A stretch of 64,000 nt of DNA from Omphalotus guepiniiformis (lineage: Eukaryota > Basidiomycota > Agaricomycetes > Agaricales > Omphalotaceae). Every line of letters starts with the position of its first letter. Positions within the stretch are counted from its first letter, which is position 1. Below are positions 1 through 64,000 of the stretch, in pieces. The notes under the pieces are model-generated. The model worked only from the letters and a program-made list of their open reading frames with translations, made no database searches and was not told where the DNA came from. The position numbers and the translations under genes are program-made. Location: the NCBI GenBank assembly GCA_028554645.1, contig JAQOOI010000051.1, forward strand, positions 248,001-312,000, written 5' to 3'.

Positions 1-1892
1 TCTCCTCTCCGTGCGCCGGAAAATAGACCTGGATCAGGCACAATGAATAGTTTTTTCACTGGCTTGACTCCAAGCCTTTGGATGGTCATGTTCGCCTTCT
101 CCCAAGCTCAGGCGGGTGGTGGCGTCATCGGATCGTTGGCAGGAAGATCATTGTATGGGTTATGTTCCTCAGGCAGGACTAAAAATGGATTAAAAATGTG
201 TTAGAAACGCGCTCAGCAACGGATGGCGGCGGAAATTGTACCTCCCATGCCTTTACCATATCAATTCTTTACAATGGCTCGTTTCTCCGCATTACAGTGA
301 GGCTTAGAGTGCCCTGATTGATTTCCCAACTCAGCTTGACTTTCCGTGGCCATGCTGGACAGCGAGAGTAACGGAGAAGGTATTCTCCCCTTGCCTAATG
401 TGTACGAGGACTCATAGGTGCGAGGATAACGGCCGTTCTCAAATGGACTGATCCCACTGACACATTTCATGGCAGTAATGTGTATGGCTGCAAACTTAGC
501 CTCAGAGCCAGCCTGGCCAGTGGCAATTGGAGGGTAAGGGGGTTGGGCTGGTTTAAGGACAATCTCGGAGGGACAGGCTGAATGAGTTTGATGGCCTTCA
601 ACACAATCTGACGGCTAAATTGGGTGTACGGTTGAACAAAATACATAGGAAGGCCAGCGCAGTGTTGCGCTGAAAACGCATACACACCTGAAATGCCTCA
701 AATTAAACGGTTTCTACTGTGAATATGATGGGAATAAAGGGGTAGACTATGTCCCATAGTGCTAGCTAAAACATAGAACAAGAATAGTTAAAGGCTCAAA
801 GTGAAAGGACTACAATGTACAAGTATGCATCAAGACCTTATGGCTGATATGCCTCTAGACCTTCGATGAAGTAACTACCTGCTGCAAGACTGTACAGTAT
901 GGTCAGATCCACCCTGCCTGGCAAAGAGCCCTTTGTCTGGAAGTTGCTATTCAAGTATCTGTGTAATCCACGGGACTTAGAAAGAAAGAAACTACACACA
1001 CACGGGCATAATAGCCTCATGAGCCTGAATAACGTCGAAAGGACAAAGCTAGAGGTATCGCCGAGCCATCAAAAATGGTTTGTTTGAACTTAGCCGACCT
1101 CCTAAAACCTGCAGATTGATGATATACTGGAGATAACACTTTATGATTGGAAATATATGATCAACAATTCCGTTTCAAGATACCAGATGGTCAAAGCTAT
1201 GAAAATGATCGGTCTTGATGACTGTATAACAACTTGTTAGTAAAGTAATAACAGAATTGGCCTTCGAGCACTGGATATTTGCATATCTACGAGGTGCTAT
1301 GGGGTCTAGATGTAGGAATAGGAGAATATACGGAAGCCCAACGGGATAAATGACTGGAAAATGCCCTCGGCACCCCTATAAGTACACTGTAAAACAGTTA
1401 CAAAGGTGAATAATAACAAAATGCATAGGAGTAGTTCGTTTAGAATGGCTCGAGCACATGATAAGAAGGGTCTAGATGTACCAAAAACCTCACTAAAATA
1501 TAATACTTACACATATATACCCAAGAACTGCACATAATTACCTTCTAGACATGTCTACTTACCCAACTCAGTTATATTGTTTCTGTTTATATCCATTTTA
1601 TACTTGATGTTATCCTCTGTTCCTTTTACTTACTCCACTCAGTTTTCTATCTATTTATGAAATACTTACAAGCAGTAGAGTATATATACTGTCATGTATA
1701 GGGTCGAGCACTCTAGGTTATGGCTGCCTGCCAAATTGGAGAACTTTACGTATCTTCTAGAGTGTTAAACCGCAGAAGGCCTCTTGATTGTGAATGTCAG
1801 GCCCCGGTTCTTCGAACTGGTAGAGGCAGACTATTAGGAATTGTAGTGCTTTAATAGAGTACTAAATATCTCAAGATCTGTTGTGTTTGAAC

Positions 1893-1923
<31 letters not shown>

Positions 1924-2178
1924 GTCTGTCTGTCTGTGTCTGTCTGTCTGTTTCTGTCTGCTTGCTGTTTTCTGGTACTCGTCGATGGGTCTAGACGGTG
2001 ATCTTTCAGTTCAGTTAGTCTTTCCTACAGTCTAGCTCAACTTTAGTCAGTTTTCTGTATGCGGAATCTTTGCCAATGCCAGACTACACTCGCTTTTACA
2101 AGGCAACCTTTGAGTTTAGACAAGTTCCTACATCTTAGAGTGCTCATTTCACTGCTATTAGCAGAAGAGCGACAACGC
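1..2178. other. No supported gene; AT-rich sequence
   Basis: Only short open frames without recognisable motifs are seen here on either strand. The one clear structure is the CTGT microsatellite near 1.9 kb. None of the copia or gypsy repeats found later in the window is recognised in this stretch. It may be host intergenic DNA or old, unrecognisable repeat. Confidence 0.5.
1892..1961. repeat. (CTGT)n microsatellite
   Basis: About 70 bp of CTGT units, interrupted by a few GTGT and TTTC variants, seen directly in the sequence. Confidence 0.9.
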
Positions 2179-2911
2179 CTATGCATCATCCCAGACAAAC
2201 ACTCCCATGCATTTCAAGTGGACGTTGACCACTCTGTTTTGCTCGCCTCTCATGCGTGGCGCAAAGGCGTCAGTGTAGTTGAAAACAGCTTGCCGTGTTA
2301 GCCAGGTGCACTGCAATTCCACGAAATTGTGCTTTAAATCTTGAAGAGAGAATGACATTGTTGTGATATGAGTGAGACAAACTTCCATGGTCTGGTGCAG
2401 TTCTCCTACAAGGGCTCGATCATGGGCATTGGTTGAAACAAGGAAGAACTTTTCTACGTGAGTTTCCGCAAATTCCACTGCAATCCTGATCCCTCTCAAT
2501 CCTCCTTGAAATGATCCCCTCGCCTCGATCCTGTTCCTTCTCGCTTTGTTCAATATCATTTTCTGTCAAATTAGACCACATTACCATGAACAGATAAAAC
2601 TGCCAACAGTCATCTTGAGGCTGCACTGGTACACACGCAAGGTAAGTGTAGAGTGGATTAAATGGTTGCAGCCAGCAGCAAGGGTCATTGAGTCCATAGA
2701 AGGCATCGTCACAGCAATATAGGTTGTGCGTTGAACTGTAGGGAGGCTCTGGAATCTTGCCCATGTTTGGTGAGGTGATGAAATTGCACATCTCAATTAG
2801 AAGGGCACCAACCACGCCGTCGGAGTACGTGAGAGTATAGTCTTTGCGCGGTAGTAGATTGCTGGTAAGGTCGGATGATGTGATATTTTGCTGTTTTGAC
2901 AGTGTCGACAT
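2179..2911 (-). pseudogene. Unrecognised gene relic in two overlapping frames
   Basis: An open frame starts with ATG at 2911 and runs 163 codons. From about 2559 a second minus-strand frame carries the more protein-like sequence down to 2179. The first part is rich in Cys, Trp and Pro; the second has a mixed hydrophobic/charged composition typical of a real protein. I looked for a GT-AG intron that would join the frames (donor near the ATG-GTAATG at about 2586) but no acceptor gives the right phase. A frameshift is therefore more likely than splicing. I do not recognise the family. A protein search with both frames would decide whether this is a broken gene. Confidence 0.25.
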
Positions 2912-3776
2912 GCTTACAGTTTAAACTCGGGATGTGCAGTGAAGTGTATCACATTATATTTCATCAAAAAATACAAGTACCTTGGTTGAAGTGTATTTGA
3001 CTGCAATAATTAAGGACCAACAAGCCTTGTGAGAAGACCTTTGAGATGCTGTGTGTGGTAATAGATGGACAGTTACAACTGTGTACTAGTTGGGTCCCTA
3101 GGCCCAGAAGCTAGGTTCAAGTGTGACTGGATTGATTGTGCAATGGTGTTCTGCCAAATGGTTAGTCATAAAAAATTGAAGCAAAGAGTGTTAACAGTAC
3201 ATTCTAAGTGGCTGTGGTTAAGTTTGTACCTGTAGTGCAGTCAAGTCAGACACTATCACTGTCAAATATCAAAGCAATCACTCCCTCTACTATTAGACCC
3301 AACAGCTGAAGATAACCCGCCAATGTACAGTTCAGTCCGAATTCCATTGAACTTACAAGCCGTTTTCTCGCTTACTCTCCTTCTGGTAGGCATCAACTTT
3401 CAACTATCTGGTGTAATTGTTCGCTGATACTCAAGTGTTCCCAGAAACTTTGAAATCGGAAGTAAGCCCTGCTGAACGGCAAGATAGTCGGGGCCTGAAC
3501 TCTAAGATCACAGCTCGCATGTAATGCCTGCCTTGTATTGTTTGGGCCGCATTTCCAGCGTCAATGTATGTTTTATCATGATAGTTTTGTAGCCAGTAAG
3601 TAAACAGAGTTTGAGCAGGACAAATACAGAGATTTACCTCAACCAGCCTGGCTTTGCCCGGTATCTTTTCCTTTTCTTTCCTCCTTCTTTGCTTTGCTCA
3701 ATAAAACTGAAACTTTCCCCTTCGTTTTCTCAAATTTTAATTGCTTTGTAAGTCATATTAAGTGAACACTTTTTAG
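2912..3776. other. No supported feature
   Basis: No open frame of note and no recognisable repeat. A pyrimidine-rich stretch at about 3660-3735 lies just before the next open frame and could be promoter-like, but nothing more can be said. Confidence 0.4.
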
Positions 3777-4238
3777 TTGCAACAAATGACCCCTAATTTA
3801 CAGTTTGATATGAGTGGCTCAGCAACCACTGACCTCTTCACTACATTTTTGCAGTTTCTGGCAAATACCTCTGCAGGAGCGCCAGGATCAAGCACCAATC
3901 CACCACCACCTGCCACCTCTCACCCAACGGTGCCAGATGTACCCAGTCCCAATCCTTTTTCTGTCTCCAGCTACCCTACCTCTACGCCTAATAACACCAC
4001 CTCTCCTGCTTCATCAACAGCTGCTATGCCTGCTGCTGCTCCAGCTATCCAGCCCTACACATCGGTAGCATGTTCAGCAGCAAACATGATCCCCCAAGGA
4101 CACCCAACTGCAGCTATGGTAGCAGAATCTCAAGACTTGTGGTGCACAATCCCAGAAACAGCGCAAGATTCAACACACCAGCAATTCAACAGCATGCAAG
4201 CCGTTGGGTTTCATCCCTTATCCTCATCCTGCAACTGA
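3777..4238 (+). CDS. Low-complexity Pro/Ser/Thr-rich open frame, doubtful
   Basis: A frame of 153 codons opens near 3777, with a first in-frame ATG a few codons in. The product is dominated by Pro, Ser, Thr and Ala with no domain that I recognise. The following 800 bp (4239-5065) contains interrupted frames in which short protein-like stretches recur, so this may be the 5' part of a decayed gene. Bias of composition alone could also produce such a frame. Confidence 0.2.
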   Translation: MQQMTPNLQFDMSGSATTDLFTTFLQFLANTSAGAPGSSTNPPPPATSHPTVPDVPSPNPFSVSSYPTSTPNNTTSPASSTAAMPAAAPAIQPYTSVACSAANMIPQGHPTAAMVAESQDLWCTIPETAQDSTHQQFNSMQAVGFHPLSSSCN

Positions 4239-5065
4239 GATCGTATGGCCTCATCTGCTCGCACACAGCCTCAAACCTGAACTTTGATTAGAAGGCGTTC
4301 AAGAGGAGTGGCACAAGCACCTCCAGCATTGCCTGTAGTTCGCTCATGCCCTCCAACTCTATCAGATGCATTCTACCAGGAGAACAATGAAACAAAGTGT
4401 CGGCTCTAGGTTCACATCCTTCCGCTAGCTCTAAACAGCGTGAGTGGGAGGTTCTTAAGAATAGGCTAAATTCACTAACAGCTTACACTCAATAGTCAAG
4501 AATACTGTTCCATCATATCCTCAGGACTGAAGTGGAAGACTTTCTTTCCATCTGTGGCCTGAGCCATGACTTCAACCAGTCCTCTGCATCTACTCTTCAA
4601 AGTGTCATGGAGACCGCTCTGAAATAGACACTGCCATCATCTCTGCTCAACTATGGACCCACCCTTGGACAGGCTTCACCACATGTTCAGAGATCGACAG
4701 CCTCACAGCTTTTGCTCAATTTGTATTCCGCAAAGTTCATCCCATTCAAAGTGCCGCCCCTCGTTTGTCTTCTAGTAAAGGGGCAGCTGAAGCATTGCTA
4801 AGGCAAATACAGGTGTGCTCATGGTCTAACAACTATTCTTTGCTTCTCAGCCCCAGCTGTTGGTTTGAAATGTGAGTCCTCACTTTAAGCCCCTTCTCTT
4901 TGGCTCAAGGTGTTGGAATAGAACTTTGGAAGATGAAGATGGGCTCTCATTGTTTGGCCCTGGTGTAGAGATTGAAATCTTGACGCTTGCTTGGAGTCTC
5001 TTAAGGGAGCACCACAGCAAGTATTTTTCCCAGGCTGTTATAGGGGAGGCACCTGTAAGAATCTA
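4239..5065. other. Degenerate stretch, possibly decayed coding sequence
   Basis: Plus-strand frames are broken by several stops and show no recognisable motif. The stretch ends abruptly at 5066, where an inverted copy of copia reverse-transcriptase sequence begins. Confidence 0.3.
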
Positions 5066-5301
5066 TTGTTGTATCTTGCTACCACCAGTTGTCCTGACAT
5101 TGCATACACAGCTAGTGTATTGGCACGGTTCAATTCAAATCCTGGCATGGCACACTGGGTTGCAGTAAAGCATGCATTCAGATATCTGAAGTGGGAACAA
5201 TGGACATGAAGCTTGAACATGGTCCTGATCCCTGCCAGCCAGATCTATTTGTTACATACTGTGATGCAGACTTTGGTGGTAACAGGGACAACTCAAAGTC
5301 C
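5066..5301 (+). repeat. Inverted duplicate of copia RT segment (arm of 626-bp inverted repeat)
   Basis: These 236 bp match the reverse complement of 6633-6868 with no difference that I can see. The match includes private changes absent from the intact copia copies: a two-base insertion in the KGTMD-coding region and an altered codon in the KLEYG-coding region. It ends at AGTCC exactly at an LTR end, in the same context as the target site of the solo LTR at 6243. With the adjacent LTR it forms the left arm (5066-5691) of an inverted repeat whose right arm is 6243-6868. Confidence 0.85.
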
Positions 5302-5691
5302 TGTTAGAATCTAAGACAATGCACTACCAGTGATACACTGATCAGACACAATGAATAGAGTTCAATTACAGTTCACTGAGATCACTAAAGTGTTGTAATA
5401 GTAGCTTAATGCACAAGAATTGCTTTCCAAGTGTCTTAGATTTCTCCAGACATGTAAGGATTTACATATTGTTTGGTCCTGTTGTGTCAGGCCACGCATG
5501 AGGCATGAAAATGAGGGTCCACATTTTTGTGCGCACTCTAAACACCCCAGAATGACCCTACATACATGGTATAACTATCTACAATAGCTATTAAAGTCAT
5601 TACTATGGTATTATATGTACTTGAAGGACTTTCTAAGAATATGTACAGTATTTGTATAGTATCTACAAGTGTTCTAGCACTTCATTCAACA
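5302..5691 (-). repeat. 3' LTR of copia element E0
   Basis: 390 bp, TG...CA ends, followed on the right by the element's polypurine region (CAGCCCCCTG on this strand). It differs at a dozen or so places from the younger LTRs of the family, including the GC-rich core, so it is an older copy. Confidence 0.92.
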
Positions 5692-5814
5692 CAGCCCCCT
5701 GATAGAACACTTGTGTAATAGGTGCTCTATTGATGAAGTGTGTCATCACATATCCCTCAACCTCTTCACTTTCCTCAACTTCTTCACAGCCCCCTGATGA
5801 TGCACTTCTTCAAC

Positions 5815-8209
5815 CTAGGGGTGCTGTATTATGTGCAATCCCATCATCTTCCTCAACTTCTCCACCTTGGGCTTACTGAGAGGCTTGGTGAGCAAATCAG
5901 CTGCATTCTCATCAGTAGGCAGATATTCAGGAGCCATGACCTTGTATTCAACTTGGTCTCTCAGCCAGTAGTAGTGCCAGTCAAGATGCTTCATCCTCCC
6001 ATGATGCTCAGGATTCTTAGCAACCTTGACTGTGGATTGATTGTCCATTAGCAACCTGGCTGGCTGAGGTGTCTGGCATCCCAATTCTTGTAACAGGCTG
6101 TTCATGGCACAAATCTCCTTGCCAGCAGCAACACCTGCCACATATTCTGCCTCTGTAGAGGAGAGTGTTACAAAGGGCTGTAGCTTACTGCTCCAGCTAA
6201 CCACACCTGATCCAAGTTTGACCATATACCCACTAGTGGACTTGTTGAATGAAGTGCTAGAACACTTGTAGATACTATACAAATACTGTACATATCATTA
6301 GAAAGTCCTTCAAGTACATATAATACTATACTAATGACTTTAATACCTATTGTAGATAGTTATACCATGTATGTAGGGTCATTCTGGAGTGTTTAGAGCG
6401 CGCGCGAAAATGTGGACACTCATTTTCACGCCTCATGCACGGCCTGACACAACAGGACCAAGCAATATGTAAATCCTTACATGTCTGGAGAAATCTAAGA
6501 CACTTGGAAAGCAATTCTTGTGCATTAAGCTACTATTACAACACTTTAGTGATCTCAGTGAACTGTAATTGAACTCTATTCATTGTGTCTGATCAGTGTA
6601 TCACTGGTAGTGCATTGTCTTAGATTCTAACAGGACTTTGAGTTGTCCCTGTTACCACCAAAGTCTGCATCACAGTATGTAACAAATAGATCTGGCTGGC
6701 AGGGATCAGGACCATGTTCAAGCTTCATGTCCATTGTTCCCACTTCAGATATCTGAATGCATGCTTTACTGCAACCCAGTGTGCCATGCCAGGATTTGAA
6801 TTGAACCGTGCCAATACACTAGCTGTGTATGCAATGTCAGGACAACTGGTGGTAGCAAGATACAACAAGGAGCCAACAGCACTAATATATGGAATTCTGG
6901 CCATCTCTTCCTTTCCTTCAGCAGTCTTTGGACACTGTGCAGTTGACAGAGCAGCTCCTGGATCCATGGGTGTACCAACAGGTCTACAGTCAGACATTCC
7001 AAACTCATTCAGTTTGTTGACAATATATTGTTTCTGACCCATATACAATTTTCTCTCCTTTCTATTTCTTGTGATTTCTATTCCCAGCAAATATGGTGTA
7101 GGACCCAGGTCACGGAGTTTGAAGTGCTTTGCTAGCTCTGCCACAAAGTGGGCCAAAGATGCGTCTGACTTGGAAGCAAGAATGATGTCATCCACAAAGA
7201 CAGGTACAAAAACCTTAATGTCATCTTTCTGATAGATATATAGGTTTGGATCAGATTGGGTGCAACTAAAGCCCATTGATTGTAACACTCCTGCAAGCTT
7301 CTCATCCCAAAGTCTGGGTGACTGCTTTAACCCATACAGGGACTTGTTCAGCCTGCAGACAAATCTAGGACCACGCTCCTTAAACCCTTCTGGCTGTGTC
7401 ATGAAGATCTCTGTATCAATGTCACTATTGATGAATGCATGAGAGATATTCACAGAGCGCAAATGCAAGTCCTCAATGGCAGCCAGAGCAAGAATAGTGC
7501 GGATTGTAGTCTGTCTCATAGTAGATGAGAATGTCTCTAGATAGTCAAAGCCAGGTCTTTGGCTGAATCCTTTGGCAACAAGTCTAGCCTTGAACCTTTC
7601 AATGGATCCATCAGCCTTGTGCTTTACCTTGAATACCCATTTAGATCCAATTGCTCTCTTATCTGGTGGAAGTTCCACAACATCCCAAGTGCCATTGGTG
7701 AGGTGTGCATTCATCTCCTCCATCATGGCCTCCTGCCATTGTCTGGCATTAGGTCCTTCCATAGCCTGCTTGAATGTCAATGGCTCTGGACCATTGTCAG
7801 TCATGATGTGGGCTTCCTCCATATTACCATCATCATCTGGCACATCTGCATCCTTGTTTTGCTTGGGAGCAGGGAGGTTCACTTTCCACCATTCACCAGG
7901 AGCCTGTCTCTTCCGCTCAGACCTACGGAAAGCAATTGGTCTATTATCTACAAGGACATCCTCAGGTGGTTCAATCTGTTCCTCCTCTTCAGAACTATCA
8001 TTGTCATCAGCAGGGTTCATTATTCTGCTCAGGGCCAGTATTGTCTTGTTCTGTAGAGGACTCAGGTTCAGGTAATGCAGGATCATCTGACTCAGAGTCA
8101 GAGTCAGAATGAAAATTATCTTCAAGAGGAACATAGGAAGCATTTGGTGGTGTATTAGTTGAAGGTTTGGAAGGTGGTTGTGAAGATCCAACTTTATAAG
8201 TGTACCTCT
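5815..8209 (-). pseudogene. Copia RT/RNase H relic of E0
   Basis: Corresponds to about residue 715 to the C-terminus of the intact copia polyprotein of E1: acidic linker, RT with an FVDD box, RNase H. It is broken by a one-base insertion near 8026 in the acidic linker, by the two-base insertion near 6744 that shifts frame after the FRYLK motif, and by the solo LTR at 6243-6632. The protease and integrase region is deleted. It cannot encode a working polyprotein. Confidence 0.9.
6243..6632 (+). repeat. Solo copia LTR, TSD GGACT
   Basis: 390-bp LTR inserted in the E0 coding sequence. GGACT occurs at 6238-6242 and again at 6633-6637, a perfect 5-bp target duplication, so a full element inserted here and was reduced to one LTR by LTR-LTR recombination (the usual route, inferred). 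With the coding sequence to its right it forms the right arm of the large inverted repeat. Confidence 0.93.
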
Positions 8210-8599
8210 TGTTAGAATCTAAGACAATGCACTACCAGTGATACACTGATCAGACACAATGAATAGAGTTCAATTACAGTTCACTGAGATCACTAAAGCA
8301 TTGTAATAGTAGCTTAATGCACAAGAATTGCTTTCCAAGTGTCTTAGATTTCTCCAGACATGTAAGGATTTACATATTGTTTGGTCCTGTTGTGTCAGGC
8401 CGCGCATGAGGCGTGAAAATGAGTGTCCACATTTTCGCGCGCGCTCTAAACACTCCAGAATGACCCTACATACATGGTATAACTATCTACAATAGGTATT
8501 AAAGTCATTAGTATAGTATTATATGTATTTGAAGGACTTTCTAATGATATGTACAGTATTTGTATAGTATCTACAAGTGTTCTAGCACTTCATTCAACA
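8210..8599 (-). repeat. Copia LTR at the truncated end of E0
   Basis: 390 bp. The left boundary abuts E0 coding sequence exactly at an LTR end. The right boundary abuts a piece of the TRIM LTR at 8600. No matching 5-bp duplication flanks it (CCTCT versus AATGG). It may be the element's own 5' LTR after deletion, or a later insertion that lost its partner flank. Confidence 0.88.
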
Positions 8600-8641
8600 A
8601 ATGGTGGGGTTAGCACCAGGTCTTCCATTGCTCATCCAACA
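8600..8641 (-). repeat. Fragment of TRIM LTR
   Basis: 42 bp matching the first bases of the TRIM LTR in inverted orientation (compare 13252-13293), ending at the terminal CCAACA. It is cut by the copia LTR on its left. This is the third TRIM-derived locus in the window. Confidence 0.8.
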
Positions 8642-8738
8642 TAATGCTCCTCTGATACTCAAGCTGGACCTCAACTGTTGTCCCTCATCTATCTGAGAAA
8701 CCATCTGTGTTTTATTATTCTGGCTTGCCCTCTGCTCC

Positions 8739-9458
8739 ATGTTTGGTCAGCTAATCCAGCATCACCGAATAAAAGGCTGCCAGGGGCCCAGAGCCCTATC
8801 CAGAAGTTCTGGGATAACAACTTGTCTTGTGCCAAGATTTCAACTTTTGAGCCCAGTCATCCTCTGGATCAGAGTTCAGCCCAAAACGGAACATAGCATC
8901 CTTGTCACATCCAAGATCACTGACATTGAGATTTGTGAAGGTTCAAAGCTTTTTGCACCCAAAATTTTGCCTTCAGAAGAAACTCCCACTGTTTCCATGC
9001 GGAAACTTACCCCTACCCTGGGGCTTGGCATATCTACAACTTCTAATACATGTGCAGAAGGCACAGGGGGATTCTTCCTTGCTGAAGGTGGTGATAGTAA
9101 GAAGTTGCTCTGGAGAAATCTAAGTTGAACTCTATTCATTGTGTCTGATCAGTGTACCGGTAGTACATTGTCTTAGATTCTAAGAACACAGACAATTGGG
9201 TCATAGGTCATGTCAACTATGCCTCTTCTATCAAGTATGAAGGACTCAATGGAATGGGTCATTCTTCCCCATGATGACACTGCTGGTGTTTTCTCCATCA
9301 CAGGAGATTCTGGGTCTGTTGTTGATGGGATGAATCAGATTGGTGGTATCATGACTGGTGGTACAGGCATGTATACTGGCATAAACTTTCTGATGGAATC
9401 CACTCACCCCTACCTCACATCTTTCCTACCAACTTCCTTTACTAGTTTGTTTTACTAG
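8739..9458 (+). pseudogene. Serine-protease-like (trypsin fold) pseudogene
   Basis: Translated fragments show, in order, a VILWI-type segment, an ITDIEI segment, the pre-catalytic EGTGGFFLAEGGDSKKLL motif and, after a break, ITGDSGSVV with a downstream GGIMTGGTG, which looks like the nucleophile-serine region of chymotrypsin-fold proteases. I recall this arrangement from a large agaricomycete family of uncharacterised proteins. The segment that should carry the catalytic His is replaced by a fragment of copia LTR (9108-9183), and the serine-motif part is in another frame, so the gene is dead. Family assignment is from memory of motifs. Confidence 0.6.
9108..9183 (+). repeat. Copia LTR fragment, internally deleted
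   Basis: Joins about 16 bp of the LTR middle (TCTGGAGAAATCTAAG) directly to the last 60 bp of the LTR; the final CA is lost. It lies in the protease-like relic. Confidence 0.75.
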
Positions 9459-10616
9459 CTAGTCACGAATTACCCAATTACTCACAGTCAATTGTATTTT
9501 TACTCAAAGTGAACTTTGTACAATAATCCTATAATACTAATAGTATTGTACAGTCACATTTATACAAAATCTATCATACTTGAAGGAGAACAGATCTTGA
9601 CTTAGTGTGTTTTGATGAATTTTCAGAGCTTCATCTGCAGGAGGGCCCAATTGTATCAGCTGGAGGGCAATCAGGCTCTGGTGTTTCAAGCCCTTGTGAT
9701 CCCACAGAAGGCTGAATTTGAATAGGGCATGTGCCTTTCCCTCTTCTTTGTGCAGCCTTTTAAGAAGCCTGCTGTTTCTTTGTTCGCAGACTGGAGCTCC
9801 AGCTAGTGAATATGGAGAACTGGCTAGGGGTCCACTGTTCTTATTGAAACTCAGCCAGCAGCCTCAATGTATCTTCTTTAATATCATCTATCATTCCAGA
9901 CATGAAACTTGGGCACACAAAAACATCAAGAGAAGAGAAAAATTGTAAGTGAGCTTTTTAACTACAAGAAGGTGCATTGTTAATGCTGGTCATGCCTCAA
10001 TAGCTCTGTCTCAAGCACAATGCCCTCATCAAAGCTGCACACATGTTTGATTTTAGACCAATCTCATATCAACTTGCTTGTCAAAGTTTTGCTCCTCAAG
10101 ATGTTCATTCCACTGGTTTTCATTTGAATCAGTTTCTATGAGCCAGTATCCAGGTGTGGGATAATTCACCTCTCTCTACCTCAATTTGAGTGAGAGACTT
10201 GTGTATCTAGATAGGGTTTGGATTTAGGCCAAGTGAATCTACAAATTGTCGCTTAAAATCTGCACTTTGGTGGATCTTGCAAGCATGTAGAAGTAAGTGC
10301 AGAACTGTTTTCTCTCTTGGAGTTGCTATTAGTCTGTGAAGCTCACCAGCATTAGATGAGGTGGTGAAAAGGAAATCTTGGGAGAAATTTCAAGTAGATA
10401 GATGGGCGCTCTGACATTGCTAGAGATGAGTTGTGAGTTTTCTTTTACTTCTGGAATCATCCAGGCTTTAATACTCAGAACATGAAGTGGCACTGCTGGA
10501 TGTACTAACATAGTGTAGATGGCTTCTGTGAACAAACCATTCAATCTATACTTGTGTGTATGGCCCTTGTTACTGACATACACAAGCCCACTCCATATAA
10601 CCCTAGTATCATCACT
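9459..10616. other. No supported gene
   Basis: Contains a minus-strand open frame (about 10329-10616) with no recognised motif and a short plus-strand frame near 9.7-9.95 kb; neither has support. The stretch ends at the start of a truncated copia LTR. Confidence 0.4.
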
Positions 10617-10765
10617 TGTTGAATGAAGTGCTAGAACACTTGTACATACTATACGGATACTGTACATTAGAAAGTTCCTCAAGTACATAGAATACCATCT
10701 TTAATTATTGTAGATAGTTATACCATGTTTAGAGCATGCATGGAAATGTGGACGCTCATTCTCAC
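10617..10765 (+). repeat. Truncated copia LTR (first 149 bp)
   Basis: Starts with TGTTGAATGAAGTGC and follows the LTR with several small deletions until the GC-rich core, then ends. More diverged than the LTRs of E1-E3. Confidence 0.85.
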
Positions 10766-11943
10766 AGATGGTATGTAATCTCAAGTCTGAATGGTTGTCT
10801 GAGATAGGGGACTCTTTCAAGTTTTACAAACTCCTCTTCAGCTGTCTGGCAGAGGCATTATATGGTGCCCAGACACTGGGTTAGAAGAAAGTGAAAGGCA
10901 TAACTGGTAATATACATGAGATGAGAAGCACATGTAATGATTGAGACATTCAAATGGGAAAACCAATTTTACCTTTCTAGGACATGATCTTGTCCACTGC
11001 TGTAAACGTTGAGCACAGTGAAGTGGAGTGTCAGTCAGTGATGAACCGTCTATGAAACAGCAGCCAGGGCCCAGTACCTGTTGGAAAGTCACAGTGGACT
11101 ACCGCAGACAGGTAAGCTACATGAGCAGGCCATGACAACTCACCAGTAGCTAGTTGTTACTTGGACAGAGAAGGCAGTAGAGGTTGAACTTGAGTAAGTA
11201 TTGACTTGTTGTCCTGTCTGGATGGCCCACTAGTCCATGCTCATGTATCTAAAGTATTGTATGATTAAGAAGACCTTGTATCTAAAATACTGTCCAATAG
11301 CTATAATTCCTCTTGGGAATTTAGTGTAATCATACTTGCATAGTAATGCAATGTCAGACTACTGTATGGTACTGAGTGGTGCACTCTGTGATTTTCTCTA
11401 ACAGAGTGAGTCTCTTGTGGGCTGGGGGGTGAGATCATACAGTCTCTAGAGGTTTTTGTTGGATGCTTGTTCTAGTAATTGGCTGTTGTTTACAACACAG
11501 TTGACCTGTGCAGCTTCGTTCCAGCTAGCCTTCTTGTGACCACCCTGGGACTGGAATATCATGCACCTTCATTCTTGGGCATGTTTGGAAAAGCAGGTGT
11601 ATGGAGACTCAACCTAAGTCAATCATCAGGATTGTACATACAGAAGGATATGAGAGTAGCACACTGCTATTATTTTTGTTGGAAGGCAACAACAGCCTCA
11701 ATATAGCCAGGAATAAAAACCTCTCAGAAATCAGAGAGGCTAGTCTTGTAATTGCTGGCTTGATCTGTGACACTACAGTTAGCATTGTAATTGCTGGCTC
11801 AATCTCTGTCTGACCCGAGAGTGGAAGAATATGAGAAGATAGAGCTGTTAAAAATTCAGCAGAAAAGCTGAAGATGACAAAGAGGGAGGAGGAGCAGACT
11901 GAATCTTTTGTCATTCTAGAAAGATCTCTCAAGATATCATCAG
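10766..11943. other. No supported gene
   Basis: Short frames only. A tandem-like phrase (ATTGTAATTGCTGGCT with following sequence) occurs twice near 11745-11800. No known repeat recognised. Confidence 0.4.
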
Positions 11944-12294
11944 TGTTGAATGAAGTGCTAGAACACTTGTACATACTATACAGATACTGTACATATCATT
12001 AGAAAGTCCCTCAAGTACATATAATACCATAGTAATGACTTTAATAGCTATTGTAGATAGTTATGCCATGTATATGGGTCATTCTGGAGTGTTTAGAGCA
12101 TGTGTAAAAATGTGGACACTCATCATTTTCATGCCTCATGCGCAGCCTGACACAACAGGACCAAACAATATGTAAATCCTTACATGTCTGGAGAAATCTA
12201 AGACACTTGGAAAGCAATTCTTGTTCATTAAGCTACTATTACAACACTTTAGTGATCTCAGTAAACTGTAATTGAACTCTATCCATTGTGTCTG
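11944..12294 (+). repeat. Copia LTR, 3' end lost at an inverted junction
   Basis: About 350 bp of LTR, ending at TGTGTCTGA, where it passes into the reverse complement of the copia start-codon region. The shared bases at the junction suggest a microhomology join. Confidence 0.88.
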
Positions 12295-13188
12295 AAGAAG
12301 ACATAATTGTGAAGGAAGAATAAATGTGTTTGTGTGAATGTGTTCCAATGAATGACAGTAAATGCCACAAATTCAATAGAGCCAACAATATTTTGTACAG
12401 TCAATAGATTGACTAATAGCAATTGTGCAAGATCAATCAGTTCTGTTCAAGTTTTAAAGGCCGGGGCCCAATCAGACAATAACTCCAGCTATCCTGAATG
12501 GAGTCGAGATATGATGGCTTGGTTGATGTGTATGGGTTATTGGAGAGCCTGCTGAAGGTGCAGCTCTTGCCAATTGGGAAAAGCCAGTAAAGCTGCTGGT
12601 GACATCTTCCTTTCTCTTGAACAAGATCAGAAGGTTCATGTCAAGTCCTATCTTGCATGTGGAAGGCTCTAGAAAGAGTGCCTGTGTCCTTCTGAGAATA
12701 CCAGGTGCACGCTTCAATGCCTATGATGCTCTGTTCAGCATCACAAAGGAGGATGAGAGTTTGGTTGATCTGGGGACAAGGATTGAAAATGCAGTCTTCA
12801 CCATCAGGAATCTCAGTGACAAGGAATACACCAAGAAACTTGATGCAGAGCTGTAGGCTTTGGCCTTAGGCTGTGCATTGCCCCCAAAAATCTAACCTCA
12901 CCTCAAACTTGCTGCTATTGAACACATTGGACAAGGACAAGATTCTTCAGTACTTCATTGCTGAAGATCTGAAGAGACAGCCTTGAAAGCAAGGAATGAA
13001 GGGAAGAGTGGGAATGGGAGATATCAGGCCAATAAGGCTGAAGTGAAAGAGGAAGATGTTGTTGAAAGTGCTGGCAGTGCAAGTACATTCATTCTCTTGT
13101 AATGATACTTCATCTTCAGAGGCATGCATCTTTGGACCACTTTGTGGCAGAGCCAGCAAAGCACCTACATCATATCTGCTGGGGATAG
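12285..13188. pseudogene. Scrambled copia relic: inverted leader joined to deleted gag
   Basis: 12285-12472 is the copia leader on the minus strand, from the start codon back to the primer-binding region. It is joined to 12476-12970, the gag gene on the plus strand from just after the start codon. The zinc-knuckle part is missing, then about 12984-13120 resumes in the linker, and 13126-13188 jumps to a piece of the RT gene (the ASLDHFVAELAKHF region). An LTR in the opposite orientation follows. Several frameshifts are present. It is a rearranged, non-coding relic. Confidence 0.85.
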
Positions 13189-13251
13189 TGTTAGAGTCTA
13201 AGACAATGCACTACCAGTGATACACTGATCAGACACAATGAATGGGAGTTC

Positions 13252-13515
13252 TGTTGGATGAGCAATAGAAGACCTGGTGCTAACCCCACCATTGAGTGTT
13301 AACACCACTCATAGCGAGATGGACTAACCTCCATACTCTACCAACGGCATGATAGCTCAGTTGGTTAGAGCACCAGTTATGTGTGCTGGGAGTCGCTGGT
13401 TCAATTCCAGCTCATGCCAACATATTTCCCCTACTTTGTTATGTGGTCACTTGACCGTAAGCAAGTTGCTGCCATTAATTTGGCCTTGTTTACATGGAGC
13501 TCTTGATTCCCAACA
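13252..13515 (+). repeat. TRIM left LTR
   Basis: 264 bp. Its termini (TGTTGGATGA...GATTCCCAACA) resemble those of the copia LTR (TGTTGAATGA...GATTCTAACA), while the body is unrelated apart from that. Confidence 0.92.
13346..13419 (+). tRNA. tRNA-like module in TRIM left LTR
   Basis: Folds as a cloverleaf on paper: acceptor GGCATGA/TCATGCC (7 bp), D stem GCTC/GAGC, anticodon stem CCAGT/GCTGG (last pair T-G), variable GAGTC, T stem GCTGG/CCAGC with loop TTCAATT, then A73. Box A TAGCTCAGTTGG and box B GGTTCAATTCC fit the Pol III consensus. The seven-base anticodon loop TATGTGT reads TGT (Thr) in the standard register, but the usually invariant U33 is A. I therefore regard it as a tRNA-derived promoter unit, not a working tRNA. 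No TTTT terminator follows within the LTR. Confidence 0.7.
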
Positions 13516-13571
13516 TGGTAGCAGTAATTTGTAATTGAAGTTCCCTGACCCGGTCTTCAATTGGGGGGCTG
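13516..13571 (+). other. TRIM interior: primer-binding site and polypurine tract
   Basis: TGGTAGCAG (13516-13524) is complementary to CTGCTACCA, which fits the conserved 3' end of eukaryotic initiator tRNA-Met (...GCTACCA). The interior ends in GGGGGGCTG at 13563-13571, almost the same as AGGGGGCTG before the copia 3' LTR. GGTCTTC at 13552-13558 pairs with GAAGACC at 13588-13594 in the right LTR, placing the PPT/LTR junction in a hairpin loop. Confidence 0.75.
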
Positions 13572-13835
13572 TGTTGGATGAGCAATAGAAGACCTGGTGC
13601 TAACCCCACCATTGAGTGTTAACACCACTCATAGCGAGATGGACTAACCTCCATACTCTACCAACGGCATGATAGCTCAGTTGGTTAGAGCACCAGTTAT
13701 GTGTGCTGGGAGTCGCTGGTTCAATTCCAGCTCATGCCAACATATTTCCCCTACTTTGTTATGTGGTCACTTGACCGTAAGCAAGTTGCTGCCATTAATT
13801 TGGCCTTGTTTACATGGAGCTCTTGATTCCCAACA
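13572..13835 (+). repeat. TRIM right LTR
   Basis: 264 bp, no difference from the left LTR found by eye, which implies a recent insertion. Confidence 0.92.
13666..13739 (+). tRNA. tRNA-like module in TRIM right LTR
   Basis: Same sequence as the module in the left LTR, 320 bp downstream, with complete acceptor, D, anticodon and T stems and both Pol III boxes. Confidence 0.7.
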
Positions 13836-14168
13836 AGTTCAATTACAGTTCACTGAGATCACTAAAGCATTGTAATAGTAGCTTAATGCACAAGAATTGC
13901 CTTCCAAGTGTCTTAGATTTCTCCAGACATATAAGGATTTACATATTGTTTGGTCCTGTTGTGTCAGGCCGCGCATGAGGCGTGAAAATGAGTGTCCACA
14001 TTTTCGCGCGCGCTCTAAACACTCCAGAATGACCCTACCTACATGGTATAACTATCTACAATAGGTATTAAAGTCATTAGTATAGTATTATATGTACTTG
14101 AGGGACTTTCTAATGATATGTACAGTATTTGTATAGTATGTACAAGTGTTCTAGCACTTCATTCAACA

Positions 14169-14896
14169 AAGGCAGCCATTTGTAGGTTTACATAGGCCTT
14201 GTCCCTGTGGAGATTTGCACATTGGTTGTTCAATTCTGCCAGCTGGCAGATTGAAGTCCGGACTAGCCTCTCCTGTGATGTTGAATTGGCTGGAATGACA
14301 GGAAGCATGCTCTTTGTAGGAGCTGCACCCATGCTATTTTGAAGCTGCCAAAGGCCCAAGGCCCATCCCTCTCAGCCTATGTATGGCCATAGGTAAGCCC
14401 AACCCTGTAAAACTTGAGGACACTCACAATATCATTTGCTCTAAGCTCTGCAGCAAATAAGGCTCAATGTAGAGACTGGGTTGCAGGCCCACTCTTCCCA
14501 TGAACCTGTGCTCCAATGTCAAGAAGATGGAAGCCTATGGTGAAGGTTGACAGCTCTTTCAGGTTGTCTGCCCCAGCTTGGTCCGCAGACCGTATCCATG
14601 CAGCGTCTGTAAGCTTCTTCAAGCTTTGCTTGGAGGCCTGCCGATTACGGAAGTCGAACATAAGAGCCTCTGGAAATCTCTAGTGACAATACTGCATTAA
14701 GTGGGCCAACTCACCATGGATTCAGCAGGCAAGCTATTGTTCCGCTCCTTGTCACTCACACTAACCAGGTCAGTGGACCATGGCAGGCTGTGAAGGAAGG
14801 CCACTGATCCTGGGTCATACAATCCGCTGCCTGATCTGGAAGTTTGTTGAGGAATTTGGGGAGCAGCTCCAAAGCTCTTCAACATCATGTTGAGAG
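14169..14896 (-). pseudogene. Unrecognised multi-exon gene relic, copy U1
   Basis: Three exon-like blocks can be read: about 14896-14712 (contains LPWSTDL), then a 35-nt GT-AG intron (GTGAGT...CACTAG), a second block to about 14466 with an ALMFDF start and GFHLLDIGAQVHGKSG, and a third block about 14365-14169 with RLVRTSICQL and NLHRDKAYVNLQMA. The same blocks occur diverged on the plus strand at 15024-15899, which supports real coding ancestry. LTR sequence cuts both ends. I do not recognise the family. It is a relic because both ends are missing. Confidence 0.5.
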
Positions 14897-15023
14897 TGTT
14901 GAATGAAGTGCTAGAACACTTACTATACAAATACTGTACATACCATTAGAAAGTCCTTCAAGTACATATAATACTATACTAATGACTTTAATACCTATTG
15001 TAGATAGTTATACCATGTATGTA
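14897..15023 (+). repeat. Truncated copia LTR (first 127 bp)
   Basis: Begins exactly at TGTTGAATG and ends at CCATGTATGTA, with a short deletion near the start. It lies between the two head-to-head relics U1 and U2. Confidence 0.85.
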
Positions 15024-15899
15024 TTCCCCCACAGCCCATTCACCCACAGCTTCCAGCAAACTTAGGTACCTCCACGGGCATCCATGACCCCAGTACCACA
15101 GTACCACAAAGTTCTTTGTGATTTGCCATGGGCTACAAATCTTCACGAGAGTGCTGATGAGTGAGACCTGGCACTGCCCACTGAATTCTCGGCATTTCAA
15201 CTGCCTAACTCCATGTGAATATGCAGACCCTATCAAAGGCTCTGATGTTTGATTATGACAGCAAGTTGACCAGCCACCATTGGCTCAGGCAGCTGGCACA
15301 ATCAGCGTGGGCCGACGCTGTGATGGAAGCAGAGAGGGATGAGCTTCAATGACATGTTGATTCTAGGATTGAACGTGCTCAATATTGGGGCTCAAATACA
15401 AGGGCGGAGCGGCTCTTCAACCCAACCCCTGTACTGCCAGACCCTTTCCCCCCGAGCTGCGCACAAAAGAGATAGTGAGTGTGCCTGGCTTGATTTGTAC
15501 CTGCTTGGGGCTGCTCACTGTGTGCCTTAGACCTGCTTGAAGCAATTAGGTGGAGCAGGGGATGGACCGCTGTGCTTGCAAGTCTCAATACAAGCTTGAA
15601 AGCGGCCCCACCAATTAGCAGCACACTGGAGGTACCATTGAGCTCAACCTCAACCAAGAGGCTAGTCCGGACTGCCATGCTTCAACTGAAGGTCATGAAC
15701 CAACACCACCAGAACTTGCACAAGGACAAAGTCCTTATGAACATTCAAACTGCAGTGTTTCTGTTGAATTTACATCGTCAGGTTGGTTTCCATGTGAAGC
15801 CGCTCTGTTCTGTGTCTAACTTATCCGCTTTCTGCACTGCTTCCACAGGGCCATGTCCAGCTGCCAAAAACCAAGAATGCACTGCTGAAGCTGCTTGAG
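15024..15899 (+). pseudogene. Unrecognised multi-exon gene relic, copy U2
   Basis: Homologous to U1 on the opposite strand: an LPWATNL block near 15130, an ALMFDY block from 15240, NVLNIGAQIQGRSG near 15375, then RLVRTAMLQL and NLHKDKVLMNIQTA near 15660-15750, a likely GT-AG intron ending about 15849, and a short last exon (HVQLPKTKNALLKLLEE, stop about 15899). An in-frame stop in the first block and a frameshift between the ALMFDY block and the NVLNIGAQ block mark it as broken. The family is unknown to me. Confidence 0.5.
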
Positions 15900-16049
15900 G
15901 AGTAAGCACATTTCACACCCAAACTGAGCAGGGAAGAAATTGATTGGCTTTTCCAGCAAAGTGTCTAAGCTTGAGATTGCCGTAGAATGCTAGAGGGCTT
16001 GTGGATGACAAGGAGGCAGAGGTTTATGAACTTGCTCAAGACTGCTTCT
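15900..16049. other. Short flank before copia E1
   Basis: No feature beyond the target duplication CTTCT at 16045-16049; the flank continues after E1 at 21363. Confidence 0.5.
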
Positions 16050-16439
16050 TGTTGAATGAAGTGCTAGAACACTTGTAGATACTATACAAATACTGTACAT
16101 ATCATTAGAAAGTCCTTCAAGTACATATAATACTATACTAATGACTTTAATACCTATTGTAGATAGTTATACCATGTATGTAGGGTCATTCTGGAGTGTT
16201 TAGAGCGCGCGCGAAAATGTGGACCCTCATTTTCACGCCTCATGCGCGGCCTGACACAACAGGACCAAACAATATGTAAATCCTTACATGTCTGGAGAAA
16301 TCTAAGACACTTGGAAAGCAATTCTTGTGCATTAAGCTACTATTACAACGCTTTAGTGATCTCAGTGAACTGTAATTGAACTCTATTCATTGTGTCTGAT
16401 CAGTGTATCACTGGTAGTGCATTGTCTTAGATTCTAACA
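16050..16439 (+). repeat. 5' LTR of E1
   Basis: 390 bp, TGTTGAATG...TCTAACA, with a GC-rich core (GCGCGCGCG) in otherwise AT-rich sequence. Confidence 0.96.
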
Positions 16440-16458
16440 GGTTATGGGCCCCGGCCTT
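16439..16458 (+). other. Copia primer-binding site, initiator-tRNA half type
   Basis: GGTTATGGGCCCCGG follows the LTR. Its complement CCGGGGCCCATAACC reads as the anticodon stem and loop (CCCATAA, anticodon CAT) of initiator tRNA-Met. Drosophila copia and yeast Ty5 prime from this internal position using a tRNA 5' half, so the same mechanism is likely. The host initiator tRNA is not in the window to confirm the match. Confidence 0.75.
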
Positions 16459-16698
16459 TAAAACTTGAACAGAACTGATTGATCTTGCTCAATTGCTATT
16501 GTTGGCTCTGTGACATTTATTGTCAATTATTGAAACCCCTTACAAGTCAATCTATTGACTGTACAAAATATTGTTGGCTCTATTGGATTTGTGGCATTTA
16601 CTGTCATTCATTGTTACCAGTTCATTAATTGACTGGACACAATCAATTGGGTTATTGGAACACATTCACACAAACACATTCATTCTTCCTTCACAATT

Positions 16699-19600
16699 AT
16701 GTCTTCTTCAGACACACCAAAATTTAAACCTCTCAATAACTCCAACTATCCTGAATGGAGTGGAGATATGATGGCTTGGTTGATGCGTATGGGCTATTGG
16801 AGATTGGTCTCTGGTGCAGAGTCAAAGCCTACTGAAGGTTCACCTCTGGCCAATTGGGAGATTAAAGCCAGTAAAGCTGCTGGTGACATTTACCTTTCTC
16901 TGGAACAAGATCAGAAGGTTCATGTCAAGTCCTATCTTGCTGGTGGTGATCCTGTTGGCATGTGGTCAGCTCTAGAAAGAGTGCATGTGTCCAGGACACC
17001 AGGTGCACGCTTCAATGCCTATGATGCTCTGTTCAGCATCACAAAGGAGGAGGATGAGAGTTTAGTTGATCTGGGGACAAGGATTGAAAATGCAGTCTTC
17101 ACCATTAGGAATCTCAGAGACAAGGAATATACCTTGGAGAAACTTGATGCAGAGCTGCAGGCTTTGGCCTTAGTCCGTGCATTGCCCCCAGAATCTAACC
17201 TCACTGCAAACTTGCTGCTATTGGACACATTGGACAAGGACAAGATTCTTCTTCAGTACTTCATTGCTGAAGAACAAAATCTGAAAAGACAGGCAGAGCA
17301 GGTTAACAAGGCCAATGCTGCTGCCAAAGCACAAGGCTATATCAAGCCTAATTGGAAGAAGGGGTTCTGTCATTACTGCAAGAAGGAAGGGCATTGGAAG
17401 GCTGAATGTCCCACCTTGAAAGCAAGGAATGAAGGAAAGAGTGGGAATGGGAGATATCAGGCCAATAAGGCTGAAGTGAAAGAGGAAGATGTTGTTGAAA
17501 GTGCTGGCAGTGCAAGTACATTCTCTTCTAATGATACTTCATCTTCTGACATACTTGATTGGAATACAGACACGGGGGCCACTTCTCATATGACACCACA
17601 TCACCATTGGATTAGGAATTATACCCCCTATAGAGTACCTATTAAATTGGCTGATGATAGAATTATATATTCTGAAGGTGTAGGAAATGTTGTGTTTAGA
17701 CCAATCATTGATGGAAAAGTATCTAGGGATGTTGAATTTAGTAGAGTACTGCATGTACCTTCACTTAAAAATAATCTGCTTTCTGTTCTGTACTTAACAA
17801 AACATAAAGGCTTTCATGTACATATTTGGTCTGATAGAATGGAATTTGATAGAAATGGTCCTATTCTTTTTACTGCACGTGTTACTGCAAATAATGTGGG
17901 ATACTTGAATGGACATACTATAGATAAGTCTGAAAGCCTCTGTTTGACAACAACTCTACCTCTGGATCTGAAGCTGTGGCACAGGCGCTTCTGTCATCAT
18001 GGGCACGATGATATATTGCGCATGTTGAGGGATAATTTGGCAGAGGGCTTGAAACTAGACTCTAATGCAAAGCCAGATCCTGTTTGTGAACCTTGTCTGG
18101 CTGGCAAGATGCATGCACATCCATTTCATTCCTCACACACCAGAGCTGATACTGTGTTGGGCCTCATTCATTCTGATCTCCATGATGTTGGTGTACATTC
18201 TCCTAGTGGATACAGATACTGGATCACATTCATTGATGACAAGTGGCGTTTCCGTGCAGCACTTCCTCTGAAGAAGAAGAGTGATGCATTTGATGCATTC
18301 AAGAAGTACAAAGCTTGGGCTGAGAACACCACTGGAGAGAAAATCAAAATCTTTAGATGTGATAAAGGTGGAGAGTACATATCAAAGGAGTTCATTGCAT
18401 TTCTGGACAGCTGTGGAATAGAGCGTCAATACACTGTCAGAAATAGGCCTCAACAGAATGGTGTTGCTGAAAGAGCAAATAGAGTGATGGAGGAAAGGAT
18501 TGTTGCAATGCTAGAAGAGTCTGGTTTACCAAAGTCATTTTGGGTAGAGTGCCTGGCTGCACTTGTTCATGTGTGGAATCGTTGCCCTACATCTGCTGTA
18601 CCAAACTGCACTCCCTATGAGGGATGGTACAAGAGGAAACCAAAGGTGGATCATCTGAGGGTCTGGGGTTGTGTTGCATATGTGCATGTTCAGAAGGATA
18701 AGAGGAAACACTTGGGTTCTCATATGGAAAAGTGTATCTTCATTGGGTATCCAGATGGTGTGAAGGGATGGAGGTTTTGGAATCCTGTCACCAAGAAGGT
18801 TGTGATCAGTGAGAGAGCTGACTTTGATGAGAGGTACACTTATAAAGTTGGATCTTCACAACCACCTTCCAAACCTTCACCTTCCAAACCTTCAACTAGT
18901 ACACCACCCAATACGTCCTATGTTCCTCTTGATGATAATCCTCACTCTGACTCTGACTCTGAGTCAGATGACCCTGCATTACCTGAACCTGACCATGAGT
19001 CCTCTACAGAACAAGACAATACTGGCCCTGAGCAGAATAATGAACCTGCTGATGACAATGATAGTTCTGCAGAGGAGGAACAGATTGAACCACCTGAGGA
19101 TGTCCTTGTAGATAATAGACCAATTGCTTTCCGTAGGTCTGAGCGGAAGAGACAGGCTCCTGGTGAATGGTGGAAAGTGAACTTCCCTGCTCCCAAGCGA
19201 AACAAGGATGCAGATGTGCCAGATGATGATGATAATATGGAGGAAGCCCACACCATGACTGACAATGGTCCAGAGCCTTTGACATTCAAGCAGGCTATGG
19301 AAGGACCTAATGCCAGACAGTGGCAGGAGGCCATGATGGAGGAAATGAATGCACACCTCACCAATGGCACTTGGGATGTTGTGGAACTTCCACCAGATAA
19401 GAGAGCAATTGGATCTAAATGGGTATTCAAGATAAAGCACAAGGCTGATGGATCCATTGAAAGGTTCAAGGCTAGACTTGTTGCCAAAGGATTCAGCCAA
19501 AGACCTGGCTTTGACTATCTAGAGACATTCTCATCTACTATGAGACAGACTACAATCCGCACTATTCTTGCTCTGGCTGCCATTGAGGACTTGCATTTGC

Positions 19601-20847
19601 GCTCTGTGGATATCTCTCATGCATTCATCAATAGTGACATTGATACAGAGATCTTCATGACACAGCCAGAAGGGTTCAAGGAGCGTGGTCCTAGATTTGT
19701 CTGCAGGCTGAACAAGTCCCTGTATGGGTTAAAGCAGTCACCCAGACTTTGGGGTGAGAAGCTTGCAGGAGTGTTACAATCAATGGGCTTTAGTCGCACC
19801 CAATCTGATCCAAACCTATATATCTATCAGAAAGATGACATTAAGGTTTTTGTACCTGTCTTTGTGGATGATATCACTCTTGCTTCCAAGTCAGAGGCAT
19901 CTTTGGACCACTTTGTGGCAGAGCTAGCAAAGCACTTCAAACTCCGTGACCTGGGTCCTACATCATATTTGCTGGGAATAGAAATCACAAGAAATAGAAA
20001 GGAGAGAAAATTGTATATGGGTCAGAAACAATATATTGTCAACAAACTGAATGAGTTTGGAATGTCTGACTGTAGACCTGTTGGTACACCCATGGATCCA
20101 GGAGCTGCTCTGTCAACTGCACAGTGTCCAAAGACTGCTGAAGAAAAGGAAGAGATGGCCAAAATTCCATATATTAGTGCTGTTGGCTCCTTGTTGTATC
20201 TTGCTACCACCAGTCGTCCTGACATTGCATACACAGCTAGTGTTTTGGCACGGTTTAATTCAAATCCTGGCATGGCACACTGGGTTGCAGTAAAGCATGC
20301 ATTCAGATATCTGAAGGGAACAATGGACATGAAGCTTGAATATGGTCCTGATCCCTGCCAGCCAGATCTATTTGTTACATATTGTGATGCAGACTTTGGT
20401 GGTAACAGGGACAACTCAAAGTCCACTAGTGGGTATATGGTCAAACTTGGATCAGGTGTGGTTAGCTGGAGCAGTAAGCTACAGCCCTTTGTAACACTCT
20501 CCTCTACAGAGGCAGAATATGTGGCAGGTGTTGCTGCTGGCAAGGAGATTTGTGCCATGAACAGCCTGTTACAAGATTTGGGATACCAGACACCTCAGCC
20601 AGCCAGGTTGCTAATGGACAATCAATCCACAATCAAGGTTGCTAAGAATCCTGAGCATCATGGGAGGATGAAGCATCTTGACCGGCATTACTACTGGCTG
20701 AGAGACCAAGTTGAATACAAGGTCATGGCTCCTGAATATCTGCCTACTGATGAGAATGCAGCTGATTTGCTCACCAAGCCTCTCAGTAAGCCCAAGGTGG
20801 AGAAGTTGAGGGAGATGATGGGATTGCACATAATACAGAACCCCTAG
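16699..20847 (+). CDS. Copia Gag-Pol polyprotein (E1)
   Basis: 1382 residues without a break. Gag-like N-terminus to about 220, CCHC zinc knuckle C224-C227-H232-C237, aspartic protease DTG at 291-293, zinc-binding GAG-pre-integrase H428/H433/C463/C466, integrase D493, D555, E591, an acidic low-complexity linker at about 720-800, RT from about 860 with FVDD at 1055-1058, RNase H with D1230, E1271 and D1307, and a final TKPLSKPK segment. All key residues are present. The product would make particles, cleave itself, copy RNA to DNA and insert it. The start ATG (MSSSDTPKF) is the first in frame after the leader. One extra Leu codon near residue 184 separates it from E2 and E3. Confidence 0.96.
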   Translation: MSSSDTPKFKPLNNSNYPEWSGDMMAWLMRMGYWRLVSGAESKPTEGSPLANWEIKASKAAGDIYLSLEQDQKVHVKSYLAGGDPVGMWSALERVHVSRTPGARFNAYDALFSITKEEDESLVDLGTRIENAVFTIRNLRDKEYTLEKLDAELQALALVRALPPESNLTANLLLLDTLDKDKILLQYFIAEEQNLKRQAEQVNKANAAAKAQGYIKPNWKKGFCHYCKKEGHWKAECPTLKARNEGKSGNGRYQANKAEVKEEDVVESAGSASTFSSNDTSSSDILDWNTDTGATSHMTPHHHWIRNYTPYRVPIKLADDRIIYSEGVGNVVFRPIIDGKVSRDVEFSRVLHVPSLKNNLLSVLYLTKHKGFHVHIWSDRMEFDRNGPILFTARVTANNVGYLNGHTIDKSESLCLTTTLPLDLKLWHRRFCHHGHDDILRMLRDNLAEGLKLDSNAKPDPVCEPCLAGKMHAHPFHSSHTRADTVLGLIHSDLHDVGVHSPSGYRYWITFIDDKWRFRAALPLKKKSDAFDAFKKYKAWAENTTGEKIKIFRCDKGGEYISKEFIAFLDSCGIERQYTVRNRPQQNGVAERANRVMEERIVAMLEESGLPKSFWVECLAALVHVWNRCPTSAVPNCTPYEGWYKRKPKVDHLRVWGCVAYVHVQKDKRKHLGSHMEKCIFIGYPDGVKGWRFWNPVTKKVVISERADFDERYTYKVGSSQPPSKPSPSKPSTSTPPNTSYVPLDDNPHSDSDSESDDPALPEPDHESSTEQDNTGPEQNNEPADDNDSSAEEEQIEPPEDVLVDNRPIAFRRSERKRQAPGEWWKVNFPAPKRNKDADVPDDDDNMEEAHTMTDNGPEPLTFKQAMEGPNARQWQEAMMEEMNAHLTNGTWDVVELPPDKRAIGSKWVFKIKHKADGSIERFKARLVAKGFSQRPGFDYLETFSSTMRQTTIRTILALAAIEDLHLRSVDISHAFINSDIDTEIFMTQPEGFKERGPRFVCRLNKSLYGLKQSPRLWGEKLAGVLQSMGFSRTQSDPNLYIYQKDDIKVFVPVFVDDITLASKSEASLDHFVAELAKHFKLRDLGPTSYLLGIEITRNRKERKLYMGQKQYIVNKLNEFGMSDCRPVGTPMDPGAALSTAQCPKTAEEKEEMAKIPYISAVGSLLYLATTSRPDIAYTASVLARFNSNPGMAHWVAVKHAFRYLKGTMDMKLEYGPDPCQPDLFVTYCDADFGGNRDNSKSTSGYMVKLGSGVVSWSSKLQPFVTLSSTEAEYVAGVAAGKEICAMNSLLQDLGYQTPQPARLLMDNQSTIKVAKNPEHHGRMKHLDRHYYWLRDQVEYKVMAPEYLPTDENAADLLTKPLSKPKVEKLREMMGLHIIQNP

Positions 20848-20972
20848 GTTGAAGAAGTGCATCATCAGGGGGCTGTGAAGAAGGTGAGGAAAGTGAAGAG
20901 GTTGAGGGATATGTGATGACACACTTCATCAATAGAGCACCTCCATTACACAAGTGTTCTATCAGGGGGCTG
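20848..20972 (+). other. Copia 3' leader with polypurine tract and junction hairpin
   Basis: TCAGGGGGCTGTG occurs at 20865-20877 and TCAGGGGGCTG again just before the 3' LTR, with purine-rich sequence between. ACAAGTGTTCTA (20950-20961) is the exact inverse complement of TAGAACACTTGT inside the LTR (20988-20999), so the PPT/LTR junction lies in a 26-nt loop on a 12-bp stem. Confidence 0.7.
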
Positions 20973-21362
20973 TGTTGAATGAAGTGCTAGAACACTTGTA
21001 GATACTATACAAATACTGTACATATCATTAGAAAGTCCTTCAAGTACATATAATACTATACTAATGACTTTAATACCTATTGTAGATAGTTATACCATGT
21101 ATGTAGGGTCATTCTGGAGTGTTTAGAGCGCGCGCGAAAATGTGGACCCTCATTTTCACGCCTCATGCGCGGCCTGACACAACAGGACCAAACAATATGT
21201 AAATCCTTACATGTCTGGAGAAATCTAAGACACTTGGAAAGCAATTCTTGTGCATTAAGCTACTATTACAACGCTTTAGTGATCTCAGTGAACTGTAATT
21301 GAACTCTATTCATTGTGTCTGATCAGTGTATCACTGGTAGTGCATTGTCTTAGATTCTAACA
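20973..21362 (+). repeat. 3' LTR of E1
   Basis: 390 bp, no difference from the 5' LTR found on reading. Confidence 0.96.
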
Positions 21363-21838
21363 CTTCTGTGGTTTCACATCAATACCTTGGGACACACTTG
21401 ACTTGCACTATGGGGATGATCGCCCTACACAATCAGCTCAGGTGAAAGATAGTTATCAGAGAACTGGCAATGGAACCTCAATGTACTCTGGTGATTCTCA
21501 ACACACGTTAACAGTTGTCATTGATTAAGGCAGGATATATTAATCATAGCAAGCTCACCATGGATGTATATCTCCCTTTCCGAGAAACAGATTCCCTACA
21601 CCCACTGCCTCTGCTCACAGGCCCTGGCTGATGGCCATCATTGGTTGGAAATGATCCAAACCCACATCCTTGGACCAATCATAAGATTGTGAGATCAATA
21701 CACTGCAGTGCACCAAGCACAAAGTGTGCTGCATGTTGCAAGCAATTGTGATACTGAAGACAAACTGGCAAGGTACAATGAGCTGATTGAGGAAAAGTCT
21801 TGGTAAATGTTAACTCTAATCTGAGATAAAATTGGGTA
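21363..21838. other. Flank between E1 and truncated E2
   Basis: No gene seen. It begins with the second CTTCT and ends at the abrupt 5' truncation of E2. Confidence 0.5.
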
Positions 21839-24800
21839 GATGCTCTGTTCAGCATCACAAAGGAGGAGGATGAGAGTTTAGTTGATCTGGGGACAAGGAT
21901 TGAAAATGCAGTCTTCACCATTAGGAATCTCAGAGACAAGGAATATACCTTGGAGAAACTTGATGCAGAGCTGCAGGCTTTGGCCTTAGTCCGTGCATTG
22001 CCCCCAGAATCTAACCTCACTGCAAACTTGCTGCTATTGGACACATTGGACAAGGACAAGATTCTTCAGTACTTCATTGCTGAAGAACAAAATCTGAAAA
22101 GACAGGCAGAGCAGGTTAACAAGGCCAATGCTGCTGCCAAAGCACAAGGCTATATCAAGCCTAATTGGAAGAAGGGGTTCTGTCATTATTGCAAGAAGGA
22201 AGGGCATTGGAAGGCTGAATGTCCCATCTTGAAAGCAAGGAATGAAGGAAAGAGTGGGAATGGGAGATATCAGGCCAATAAGGCTGAAGTGAAAGAGGAA
22301 GATGTTGTTGAAAGTGCTGGCAGTGCAAGTACATTCTCTTCTAATGATACTCTATCTTCTGACATACTTGATTGGAATACAGACACGGGGGCCACTTCTC
22401 ATATGACACCACATCACCATTGGATTAGGAATTATACCCCCTATAGAGTACCTATTAAATTGGCTGATGATAGAATTATATATCCGGAAGGTGTAGGAAA
22501 TGTTGTGTTTAGATCAATCATTGATGGAAAAGTATCTAGGGATGTTGAATTTAGTAGAGTACTGCATGTACCTTCACTTAGAAATAATCTGCTTTCTGTT
22601 CTGTACTTAACAAAACATAAAGGCTTCTATGTACATATTTGGTCTGATAGAATGGAATTTGATAGAAATGATCCTATTCTTTTTACTGCGCGTGTTACTG
22701 CAAACAATGTGGGATACTTGAATGGACATACTATAGATAAGTCTGAAAGCCTCTGTTCGATAACAACTCTACCTCTGGATCTGAAGCTGTGGCACAGGCA
22801 CTTCTGTCATCATGGGCACGGTGATATATTGCGCATGTTGAGGGATAATTTGGCAGAGGGCTTGAAACTAGACTCTAATGCAAAGCCAGATCCTATTTGT
22901 GAACCTTGTCTGGCTGGCAAGATGCATGCACATCCATTCCATTCCTCACACACCAGAGCTGATACTGTGTTGGGCCTTATTCATTCTGATCTCCATGATG
23001 TTGGTGTGCATTCTCCTAGTGGGTACAGATACTGGATCACATTCATTGATGACAAGTGGCGTTTCCGTGCAGCACTTCCTCTGAAGAAGAAGAGTGATGC
23101 ATTTGATGCATTCAAGAAGTACAAAGCTTGGGCTGAAAACATCACTGGAGAGAAAATCAAAATCTTTAGATGTGATAAAGGTGGAGAGTACATATCAAAG
23201 GAGTTCATTGCATTTCTGGACAGCTGTGGAATAGAGCGTCAATACACTGTCAGAAATAGGCCTCAACAGAATGGTGTTGCTGAAAAAGCAAATAGAGTGA
23301 TGGAGGAAAGGATTGTTGCAATGCTAGAAGAGTCTGGTTTACCAAAGTCATTTTGGGTAGAGTGCCTGGCTGCACTTGTTCATGTGTGGAATCGTTGCCC
23401 TACATCTGCTGTACCAAACTGCACTCCCTATGAGGGATGGTACAAGAGGAAACCAAAGGTGGATCATCTGAGGGTCTGGGGTTGTATTGCATATGTGCAT
23501 GTTCAGAAGGATAAGAGGAAACACTTGGGTTCTCATATGGAAAAATGTATCTTCATTGGGTATCCAGATGGTGTGAAGGGATGGAGGTTTTGGAATCCTG
23601 TCACCAAGAAGGTTGTGATCAGTGAGAGAGCTGACTTTGATGAGAGGTACACTTATAAAGTTGGATCTTCACAACCACCTCCCAAACCTTCACCTTCCAA
23701 ACCTTCAACTAATACACCACCGGATACTTCCTATGTTCCTCTTTATGATAATCCTCATTCTGACTCTGACTCTGAATCAGATGATCCTGCATTACCTGAA
23801 CCTGAGTCCTCTACAGAACAAGACAATACTGGCCCTGAGCAGAATAATGAACCTGCTGATGACAATGATAGTTCTGAAGAGGAGGAACAGATTGAACCAC
23901 CTGAGGATGTCCCTGTAGATAATAGACCAATTGCTTTCCGTAGGTCTGAGCAGAAGAGACAGGCTCCTGGTGAATGGTGGAAAGTGAACCTCCCTGCTCC
24001 CAAGCAAAACAAGGATGCAGATGTGCCAGATGATGATGGTAATATGGAGGAAGCCCACATCATGACTGACAATGGTCCAGAGCCATTGACATTCAAGCAG
24101 GCTATGGAAGGACCTAATGCCAGACAATGGCAGGAGGCCATGATGGAGGAGATGAATGCACATCTCACCAATGGCACTTGGGATGTTGTGGAACTTCCAC
24201 CAGATAAGAGAGCAATTGGATCTAAATGGGTATTCAAGATAAAGCACAAGGCTGATGGATCCATTGAAAGGTTCAAGGCTAGACTTGTTGCCAAAGGATT
24301 CAGCCAAAGACCTGGTTTTGACTATCTAGAGACATTCTCATCTACTATGAGACAGACTACAATCCGCACTATTCTTGCTCTGGCTGCCATTGAGGACTTG
24401 CATTTGCGCTCTGTGGATATCTCTCATGCATTCATCAATAGTGACATTGATACAGAGATCTTCATGACACAGCCAGAAGGGTTCAAGGAGCGTGGTCCTA
24501 GATTTGTCTGCAGGCTGAACAAGTCCCTGTATGGGTTAAAGCAGTCACCCAGACTTTGGGGTGAGAAGCTTGCAGGAGTGTTACAATCAATGGGCTTTAG
24601 TTGCACCCAATCTGATCCAAACCTATATGTCTATCAGAAAGATGACATTAAGGTTTTTGTACCTGTCTTTGTGGATGACATCACTCTTGCTTCCAAGTCA
24701 GAGGCATCTTTGGACCACTTTGTGGCAGAGCTAGCAAAGCACTTCAAACTCCGTGACCTGGGTCCTACATCATATCTGCTGGGAATAGAAATCACAAGAA

Positions 24801-26049
24801 ATAGAAAGGAGAGAAAATTGTATATGGGTCAGAAACAATATATTGTCAACAAACTTAATGAGTTTGGCATGTCTGATTGTAGACCTGTTGGTACACCCAT
24901 GGATCCAGGAGCTGCTCTGTCAACTGCACAGTGTCCAAAGACTGCTGAAGGAAAGGAAGAGATGGCCAGAATTCCATATATTAGTGCTGTTGGCTCCTTG
25001 TTGTATCTTGCTACCACCAGCCGTCCTGATATTGCATACACAGCTAGTGTATTGGCACGGTTCAATTCAAATCCTGGCATGGCACACTGGGTTGCAGTAA
25101 AGCATGCATTCAGATATCTGAAGGGAACAATGGACATGAAGCTTGAATATGGTCCTGATCCCTGCCAGCCAGATCTATTTGTTACATACTGTGATGCAGA
25201 CTTTGGTGGTAACAGGGACAACTCAAAGTCCACTAGTGGGTATATGGTCAAACTTGGATCAGGTGTGGTTAGTTGGAGCAGTAAGCTACAGCTCTTTGTA
25301 ACACTCTCCTCTACAGAGGCAGAATATGTGGCAGGTGTTGCTGCTGGCAAGGAGATTTGTGCCATGAACAGCCTGTTACAAGATTTGGGATACCAGACAC
25401 CTCAGCCAGCCAGGTTGCTAATGGACAATCAATCCACAATCAAGGTTGCTAAGAATTCTGAGCATCATGGGAGGATGAAGCATCTTGACCGGCATTACTA
25501 CTGGCTGAGAGACCAAGTTGAATACAAGGTCATGGCTCCTGAATATCTGTCTACTGATGAGCATGCAGCTGATTTGCTCACCAAGCTGTTGAATGAAGTG
25601 CTAGAACACTTGTAGATACTATACAAATACTGTACATATCATTAGAAAGTCCTTCAAGTACATATAATACTATACTAATGACTTTAATACCTATTGTAGA
25701 TAGTTATACCATGTATGTAGGGTCATTCTGGAGTGTTTAGAGCGCGCGCGAAAATGTGGACCCTCATTTTCACGCCTCATGCGCGGCCTGACACAACAGG
25801 ACCAAACAATATGTAAATCCTTACATGTCTGGAGAAATCTAAGACACTTGGAAAGCAATTCTTGTGCATTAAGCTACTATTACAACGCTTTAGTGATCTC
25901 AGTGAACTGTAATTGAACTCTATTCATTGTGTCTGATCAGTGTATCACTGGTAGTGCATTGTCTTAGATTCTAACACAAGCCTCTCAGTAAGCCCAAGGT
26001 GGAGAAGTTGAGGGAGATGATGGGATTGCACATAATACAGAACCCCTAG
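21839..26049 (+). pseudogene. Copia polyprotein of E2, truncated and interrupted
   Basis: Open from the truncation point to 25586, then split by the solo LTR in the TKPLSK segment; the last 23 codons resume at 25977 and end at 26049. Zinc knuckle, protease DTG, integrase triad, FVDD and RNase H residues are still present. The loss of the start and first 109 or so residues of Gag, plus the LTR, makes it non-functional as a unit. Confidence 0.92.
25587..25976 (+). repeat. Solo copia LTR in E2, TSD CAAGC
   Basis: CAAGC at 25582-25586 and 25977-25981 frames the 390-bp LTR, and the reading frame of E2 resumes across it. Its sequence is close to that of the E1 LTRs, so the event is recent. Confidence 0.95.
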
Positions 26050-26174
26050 GTTGAAGAAGTGCATCATCAGGGGGCTGTGAAGAAGTTGAGGAAAGTGCAG
26101 AGGTTGAGGGATATGTGATGACACACTTCATCAATAGAGCACCTCCATTACACAAGTGTTCTATCAGGGGGCTG

Positions 26175-26564
26175 TGTTGAATGAAGTGCTAGAACACTTG
26201 TAGATACTATACAAATACTGTACATATCATTAGAAAGTCCTTCAAATACATATAATACTATTCTAATGACTTTAATACCTATTGTAGATAGTTATACCAT
26301 GTATGTAGGGTCATTCTGGAGTGTTTAGAGCGCGCACGAAAATGTGGACACTCATTTTCATGCCTCATGCGCGGCCTGACACAACAGGACCAAACAATAT
26401 GTAAATCCTTACATGTCTGGAGAAATCTAAGACACTTGGAAAGCAATTCTTGTGCATTAAGCTACTATTACAACACTTTAGTGATCTCAGTGAACTGTAA
26501 TTGAACTCTATTCATTGTGTCTGATCAGTGTATCACTGGTAGTGCATTGTCTTAGATTCTAACA
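26175..26564 (+). repeat. 3' LTR of E2
   Basis: 390 bp, preceded by the standard AGGGGGCTG tract, with a few substitutions relative to E1. Confidence 0.94.
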
Positions 26565-26914
26565 GTGAGATATGAAAATCACAGAGTGAAATGACTCCTG
26601 TAATGGTGGTATTCAGCTGTTTTTCCCACATGTTGCAGGCTTTAGAAAAATTTTTAGCAAAATAAAAGTAATTGACATTATTTATTAATATTACCTTCAT
26701 GCTTATATTTGCACAGTAGTGCACAGTTGCACAGTCTGCACAGTTGCACAGTATGCACTGTACCACTAAATTTGGAAAACCGAAGAGTATATAAGTAGTC
26801 AAAATCCATGTAAAGAATAACAATAGCCTACCTACTTAGACACATCTGAATACAGTCAAACTTATCTCAAGCTTACCTGTTAAGCTCTTACCTTGCTGTT
26901 TCAAAGTAACTTCC
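26565..26914. other. No gene; contains a short tandem repeat
   Basis: 26711-26760 holds about six copies of an 8-9 bp GCACAGT(T/A) unit. Nothing else recognised. Confidence 0.55.
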
Positions 26915-27168
26915 TGTTGGGAATCAAGAGCTCCATGTAAACAAGGCCAACTTGCTTATGGTCGGTTAAGTGACCACATAACAAAGTAGGGGAAATGTAT
27001 TGACATGAGCTGGGATTGAACCAGCGACACCCAGCACACATAACTGATGCTCTAACCAACTGAGCTATCATGCTGTTTGTAGAGTATGGCTGTTAGTCCA
27101 TCTCAATATGAGTGGTGTTAACACTCAATGGTGGGGTTAGCATCAGGTCTTCTATTGCTCATCCAACA
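26915..27168 (-). mobile_element. Solo LTR of the TRIM
   Basis: 254 bp with the same TGTTGG/CCAACA ends and the same order of features as the TRIM LTR at 13252, but with scattered substitutions and a few small deletions. Flanks CTTCC (26910-26914) and CTTGC (27169-27173) match at four of five bases, fitting an aged target duplication. It shows that the TRIM family has recombined to solo LTRs like any LTR element. Confidence 0.88.
27002..27074 (-). tRNA. tRNA-like module in the solo TRIM LTR
   Basis: Box A TAGCTCAGTTGG is unchanged and box B reads GGTTCAATCCC. The anticodon arm CAGTTATGTGTGCTGG is retained; the acceptor stem has changes at its end. The module is among the better conserved parts between the two loci. 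Confidence 0.6.
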
Positions 27169-28248
27169 CTTGCAGCCTTTAAACAGTAAAGTACTCTGAA
27201 GTTCAAAGACAGAAACCTTTGAAAGTCAGAAAGCCATTTCAACACCTCATTGAGTTCAAAGAAAGTAAACCCTTTGAAGTTAGTAACCCCTCTCACTATC
27301 CTTACTCACCTACTACCTCCCATCTGTTACAAACAGTTTCTTTTTTCATCTTATCTCATTGTTTGTACATGTAGACACTTTTATCATCAGTAGATAGCAT
27401 CTTAAGTTATAGATTCAGGGTTATATTAAATATGCACGTAGGTAGCATAATGATCGTGATCAAGCATATAGTCCTCAAGGCAATCACAATCATAAATGAA
27501 ACACTTAAGGTGATTGAACTCATGGTAGACACACAGTGGATTAGTCAAGGGTTATAGCCCAGGGTTTAGGGTTTTATTTACATATATAACAAGTCTGCTT
27601 AGGTAGATATTCCTTTAGCTTTGATCTTGTCAATAACTCCTTGAGTTTAGACTTGTACTTAGCATATTTCCTTGTATCATTTCTCTTCTCAAATTCTAAT
27701 CTCTGCTCTCCTCTTTTTCGTGTGAACTAAGATTTTGTGCTGGGTTATTTGAGTTTGATAACTTGAGTTGCTGACATAATAAGACTGAAGCTACACAAAG
27801 CTGACCAACACAATATCTCAGTAGCAAGTAAGTTTCTCTTGATCCCTCACACGCTTACTTCAATTTTCTCCCTTTGATATTCAGTTTTCCATCTGAATTA
27901 GGAATCTGTGCTCTATTAGAGTAATTGTGCCTATAGTACAAAGGAGTAACATTGAGTCCAACTCTGTACTGGTAGCAGACAGCATTGTCTTATAACTGAC
28001 CTTTGGAGAAGGGACTTTGCGCTTGGGAAATGAGGTGCAATCCTAGAAAGGCACACCCAGGTTTACCCAGCAAGTGAGCATGGATTTAGGAACTCATCTA
28101 TTAGACTTTGTGAGGTTACTGACAGACCAAAGTAAACTCTACCATTACGGAATCTTGGGGAAACTTTAGTAGTCTCTTCGAAGAAACCACTGTTCCATCA
28201 CCTGTTACACCATCTCCATAGTCTACTTGACCTTCTTACCCTATTGGA
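27169..28248. other. No supported gene; possible decayed leader or LTR of an older element
   Basis: Reading shows no protein-like frame. It lies just upstream of the gag-like frame that starts at 28249, so a decayed LTR or leader is possible but unproven. Confidence 0.35.
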
Positions 28249-28308
28249 ATGTCTGGAATCACTGACACCTCACAAGGAAAGTCACTCCTCAACAAACATG
28301 ATAACTTC

Positions 28309-28702
28309 TGTTAGAATCTAAGACAATGCACTACCAGTGATACACTGATCAGACACAATGAATAGAGTTCAATTACAGTTCACTGAGATCACTAAAGCGT
28401 TGTAATAGTAGCTTAATGCACAAGAATTGCTTTCCAAGTGTCTTAGATTTCTCCAGACATGTAAGGATTTACATATTGTTTGGTCCTGTTGTGTCAGGCC
28501 GCGCATGAGGCGTGAAAATGAGTGTCCACATTTTCGCGCGCGCGCGCTCTAAACACTCCAGAATGACCCTACATACATGGTATAACTATCTACAATAGGT
28601 ATTAAAGTCATTAATATAGTATTATATGTACTTGAAGGACTTTCTAATGATATGTACAGTATTTGTATAGTATCTACAAGTGTTCTAGCACTTCATTCAA
28701 CA
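28309..28702 (-). repeat. 3' LTR of E3
   Basis: 394 bp; the alternating CG tract is 4 bp longer than in the partner LTR, probably slippage. Confidence 0.95.
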
Positions 28703-28827
28703 CAGCCCCCTGATAGAACACTTGTGTAATGGAGGTGCTCTATTGATGAAGTGTGTCATCACATATCCCTCAACCTCTTCACTTTCCTCAACTTCTTCAC
28801 AGCCCCCTGATGATGCACTTCTTCAAC

Positions 28828-31800
28828 CTAGGGGTTCTGTATTATGTGCAATCCCATCATCTCCCTCAACTTCTCCACCTTGGGCTTACTGAGAGGCTTG
28901 GTGAGCAAATCAGCTGCATTCTCATCAGTAGGCAGATATTCAGGAGCCATGACCTTGTATTCAACTTGGTCTCTCAGCCAGTAGTAATGCCGGTCAAGAT
29001 GCTTCATCCTCCCATGATGCTCAGGATTCTTAGCAACCTTGATTGTGGACTGATTGTCCATTAGCAACCTGGCTGGCTGAGGTGTCTGGTATCCCAAATC
29101 TTGTAACAGGCTGTTCATGGCACAAATCTCCTTGCCAGCAGCAACACCTGCCACATATTCTGCCTCTGTAGAGGAGAGTGTTACAAAGGGCTGTAGCTTA
29201 CTGCTCCAGCTAACCACACCTGATCCAAGTTTGACCATATACCCAGTAGTGGACTTTGAGTTGTCCCTGTTACCACCAAAGTCTGCATCACAGTATGTAA
29301 CAAATAGATCTGGCTGGCAGGGATCAGGACCATATTCAAGCTTCATGTCCATTGTTCCCTTCAGATATCTGAATGCATGCTTTACTGCAACCCAGTGTGC
29401 CATGCCAGGATTTGAATTGAACCGTGCCAATACACTAGCTGTGTATGCAATATCAGGACGGCTGGTGGTAGCAAGATACAACAAGGAGCCAACAGCACTA
29501 ATATATGGAATTCTGGCCATCTCTTCCTTTCCTTCAGCAGTCTTTGGGCACTGTGCAGTTGACAGAGCAGCTCCTGGATCCATGGGTGTACCAACAGGTC
29601 TACAGTCAGACATTCCAAACTCATTTAGTTTGTTGACAATATATTGTTTCTGACCCATATACAATTTTCTCTCCTTTCTATTTCTTGTGATTTCTATTCC
29701 CAGCAAATATGATGTAGGACCCAGGTCACGGAGTTTGAAGTGCTTTGCTAGCTCTGCCACAAAGTGGTCCAAAGATGCCTCTGACTTGGAAGCAAGAGTG
29801 ATGTCATCCACAAAGACAGGTACAAAAACCTTAATGTCATCTTTCTGATAGACATATAGGTTTGGATCAGATTGGGTGCGGCTAAAGCCCATTGATTGTA
29901 ACACTCCTGCAAGCTTCTCACCCCAAAGTCTGGGTGACTGCTTTAACCCATACAGGGACTTGTTCAGCCTGCAGACAAATCTAGGACCACGCTCCTTGAA
30001 CCCTTCTGGCTGTGTCATGAAGATCTCTGTATCAATGTCACTATTGATAAATGCATGAGAGATATCTACAGAGCGCAAATGCAAGTCCTCAATGGCAGCC
30101 AGAGCAAGAATAGTGCGGATTGTAGTCTGTCTCATAGTAGATGAGAATGTCTCTAGATAGTCAAAGCCAGGTCTTTGGCTGAATCCTTTGGCAACAAGTC
30201 TAGCCTTGAACCTTTCAATGGATCCATCAGCCTTGTGCTTTATCTTGAATACCCATTTAGATCCAATTGCTCTCTTATCTGGTGGAAGTTCCACAACATC
30301 CCAAGTGCCATTGGTGAGGTGTGCATTCATCTCCTCCATCATGGCCTCCTGCCATTGTCTGGCATTAGGTCCATCCATAGCCTGCTTAAATGTCAAAGGC
30401 TCTGGACCATTGTCAGTAATGATGTGGGCTTCCTCCATATTATCATCATCATCTGGCACATCTGCATCCTTGTTCCGCTTGGGAGCAGGGAGGTTCATTC
30501 TCCACCATTCACCAGGAGCCTGTCTCTTCCGCTCAGACCTACGGAAAGCAATTGGTCTATCATCTACAAGGACATCCTCAGGTGGTTCAATCTGTTCCTC
30601 CTCTTCAGAACTATCATTGTCATCAGCAGGTTCATTATTCTGCTCAGGGCCAGTATTGTCTTGTTCTGTAGAGGACTCAGGTTCAGGTAATGCAGGATCA
30701 TCTGATTCAGAGTCAGAGTCAGAATGAGGATTATCATCAAGAGGAACACAGGAAGTATTGGGTGGTGTACTAGTTGAAGGTTTGGAAGGTGAAGGTTTGG
30801 AAGGTGGTTGTGAAGATCCAACTTTATAAGTGTACCTCTCATCAAAGTCAGCTCTCTCACTGATCACAACCTTCTTAGTGACAGGATTCCAGAACCTCCA
30901 TCCCTTCACACCATCTGGATACCCAATGAAGATACACTTTTCCATATGAGAACCCAAGTGTTTCCTCTTATCCTTCTGAACATGCACATATGCAACACAA
31001 CCCCAGACCCTCAGATGATCCACCTTTGGTTTCCTCTTGTACCATCCCTCATAGGGGGTGCAGCTTGGTACAGCAGATGTAGGGCAACGATTCCACACAT
31101 GAACAAGTGCAGCCAGGCACTCTACCCAAAATGACTTTGGTAAACCAGACTCTTCTAGCATTGCAACAATCCTTTCCTCCATCACTCTATTTGCTCTTTC
31201 AGCAACACCATTCTGTTGAGGCCTATTTCTGACAGTGTATTGACGCTCTATTCCACAGTTGTCCAGAAATGCAATAAACTCCTTTGATATGTACTCTCCA
31301 CCTTTATCACATCTAAAGATTTTGATTTTCTCTCCAGTGGTGTTCTCAGCCCAAGCTTTGTACTTCTTGAATGCATCAAATGCATCACTCTTCTTCTTCA
31401 GAGGAAGTGCTGCACGGAAGCGCCACTTGTCATCAATGAATGTGATCCAGTATCTGTATCCACCAGGAGAATGCACACCAACATCATGGAGATCAGAATG
31501 AATAAGGCCCAACACAGTATCAGCTCTGGTGTGTGAGGAATGGAATGGATGTGCATGCATCTTGCCAGCCAGACAAGGTTCACAAACAGGATCTGGCTTT
31601 GCATTAGAGTCTAGTTTCAAGCCCTCTGCCAAATTATCCCTCAACATGCGCAATATATCATCATGCCCATGATGACAGAAGCGCCTGTGCCACAGCTTCA
31701 GATCCAGAGGTAGAGTTGTTGTCAAACAGAGGCTTTCAGACTTATCTATAGTATGTCCATTCAAGTATCCCACATTGTTTGCAGTAACATGTGCAGTAAA

Positions 31801-32967
31801 AAGAATAGGACCATTTCTATCAAATTCCATTCTATCAGACCAAATATGTACATGAAAGCCTTTATGTTTTGTTAAATACAGAACAGACAGCAGATTATTT
31901 TTAAGTGAAGGTACATGCAGTACTCTACTAAATTCAACATCCCTAGATACTTTTCCATCAATGATTGGTCTAAACACAACATTTCCTACACCTTCAGAAT
32001 ATATAATTCTATCATCAGCCAATTTAATAGGTACTCTATAGGGGGTATAATTCCTAATCCAATGGTGATGTGGTGTCATATGAGAAGTGGCCCCCGTGTC
32101 TGTATTCCAATCAAGTATGTCAGAAGATGAAGTATCATTAGAAGAGAATGTACTTGCACTGCCAGCACTTTCAACAACATCTTCCTCTTTCACTTCAGCC
32201 TTATTGGCCTGGTATCTTCCATTCCCACTCTTTCCTTCATTCCTTGCTTTCAAGGTGGGACATTCAGCCTTCCAATGCCCTTCCTTCTTGCAATAATAAC
32301 AGAACCCCTTCTTCCAATTAGGCTTGATATAGCCTTGTGCTTTGGCAGCAGCATTGGCCTTGTTCACCTGCTCTGCCTGTCTCTTCAGATTTTGTTCTTC
32401 AGCAATGAAGTACTGAAGAATCTTGTCCTTGTCCAATGTGTCCAATAGCAGCAAGTTTGAGGTGAGGTTAGATTCTGGAGGCAATGCACGGACCAAGGCC
32501 AAAGCCTGCAGCTCTGCATCAAGTTTCTCCAAGGTGTATTCCTTGTCTCTGAGATTCCTAATGGTGAAGACTGCATTTTCAATCCTTGTCCCCAGATCAA
32601 CTAAACTCTCATCCTCCTCCTTTGTGATGCTGAACAGAGCATCATAGGCATTGAAGCGTGCACCTGGTGTTCTGGACACATGCACCCTTTCTAGAGCCTG
32701 CCACATGCCAATAGGATCACCATTAGCAAGGTATGACTTGACATGAACCTTCTGATCTTGTTCAAGAGAAAGGTAGATGTCACCAGCAGCTTTACTGGCT
32801 TTGATCTCCCAATTGGCCAGAGGTGAGCCTTCAGCAGGCTTTGACTCTGCACAAGAGACCAATCTCCAATAGCCCATACGCATCAACCAAGCCATCATAT
32901 CTCCACTCCATTCAGGATAGTTGGAGTTATTGAGAGGTTTAAATTTTGGTGTGTCTGAAGAAGACAT
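28828..32967 (-). CDS. Copia Gag-Pol polyprotein (E3)
   Basis: 1379 residues from the MSSSDTPKF start used in E1, with the same order: zinc knuckle (CYYC variant), DTGA protease, HHCC and D-D-E integrase, RT with FVDD, RNase H. No stop or frameshift. The frame also extends 39 codons upstream to a TTG at 33084, because 11 bp of the leader are missing compared with E1; I prefer the conserved ATG at 32967. Confidence 0.95.
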   Translation of the reverse strand: MSSSDTPKFKPLNNSNYPEWSGDMMAWLMRMGYWRLVSCAESKPAEGSPLANWEIKASKAAGDIYLSLEQDQKVHVKSYLANGDPIGMWQALERVHVSRTPGARFNAYDALFSITKEEDESLVDLGTRIENAVFTIRNLRDKEYTLEKLDAELQALALVRALPPESNLTSNLLLLDTLDKDKILQYFIAEEQNLKRQAEQVNKANAAAKAQGYIKPNWKKGFCYYCKKEGHWKAECPTLKARNEGKSGNGRYQANKAEVKEEDVVESAGSASTFSSNDTSSSDILDWNTDTGATSHMTPHHHWIRNYTPYRVPIKLADDRIIYSEGVGNVVFRPIIDGKVSRDVEFSRVLHVPSLKNNLLSVLYLTKHKGFHVHIWSDRMEFDRNGPILFTAHVTANNVGYLNGHTIDKSESLCLTTTLPLDLKLWHRRFCHHGHDDILRMLRDNLAEGLKLDSNAKPDPVCEPCLAGKMHAHPFHSSHTRADTVLGLIHSDLHDVGVHSPGGYRYWITFIDDKWRFRAALPLKKKSDAFDAFKKYKAWAENTTGEKIKIFRCDKGGEYISKEFIAFLDNCGIERQYTVRNRPQQNGVAERANRVMEERIVAMLEESGLPKSFWVECLAALVHVWNRCPTSAVPSCTPYEGWYKRKPKVDHLRVWGCVAYVHVQKDKRKHLGSHMEKCIFIGYPDGVKGWRFWNPVTKKVVISERADFDERYTYKVGSSQPPSKPSPSKPSTSTPPNTSCVPLDDNPHSDSDSESDDPALPEPESSTEQDNTGPEQNNEPADDNDSSEEEEQIEPPEDVLVDDRPIAFRRSERKRQAPGEWWRMNLPAPKRNKDADVPDDDDNMEEAHIITDNGPEPLTFKQAMDGPNARQWQEAMMEEMNAHLTNGTWDVVELPPDKRAIGSKWVFKIKHKADGSIERFKARLVAKGFSQRPGFDYLETFSSTMRQTTIRTILALAAIEDLHLRSVDISHAFINSDIDTEIFMTQPEGFKERGPRFVCRLNKSLYGLKQSPRLWGEKLAGVLQSMGFSRTQSDPNLYVYQKDDIKVFVPVFVDDITLASKSEASLDHFVAELAKHFKLRDLGPTSYLLGIEITRNRKERKLYMGQKQYIVNKLNEFGMSDCRPVGTPMDPGAALSTAQCPKTAEGKEEMARIPYISAVGSLLYLATTSRPDIAYTASVLARFNSNPGMAHWVAVKHAFRYLKGTMDMKLEYGPDPCQPDLFVTYCDADFGGNRDNSKSTTGYMVKLGSGVVSWSSKLQPFVTLSSTEAEYVAGVAAGKEICAMNSLLQDLGYQTPQPARLLMDNQSTIKVAKNPEHHGRMKHLDRHYYWLRDQVEYKVMAPEYLPTDENAADLLTKPLSKPKVEKLREMMGLHIIQNP

Positions 32968-33215
32968 AATTGTGAATGTGTTTGTGTGAATGTGTTCCAA
33001 TAACCCAATTGATTGTGTCCAGTCAATTAATGAACTGGTAACAATGAATGACAGTAAATGCCACAAATCCAATAGAGCCAACAATATTTTGTACAGTCAA
33101 TAGATTGACTTGTAAGGGGTTTCAATAATTGACAATAAATGTCACAGAGCCAACAATAGCAATTGAGCAAGATCAATCAGTTCTGTTCAAGTTTTAAAGG
33201 CCAGGGCCCATAACC

Positions 33216-33605
33216 TGTTAGAATCTAAGACAATGCACTACCAGTGATACACTGATCAGACACAATGAATAGAGTTCAATTACAGTTCACTGAGATCACT
33301 AAAGCGTTGTAATAGTAGCTTAATGCACAAGAATTGCTTTCCAAGTGTCTTAGATTTCTCCAGACATGTAAGGATTTACATATTGTTTGGTCCTGTTGTG
33401 TCAGGCCGCGCATGAGGCGTGAAAATGAGTGTCCACATTTTCGCGCGCGCTCTAAACACTCCAGAATGACCCTACATACATGGTATAACTATCTACAATA
33501 GGTATTAAAGTCATTAATATAGTATTATATGTACTTGAAGGACTTTCTAATGATATGTACAGTATTTGTATAGTATCTACAAGTGTTCTAGCACTTCATT
33601 CAACA
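33216..33605 (-). repeat. 5' LTR of E3
   Basis: 390 bp; the primer-binding sequence GGTTATGGGCCCTGG lies just inside it on the minus strand. Confidence 0.95.
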
Positions 33606-33927
33606 ACTTCACCAGCATCAAATCTGAATTCAAAATTGGTGGCAGAAACTTTTTACCTACATCTGTGAGAAGAAAAATGGTATCACAACAGATGATGAAA
33701 GGATTGAACAAGGCATTTCTAGATTCTGGTCTGCAGAGAATGGCTCAAGAAAAAGTTGAGCCATTAAAGCAAGAAGCAGGAACAGCGGAAGAGTATTTCC
33801 AGGAGCTGGAGATGTTGGCACCTGTTGTTTCACGCCTGCTCACTTTAGCAGAACGTTTGGATCTTTCAGATAAGTGGAAGGCGGAGTTTGCACAAACTCT
33901 GCTCTCTAAACTTGTCTTGGAAAGTTG

Positions 33928-34316
33928 TGTTAGAGTCTAAGACAATGCACTACCAGTGATACACTGATCAGACACAATGAATAGAGTTCAATTACAGTTC
34001 ACTGAGATCACTAAAGCTTTGTAATAGTAGCTTAATGCACAAGAATTGCTTTCTAAGTGTCTGAGATTTCTCCAGACATGTAAGGATTTACATATTGTTT
34101 GGTCCTGTTGTGTCAGGTGGCGCATGAGGTGAAAGTGGAGTGTCCACATTTTTGCGCGCACTCTAAACACTCCAGAATGACCCTACATACATGGTATAAC
34201 TATCTACAATAGGTATTAAAGTCATTAGTATAGTATTTTATGTACTTGAAGGACTTTCTAATGATATGTACAGTATTTGTATAGTATCTACAAGTGTTCT
34301 AGCACTTCATTCAACA
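33928..34316 (-). repeat. Solo copia LTR, TSD AGTTG
   Basis: 389 bp between AGTTG at 33923-33927 and 34317-34321. Somewhat diverged in the core, so older than E3, which lies 323 bp to its left in the same broken gene. Confidence 0.94.
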
Positions 34317-34574
34317 AGTTGTTTGTTGGAAGATCACATCACTGATCCATCCACTTCTCCTCTTGACATCTCTTCACCATCACCTTCTCTGGTTCATATT
34401 CCTCCACCTGTTCCCTCTGACCTAAACTCTTGTCGAACCAAAATTCTTCGTTGCATCCAGAAGTTTGAACTCATTCTCTTTGATACCAAGATTCAACTTG
34501 AACCTATTTTTAACAAGTTGAATGAGGATCACAATGAGAGTTTGGGACTTGCTGTCAAGGTGTCCGGAGGTTAG

Positions 34575-35769
34575 AGACAGTTTATAGACCTGGTGGAACC
34601 ATTTAGAGGAGTTGTATCAGAATCTTGAGGTGATTGGACATTCATTGACCAATTCTCAGTGGAGACAATTGTAGGGGGCTTTAAAGCATATTGGTAGCAT
34701 ATCTTTTGAGAACTTAAATAGTCATATACCAGACATTTGTATTAAGTTAATGAAACTAAACCTCACATTCCCTTAGAATACAGTTCTCTTTATTGGTATT
34801 AATGGCAAAAGGCGTGATTCTTTTCTTTATACTTTGACATTCTTCTTCATTGCAACTTGGCTGACTTTGAGGAGCAGAAATGTCCTGTTATTCCGCATCC
34901 CAGCCTGTAATGGAAATGGCTGATGTCAGCAATTGAGCTGATCTAGTTTCCAATGAAGTAAACATGGAAGCTATTGGTTTTGGTGAACCAGAACTAAGCA
35001 CTCAAGTTACTTGCTTGTTCTGCAATGCCTATGAAGCTACCACTACTGTGGTAAAGACCTATATTGATCAACATATCAGTGGGGTGACAGGCTGGTTGAA
35101 TGGTGCCTTTGAAACCTCACACAATAGTATTGAAGGCTTAAAGACAGTAGAAGCCTTAGGCAAATTGTGGAAACACAAGCAGAACTGTTGAGATAGTAGT
35201 ATGAAGCCCTCGAGCTTCAGGTATACCTTTTCTATTATACACGGTCTCTTTCTATCATACACGGTCTCTCATATTTATGTCTTTCCAAATCTAGATACAC
35301 GACTTCCTTTTATGATCATTCTCTCCTATTCACGTATTCTCCTGTTTCATCCATACTTACTATATCTGGTTGTATGATCAGCCACATATACCCTTTGTAT
35401 TCACGTCGTTTACATCTCAGTCGATTCCCACATACTGTGTATCGCCTGAGGTGTGTATTTTCTCATATTCCACTATTCACTACATTTTACTTACTTTGTT
35501 TCCTACAGTACTTCGTTCCGATACTTACGTGTACTCTTTTCTGACAGGTACTGTAGACATTAATATCAGTCGATTCCCACATACTGTGTATCGCCTGAGT
35601 ACTTCGTTCCGATACTTACGTGTACTCTTTTCTGACAAGAACTCCTTAGAGCATACAAGGCTCAACTTGACAGACTCCCAGCAGATGCAGGCGCAGGTCC
35701 CTTCAGAGGGCCAAAGGTGCCTGAACCACCAACCGTTTCAAGAACAGATAATAAGATGATCTTGGAAGA
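34575..35769. other. No supported gene; short duplications
   Basis: Short frames without motifs. 35231-35250 and 35251-35270 are a 20-bp tandem repeat. 35418-35546 and 35567-35637 are related copies described separately. Confidence 0.4.
35418..35637 (+). repeat. Duplicated block with and without a GT-AG segment
   Basis: A 33-bp block (35418-35450) and a 38-bp block (35509-35546) are separated by 58 bp that begin GTGTGT and end CCTACAG. At 35567-35637 the same two blocks occur directly joined (...CCTGAG|TACTTC...). The missing piece has the ends and length of a fungal intron. Confidence 0.7.
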
Positions 35770-35881
35770 TGTTGAATGAAGTGCTAGAACACTTGTACAT
35801 ACTATACGGATACTATACATATCATTAGAAAGTCCCTCAAGTACATAAAATACTATACTAATGACTTTAATATCTATTGTA
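35770..35881 (+). repeat. Truncated copia LTR (first 112 bp)
   Basis: Starts with TGTTGAATGAAGTGC and ends at CTATTGTA where gypsy RT sequence begins. It is the right-most copia trace in the window. Confidence 0.85.
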
Positions 35882-36113
35882 TCCATTAAATCCTTCGGAA
35901 CAGAAAGTTTTAGATGAGTTTATCAACAAAAATCTGAAATCTGGAAGAATCAGACCATCAAAGTCACTGATGGCATCATCATTCTTCTTTGTGGCAAAGA
36001 AAGATGAGAAACTCCAACCTGTTCAGGATTACCGGTGTTGTGTCAAAAAGCCTTTCAGTGCTGAAATCTATCAGATTGAAGTAAATATGGAATGTTCAAG
36101 CATTGGAAACTGA
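35882..36113 (+). pseudogene. Ty3/gypsy reverse-transcriptase fragment
   Basis: Short frame with the typical start of a gypsy RT domain: [14 protein letters not shown], then SGRIRPSKS, then [18 protein letters not shown]. It ends soon after in non-homologous sequence. It belongs to a different gypsy lineage from elements P and M, whose RT reads differently here. Confidence 0.75.
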
Positions 36114-37879
36114 ACATAAAGGACTAGAGTCACCCCAGACTGCTAGTTAAGACATGAAACATACTTGTACTCACAATGCCTAAGTGTAGTGATTGCTACA
36201 GTACTAAATCTGGTGCTAAGCAACTGTGACCAATGGGTTATACAAGGAGATACTAGTTATGCCTCTCCAGATGTGTTGGAATTCCAATGTTCCATACCAG
36301 ATTGAGTTGGTCAGATCCACCCTCTAATAACTAGAGACTCTACCAGGTGTTGTTGACTGTAATCCAAGGGGTTGATGGATTTTCACTTCAATTGAACAAC
36401 TATCTAAGTCCTTTGGACTGATCAAAAGTTCCAGCTGGTCTTGCTAACTAAGTTGGCACTACAAGATTGAATGCTGAGAACATGGGCAATCTTGAAGATT
36501 GTATTACCAGAGAAATATTTGTACATTGAGTACTATGTGAACATAATGTCACTAAGATGAAATGCCAATCTGTGTAATAATGGAAGTAGATTCAAAGTTA
36601 CATCTGCACAAATGAGTTAGATACTCAATACTCATGATGGAAGGAGTTAGATACTGAAAATGAGTATCTCTCTGGATCTGAGTATCTCTCTGAAATTCAG
36701 TAACCCTCTGAACTTGATGAAAGACAAAGGCACTCTAATTGGAGGTCTTAGACGGAACTATGGGATAGAATACTGTCCTAGGAGAAGCTGAGAGCTATCC
36801 TAAACAAGAAATATAACCTGAGTACAAATCTGACCAAAAGAGATGTATAGGGGTAAAAACTTGAAATAAACAGTTACTGTACCTTACTGTGGCTGATAGA
36901 AACGATGAAGCATGGTCTAGATAAGCTCTAGAGCTTCTACACAACTCCTAATGCTGCCCTAGTAGAGGAGAATGTGCCAATTTTGGAGAAACTTATAGGG
37001 GACCAGATTTGCAATGCACTAAGGAGAATGTCACCTGTCAGGATACTGGTTGCTATTTACATGTTCTGGACCTTTATTTAGATACCCTGGGTACGCCCTA
37101 ACACTCCTAGAACGCGGACAAAGCGATATATTTCTGTTTTTATACCAATCTATACCCAAAGTTCCTACATTTTGACTATCTAACTAAAAATTTACCTAGA
37201 AAACTACCTAAAAAGAATCCAATCTCTGCTCAATTGATACTTACTTACTTTTGACTCATTTACTGTTCAGATTACTCTTTTAATTTCGAGATATATGTTT
37301 GATTTTATGATTTAGTATATATAGCTTACAGAGTATCTATTTAGATTTTCTTAAGCAAGTACTGCCCAAAGCTACAAGCCAAAGCAGGAAAACCTTCTTA
37401 GACGAAATATAGCCTGGCTCTTTAGAGTTCAGTTCGAGAAATATCCAGTTGTGAAAACTTCTGTAAAGTCCCTTGTGGCAGATAAATTGAAAGAGATACT
37501 GAATCTTTGCTGAAACTGCTGTTCTGTCTGTGCTGAATCTGCCTGCTGAAACTGTCTGTGCTGCATCTGAAACTGTTCCCTGCATTGTCTGACCATTGGA
37601 TCGAGTTTAACATCGAGATTGATTGTCCTGAATCCCTCCTGAACCCTGAAAACCACCCTTACCTTCTGTCTGAATCTTGTGTTTTGAGATACCCTCTGCC
37701 ATTTTTCACCCAGATCGAGATAAAGACACCTGTAACCCTGCAGATTCGAAGTTCAATTGTTGCGTCTAACTGTGCAGAATCTCTGACAACGCCAGTCACA
37801 CCTCACCCCACATCATTTTTGATTTGAGTTGGATTGTGCTCATTTGAGTATCTCTCACGTTCATTTCATAGTCACTACA
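36114..37879 (+). repeat. Region containing the 5' LTR of gypsy element P (start unresolved)
   Basis: The LTR must end at CTACA, 37875-37879, because TCTGGAGCCCACCGCGAGG follows, as at the inner edge of the 5' LTR of M. The partner LTR lies beyond the window, so the start cannot be read; M's LTR is 1378 bp, which would put it near 36.5 kb. The GAGTTAGATACT motif found across P is present at 36614 and 36643. Confidence 0.6.
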
Positions 37880-37881
37880 TC

Positions 37882-37899
37882 TGGAGCCCACCGCGAGGG
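37882..37899 (+). other. Primer-binding site of P
   Basis: TGGAGCCCACCGCGAGG, two bases after the LTR. The same sequence is used by M. The complement ends in GGGCTCCA, meaning a tRNA with U73, which would suit tRNA-Cys; not confirmed. Confidence 0.65.
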
Positions 37900-38053
37900 G
37901 TGGCTTTAGACTTGATAAATTGAACTATCTGTGTATTTACACGTGTCTGGAAATAAATCTGGACTTTTCCTGTGTTGAACTTTGCCCTGTTCCTCACTTA
38001 GCAACAATTTCCTTGAAGTTGTTGAACCATCTATAAGTTTTATAACTTAGAGT

Positions 38054-39946
38054 TTGCTTGTCAAAATTAGCAGCTCACAGAGAAACACACGTCCTAGAAA
38101 GACTAAGAATTCTGAGAGAGCTGGAACAGAAGAATTGTCACTGAACCAGTCATCCAGAAGGAAAAGTTCCAAAGGAAAAGAGAAAGAAGTCATACCTGAA
38201 CCAGATTCAAGTCCACTCTCGTCTCTTTCGTCCCTAAGTACTATTCCTGAACGGAATACACCTCCAGATTTATCTGAACTCTCAGCTAGATACAAGAAAA
38301 ATAAGAGGAACTTTGTCAACAGTCCTCAATATTTTGCCTTGACACATAAAAGAATCCCTGTTAAAATAATAAGGAACCCGAGAAACAATATGTCTACTCA
38401 TGACAATACTACTGGGAATGAAGCTCCCCAACAGCAAGGCCCTACCCAAGGACCTGTTGAAATGGAGGAGATCTTCATTTTTGGAAATGCAACAGGAATG
38501 CAGATTCCTGTTCCTGCAGCTAAAGAGTTGCAGAATGAGAAACTACCTAAAGTCTCTAAGCAGGCTCCCATCTTTGATAAGAAACATCCATCTGAACTGG
38601 TTGCATGGTTGGCAGAGCTGGAAGGCATCTTTGTGTCAACCGGAACTAAAACAGATGCGGCTAAAGTAATGTTGGCTCTCAGATACATGGAGTTCCATAC
38701 CCGTGAAGAGTTTCAACGGCTTCAAGCTGTTAAAGATTTAGATTGGGATGCTTTCAAAGAGGCATTAATGAAAAATTTCCCTGAATCTGCAGATAGAGGA
38801 CTGTATGCTATCATTGATGCATATAAGCTCATAGTGCTTGGTGCTATTCAGAAACTGATGACATTTAAAAGAGAGTATGAGATTGAGTATGAGAAACTAT
38901 CTTCTGGTACTACACCTGTAGTATCAAACTCAGAAGCTGTAGCTGGTTTCTTGAGTGCACTAGATGAACCCTTCAGAAGGAAACTTCTGGACTGCTTGGA
39001 AAACAAAGTGATTAATGGCCACTTACAAGTTCAGAGAGAGGATGACCCTTTTACTCTGAAAGATGTAATGTCTGAGGCTGAAAAACTCTGTTCTGTAAAA
39101 AGAGCGGGGGGATACAACTTTGGTTTATTCTTGAATGGTCCAAATCTGGCAGAAGGATACTCTAGGATACTCCCAACAACTGACCAGAGTGCTACAAGGA
39201 AGTTATATGATCCTTACCAAGTAGCATCTACTGTGAAGTCAGAACCAGATCAGTGGGCAATGAAATTGTCTGCAACAGTGGATAGTCACCAGAACCAGTT
39301 TAACCAGATTAGACAAGCCCAGGAGACAAATCTGGCAGCTCTTGCAAAGCTATCTGAGACAGTTGCTAACTTGGCAAAAATGACCCAAGCAACTTCTAGC
39401 TCAGTTAGAATGAACATGAATGCTCCAAATTCCCAATCTGGACCTGGAATGAACTCTAATGGACACAATAGTGTACAAAGATCGTCCCAGATGTCATCTG
39501 TGAATAACAATACTCATGCTGACTCCAATTGCTATATGTGTGATGAGCCTGGACATAGATCTATGGACTGTCCACATCAACTTAGATTTATCAGGTTGGG
39601 GTGGATGATCAAAAATAGTGCTGGTTAATGGGCATTGAAAGATGGAGTATATTGGCCAAGAGCTGATCCATCTGATACTCGGTCTAAGAAAGAGAAGATT
39701 GAGGAAATTGCCAAAAGACATGGATGGGAACAACCTCCCCCTCATGTTGACCAGAACTTGTATGCTTTTGAAAATGAGGATTCTGCTATAGCAGGTCCCT
39801 CTCAAAGTAGTTCATTAGATGCTATCAACAGCCTTGTTGCTCAATTCAGTCAGGTTTGCAATACTTTGCAGAATCTGGCACCAGCAGCTAAATCTGAAAC
39901 TAAGCAGATTCTGAAACGAGAAAACAACTCTGAGTCGAAAAACTAG
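38054..39946 (+). pseudogene. Gag of element P, one in-frame stop
   Basis: The frame opens right after TAG at 38048-38050 and has no ATG until 38390. The 112-residue stretch before that ATG is conserved in M (LVKIS, KNSERAG, SKGKEKE) with mostly synonymous differences, so it is coding. The CCHC knuckle CYMCDEPGHRSMDC lies near residue 495. TAA at 39626-39628 interrupts the frame about 30 codons after the knuckle; the rest runs to TAG at 39944-39946. The Gag product would form the particle shell and bind RNA. Confidence 0.85.
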
Positions 39947-41352
39947 AGTTTCCAATGAAGGGGATTGGTGAAGAAGCTGTATATACTCAGAATCCTTCTC
40001 ACAAAACAGGTCAATCTCCTGAGGAAAGTAAACTTGTAAAGAAAAAGAGAGTTGAAGTGTTACTACCTACACTAAGACCATCTGAAAGGGAGAAATACAG
40101 ACCCCCTGCTATGAGAAAAGAGCCCGTTTGTTTTGAACTACCTGTTGATTCTGACACTGAGGAGATTGAATCTCCCTCTGAAAATCACAATGATGTTGCA
40201 CGGAGAGTATCTAACCGTCCGTTTGATCATGTAAAGGCAATAGATAGGCCACCTATACCAAAGGAAATGCCTGTAGGGAGCCAGAGCAAGTCAAATGAGA
40301 CTGAAGGAGCTCAATCTGGAACTAAAGATGGAATGGATATTGACACAAGGAATGCTATTGTATACACAAAGCCTCCGCGTAAATCTGAGCCTGATTTCAA
40401 GCTTAGAAACTCATTATTCAAACCGGGTCTAGCAGAAGAAATTGCAGACAAAATCTTTAGATCTGAGATAGATATAAGTAGTGGGGATCTCATTGCTATA
40501 TCTCCGGCACTTCAGAAGACTATGCAGAGAAAATTGAAGAACAACAGGGTGTATAAGCGTCCTGTAAAGGCTTTTGTTCATGAAGTAAAGGATGAAGATG
40601 ATTCTGATGGTATTCTACCAGAAGAAGATGTCAATCTGGTACAGGCAAATTATATGGTCTTTATTGAAGATATGGCCTATGAAAGGGAAGATGTGTTTAT
40701 TGTCCTAGATGAAGATACAGATGACCTTAAGAAAGGCTCAGTGGTACACAAGGATGTTGTGGACCAGTATCAGAAAGATGTACCTCCAGATGAGAGGGAC
40801 AAGATCATTATAGTAGCCAGCCAGACTGACAGTCTAAAGGCAATCTACCCAAAGATTAATCACTCTGATCAACAAGTTGAGACAGTAGTTGATAGTGGTT
40901 CTCAAATCGTGTCCATGGATACAAGAGTAGCTATTGGACTTGGTTTAAGATGGGACCCAGAGACTGTGATCCATATGCAAAGTGCAAATGGTCAATTACA
41001 GGCTACTAGGGGACTAGCAAGAAATGTACCATTTACCTTTGGAGAAATAACTATCTATATGCAGATTCACATAATAGATAAAGTGCCTTATGATGTTCTT
41101 TTGGGAAGACCATTTGATGTGTTGACAAGCAGTGTAGTCAGAAACTTTGAAACTGGAGAACAAGAGATCACCATTACCGATCCAAACAGTGGAATGAAGT
41201 GTACAATGGGAACATATGACAGAGGTAGAGGAATTAAGGTTAAACCTATTCCTGGTGAACCAAAGCTTGTTCCTGAAGCACAGAAATCTGCGAGTGTCCC
41301 TGTGAAAAATGAGAGAGACTCTCAAAATTTTCATCGGACCTCAATGAACTGA
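39934..41352 (+). CDS. Protease frame (Pro) of element P
   Basis: First ATG at 39955, but entry is probably by -1 frameshift from gag, as the frame opens at 39934. A long, charged, poorly conserved first part is followed by an aspartic-protease domain: VVDSGSQIVSMD (catalytic Asp about residue 316), then VLLGRPFDV in the second half. The product would cut the polyproteins. The frame is open throughout, unlike gag and pol of this copy. Confidence 0.85.
   Translation, partial: VEKLEFPMKGIGEEAVYTQNPSHKTGQSPEESKLVKKKRVEVLLPTLRPSEREKYRPPAMRKEPVCFELPVDSDTEEIESPSENHNDVARRVSNRPFDHVKAIDRPPIPKEMPVGSQSKSNETEGAQSGTKDGMDIDTRNAIVYTKPPRKSEPDFKLRNSLFKPGLAEEIADKIFRSEIDISSGDLIAISPALQKTMQRKLKNNRVYKRPVKAFVHEVKDEDDSDGILPEEDVNLVQANYMVFIEDMAYEREDVFIVLDEDTDDLKKGSVVHKDVVDQYQKDVPPDERDKIIIVASQTDSLKAIYPKINHSDQQVETVVDSGSQIVSMDTRVAIGLGLRWDPETVIHMQSANGQLQATRGLARNVPFTFGEITIYMQIHIIDKVPYDVLLGRPFDVLTSSVVRNFETGEQEITITDPNSGMKCTMGTYDRGRGIKVKPIPGEPKLVPEAQKSASVPVKNERDSQNFHRTSMN
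39937..39943 (+). promoter_or_regulatory. Gag-pro -1 frameshift site of P (altered)
   Basis: GAAAAAC in the gag frame directly before the TAG stop; the protease frame lies in -1. At the aligned position M has the canonical GGGAAAC, so the P site looks like a weakened derivative. Confidence 0.6.
41325..41331 (+). promoter_or_regulatory. Pro-pol -1 frameshift site of P
   Basis: AAATTTT in the A-AAT-TTT register of the protease frame, 18 nt before its TGA stop; the pol frame continues in -1 as FSSDLNEL. M has the same heptamer at the same place. Confidence 0.75.
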
Positions 41353-44300
41353 TAAGAGATCAGGGAGAGGTAGCTGTTTGTATTGAAATGGATGAAGATG
41401 GCAATGCCACAATTGCTGGATATAGGCTGCCAGACAATGAATTGTTTTCAGAACCTGAAAAGGCTGAGGCATTTGTGTTTGCAGCTGAGTCCACCATAAG
41501 AGAAAACGATATAGCGGCTGCAGATTCGGTTAGATCGTATTTAAATCGGTCTGTAGACTCAGAAAAGAAACAAGTGTTCTGTACCTGGCGAGAAAATTTA
41601 AATTTAAATTCAAAAGAGCACTTAGATACTCAGAATTCAGACTTAGATACTTGCACGGTACTTAATCACACTTTGGAACCTGCATCTGGAACTGAAAAGA
41701 GGATGAATAAGGGTAAAACGGTCATAAGGGAACCTAAACCAGTCCAATCTTCAAGATCCAGATGGAGTAGAGATAAGAATGGCAACAAAATGGCCAGATT
41801 GGTGACTGTTTTGGCTTCTAGGAAGTACAAACCGGTTGCTATTAAAGTCAAACCTGTTAAAGCTACCTTACCTGCAGAGTTCCGGATTGAAAGAAAAATA
41901 ATTGGAGATCCGTTAAAAGATATGCCTGAGTTACCTACTCATCCTCCAGATTTCACTCCTGGTGAGAGGTACTCTCAAGAAAGAAAAGAAATTGTAGACA
42001 AGAATCATAATGAAGGTTTCTTATAGCCTGAAGAGATGAAGCTTGTACACCATCTTATGAAAGTCCAAGAAAAAGCATTTGCATGGGAAGCATCTGAAGG
42101 AGGAACCTTTAATACGGAGTTCTTTCCTCCAGTAAAGTTTCCAGTGTTACCACATACCCCTTGGGTAGAAAGGAATATTTCTATACCTCCAGGGATCTAT
42201 GATCAAGTGTGTAAAATGATTAAGGACAAAATAGATGCTGGTGTATATGAGCCTTCTAGTTCATCCTATAGATCCAGATGGTTCTGTGTCTTAAAGAAGG
42301 ATGGAAAAAGCTTAAGATTGGTCCATAGTTTAGAACCACTCAATAAAGTGACTATTCAACATTCAGAAATTCCTCCTGCAACTGCAGATATAGCTAGAAG
42401 CTTCTCTGGAAGAGCATGTTTGGGTTTACTGGATATCTTTGTTGGTTATGATGAGAGGCTGGTTGATGAAAGTTCAAGAGATCTTACAACCTTCCAAACA
42501 CCTTTTGGCCCACATAGATTAGTAAAGTTACCTATGGGTTGGACAAATTCTGTACCAATCTACCATGATGATGTTACATATATCTTCAGAGATGAAATTC
42601 CACATGTAACTAAACCTTACATTGATGATGTACCAGTAAAAGGGCCTGTCAGCAGATATGAAACTGCAGATGGAGGTTATGAAGCTATCCCTGAAAATTC
42701 TGGCATCAGAAGATTTGTGTGGGAGCATCTGCAGAATATGAACAGAATTGTGCAAAGAATGAAACATGCTGGTGGTACCTTTGCAGGGACCAAAGCTTTC
42801 ATCTGTGTAGCGGAAGGTGATGTTGTTGGACATCATGTCAGTTATGAAGGAGAAAAGCCAGTTGAAAGGCTAGCTGAAGTTGTCCTGACTTGTGATGCAT
42901 CAAAATGGTCTGAGAAGAAAGATATCCGGTCATTTTTGGGCACTGCTGGTCAGATGAGAATGTTTATAAAGGATTATGCCAAGAAAGCAAGACCTTTGAC
43001 AATCTTAACTGGAGATGTGCCTTTTCAAATGGGTCCTGCAGAACTGGAAGCTGTAGAAATGATTAAAGATGGGATCAAAAATGCTCCGGCACTTCGTCCT
43101 ATTGACTATAGCTTAAGTACTGGAATCACCCTTTCAGTAGATACTTCCTGGATGGCAGTAGGTTTCCAACTATATCAGAGAGACCCTGCAGATTCAAAGA
43201 AAAAGTTCTACAACTGGATGGGTTCCATTACTTTAAATGAAAGAGAAGCAAGGTTTTCTCAACCCAAGAGAGAACTATATGGCTTGATGTTGGCCTTACA
43301 ACAAACATATTACCAGACATATGGATGTAGGGATCTTACTGTGGAAACAGATGCAAGCTATATTAAAGGAATGCTTGACAAACCCAGTAGTGGTCCCAAT
43401 GCAACTATAAACAGATGAATTGAAGAAATAAGGAAGTTCCACTTCACCTTGGTACACATCAAGGGCACTGAACATAAGGGACCAGATGGACTATCTAGAC
43501 CACCTAGAGGAACCATACCAACTGAAAGAGCGGCATCTAGAGATCCGGATTCATTTGTTGATGAAGATGATGGTCTGCCGGTGAAATTCAGAATGGGAGA
43601 TGGTGAATCTGAGGTACCCTTTGATTTTGAAGCCTTTAAAGATGAAATAGATACCCGAGGTGGTTACTTGCAGGGAGTTGCAAAGTCAATAGACGACTTT
43701 GAGGACGATTTGCAAGAAGCGCTTGAAGAAGAACGTCACTTGAATTCCATTAGAGAGCTGTTAGCAACTCAACATCAAGTATCTAACTCGATGTTGCAAT
43801 TTGCACAGACTTTGGTTATACCTGAAGGAGGTACTGAATGAAAACATGAACACCCATATAGAGAGGATCACAGATCTGCATCTACAAAGGAACTGGATGA
43901 ACAACTAGACCTAATCAAAGATTGGTACCTGCAGGGCAATCAGCCTCTAGCTCACCTAGGTGAGACTGCTATGAAAAAGTTCATTTCCAGGGCTGTAAAG
44001 TTCTTTGTAGACAGAGATGGTAGACTCTATAGAAGGAATGATGATACCTGTATAGGAGGCCAGCATAGACTGGTTGTGCCTAAAGAGAAAAGGATGTACA
44101 TGATGCATGCTGCTCATGACCATCTGGGACATAAAGGAATGTTTGCAACAAAAGCTCTCATAGAGAAGTGTTTTTGGTGGCCAGATTTGAATGGAGATGT
44201 CAATTGGTTTGTCAAATCCTGCCAAATCTGCCAGAACCGAAAATTAGAATTGTTGAAGATTCCTCCCACTCTTACACACACTCCCTCCCTGTTTCAGAAG

Positions 44301-45437
44301 ATTCATGTAGATGTGTTCAAAGTATCACCTCCAAGTAATGGTTGCAAGGATGTTGTACATGGCAGATGTGCACTCTCATCCTGGTCTGAAGGAAGAGCTT
44401 TAAGATCTGACAATGCTAGATCATTGGGAGAATGGTTCTTTGATGATATTATATGCAGATGGGGATGTCCTGATGAAGTAGTAACTGATAATGCACCCCA
44501 GATGCGAGCTATGCTTAAATGGCTAGAAGATAAATATGGAATTAAAGGAATTACTATATCTCCTTACAATTCCCAAGCAAATGGCAAGATTGAGAGAGCC
44601 CACTTTGACATTAGAACTGCCTTGGCAAAAGCTACAGGTGGAGATCTAAAGAGATGGTGGTGGTTTCTCAAACATGTCTTCTGGGCAGATAGAATTACAG
44701 CTAGAAAAGGACTTGGATGTTCACCATACTTCCTTGTTACTGGAGCTGAACCTATCCTACCCTTGGATATTGTTGAATCTACATGGTTAGTAAAACTTCC
44801 AGATAGAATCTTGACATATGAGGAACTCATTGGCTATAGGGCACAAGCTCTAGCTAAGCATAGAACCCATGTGCAGGAGATGATATCTAGAATTGATACA
44901 ACCAAGAAAGAGACTCTTAGACAATATGAAGAAGAATACAGAAATGTTATCAGAGATTTTGATTTCAAACCTGGTACACTTATACAAGTCAGAAATACAC
45001 AAGTTGAGAAGAACTTGGACAGAAAAATGTATCCTAGATACCTGGGACCCATGATTGTAATAAGGAGAACCAAAGGGGGATCCTACATTGTGGCCCAGAT
45101 GGATGGTACAGTACTCAGAGAAAAGGTTGCTGCCTTCAGAGTACTACCCCATGTAGCTAGATATGAACCAATTGAACTGCCTGAGAACATTCATGAACTT
45201 ATAGACTTAACTAGTGAACAACTGGAAGAAATGGTCAATGATAACATTGAGTTAGACCCTGAACTTGAGAGAGATTACATCTTTGACAGTATTCCTCAAC
45301 TGAGAATTCCTGCTGAAGATGAAGATCTTGATGAGTCCAGTGATGAAGAACTACAATCTGCAAACGATGCAGATGAAGAAGAACCAGATTGGGATGCTCC
45401 AGTCCTGACTAGGTCTCAATCCTCACAAAATAAATGA
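41333..45437 (+). pseudogene. RT-RNase H-integrase frame of element P, three stops
   Basis: One frame interrupted at 42024-42026 (TAG), 43416-43418 (TGA) and 43839-43841 (TGA); each stop aligns with a Trp codon in M. Domains: RT with YIDD, RNase H (VDTSWMAVG, REL, TDASYI), zinc-binding HHCC (CQICQNRK) and integrase D-D-E (HVDVF, VTDNAP, KIERAHF), ending in an acidic tail. Apart from the three stops the frame is clean. Confidence 0.9.
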
Positions 45438-45639
45438 TAAACACACTATATTTGAACAAAGTACGAGATAGACACTGAAAAAGTGACTACCTAGTTGCAG
45501 ATGAAAGTAAAAAGTGGGTAACAGTAGTATGCACTACTAAGATAAACATAAAGGGTGTCTGAAGATGTCCTATACGATGTACCAATACCGTGTAAACTGC
45601 CCATAAATGATACTGAGATGTCCAGATGTAACATTAAAG
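45438..45639. other. Spacer between pol and antisense gene B'
   Basis: About 200 bp between the convergent ends of pol and B'; both transcripts must end or overlap here. Confidence 0.5.
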
Positions 45640-47033
45640 TCAGAGGATGTCTGCAGATGGAAATGCATGGAAAGGAGCTGGATCATCAGCAGTACCTGGA
45701 CCAGACTCCAAGGGACTCTGGTTGGCCCTGTAAGCCTTCTCCTTCTGTCTCCGGAGCAATTCCAGACGGGAAAACTCCTTGTAGGCGAATCTGTACTGAG
45801 AATAATGGTACTGAATGGCATGTTGATGAACACTGAGTTCTGTCTTCAAGAAGTTGGAAATTGATTGAAGAACCTCAGGAGAGAAGTGGTCCAAGTCCAT
45901 GAAAGGGAACAGAGCAGTGATACGGGTCACAATCTCTTCTCCACTCTCCCGGAGTTTGCGCTCATCTGCAGGATAATTGAGCTAGATACTCGACAAAACT
46001 GCAGATTGGGTGACTACTCACGGTCTGTCTCCTCTCTAAGGTTGACGATTGGGTTTTCAATACGAGGCTTCTTCATGACAATCACCTTGTGGGGCTCAGG
46101 AATAGGTTTATTCTACATGAACATTTATAGTCAGTACATGGAACTACTTGAGCAACTCCAGATGGAACTAAAAACTTACATCTTTGGGTCCAACTGAGGT
46201 AGCCTGCAGAGTTACCATGGTACATCAGTCTAGAGAAACGAATGAACAGTTCTGAACATAAATCTGCTCACCCTTGGAGAAGTGGTTACTACTCTTTCCT
46301 TGGAAGACTTGTGAACTGTGGTAGTAGTGGAAGAACCTTTGGTCTTGTCCTTGCTAGAGTCCTTGCTATCCTTATTGGGAGCGTGGATCGACGCAGAGAG
46401 CCCAAGAGAAGGTCCATCTGCCATCTAAGAAAAGAAAGACCATATTGAGATTTGAGTTAGATACTCAGGAGTTAGATACTTACAGTAACGTCTCCGTCAC
46501 CAGTAATGACCTCAATCTCTTCATCGTCATCATCGTCATCCTCAATAAGTTCGGGAGTTTTAGCTGGCTACACACCGATAGGCAGTTAGATACTCGAAAT
46601 GAGAGGGTTGGTCAATAAAAACGTACTTTGCGCTTCTTAGATCCGCTGAGAGTCTCTCTGCGCTTTGCCAAGTCGTCCCGGAAAGCTTTAATGGCGGAGA
46701 AAGTGTCAGGTTCACCTACGGATGGGAACTTCTTGACTGCATCTGCGACCAGATTGACATCTTTGTCGAACAAAGTGAACGCTTCCTCGGACTTAGCAAC
46801 TGCATATGCAGGCAGAGACTTCTTCTGTAATAAGAAATCAAGTTAGATACTGGACCTGGAATCAAAGATTGAACATTTACAAGATGGCTAGCAAGGGCTG
46901 TAATAAGCATCCCAAGCAGTTCAGTGTCCGCATCTTTGGCCTCCATGGCTCCAGTAGCACGAGAAAGATATCGCTGCGTTGTGGCAACCCACTCAGGACG
47001 CTCAGGCCAAGTCTTGGGACCTTTAGGGGCCAT
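45640..47033 (-). CDS. Antisense gene B' of element P (seven exons)
   Basis: Exons read on the minus strand: 47033-46881, 46824-46627, 46567-46484, 46424-46272, 46203-46180, 46112-46022 and 45965-45640, all with GT-AG introns, giving 342 residues without a stop. Homologous to gene B of M (348 residues): same size, phase-0 introns after the first exons, a KRK donor exon, and a phase-1 intron inside the EETD motif, followed by a conserved helical C-terminal region (LFPFMDLDHFSPE versus LAFVPYYDYDQLTLE). Highly charged, with acidic and Ser-rich low-complexity segments; no enzyme motif or membrane segment. Function unknown. A nucleic-acid or Gag partner role would be a guess. Confidence 0.8.
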
Positions 47034-47871
47034 AACTGTAAAATATAGAGATAGAGAAATGATAAAAGTGGAAGGGTTGTAGAACCAAGTGATAGATGGT
47101 GCTGAGTCGTTCTGAATCTGCGCTGCACCTTTTATATCTGGTCTACCCCGTCTAAATCTGCACGTTGGTTATTACTCCTATGCTGTTCAAACAGGCACCA
47201 TGAGGCCTAGCCAGCGTAGCAGATTGATCAACGGGGATGTTGAAGTTAATTTTACTTGGGGGGAGAGAGCACACAAAGTTGACAAGGCCAAAATTTTGAA
47301 TTTTTGACATTTCAAATATCTCAAATCTGGAGATCTAGACAGCTTTGACCGCAGAGGACTTAGCCGAATAGCATTGCCAAGTAACTGAGAGCTCTCAACC
47401 TTGACAGAAAGGACTTATTAAATTCAATGTATCCTCAAAAAGAAATGATACCTATTGAAAATTGTGGGCTTAAGTCATTTTAAGAATTGTTTCCCTCTCA
47501 AATCGAGTTAGATACTCAATTTGAAGGAGACTCTCAAAGTTATTTCTTATGTTTCACACTAGATTCATACCAAGAAAAGTGAAACATATATTTTGTGCAT
47601 GAAAGCTCAGTACTACTATGAAGATACTTCGACCTATACTACTATAAAGTAAGTACAGGGAGTATCTACAGAAAAAGCGAGGTATAAAATTTTTATATAT
47701 TTGGGCAACCTGGTGTGTTGAACACCAAGGCTACCCGCGACGAAATGCGAACGGATACGGCAGGTCCCAGCCAAGTGAAGAGAACGACAGATCTGTGAGA
47801 TTGGGACTGAGAGATGGAGAAAGTAAAGGGAAAAAGGGGTACGAACTATGTGCGCACCCGAGCCTTGAAAG
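47034..47871. other. Intergenic region between A' and B' with a PPT-like tract
   Basis: Holds the B' promoter and, at 47254-47270, ACTTGGGGGGAGAGAG on the pol sense strand, which looks like a second polypurine tract. GAGTTAGATACTC occurs at about 47506. Confidence 0.55.
47128..47136 (-). promoter_or_regulatory. TATA box of gene B'
   Basis: TATAAAAGG on the minus strand, 95 bp before the B' ATG. Gene B of M has TATAAAAG at nearly the same distance, so B is probably transcribed from its own promoter. Confidence 0.65.
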
Positions 47872-48332
47872 TCACTCTGAGAGGGGATCATCCCTCCCAG
47901 CTAGTGGACTGCTTTCTGGCACTAAGACCCTGCCTGTCGTCTCCTCCTCCAGCTCGTCCTCCTTGTCCTCATCCTCTTCGACCGTGACTTGCGAGGCACC
48001 GACCGCCTGAGGCGATTCGTCGATGACTGTAGCAACGAGAGTGGAAGGAACATGGGATGGACCAGCTTGCTGTTCGACCTCTGGATCCACCACGACGAAA
48101 CGACCAGATTCGTTCCTAGTGATATAGCTTGCCCGAGACACCAGGTTGATGTCCCAGCCAAGCGCAGTAGCCAGTAACTTGAGCTGTTCGTCCGAATAGT
48201 CGAACGTCGGGTCGCCAGTCTGAACCTGATGTAAAACGAGACGAGGGTCGCAACACGAAGCCTTGATATGATCTTGACGCTGCAAGATCGTTCGGTGTAC
48301 CCGTTCCATCACTCGCATCTGCGCGGAGACGC
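47872..48332 (-). CDS. Antisense gene A', 3' part (split by element M)
   Basis: Continues the exon that starts at 63099 on the other side of M; the frame passes from ...EDMQNSV into SAQMRVMERV once one ACGC copy is set aside. The segment includes a charged helical stretch, the conserved LLATALGW motif (LLAAALGW in A of M), and a long acidic C-terminus. The stop is at 47872-47874. Before M inserted, A' was evidently open. Confidence 0.8.
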
Positions 48333-49709
48333 TGATGAGAATGAATCGGGGAAATGAACTGCTAAAGGGCTAATGAACAAAAACCCAAAAACAACCAAAA
48401 CAACCAAGTCACTCGAAAGGTGCGAGTCTGAGGGGGCGTTGTCGAAGGTTCCGCACGACCAAACTTATGGCTTCTTTATTAGAACTTTATATCTTTATCA
48501 CAAGAACTTTATAGCTGAGCTTTTAAAATGCACTAAGGCAAAAAGTAGCACAAGACGGTTTTGAACAAGACAGGTGTTCACTGCACAATCACAACCAATT
48601 GACCACAAGATCAAACAACCAATTCCAATAACACAACCAGTTCAATTCAACCAACAATGATCTTTATACAATATCGCAATAAACACCGGACTATAAACAG
48701 ACCAGGGCAACTTTATGTTTTTGGTAGGATTTCCCTTCACAGGCACGATTCACGTTATAAAGACGATCCCCAGTGACCCTGTGACTCTATGGTACTCTCC
48801 TGGATTTTCTCTCTCCAGGTTACTGCCCTTTTATACATACTGCCAGTCCAAAATTAATAAAAACGGAAATTATAGCTAAACTGTCCTGTTTTATATATAT
48901 ACCTATATCCGTGTATGTAGGTTGTAAGTATCTGTGTCAAGTATGTCCATTATTACTTGTATAGATCTATTTTATGAGGCAAAACCTCAAAAATGCGTTT
49001 TAATTCCATTATTTTTATTATAGTCAATATTCAGCCCCTTTATTTCATTTTTACGGATTTCCTTGACATTTCTCGGGCATCCGGGTTCCATAGGATTAAT
49101 CACCTGATAGAAATTATACCCCTCAAAGTATCACATTGTTTTGTTAAAGGAACTCCTTCAATTCAGTAGTATTCCGAGAAATTTTACTGATCGAGTTTTT
49201 ACACCTCCTAACCGGTTTCTTGTCAAGCAATTTTCACCAGACAATTAATCAAAGCAAATTTCCTCGATCAACTTTTGTTCCTGGCGATTAATTAAGGAGT
49301 AAATACCCCAAAACTATTCTAGATCCATTATTTCGACTCTATTTCGCGTCCCATCCATTTTTAGTTTCCGCCGGGTTTTTATTCTTTATTGACCGGAGGA
49401 AGATGTTCCCCTAATAGTTATATGATGCAATTGACGTTGTGATGTCAGAGTTCTCGTTACGAGATTGGGTGAGTCTGATTCAACAGTGGATGGCTATTGA
49501 ACAATTCTCTACATCACAACTGTACTGACTAGCCTAGAACCTTGATACACATGTTGTACCGTAGGTAATAGAACATGCTTTATTACTCAAATCACAACAC
49601 ATTTTGATTGACAAGGCGGGCACCTTTCAACCCTCTGATACCTCACTGCAAATGCCTAAAATGATTAATCACCTGGCTTTTAATGCAGATGCCGAAAATC
49701 GGCGCATCA
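48333..49709 (-). repeat. 3' LTR of M
   Basis: 1377 bp, TGATGCGCCG...ATTCTCATCA on the minus strand. The end next to the internal region forms a small inverted repeat (GATGCCGA...TCGGCGCATC). One T fewer and about four substitutions compared with the 5' LTR. Confidence 0.95.
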
Positions 49710-49720
49710 TCTCCCCCAAA
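49710..49720 (-). other. Polypurine tract of M
   Basis: TTTGGGGGAGA on the minus strand, directly before the 3' LTR. An identical 11-mer occurs inside the element at 52654-52664. Confidence 0.8.
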
Positions 49721-50275
49721 CTAAAATCTTGACCGTCCCCGGTCAATTCTTCAGCCAATCTACTGACTTTTATTTTATAGTACAGCAGTTGTTAAGAGTT
49801 CAATAAAATTTTCCTCCAACATTATTCATCCGGTCAATATTCCATTATTCAAACACCGGATCGAAAGCCGCTATGGCACGATCACGTGACTTTTTGCCGA
49901 ACTGCCGGAACTGAATACAAACAGCTTTGGCCTCACGAACTCAGAAGTGTGTTTTCCTAACTCGTTCATTTTAAAGTTTTTCTGGAATATCGGCCCTCAA
50001 CACGAGCTGTTTCCCATCATAGGTGAGTCATTATTACCTTATACGTTGTCATGTCTTTTATTCACATCTTTTTGCTTTTCACGCCCGTCACTTCATTATA
50101 TATGGGCTCAACTTTGCTTTTTCTTTCTTCTTATGATTCCTCTCCCTCCGACTCTCAAAATTTACAGAGCGAGCCGGAACTTCGTTCTTTCTCTTCTGAC
50201 TTGTATTCTACTTCTTTTAATCGTTCTATTCTTCTTTTGTGTTGGCTTCATTCTCTCCCTTCTTCGTTTGCTCCA
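49721..50275 (+). other. Upstream region of gene A
   Basis: About 555 bp between the PPT and the A start codon. Pyrimidine-rich near the start codon, with a GGTGAGT donor-like site near 50020 that may belong to a 5' UTR intron. No clear TATA box at the usual distance. Confidence 0.4.
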
Positions 50276-52354
50276 ATGGCGCCCAAACTACCAACAGACG
50301 ACAAACGCGGTAGCAAAAAGACGGCCCCAACCGTCGAAGTAACAAGCTCTCGAAAACGCGTCGCTAAATCGAAGAATCCTGTCCCTTCTTTCGAGCCAGT
50401 CTCTCTTCCCCTTGTTCGACACCATATGTTACAAAAGTCGTTAACAAAAATTCAGTCCCAACTTTCCGAAATTTATATCGCCAACTTCGAATCTCCGGAC
50501 TACGAGAACGATTATCCCAGTGCCCGTGTCCTGGAGGCTCTAACATACGCATACCTCGACTGGGTAAGACATTTTCTTTATTTTCTTTGTTCCTTATATT
50601 AATATTTTTATTTCTACCTTCTAGTCTCATTTCTTCGACGACTGGGCTAACGAGACGGATCTGCCTTATTACGCCCGTTGCTTCTGGTGGTCTATTTCTC
50701 GTCTTGCTTGGTTACTTCGCGACAAGGAGTGTAAGGAGTACAAAGACTTCGAACCTCTCGTTATCCCAAAAGCGACTACGAAACGACTTCGCCAGCTGAA
50801 ACTTTCGGTAGCTCCCTCATTATATTTCCCTTTTCTTTACTAATTCTCTTTATAGCCTTTTCCTCTTTCTCGACAATTACCGGACGTGGACTCTTACGAC
50901 TTCAAGAACGAAGCCTCCTTCCAATTCGATTCCTTGCCTGAGTTTTCCGCTCCTCTCGATACCGAAACATCTTCAGTTGCGCCTCCTGTGAAGGTTCTTA
51001 CTGAAAATCCGCCGGTCGAGGATGAATACTCGCCTTCTTCCACCGACTCCGACGATTCCGAGCAGCTAGACGAGCTCGCTTCCCCTCCTAAAAAGAAGGC
51101 GAAACGCGACCCTTCTCCTTCTACTTCCAAGATCGTCACGCGTTCTGCAACTAGGAAACCCGAGTCGGTTGCTCCTGCTCGCGGTCGTGGTAGACCCAAG
51201 AAGATTAAACCCGAGGTCCGTATTCTTTTTACTGCTCTTATTTTCCTTTTATTTATTTCATCTTTGTCTAGGCTACGGAAGCAAGTGCCGGTGAAGACGA
51301 TGAAGTTGTCGACACTGTTACCGCCAATCCGTTCGAGATTACTTACGCTACTAACGCAGTAAGTATCGTTTCTTTCATCTTTCTTCCTTTTATTAACCTT
51401 TTAAAACAGCCTACTGGAAGCCAAAAATCGCTCACACACGAGATTCACGTTTCGCCTCTGCCGCTGCCACTATCCCTTTCCAATTCGTCGATCCCACCGG
51501 CTTGCGGCATAAATTCAAGGACCTCGTCTCTGTCAATCGGTCTCTCCAGGGTTACAGTCTCAACCCGATCTGCGCTGGCTGTTTAACCGGCAATTTGAGT
51601 CAACCGTGCGTCTGGCGCGGAGAGGATAATAAGTGCAGCGTCTGCGAGAAGTGGAAACGCCCATGTTCGTTCCAGTATTCCCTTGACAGCATGGCGAAGG
51701 TTCGGGACCTAGCATACCAAGAAGGGCGTCAACACCCTGCAGGTAAGTCCTCATCCTTTTCCTTTCATTATATCTTTCTAATAACTTTCTAGTTATCAAC
51801 TCGCACGTTTCCAATCTTCTACAGCTTCATACCGAGTTCGATAGTCTGGTTCGACAGTCGAATCAAGCACGCGAGTCTGCCAAACGGCTTAGTTCGTTAA
51901 TCCACACCGAGCAGCAGCATCTTCGCGATGCTTGCATCGATGCTCGTAGCGTCCTTCGTTCTCTCGAACCTGACGCCGACTTCCTTGCGAACAAGACTCA
52001 GATGGAGCTATTGGCTGCCGCGCTCGGTTGGAAGGTTGACGACTTCCGTCTTCGCAGCGCCGTCGACGTCAACGACCAAGGAGAACCGATCGCAGTGGAT
52101 CAAGCGTACCTTGATAAGGCCAAAGAAAACGCTAATCAAAGTGCAGGCGTTGGGGAATCTGAGGAGGTAAGTCCAGAACCTTCATTCATTATTTCGTGCC
52201 CCAGCGTCTTCTTTTGAATTACTTTCTTTACGCTTATCTCGACGGTCTCGTTTCTTTGTAGGTCGTGCTGCGTCGCATCGAACATTTATTTTACACCTTG
52301 TCATTACCTCATCGCTGCCTGTACCTAAGTTTAAGCTCTACCCATTGCTTGTAG
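50276..52354 (+). CDS. Antisense gene A of element M, Zn2Cys6-like motif (seven exons)
   Basis: Exons 50276-50563, 50625-50807, 50856-51215, 51272-51358, 51421-51742, 51793-52166 and 52262-52354; every junction keeps the frame, giving about 568 residues. The last intron is the least certain (without it the stop is at 52215-52217). Basic Ser/Lys-rich start, a Trp-rich block (FDDWANE, FWWSISRLAWLL), an acidic then basic segment with RGRGRPKKIK (AT-hook-like), then six cysteines, C-X2-C-X8-C-X8-C-X2-C-X6-C, resembling the fungal Gal4-type cluster, a helical stretch and LLAAALGW. A' of P has the same Cys pattern with longer loops. A DNA-binding or regulatory role is plausible; not shown. Confidence 0.78.
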
Positions 52355-52653
52355 ACACTTAGTGTACAAAATTTATCATTTTTATTGTGTGCCTCTTCTT
52401 AATTATGAAGGATTTTACACCTTAAGACTCTAAGAAATCAAAATCACAGCTGACTTTCTAAAGTCCGGCTGAAATTCAAAATCGAAGGATTGTTACTCAG
52501 CGCTTAAATTCCATTTTAAGAAATGCCCACAACTTCGTTATTACATTCTTTTAGCTTTATTATTCTTTTTATTCTTTATGTTTCTTTTAATTTGAAGGAT
52601 GAATATACACCAGATAATAAATATATTGATAAGTTTTCCGGAACTTGTCACCC

Positions 52654-52664
52654 TCTCCCCCAAA
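52654..52664 (-). other. Internal polypurine tract of M
   Basis: TTTGGGGGAGA, the same 11 bases as the terminal PPT, about 190 bp before the B start codon. P has a similar tract at the corresponding place. Confidence 0.55.
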
Positions 52665-52767
52665 CCAAAAATTTCAGCGCCCCCGCTGAACATTATACCC
52701 CTAAGAGAATTTGAAGACGATTTTTCGACCTCAAAAATTTTCCGCCAGGTACAATACATTTTTCAGC

Positions 52768-52775
52768 TATAAAAG
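52768..52775 (+). promoter_or_regulatory. TATA box of gene B
   Basis: TATAAAAG, 89 bp before the ATG of B. Position and sequence match the box before B' in P. Confidence 0.65.
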
Positions 52776-52856
52776 AACAAATGTAAGGATCGTAAATTGC
52801 ATCGAACCAACATTCATTTGTTCTATAACTCGTTATCACAAGCTCTTACTTTCTCA

Positions 52857-54171
52857 ATGGCCCCTACTCCCTCTTTCATCAAAGAAGACTGGCTTGCTTT
52901 GCTGGAACTTCGTCGCGGCACCTTTGACCGTGCTCGTGCTCGTAACGTTCCTGATGGAGAGATGTTCCAATTCGCTAAGACACTTTGTGACTTCTTGGTA
53001 CGTTATTTCATTTTTAATAATCGTCCGGCGTTTAATAATAATTCGAGTTTAAGGTTAAACCCCTCGATATGGCTACTACAGCTGCCGACGACGAACTCTT
53101 CAAGAAGTTTGAAGACAACGTCACTGCCCTGCAGGCGGTTATGGCGGCTCGTCCTCAAATGTCGCCTCTTCGTTCTGTAGCCGGACTTCAGAAACACCTT
53201 GACCGTATGGTTCAAGAACGCCTGAAGAATGCCGCTGCTGCTGAAGCAGTTGCTAAGGCTAAGGAAGAAGGTAACAATCGGAAACGCAAGGTACGATTAT
53301 CTACCGGACTTATATTCATTATCAAACTTTATTCCAGGGGAAGGAAACTCCCAAGTCAAAGGCTGTTTGTGACGACGACGACAATGTTGAAGTCATTATT
53401 ACCCCTCCTCTCGACAAAACTGTCGCTGAAGCACTTGTAAGTAATTTCCACCCGGTAATTAATACTTTGTACTAACATTTTGGACACATTGTTCTTACAG
53501 ATGACTGACGGTACCAAGGACTCTAGCAGTGCTAAAGAAGCTAGTGCCATCAAGAATCTTACTGTAAGTCACTCATTATTTTCAACCGGACCTATATTAA
53601 ATCGTTACTAGTTCCGTAAAGCAGAACTTATCGCGAATCAACACGCCGTTGTAAGCATGCCATACTCAGCAGTTCCTGGATTGGATCAATCCTCTGGCGC
53701 GTACAGGAAGGCTAACCACTACATTTCGAAGGGCTTTGCGACATCCGGCCAAAAACGACTTAAGTTGGAAACAGCTGTTTCAAACCTTAGTGAAGAAACT
53801 GACTGTAAGTACACACTTAATAGTATTCAACATACATTCTGACATTATTCTTTATAGTTGAGAAGGCCCTACGTGATATGGCTCACACCAGTGTTCTTAA
53901 GACACTCGCGTTCGTTCCATACTACGATTACGACCAGCTCACGCTCGAATCTCTTAAGGCTATACACAATTGCCTTCGTACGGAGTGTTCTACCCTCGCA
54001 CACATCGTTCAAACCAACGGTGCTCGTTATCGTGACATGCAGAAGCTAGCAGACAATCTTTCCTTAGTTATTAAGAAGAAGTCCATTAAAGGTAGTTCCG
54101 ATGTGGATGGAGATGACTCCATGGACTCAGTAGACTCTACCTCTACCACCGACATGACCACTGACGAGTAG
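52857..54171 (+). CDS. Antisense gene B of element M (six exons)
   Basis: Exons 52857-52997, 53054-53290, 53338-53436, 53501-53563, 53612-53804 and 53858-54171, all GT-AG, 348 residues in frame. Starts MAP and a Trp-containing helical block, then a basic segment ending KRK, an acidic segment (DDDDNVEVI), a Ser/Lys-rich segment, the EETD motif split by a phase-1 intron, a C-terminal helical region, and a Ser/Thr/Asp tail. Homologous throughout to B' of P. No known domain recognised. It converges on the 3' end of pol, with 156 bp between stop codons. Confidence 0.82.
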
Positions 54172-54327
54172 TTCCTTGGTACCACTTTATTTACAACGTT
54201 CTTTTTAAATGTCCAGCATATATTATATCTACCTAAACACTGTCCTTACTATACCTTATGTTCATACTCAGAGTCGTGTAGTGACTAGATGACTTTGTAA
54301 TGAAGGATACTAGTTGCAACTTCGAGT

Positions 54328-57300
54328 TCACGTCTGTCTTTTTGACCTGGTTTTGACTCTTTCGTCCCAATCTGGTTCCTCATTGTCTTCTAAGTTGTCC
54401 CCAAGATCTGAATCACTGTCGTCTTCATCAGAATCGTCCCCTTCAAGCCTAAGATTGGGTATGGCATCAAAAATATAATCTGTATTTTTGACCAAGTCTT
54501 TATCTTCATCCTCAATCATAGCTTCCAATTGCTTACTATCCAAGTCTATTAGTTCATGAATATTGTCTGGCAATTGTATAGGTTCGTATCTGGCTGCATG
54601 TGGTAGGACTCTAAATGCTGCAACTTTTTCTTTGAGCACTGACCCATCCATTTCCGCAATAACATATGATCCACCCTTTGTCCTTCTGATTACAATCATG
54701 GGACCCTTATATCTTGGATACATCTTTCTGTCTAAACTCTTTTCAATCTGAGTATTCCTGACTTGAACCAGAGTTCCTGGTTTAAAGTCATAGTCCTTTA
54801 TAGTATTTCCATATTCTTGTTCAAACTTTATTAAAGCTTTTCTTTTATTTTCATCTACTCTTTCTCTCATTTCATTCACATGAGTTCTATGCTTAGCTAG
54901 AGCTTGTGCTCTGAATCCAAGTAATTCTTCATGAGTCAGAATTCTGTCTGGAGGTTTAACCAACCAAGTTGATTCCACAATATCCAAAGGTAGTATTGGC
55001 TCTGCCCCAGTAACTATGAAGTATGGAGAACATCCAAGACCTCTTCTAACAGTCACTCTATCTGCCCAAAAGACATGTTTCAGAAACCAGTACCATCTCT
55101 TCAAATCTCCACCAGTTGCTTTTGCCAAAGCAGTTCTGATATCAAAATGAGCTCTTTCTATCTTCCCATTGGCTTGAGAATTGTATGGAGATATAGTAAT
55201 ACCTTTTATACCATATTTCTCTTCCAACCATCTCAACATTGCTCTCATAGCTGGGGCATTATCAGTGATAACCTCATCAGGGCAACCCCATCTACAGATA
55301 ATGTCTTCAAAGAACCATTCACCCATTAACCTTGCTGTCTCTGATTTCAATGCTCTACCTTCTGACCAAGAAGACAATGCACATCTACCATGAACAACAT
55401 TTGAACAGCCATTACTAGGTGGTGACACTTTAAACACATCTACATGAACCTTTTGAAACAAAGAAGGTGTATAAGTAAGAGTGGGTGGTATTTTCAGAAG
55501 TTCCAACTTTCTATTCTGACAAGCCTGACATGATTGGACAAACCAATTAATATCTTTCTCCATATCTGGCCACCAAAATCTCTTGTCTATGACAGCTTTA
55601 GTTGCAAACATCCCTTTATGACCCAAGTTGTCATGTGCAGCATGCATCATGTACATTCTCTTTGCCTTAGATACAACCAACTTGTGTTGACCATCTAGTT
55701 CTTCATTCCTTCTATACATTTTACCATCTTTATCAACAAAGAACTTAACAGCTTGTCTTAGAAAAGATCTCTTTTCAGTTTTATTCAAACTTTTAATAAC
55801 AGCTGAGTTCTTGTCTAGATGCCAATCCTTTATTAAAGGTAGAAGATCGTCCATCTTCTTTCCTTCATCCCTTCTATGTACCTCACTATAAGGATGAGAA
55901 TTACTCCACTCTGGATCTCCTGGTGGAATTACTAAAGTTTGAGCAAAAGCACCCTTCACCATTCCATGAGCTTCTAAAACTCTAATCCTATAACATTCTG
56001 CAATTCTTTCTTCTTCTATGCATTCTTGCAAATCATCTTCAAAATCATTTTCAGAGTTTGCCATTTCAAAAAGATAACCACCTCTATTGTCTATTTTATC
56101 TCTGAAAGACTCAAAGTCTAGTGGTATATCATCTTCTTCATTTTGCATTCTAAACTGTAATGGTTCTCCATTATCTTCATCTACATAGTCTTCCTCATTT
56201 ACAGGTGGTCTTTCAGTTGTTATACCTCCAGGACCCCTTCTAGATAGACCATCTGGTCCATGTAAAGTTCCCTTAACATGTACCAATGTAAACTGATATT
56301 TCCTTATATCCTCTATCCACCTGTTTATAGTTGCATTAGGACCTGAACTGGGATGATCCAACATGCCCTTTATATAGCTAGCATCTGTTTCCACAGTCAA
56401 ATTCCTACACCCATAAATCAAGTAATAAGAAGCTTCTAAAGCTAATTTCAGACCATACAGCTCTCTCTTTGGTTGAGAAAACCTTGCTTCCCTTTCATTC
56501 AATGTAATTGAACCAAAGTAGTTAAAGTACTTCTTCTTAGGATCTTCTGGGTCAGTCTGATATATATAATATCCAACTGCCATCCAAGAGGTATCTACAG
56601 CAAGTGTAATCCCATTTTCTGACATATAGTCTATAGGTCTCAAACAAGGTGCAACTCTGATAGCTTCCTTAAGAGCTACTACAGAATCCCATTGTTCAGC
56701 CTTCATCTCAAATGGAACATTTCTGGTCAAATATTGCAAAGGTGCAGCAATTTTAGCATAGTCCTTTATAAATTGTCTAAGTTGGCCAGCAGTACCCAAG
56801 AAAGCCCTGACATCTGTTTTAGAGTCAAATCTTTGCCATGTAGTAACCACTTCTGCTATCTTATTAGAAGGTGCTTGACCCTCATATAAACAACGGTGAC
56901 CAACAACCATGCCTTCTTTTACACAAATGAATGCCTTTGTACCAGAAAATGTACCACCAACATATTTCATTCTTTGTATCACTCTATTCATATTTTGCAT
57001 ATGTTCCCATACAAATCTCCTTATACCATTGTTTTGAGGAATAGTTTCATATCTGCCATCTGGTAACTCATATCTTGTTGCTGGACCCCTTACAGGTACA
57101 TCATCAACATAAGGTATAGTCACATGTGGAATTTCATCTCTTAGAATGAAAGTAACATCATCATGAAAGATAGGTACTGAGTTAGTCCAACCCATAGGCA
57201 GTTTTACTAGTCTATGTGGGCCAAATGGTGTTTGGAAGGTGGTTAAGTCTCTAGAATCATCATCTATCAACCTTTCATCATATCCAACAAAGATGTCCAG

Positions 57301-58262
57301 TGTTCCTAGACATGCTCTTCCTGCAAAGTTTCTAGCAACATCTGCAGTAGCTGGTGGAATTCCTGAATGTTGTATAGTAACTTTATTCAATGGTTCCAGA
57401 CTATGCACCAATCTCAAACTTTTTCCATCTTTCTTTAAAACACAAAACCATTTTGATCTATAAGAAGAACTTGAAGGTTCATAAACTCCAGAATCAATTT
57501 TTGCCTTTATAATTTTACACACATCATCAAATATACCAGGTGGTATTGGAATGTTTCTTTCAACCCAAGGTACATGTGGTAAGACTGGAAATCTCACAGG
57601 TGGAAAGAAATCTGTTCTAAAGTTTCCTCCTTCTGCAGGTTCCCAAGCAAAAGCTTTTTCCTGTTGTTTCATCAAATGATGAACTAACTTCATTTCTTCT
57701 GGCCATAAAAAGCCTTCATCATGATTTTTATCTATGATATTCTTTCTTTCTTCATTGTATCTCTCACCCGGTGTGAACTCAGGTGGATTTGGAGATAATT
57801 CCGGCATTTCTGCTAACGGATCACCAAAAATATTCCTTTCTACACGGAACTCAGCCGGTAAAGTAGCTTTAACCGGTCTAACTTTATCCTTTACAGATTT
57901 GTACTTTCCATACACATCTACAAACTCTTTATCAGTCTTCTCTTTCTCTATATTACAAGAATTTTCCTCTTGAAACATAGTATCCTTCTTTTCTTTCAAC
58001 TCTTCTCTCCAACTACAGAACACTTGCTTATCCTTTCCCCTACTCTTTATAGCAGTAGAGTTCATATAAGCTTCTAGCACTTCTGCCGCTTCTTTATCTT
58101 TTTCTACATACTCTTTAGCAGCAAATACAAAAGTTTCTGCCAATTCTTCTTTCTTAAAGGTTCCATTTTCATCAGGTAGTTTATACCCATCCACAAACAA
58201 TTCACCATTTTCTTTCAGGCCAATTCTTAGAGCTACCTCTCCCTGAGGGCCAATCAGATCAT
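54328..58262 (-). CDS. RT-RNase H-integrase of element M
   Basis: 1290 residues counted from the ATG at 58200; the frame is open upstream into the protease frame and is probably entered by -1 frameshift. RT with LDIFVGYDE (Asp 302) and YVDD at 364-367; RNase H Asp 536, Glu 580, Asp 606; zinc-binding H853...C891-X2-C894; integrase D921, D980, E1015; then a GPMIVI/GGSYVI module resembling GPY/F and an acidic tail. No chromodomain seen. All catalytic residues are in place, so the enzyme is probably functional. Confidence 0.93.
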
Positions 58263-59656
58263 AGAGGTCTGAAAATTTACAACCCCTTCTTGTACATCTT
58301 TAGGTACCACAGGTGGAGGTCTACAAATCTCTTTAAGAGTAGATCCTTCTTTCTTCTGTTCAATTCTAACACCTCTTCCTCTCAGATAGGTTCCAATAGT
58401 ACACTTGTAGCCAGAATTTAGATCAGTTATGGTTATCTCTTGACCTCCATCCTCAAAGTTCTTTATTATACTTTGGGTGTTTACATCAAAAGGTCTACCA
58501 AGTAAAACTTGATATGGAGCCTCTTCCACAATATGAACTTGCAAGTAGACTGTTAAGTCCCCAAATACAAAAGGTACATTTCTAGCCATACCCTTAGTAG
58601 GCTTTAAACTCCCATTTGCACTTTGCATGTGAATCACTACATCAGGATCCCATGACATTCCAAGTCCCATTGCTACCATTTGGTCCATTGATATGATCTG
58701 AGAACCACTATCTAGAACAGCTTCCACAGTTTCATCAGAGTTATTGATTTTTGGGAATACTACTCTAAGTCCTTCTGATTCTCTAGCCACCAGTATAACT
58801 TTATCTTTCTTGTTAGGACCTAGATCTCTAAGGAATTGCTCAACTACATCTTGGTGAACAATAGTACCAGCTTTCAAATCACCAGTATCTTTTGTCAATG
58901 TAATGAAAGTCTCCTTTAAAGACCAAATATCCTCAACATTTACTTTCTTTATTGGTTCCACCTCAGAGTCCATTTGAATAGGATTCAAATCATTCTGATT
59001 AGGTTCTATCTGCAAGAAAGCCTTCTCTGCTCTCTCAACAACACTTCTATTTCTAGCTTTTCTCAATATGACAGCTCTAATGCCTGGAGATACAGCCATA
59101 AGGTCTCCAACTGGAACAGTAATATCCATATTGAAAATCTTTTCTGCCATTTCCTCTTCTAAACCTGGTTTAGATAAAGTAGAGGCATGTCTAAAATCTC
59201 CAATCCTTCTAGCTGTTTCTTTATAGACTATAGCATTCTCTTTATTACTTTCTTTCTGAACATTTCTAGCTTTTTCCACCACTTCATTTCTAACTTTGTT
59301 CAAAGCTTGGTTACTAGGAATAGGATCTCTTTGTAATGGTTCCACTCTATCAAATGGCCTTTCTTTAGCAGGTTCAACATTAATCTCTTTTTGACCTGGT
59401 TGAATTACCATATCCTTTATAGAAGGATCCATTATATCCTCTTGATCTCTTAGTAAAGCCTCTTCATTATCCTTGGTTTCTTTCTCTAACTCCTCCATTC
59501 TCAAGGGTGGAGGTACATACAACCTTTTATCAAATCCTTTAGGCCTTATAATTTCTACTTCCATTCTCTTTTTAATACCAACTCTTTGTTTATCCTCAGG
59601 GACCTTCTTTGCGGTACTGTACATATTTCTAGTACTAGATCCCATCATCGGAACAC
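58254..59656 (-). CDS. Protease frame (Pro) of element M
   Basis: About 464 residues from the ATG at 59648; the frame is open a few codons further up to the gag slippery site. The first 300 residues are charged and without known domain; LDSGSQ (catalytic Asp 313) and VLLGRPFDV mark the retropepsin-like domain. The stop at 58254 falls just after the second slippery site. Separate pro frames between gag and pol are uncommon in Ty3/gypsy elements. Confidence 0.92.
58272..58278 (-). promoter_or_regulatory. Pro-pol -1 frameshift site of M
   Basis: AAATTTT (A-AAT-TTT in the protease frame), 15 nt before the TGA at 58254-58256. The -1 frame continues FSDLYDLIGPQGEVAL into pol. Conserved in P. Confidence 0.8.
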
Positions 59657-61129
59657 TTAGTTTCCCGACTGGCTCAAGTAAGAAGCCTGACCATTTGAAG
59701 TCTGGCTTTTATCCTGATTTTCAATTCTGTCCAATCTTTCTGAAATCTTCAACAAGGTGTTGGTAAAGACTGACATATCAAAACTATTATGTTGAGATTC
59801 AGAAGGTCCACTAGGCATATTATATCCCATGTCACTTTCTTCTGCAAAGATGAAGGCATTTTTGCCAACTTCCTTATCCCAACCTTTTTGTTTAGCAATA
59901 GCTTCAATTTTGTCCTTTCTAGAAGAATTCATATCACCAGATGGAGCAACTTGTCCATCTTTCATGACTATCATTCCTCTTGCATTCCTAACTAAATATC
60001 CCTTCTCAAACTGTGATTTCTGGTGAGGACAATTTGTAGCAATATGCCCTTTCTCACCACAGAAATAACAAGAATATTCTGTAGGTCCTTGTGGGTTTGC
60101 ATATCTATTACCACGGTTCTGACCCATAGCAATAGATTGCATGTGTGGTATATTCATACCATTGTTACCACCTAATGTTTCTGCAAGAACTTTTTGAACT
60201 TGAGAGATCAAGGTAGCTTGATTCTCTTCAAATCTAGATTGCACCTGTTTCAAGGCAACTTCATGCCTATCCATTGTATCAGCAATCTTTCTTTCAAATT
60301 CATTCTTCTCAACATTCTCCCTTTTAATATTAAAAGGTGTGTAACTTCTTTCTCTTTCTATTTCAGAAGCTAGAGACATGCCGACTATTGCAAAACCATC
60401 ATCCATGTTATTCTCACAGATGTGGGCAGCAGCAGCTATCACATCCTCAATAGGATACTTGTCTTCCCTTCTTCTAGGATTATCTGGATTAGCTATATAA
60501 GTCTTTTCCAGTCTATCCTTTACTTTATCCCAGAAAGCAGGTTCTAAGGATCTGCCAAACAGAGTTACTGCCTCTAAGTTAGAGATAACAGCCGGTGGCT
60601 TTGCAGCTTTCTTATACTCATATTCAAACAGCCTTTTGAACTTGAAGAACTTATCAAAGTTCTTCAATGGAATATATGCATACTCTGAATTTAACTTTCT
60701 CAACTTGGTCAGAGAACCTCCTTCTTCTAAAGAAGACTCTGGAAAGTTTTGTTTCAAAGCATCTTTGAATGTTCCCCACTTTCTACTTTTTGTTTCAGGG
60801 TAAGCTTCAACCCTTTTCTTTGTATCATGAGTCATCCAGTCTGTAGCTAAGTAAATCTTTGCTGCATCATCTTTAATTCCCATTTTCAGGAATATTTCTT
60901 CCACTTGTTCCAACCAGCTTATCAAACTGCCAGGATCTACATGGTCAAAGATTGGTGCCATTTTTGATTTCTTAGGAAGCTTATCATTCTGGATTTCCTT
61001 TAATGCTTCTGGGGAAAGTTCATGAACTCCCACAAAAGTTGTCCTTGTATTATCATTGTTTCTGGGTATATCATCATCTCCTCTACTTTGTCCACTTGGA
61101 CCAGCACCAGTAGTACTAGTAGCAGGCAT
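59657..61129 (-). CDS. Gag of element M
   Basis: 490 residues from the first ATG of the whole leader (61129). Contains a typical capsid-like helical region with Trp-rich stretches, then a CCHC knuckle CYFCGEKGHIATNC near residue 355, then a KDKIEAIAKQKGW segment shared with P. The frame is open for another 115 codons upstream (see the N-terminal extension). The product packages the RNA in virus-like particles. Confidence 0.92.
   Translation of the reverse strand: MPATSTTGAGPSGQSRGDDDIPRNNDNTRTTFVGVHELSPEALKEIQNDKLPKKSKMAPIFDHVDPGSLISWLEQVEEIFLKMGIKDDAAKIYLATDWMTHDTKKRVEAYPETKSRKWGTFKDALKQNFPESSLEEGGSLTKLRKLNSEYAYIPLKNFDKFFKFKRLFEYEYKKAAKPPAVISNLEAVTLFGRSLEPAFWDKVKDRLEKTYIANPDNPRRREDKYPIEDVIAAAAHICENNMDDGFAIVGMSLASEIERERSYTPFNIKRENVEKNEFERKIADTMDRHEVALKQVQSRFEENQATLISQVQKVLAETLGGNNGMNIPHMQSIAMGQNRGNRYANPQGPTEYSCYFCGEKGHIATNCPHQKSQFEKGYLVRNARGMIVMKDGQVAPSGDMNSSRKDKIEAIAKQKGWDKEVGKNAFIFAEESDMGYNMPSGPSESQHNSFDMSVFTNTLLKISERLDRIENQDKSQTSNGQASYLSQSGN
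59660..59666 (-). promoter_or_regulatory. Gag-pro -1 frameshift site of M
   Basis: GGGAAAC in the G-GGA-AAC register, followed at once by the gag stop TAA (59657-59659). After a -1 slip the frame reads LSVPMMGSSTRNM, that is, straight into Pro. It is one of the best-known -1 slippery heptamers. Confidence 0.88.
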
Positions 61130-61480
61130 AGTAGTAACTTCTCTGAAACTCTTTTTAGATTTTTGTGCTGAAGCAGGTAGTCTATAAGACTTTCCAAATC
61201 CAACAGTAGATTTAGGCGGACGTAAACGATCAAATTCACCGGGTATGAACTCCCGATTATTGTCAGATGACAGAACAAAAGAACCAGGTAATACTGGATC
61301 AACACTTTCAGGCTCTGGTACTGATTTCCCTTTGCCCTTAGATGCAGAACTAGTAACACTTCTTTCTCTTGTAGAAGATCTGGATTGAAAGTTTAAAACT
61401 TCTTCACCAGCTCTTTGGGAATTCTTTGTCTGACGTTTTGGTTTAGGTTTGCTAGGTCCACTAATTTTGACCAGTGAACT
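61130..61480 (-). CDS. AUG-less N-terminal extension of Gag (M)
   Basis: In frame with gag and bounded upstream by TGA at 61481-61483. Shares LVKIS, KNSQRAGEE and SKGKGK with P, with third-base differences, so it is translated. There is no ATG on this strand from the PBS to 61129. A CTG at 61472-61474 precedes GTC AAA ATT and could be the start; a spliced leader from the LTR is the alternative. Confidence 0.65.
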
Positions 61481-61634
61481 TCACAATCCAAAATTAAAGC
61501 AAAAGCTCTATGTAGCACTGTATAGAACAAAACAGTACTTTATTGCACAACACAAATCTCCTTGTAATTCAAACGGTAAAATTCCGTTAGAAAGCCACGA
61601 ATTCGTCCCTCACGAAGTCAATTTGTACTTTTGA

Positions 61635-61652
61635 CCCTCGCGGTGGGCTCCA
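61635..61652 (-). other. Primer-binding site of M
   Basis: TGGAGCCCACCGCGAGGG on the minus strand, two bases from the LTR end; same as in P. Confidence 0.7.
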
Positions 61653-61654
61653 GA

Positions 61655-63032
61655 TGATGAGAATGAATCGGGGAAATGAACTGCTAAAGGGCTAATGAAC
61701 AAAAACCCAAAAACAACCAAAACAACCAAGTCACTCGAAAGGTGCGAGTCTGAGGGGGCGTTGTCGAAGGTTCCGCACGACCAAACTTATGGCTTCTTTA
61801 TTAGAACTTTATATCTTTATCACAAGAACTTTATAGCTGAGCTTTTAAAATGCACTAAGGCAAAAAGTAGCACAAGACGGTTTTGAACAAGACAGGTGTT
61901 CACTGCACAATCACAACCAATTGACCACAAGATCAAACAACCAATTCCAATAACACAACCAGTTCAATTCAACCAACAATGATCTTTATACAATATCGCA
62001 ATAAACACCGGACTATAAACAGACCAGGGCAACTTTATGTTTTTGGTAGGATTTCCCTTCACAGGCACGATTCACGTTATAAAGACGATCCCCAGTGACC
62101 CTGTGACTCTATGGTACTCTCCTGGATTTTCTCTCTCCAGGTTACTGCCCTTTTATACATACTGCCAGTCCAAAATTAATAAAAACGGAAATTATAGCTA
62201 AACTGTCCTGTTTTATATATATACCTATATCCGTGTATGTAGGTTGTAAGTATCTGTGTCAAGTATGTCCATTATTACTTGTATAGATCTATTTTATGAG
62301 GCAAAACCTCAAAAATGCGTTTTAATTCCATTATTTTTATTATAGTCAATATTCAGCCCCTTTATTTCATTTTTACGGATTTCCTTGACATTTCTCGGGC
62401 ATCCGGGTTCCATAGGATTAATCACCTGATAGAAATTATACCCCTCAAAGTATCACATTGTTTTGTTAAAGGAACTCCTTCAATTCAGTAGTATTCCGAG
62501 AAATTTTACTGATCGAGTTTTTTACACCTCCTAACCGGTTTCTTGTCAAGCAATTTTCACCGGACAATTAATCGAAGCAAATTTCCTCGATCAACTTTTG
62601 TTCCTGGCGATTAATTAAGGAGTAAATACCCCAAAACTATTCTAGATCCATTATTTCGACTCTATTTCGCGTCCCATCCATTTTTAGTTTCCGCCGGGTT
62701 TTTATTCTTTATTGACCGGAGGAAGATGTTCCCCTAATAGTTATATGATGCAATTGACGTTGTGATGTCAGAGTTCTCGTTACGAGATTGGGTGAGTCTG
62801 ATTCAACAGTGGATGGCTATTGAACAATTCTCTACATCACAACTGTACTGACTAGCCTAGAACCTTGATACACATGTTGTACCGTAGGTAATAGAACATG
62901 CTTTATTACTCAAATCACAACACATTTTGATTGACAAGGCGGGCACCTTTCAACCCTCTAATACCTCACTGCAAATGCCTAAAATGATTAATCACCTGGC
63001 TTTTAATGCAGATGCCAAAAATCGGCGCATCA
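61655..63032 (-). repeat. 5' LTR of M
   Basis: 1378 bp with TG...CA ends; carries the promoter of the gag-pol transcript by position. No reliable TATA box assigned. Confidence 0.95.
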
Positions 63033-63975
63033 ACGCTGTTCTGCATGTCCTCGTAGGTGTCGATGAGAATCTGCAACTGCTCAGCTTCCTGAGAGACAAC
63101 TAAGAAATGAAGAATCTTTAATAAAAGATATATAGAGAAATGAGAAAAATATATACCTGCACTGCCGCTGCGAGCCAACGTGTAGGAGAGACAACGAAGC
63201 TGATCGCTGCCTTCCAAACCGTACGACCAGCTGCAGGTGTGGTTGTCCTTTGCGCAGGTAGCGCAGCGCCACTCGAATGTCTTGCTGTTAAGTTGGGGAC
63301 GGCATTCCCGCCCTTCTGTGTGTGTACCACCTACGCACGAAGCACAGATGGAGTCGCCAAAGAACTGAATAATGATAAAAGGGAATATTAGTGAACATCT
63401 ATCTCGAGTCAGAAAGATACTCACCCTGTCGAATGTGCGGTTGACTGAAACAAGTTGCTGTAAAGTAACAGGACGGCCATAAGGCCATCCAAAGACAACA
63501 CGGCCTGTAAAAGAACTGTTAAACAAACGCTAGAAAAATGAAAGTGAAGGATACTTACCAGGTACCTGCTCAAAGGCCTCCTTGGCACGATTCTGCGGCG
63601 TACAGCCATCTGAGCGCTAAGGAAGACATTGTCAGTAATAAGAGCTGAAATAAAAGAAATGATGAGACTTACGTGGAGATTTGGGGCCTCATGACGGGTG
63701 CCCGGGGCTAGAGAAACAGAAGATGTTGCGAAATCGGCGCGAGAAGCCCACAAAGGAGCCTCGAAGTCGATATTGAGATTGACTGGGGCTTTGGAACCCT
63801 CAGTCTTGACCAATTTCTCCTCTTCCTTCTTATCCTCTTCCTCGTCGCTGGATGCTGGTACAGTGACTGGAGTCGCTTTCGAGCGAGTCTTTCGAGACGC
63901 TGATTCATCAACCGGTTCTTCTACCCGCATCTTCCGAATCTTCGGTTGTGGCTTGACTGCCTGTTTACCCTTGCC
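63033..63975 (-). CDS. Antisense gene A', 5' exons (partial; gene runs off the window)
   Basis: Exons on the minus strand: 63975-63673 (preceded by an acceptor TTACACAG), 63616-63559, 63504-63425, 63364-63157 and 63099-63033, the last continuing at 48328. All in frame. Contains KTRSKAT and an acidic segment, LVSVNR shared with A of M, and the six-cysteine motif C-X2-C-X10-C-X12-C-X2-C-X6-C followed by WSYGLE (FQYSLD in A). The start codon and promoter lie beyond 64000. Confidence 0.8.
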
Positions 63976-64000
63976 CTGTGTAAGAAAACATGAGAACAGA

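Follow-up and report, generated by a model that had tools for sequence, protein, structure and literature searches.

Multi-exon antisense genes of a Ty3/gypsy lineage in the basidiomycete Omphalotus guepiniiformis

Nested elements and their antisense genes

The window, i.e., the whole 64,000-nucleotide stretch of Omphalotus guepiniiformis DNA that was analysed, contains an older Ty3/gypsy element (P) and a young copy of another (M), which is inserted into gene A' of P (Table 1). M fits a Ty3/gypsy LTR retrotransposon, with an LTR pair (differing over ~1377 bp by 4 mismatches and 2 gap columns), a 4-bp target duplication in the flanks, gag, protease and an RNase H placed before the integrase, and it also fits the aORF-3R type, with extra antisense coding genes past pol and within the LTR pair. 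At an E-value of 0.001, Pfam matched RNase H and the integrase zinc domain in the pol of M, and matched neither its RT domain nor a chromodomain. In both elements, pol is followed by B and then A, coded on the strand opposite to it and ahead of the 3' LTR, as the preliminary description had claimed, and both pairs are multi-exon. The four stops that it had counted in gag and pol of P were also borne out. In addition, B' is open as described, and the claim that A' is interrupted by M alone holds for the parts of A' that were read: exons 1–5 lie beyond the window (in L041), and exons 1–9, traced past the window edge, are stop-free.

Table 1. Positions of the features of elements P and M in the window
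Feature	Position	Strand	Exons or basis
gag, protease and pol of P	38051..45437	+	1 stop in gag match, 3 in pol match
Gene B' of P, 7 exons, 342 aa, open	45640..47033	-	47033-46881, 46824-46627, 46567-46484, 46424-46272, 46203-46180, 46112-46022, 45965-45640
Gene A' of P, remaining exon 10 past the M insertion, with ALGW	47872..48332	-	
Element M, young Ty3/gypsy copy within gene A' of P	48333..63032	-	LTR pair, flanks
3' LTR of M (relative to pol)	48333..49709	-	repeat pair, alignment
Polypurine tract adjoining 3' LTR of M, with 7-bp palindrome, upstream of A	49710..49746	.	
Gene A of M, 6 exons	50276..52217	+	50276-50563, 50625-50807, 50856-51215, 51272-51358, 51410(or 51421)-51742, 51793-52217
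Second polypurine-like tract of M, with 7-bp palindrome, upstream of B TATA box	52654..52690	.	
Gene B of M, 6 exons, 348 aa, open	52857..54171	+	52857-52997, 53054-53290, 53338-53436, 53501-53563, 53612-53804, 53858-54171
RT/RNase H/integrase open frame of M, 1323 aa	54328..58299	-	
Protease open frame of M	58254..59708	-	
gag open frame of M, zinc knuckle	59657..61480	-	
5' LTR of M	61655..63032	-	repeat pair, alignment
Gene A' of P, from exon 6 to the beginning of exon 10	63033..63975	-	63975-63673, 63616-63559, 63504-63425, 63364-63157, 63099-63033

B and B' agree in length and in an intron at the EETD motif, as previously noted; this intron, of phase 1, follows EETD, and further introns were found at common places (P being represented by copy L038); intron places and phases are conserved in M, P and Q. 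BLASTP between the M and P families gave E-values far beyond chance, i.e., 1e-16 for B (P from L038) and 7e-21 for A (P from L038, M from L021), and 17 of the 18 fully covered M-family copies of B are open (3 of 21 rows, only partly covered, were left out), in line with the earlier view that these genes are more than random sequence. All five B introns have GT-AG ends in 17 of these 18 copies; in L032, one acceptor falls in a gap.

Gene A of M has a six-Cys motif in exon 5 and ALGW in exon 6, and A' shares both motifs, as had been claimed. The Cys motif (C-x2-C-xn-C-xn-C-x2-C-xn-C) occurs in A of M, P, Q and R, with a spacing that differs by family. The statement that all exons of the four genes join in frame fails for the A of M in the window: a private short insertion in exon 5 causes a frameshift, and the exons join only via an alternative acceptor, giving 554 aa. 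A is open (546 aa) in six of nine sampled M-type copies. Nothing near a Pfam cut-off was obtained for A, B or B', and nothing below an E-value of 2 for the A profile against PDB; AlphaFold gave an unusable model for exon 5, which holds the Cys motif (pLDDT 45), and the last exon of B is predicted to form two helices (pLDDT 76). KR-rich and acidic tracts are present in A and B of M, P and Q. A TATA box lies 46–111 bp upstream of the B ATG in M, P, P2, Q and R; the A promoters show no clear TATA box.

Linkage, selection and exchange among the families

The copies in the 42.5-Mb genome fall into no fewer than five families (M, P, P2, Q, R), with integrase identity down to 57%. Judged by sequence comparison, the homology of A and B among M, P, P2 and Q is clear. 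For R, homology of its A to the other A genes is weakly supported (hhalign P 0.0019, probability 15), and its B, for which no sequence homology to the B of M, P and Q was found, would be a counterpart by position. B lies on the opposite strand, 670–882 bp downstream of the integrase, in 129 of the 135 integrase copies listed, and on the integrase strand in none of them; this count takes in R with its positional counterpart. Moreover, nine further B exons pair with additional integrase matches. Of the 159 B exons collected, 138 thus lie antisense to a pol, 21 being left unpaired.

The preliminary description had proposed repeated linkage to an antisense gypsy pol and a dN/dS well below 1 as checks, and both were observed. 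Indeed, dN/dS was 0.07–0.34 for B (28 pairs), 0.12 for B between P and P2, and 0.04–0.20 for A exons 4–6 in nine of ten pairs (the tenth was saturated), compared with 0.09–0.11 for the unbroken end of pol. A and B are under purifying selection similar to that of the pol end, and the antisense gene, present in most of the copies listed, is conserved about like other element proteins. Chance open frames are ruled out by homology, dN/dS and linkage.

The near identity of many copies, and the distant relatives of another antisense gene (X4, see below) in arrays near contig ends, could suggest that A and B are chance captures of host genes, or that only the youth of the copies accounts for their conservation. 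However, the genes and their intron positions are conserved across families between which the dS of B is high or saturated, and neither A nor B was recognised outside an element among the matches listed for this genome, 21 of the 159 B exons being unpaired; a predominance of single-copy host genes was likewise not seen among these matches. This origin, largely refuted by dN/dS and linkage, is highly improbable. Selection also bears on the proposal, made for antisense transcripts of other elements in the accessible part of PMC7264820, that the antisense transcript itself is the effector, pairing with genomic RNA or feeding RNA silencing and thereby limiting copy number, with a minor role for the proteins. 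Since a dN/dS near 0.1 and preserved reading frames call for a functional protein, this reading is already disfavoured and quite improbable. Altogether, structure, linkage and selection indicate that A and B are very probably accessory genes encoded by the elements of this basidiomycete Ty3/gypsy lineage.

A is exchanged between subfamilies: its dS between M subfamilies is ~2 and that of B is 0.09; within P, dS is 0.60 for A exons 3–9 and 0.10 for B. As an example, L021 (subfamily M1) and L029 (M2) are 97–100% identical in LTR and pol end and 49–80% in A, and the comparison of L021 with L034 follows the same pattern, with 91–98% identity outside A. Such swaps would be expected if A and B guarded family identity, A recognising its own family so as to control superinfection or to escape silencing by the host. 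However, neutral template switching also yields swaps, and the M swap leaves the Cys motif and the A-side palindrome arms almost unchanged; such a guard role is rather improbable. M1 and M2 share identical arms of this palindrome despite the swap of A, so binding of A at this site would be only a guess. The palindromes retain pairing despite sequence change (covariation score 0.740 vs 0.199 in shuffled data, reached in 0 of 500 shuffles), with two of the five covariation measures not unusual (reached by 81 and 51 of 500 shuffles).

Relatives and comparable systems

X4 is a chromodomain gypsy family of the same genome with one spliced antisense gene, which sits within the LTR pair at the same place as in the A/B elements and has a TATA box 73 bp upstream. 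Its product passes the Pfam Zn_clus cut-off (PF00172; 22.9 vs 21 bits, E-value 8.9e-5, in two partial stretches), and the best PDB match of its Cys piece was LEU3 (E-value 0.061). Distant relatives of this gene occur in arrays near contig ends. A resembles the fungal Zn(2)-Cys(6) cluster proteins in its C-x2-C...C...C-x2-C-x6/7-C arrangement, but its loops are longer and A of M, P, Q and R gave no match to PF00172 at E-values up to 10. The Cys spacing of GAL4 is tighter than that of A.

Outside this genome, the B profile found no relative at an E-value of 0.01 among the best 7999 candidates scored, and the profile of the last B exon found one among 362 candidates (P0121, from a metagenome contig; 97 aa, 69% identical, E-value 1.2e-27). 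The searched protein database does contain this clade, since named integrase relatives came from Moniliophthora, Lentinula, Agaricus, Armillaria and Galerina. In viral_contigs and genome_contigs, 2 and 16 pattern matches, respectively, yielded no confirmed relative.

Boty-like gypsy elements with the antisense gene brtn were reportedly treated by Zhao et al. 2011. The preliminary description knew of no spliced antisense pair in fungi; such a pair was indeed not found in literature titles and abstract openings, a coverage outside which most subscription journals lie, but an antisense gene as such has a fungal precedent in brtn of Boty, a gypsy element of Botrytis cinerea (as cited in the accessible parts of PMC7264820 and PMC8365987). 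Likened by description only, Boty has one named gene and an ascomycete host, whereas M and P have two genes and a basidiomycete host. Among partly accessible fungal sources, the available text of the survey PMC3248453 does not contain 'antisense', and a figure key in PMC2864245 gives an 'additional ORF' of unknown function.

In plants, according to the accessible part of PMC7264820, gypsy elements with an aORF-3R (Grande with gene23, RIRE2, PvRetro13) likewise have antisense genes between pol and the 3' LTR in conserved copies, and Grande is reported to have its own promoter and a nuclear protein; again compared by description only, the elements studied here differ in having two multi-intron genes each and a six-Cys protein. 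In the Retand lineage, antisense ORFs are similarly a lineage trait with a long pol-3' LTR region, and the TRP28 protein is predicted to bind DNA; per the available text of PMC11963269, TRP28 is restricted to flowering plants, and 'intron' is absent from its main text. HBZ of HTLV-1, named in the same source, is likewise a nuclear regulator coded antisense to the main genes, a likeness in description only, HBZ being an animal retrovirus gene. Antisense genes are thus already known in plant gypsy elements and in Boty, and the spliced A/B pair is a new variant.

Putative roles and significance

Sense genomic RNA is not spliced at the signals of an antisense gene, and the introns would therefore survive reverse transcription. 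A and B may be transcribed from promoters of their own in every integrated copy, in the direction opposite to the genomic RNA, as the B TATA boxes suggest, and their proteins would most likely act in the nucleus upon the element's own DNA, A as a divergent zinc-cluster DNA-binding protein and B as its basic/acidic helical partner. Together they could govern whether the family is transcribed or silenced, and the palindromes next to the two polypurine tracts are candidate sites of their action. The chances of this mechanism fall slightly short of even, and those of the whole explanation (accessory genes, own promoters and nuclear control of the element) are evenly balanced. A wider regulatory circuit of agaricomycete gypsy elements, in which antisense spliced genes (A and X4) would encode zinc-cluster DNA-binding proteins that recognise family-specific palindromes paired with the two polypurine tracts, mark each family as self and are exchanged between subfamilies by recombination like recognition alleles, is doubtful.

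Alternatively, A (by DNA binding) and B might escort the DNA copy into the nucleus or tether it to chromatin, as accessories of integration. Chromodomains are thought to play such a tethering role in chromoviruses, and the missing chromodomain match in the pol of M, the nuclear-type sequence features of A and B and a purifying selection close to that of the pol end would all suit this role. However, X4 has a chromodomain yet carries an antisense zinc-cluster gene, and the antisense placement with its own promoter is left unexplained, so that we consider an integration role unlikely.

Whether A and B control the element or serve it otherwise, a review of the antisense extra genes of LTR elements gives them no established function, and the zinc-cluster match of X4 provides a concrete lead, namely DNA binding, for the role of such genes. 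In addition, one genome with well over 100 copies, several families and intact frames makes selection, recombination and linkage measurable and function testable. Finally, these elements illustrate how coding on the opposite strand allows an RNA-replicating element to retain genes that have four to nine introns.

Antisense genes of the two elements in the window

We demonstrate that each element carries two conserved, selected, antisense multi-exon genes. In the Ty3/gypsy element M, these genes (A and B) lie between pol and the 3′ LTR; the LTRs are ~1377 bp long, with 4 differing sites and 2 gap columns in their alignment, and the flanks show a 4-bp target duplication. M was inserted into gene A′ of the older element P, in which A′ and B′ are the counterparts of A and B. 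As stated in the preliminary description, P contains four stops in its coding region (one in the gag match and three in the pol match), while B′ is open (342 aa on the - strand). Moreover, exons 1-9 of A′ (partly in locus L041) show no stop and the open frame continues through the remainder of exon 10, so that M is the sole break seen in A′. For gene A of the window M copy, the claimed in-frame joining of all exons requires a nearby alternative acceptor, and otherwise fails because a short insertion in exon 5, private to this copy, shifts the frame. Among nine M-type copies aligned over the whole of A, six are open (546 aa) and three, including the window copy, are broken. Note that to the left of P, window positions 16633-33096 hold long open frames that appear copia-type by eye.

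Coordinates of the elements, antisense genes and associated sites (window positions unless a locus is named)
Feature	Position	Strand	Remarks
Element M	48333-63032	-	LTR pair and target duplication
gag, protease and RNase H/integrase frames of M	overlapping	-	open frames
Genes A then B of M	between pol (end 54328) and 3′ LTR (49709, its start on the pol strand)	+	
Element P	gag from 38051, pol to 45437	+	
A′ of P	from beyond the window into 63975-63033, resuming at 48332-47872 across M	-	
Tract and palindrome sites	49710-49746 and 52654-52690		also in L037, L038, L039 and L040
X4 antisense gene	L045 485-1966	-	three exons, 461 aa, between pol (1307 aa) and 3′ LTR

Linkage, homology and selection across the genome

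In the source genome of the window (42.5 Mb, 80 contigs), 135 pol integrase matches (57-100% identity) were scored and listed among 380 candidates and sorted, in bins by listing rank, into M, P and the related families P2, Q and R; copy numbers are lower bounds, as the best candidates were scored. They were compared with 159 last exons of B, part of them partial; for one exon the start was read from a second row at that place, and a 50-residue Q fragment (C20:2195341) was excluded. The proposed linkage to antisense pol was recovered in 129 of the 135 listed matches, each with a B exon in the opposite orientation at a downstream distance of 670-882 bp; no match has a same-strand B exon. By family, this concerns 24/26 matches in M, 51/52 in P and P2, 41/44 in Q with stragglers, and 13/13 in R, the latter counted by the positional counterpart of the B exon. 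Thirty B exons had no listed integrase, of which 9 pair with additional integrase matches and the other 21 lie outside the pairing count. The named relatives of the integrase are agarics.

A and B align among M, P and Q with BLASTP E-values of 8e-14 to 2e-39, and P2 resembles P (75% identity in B). Three B introns are common to M, P and Q (phase 0 after the first exon, phase 0 after the KRK motif, and phase 1 at EETD or its equivalent), and in A the intron after the Cys exon is of phase 1 in all of M, P, Q and R. The R family (integrase 57%) carries a pair of antisense genes at matching places; its A has the six-Cys motif and matches the A profile weakly (hhalign P 0.0019, probability 15), and sequence comparison of its B gave no support for homology to B. 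Visual inspection of P and P2 shows the string GTATCTAACT, perhaps branch-site-like, repeatedly in introns and their flanks (e.g., B′ introns, window 46440-46480). The P2 copy in L039 (1-1350), where neither A nor the part of B ahead of residue 117 was matched, adjoins what by eye resembles a copia-type pol.

As anticipated, dN/dS lay well below 1 for both genes. Among eight M-family copies, B gave 0.07-0.34 over 28 pairs (25 below 0.2), and among five M copies, A exons 4-6 gave 0.04-0.20 in 9 of 10 pairs, the tenth being saturated; five of the dS values lie above 1.9 and are rough. For the pol end, three pairs fell at 0.09-0.11 and the two with L032, which is apparently broken there, at ~0.5. 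Between P and P2, B showed a dN of 0.17 and a dS of 1.38 (ratio 0.12), and the window P copy compared to L038 gave 0.09 for B and 0.08 for A exons 3-9. In addition, 18 of 21 M-family B rows had full coverage, 17 of these being open; GT-AG was found at all five introns in 17 of the 18, L032 having a gap at one acceptor. The ten P-type B′ rows represent eight loci, of which five are open, two have a premature stop and one is partly covered.

Exchange of gene A, palindromes and candidate promoters

L021 and L029, otherwise near-identical copies of subfamilies M1 and M2, share 97-100% identity over the LTR and leader to ~50150, 49-58% over 50350-50950, 70-80% to 52150, 84-91% to 52550, and again 96-100% across B and the pol end. 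The diverged stretch (window 50276-52500) corresponds to the A gene plus part of the following spacer, and on the left it ends close to the start codon of A. For the same subfamilies, the B dS between the window copy and L029 is 0.085. A milder version of this pattern was found in P. Template switching between co-packaged RNAs would be the simplest cause.

Elements of all five families (M, P, P2, Q and R) contain two sites at which a CTCCCCC-type tract, polypurine-like when read on the pol strand, precedes a palindrome of 5-7 bp that has a spacer of 3-4 nt. One site lies ahead of A, next to the 3′ LTR, and the other ahead of B, in the interval that separates it from A. From family to family the two palindrome arms vary jointly. 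The B-side tract of R is a looser match, the B-side palindrome of the window P is imperfect, and at the length tested one palindrome was not found in L032 and neither was found in L034. Covariation was computed on ten hand-picked sites, excluding the R A-side, window P, L032 and L034 sites; 94.3% of palindrome cells were paired and covariation reached 0.740 versus 0.199 when shuffled (0 of 500 shuffles reaching it; slid register at most 0.10), values favoured by setting sites and register by hand. Neither the 5 two-sided pair changes nor the 11 further pair types were unusual (reached by 81 and 51 of 500 shuffles, respectively). These palindromes may fold into an RNA hairpin close to the second-strand primers, or may be a protein site. 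A TATA box lies 46-111 bp upstream of the ATG in the five B genes tested, and no clear one was found before the ATG of the A genes.

Other gypsy families and the putative role of A and B

Three more gypsy families, all with a chromodomain, were sampled with one copy each. L043 and L044 showed no comparable antisense gene among frames of at least 90 aa (the L044 antisense frames have 126 and 92 aa). The X4 family has one; its 3′ LTR is 99.8% identical across 546 bp to a copy located upstream (L046 2752-3297), and the antisense protein lies above the Pfam Zn(2)-Cys(6) cut-off (22.9 vs 21 bits). This gene is antisense at 22 of the 27 integrase matches assigned to the X4 type, a count that omits shorter antisense pieces, of which two lie close to counted misses (C25 and C46). 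The Cys motif of A is alike in layout to this zinc cluster, and gave no Zn(2)-Cys(6) match in Pfam. Distant relatives of the X4 protein (31-51%) form arrays on contigs C1, C4, C5, C13 and C15, several near contig ends, and a host or subtelomeric family is a possible source of the X4 gene.

An antisense gene could keep its introns through the RNA intermediate because the genomic RNA would bear its splice signals reversed. Antisense genes downstream of pol are described for plant gypsy lineages and the fungal Boty (PMC7264820, PMC11963269, PMC8365987). In the literature searched, we found no report of an antisense pair or of many introns in such elements, of an occurrence in four families supported by sequence and a fifth by position, of A exchange, or of the zinc-cluster lead. 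A and B would be expressed from their own promoters, and their putatively nuclear proteins may act on the DNA of their own element.
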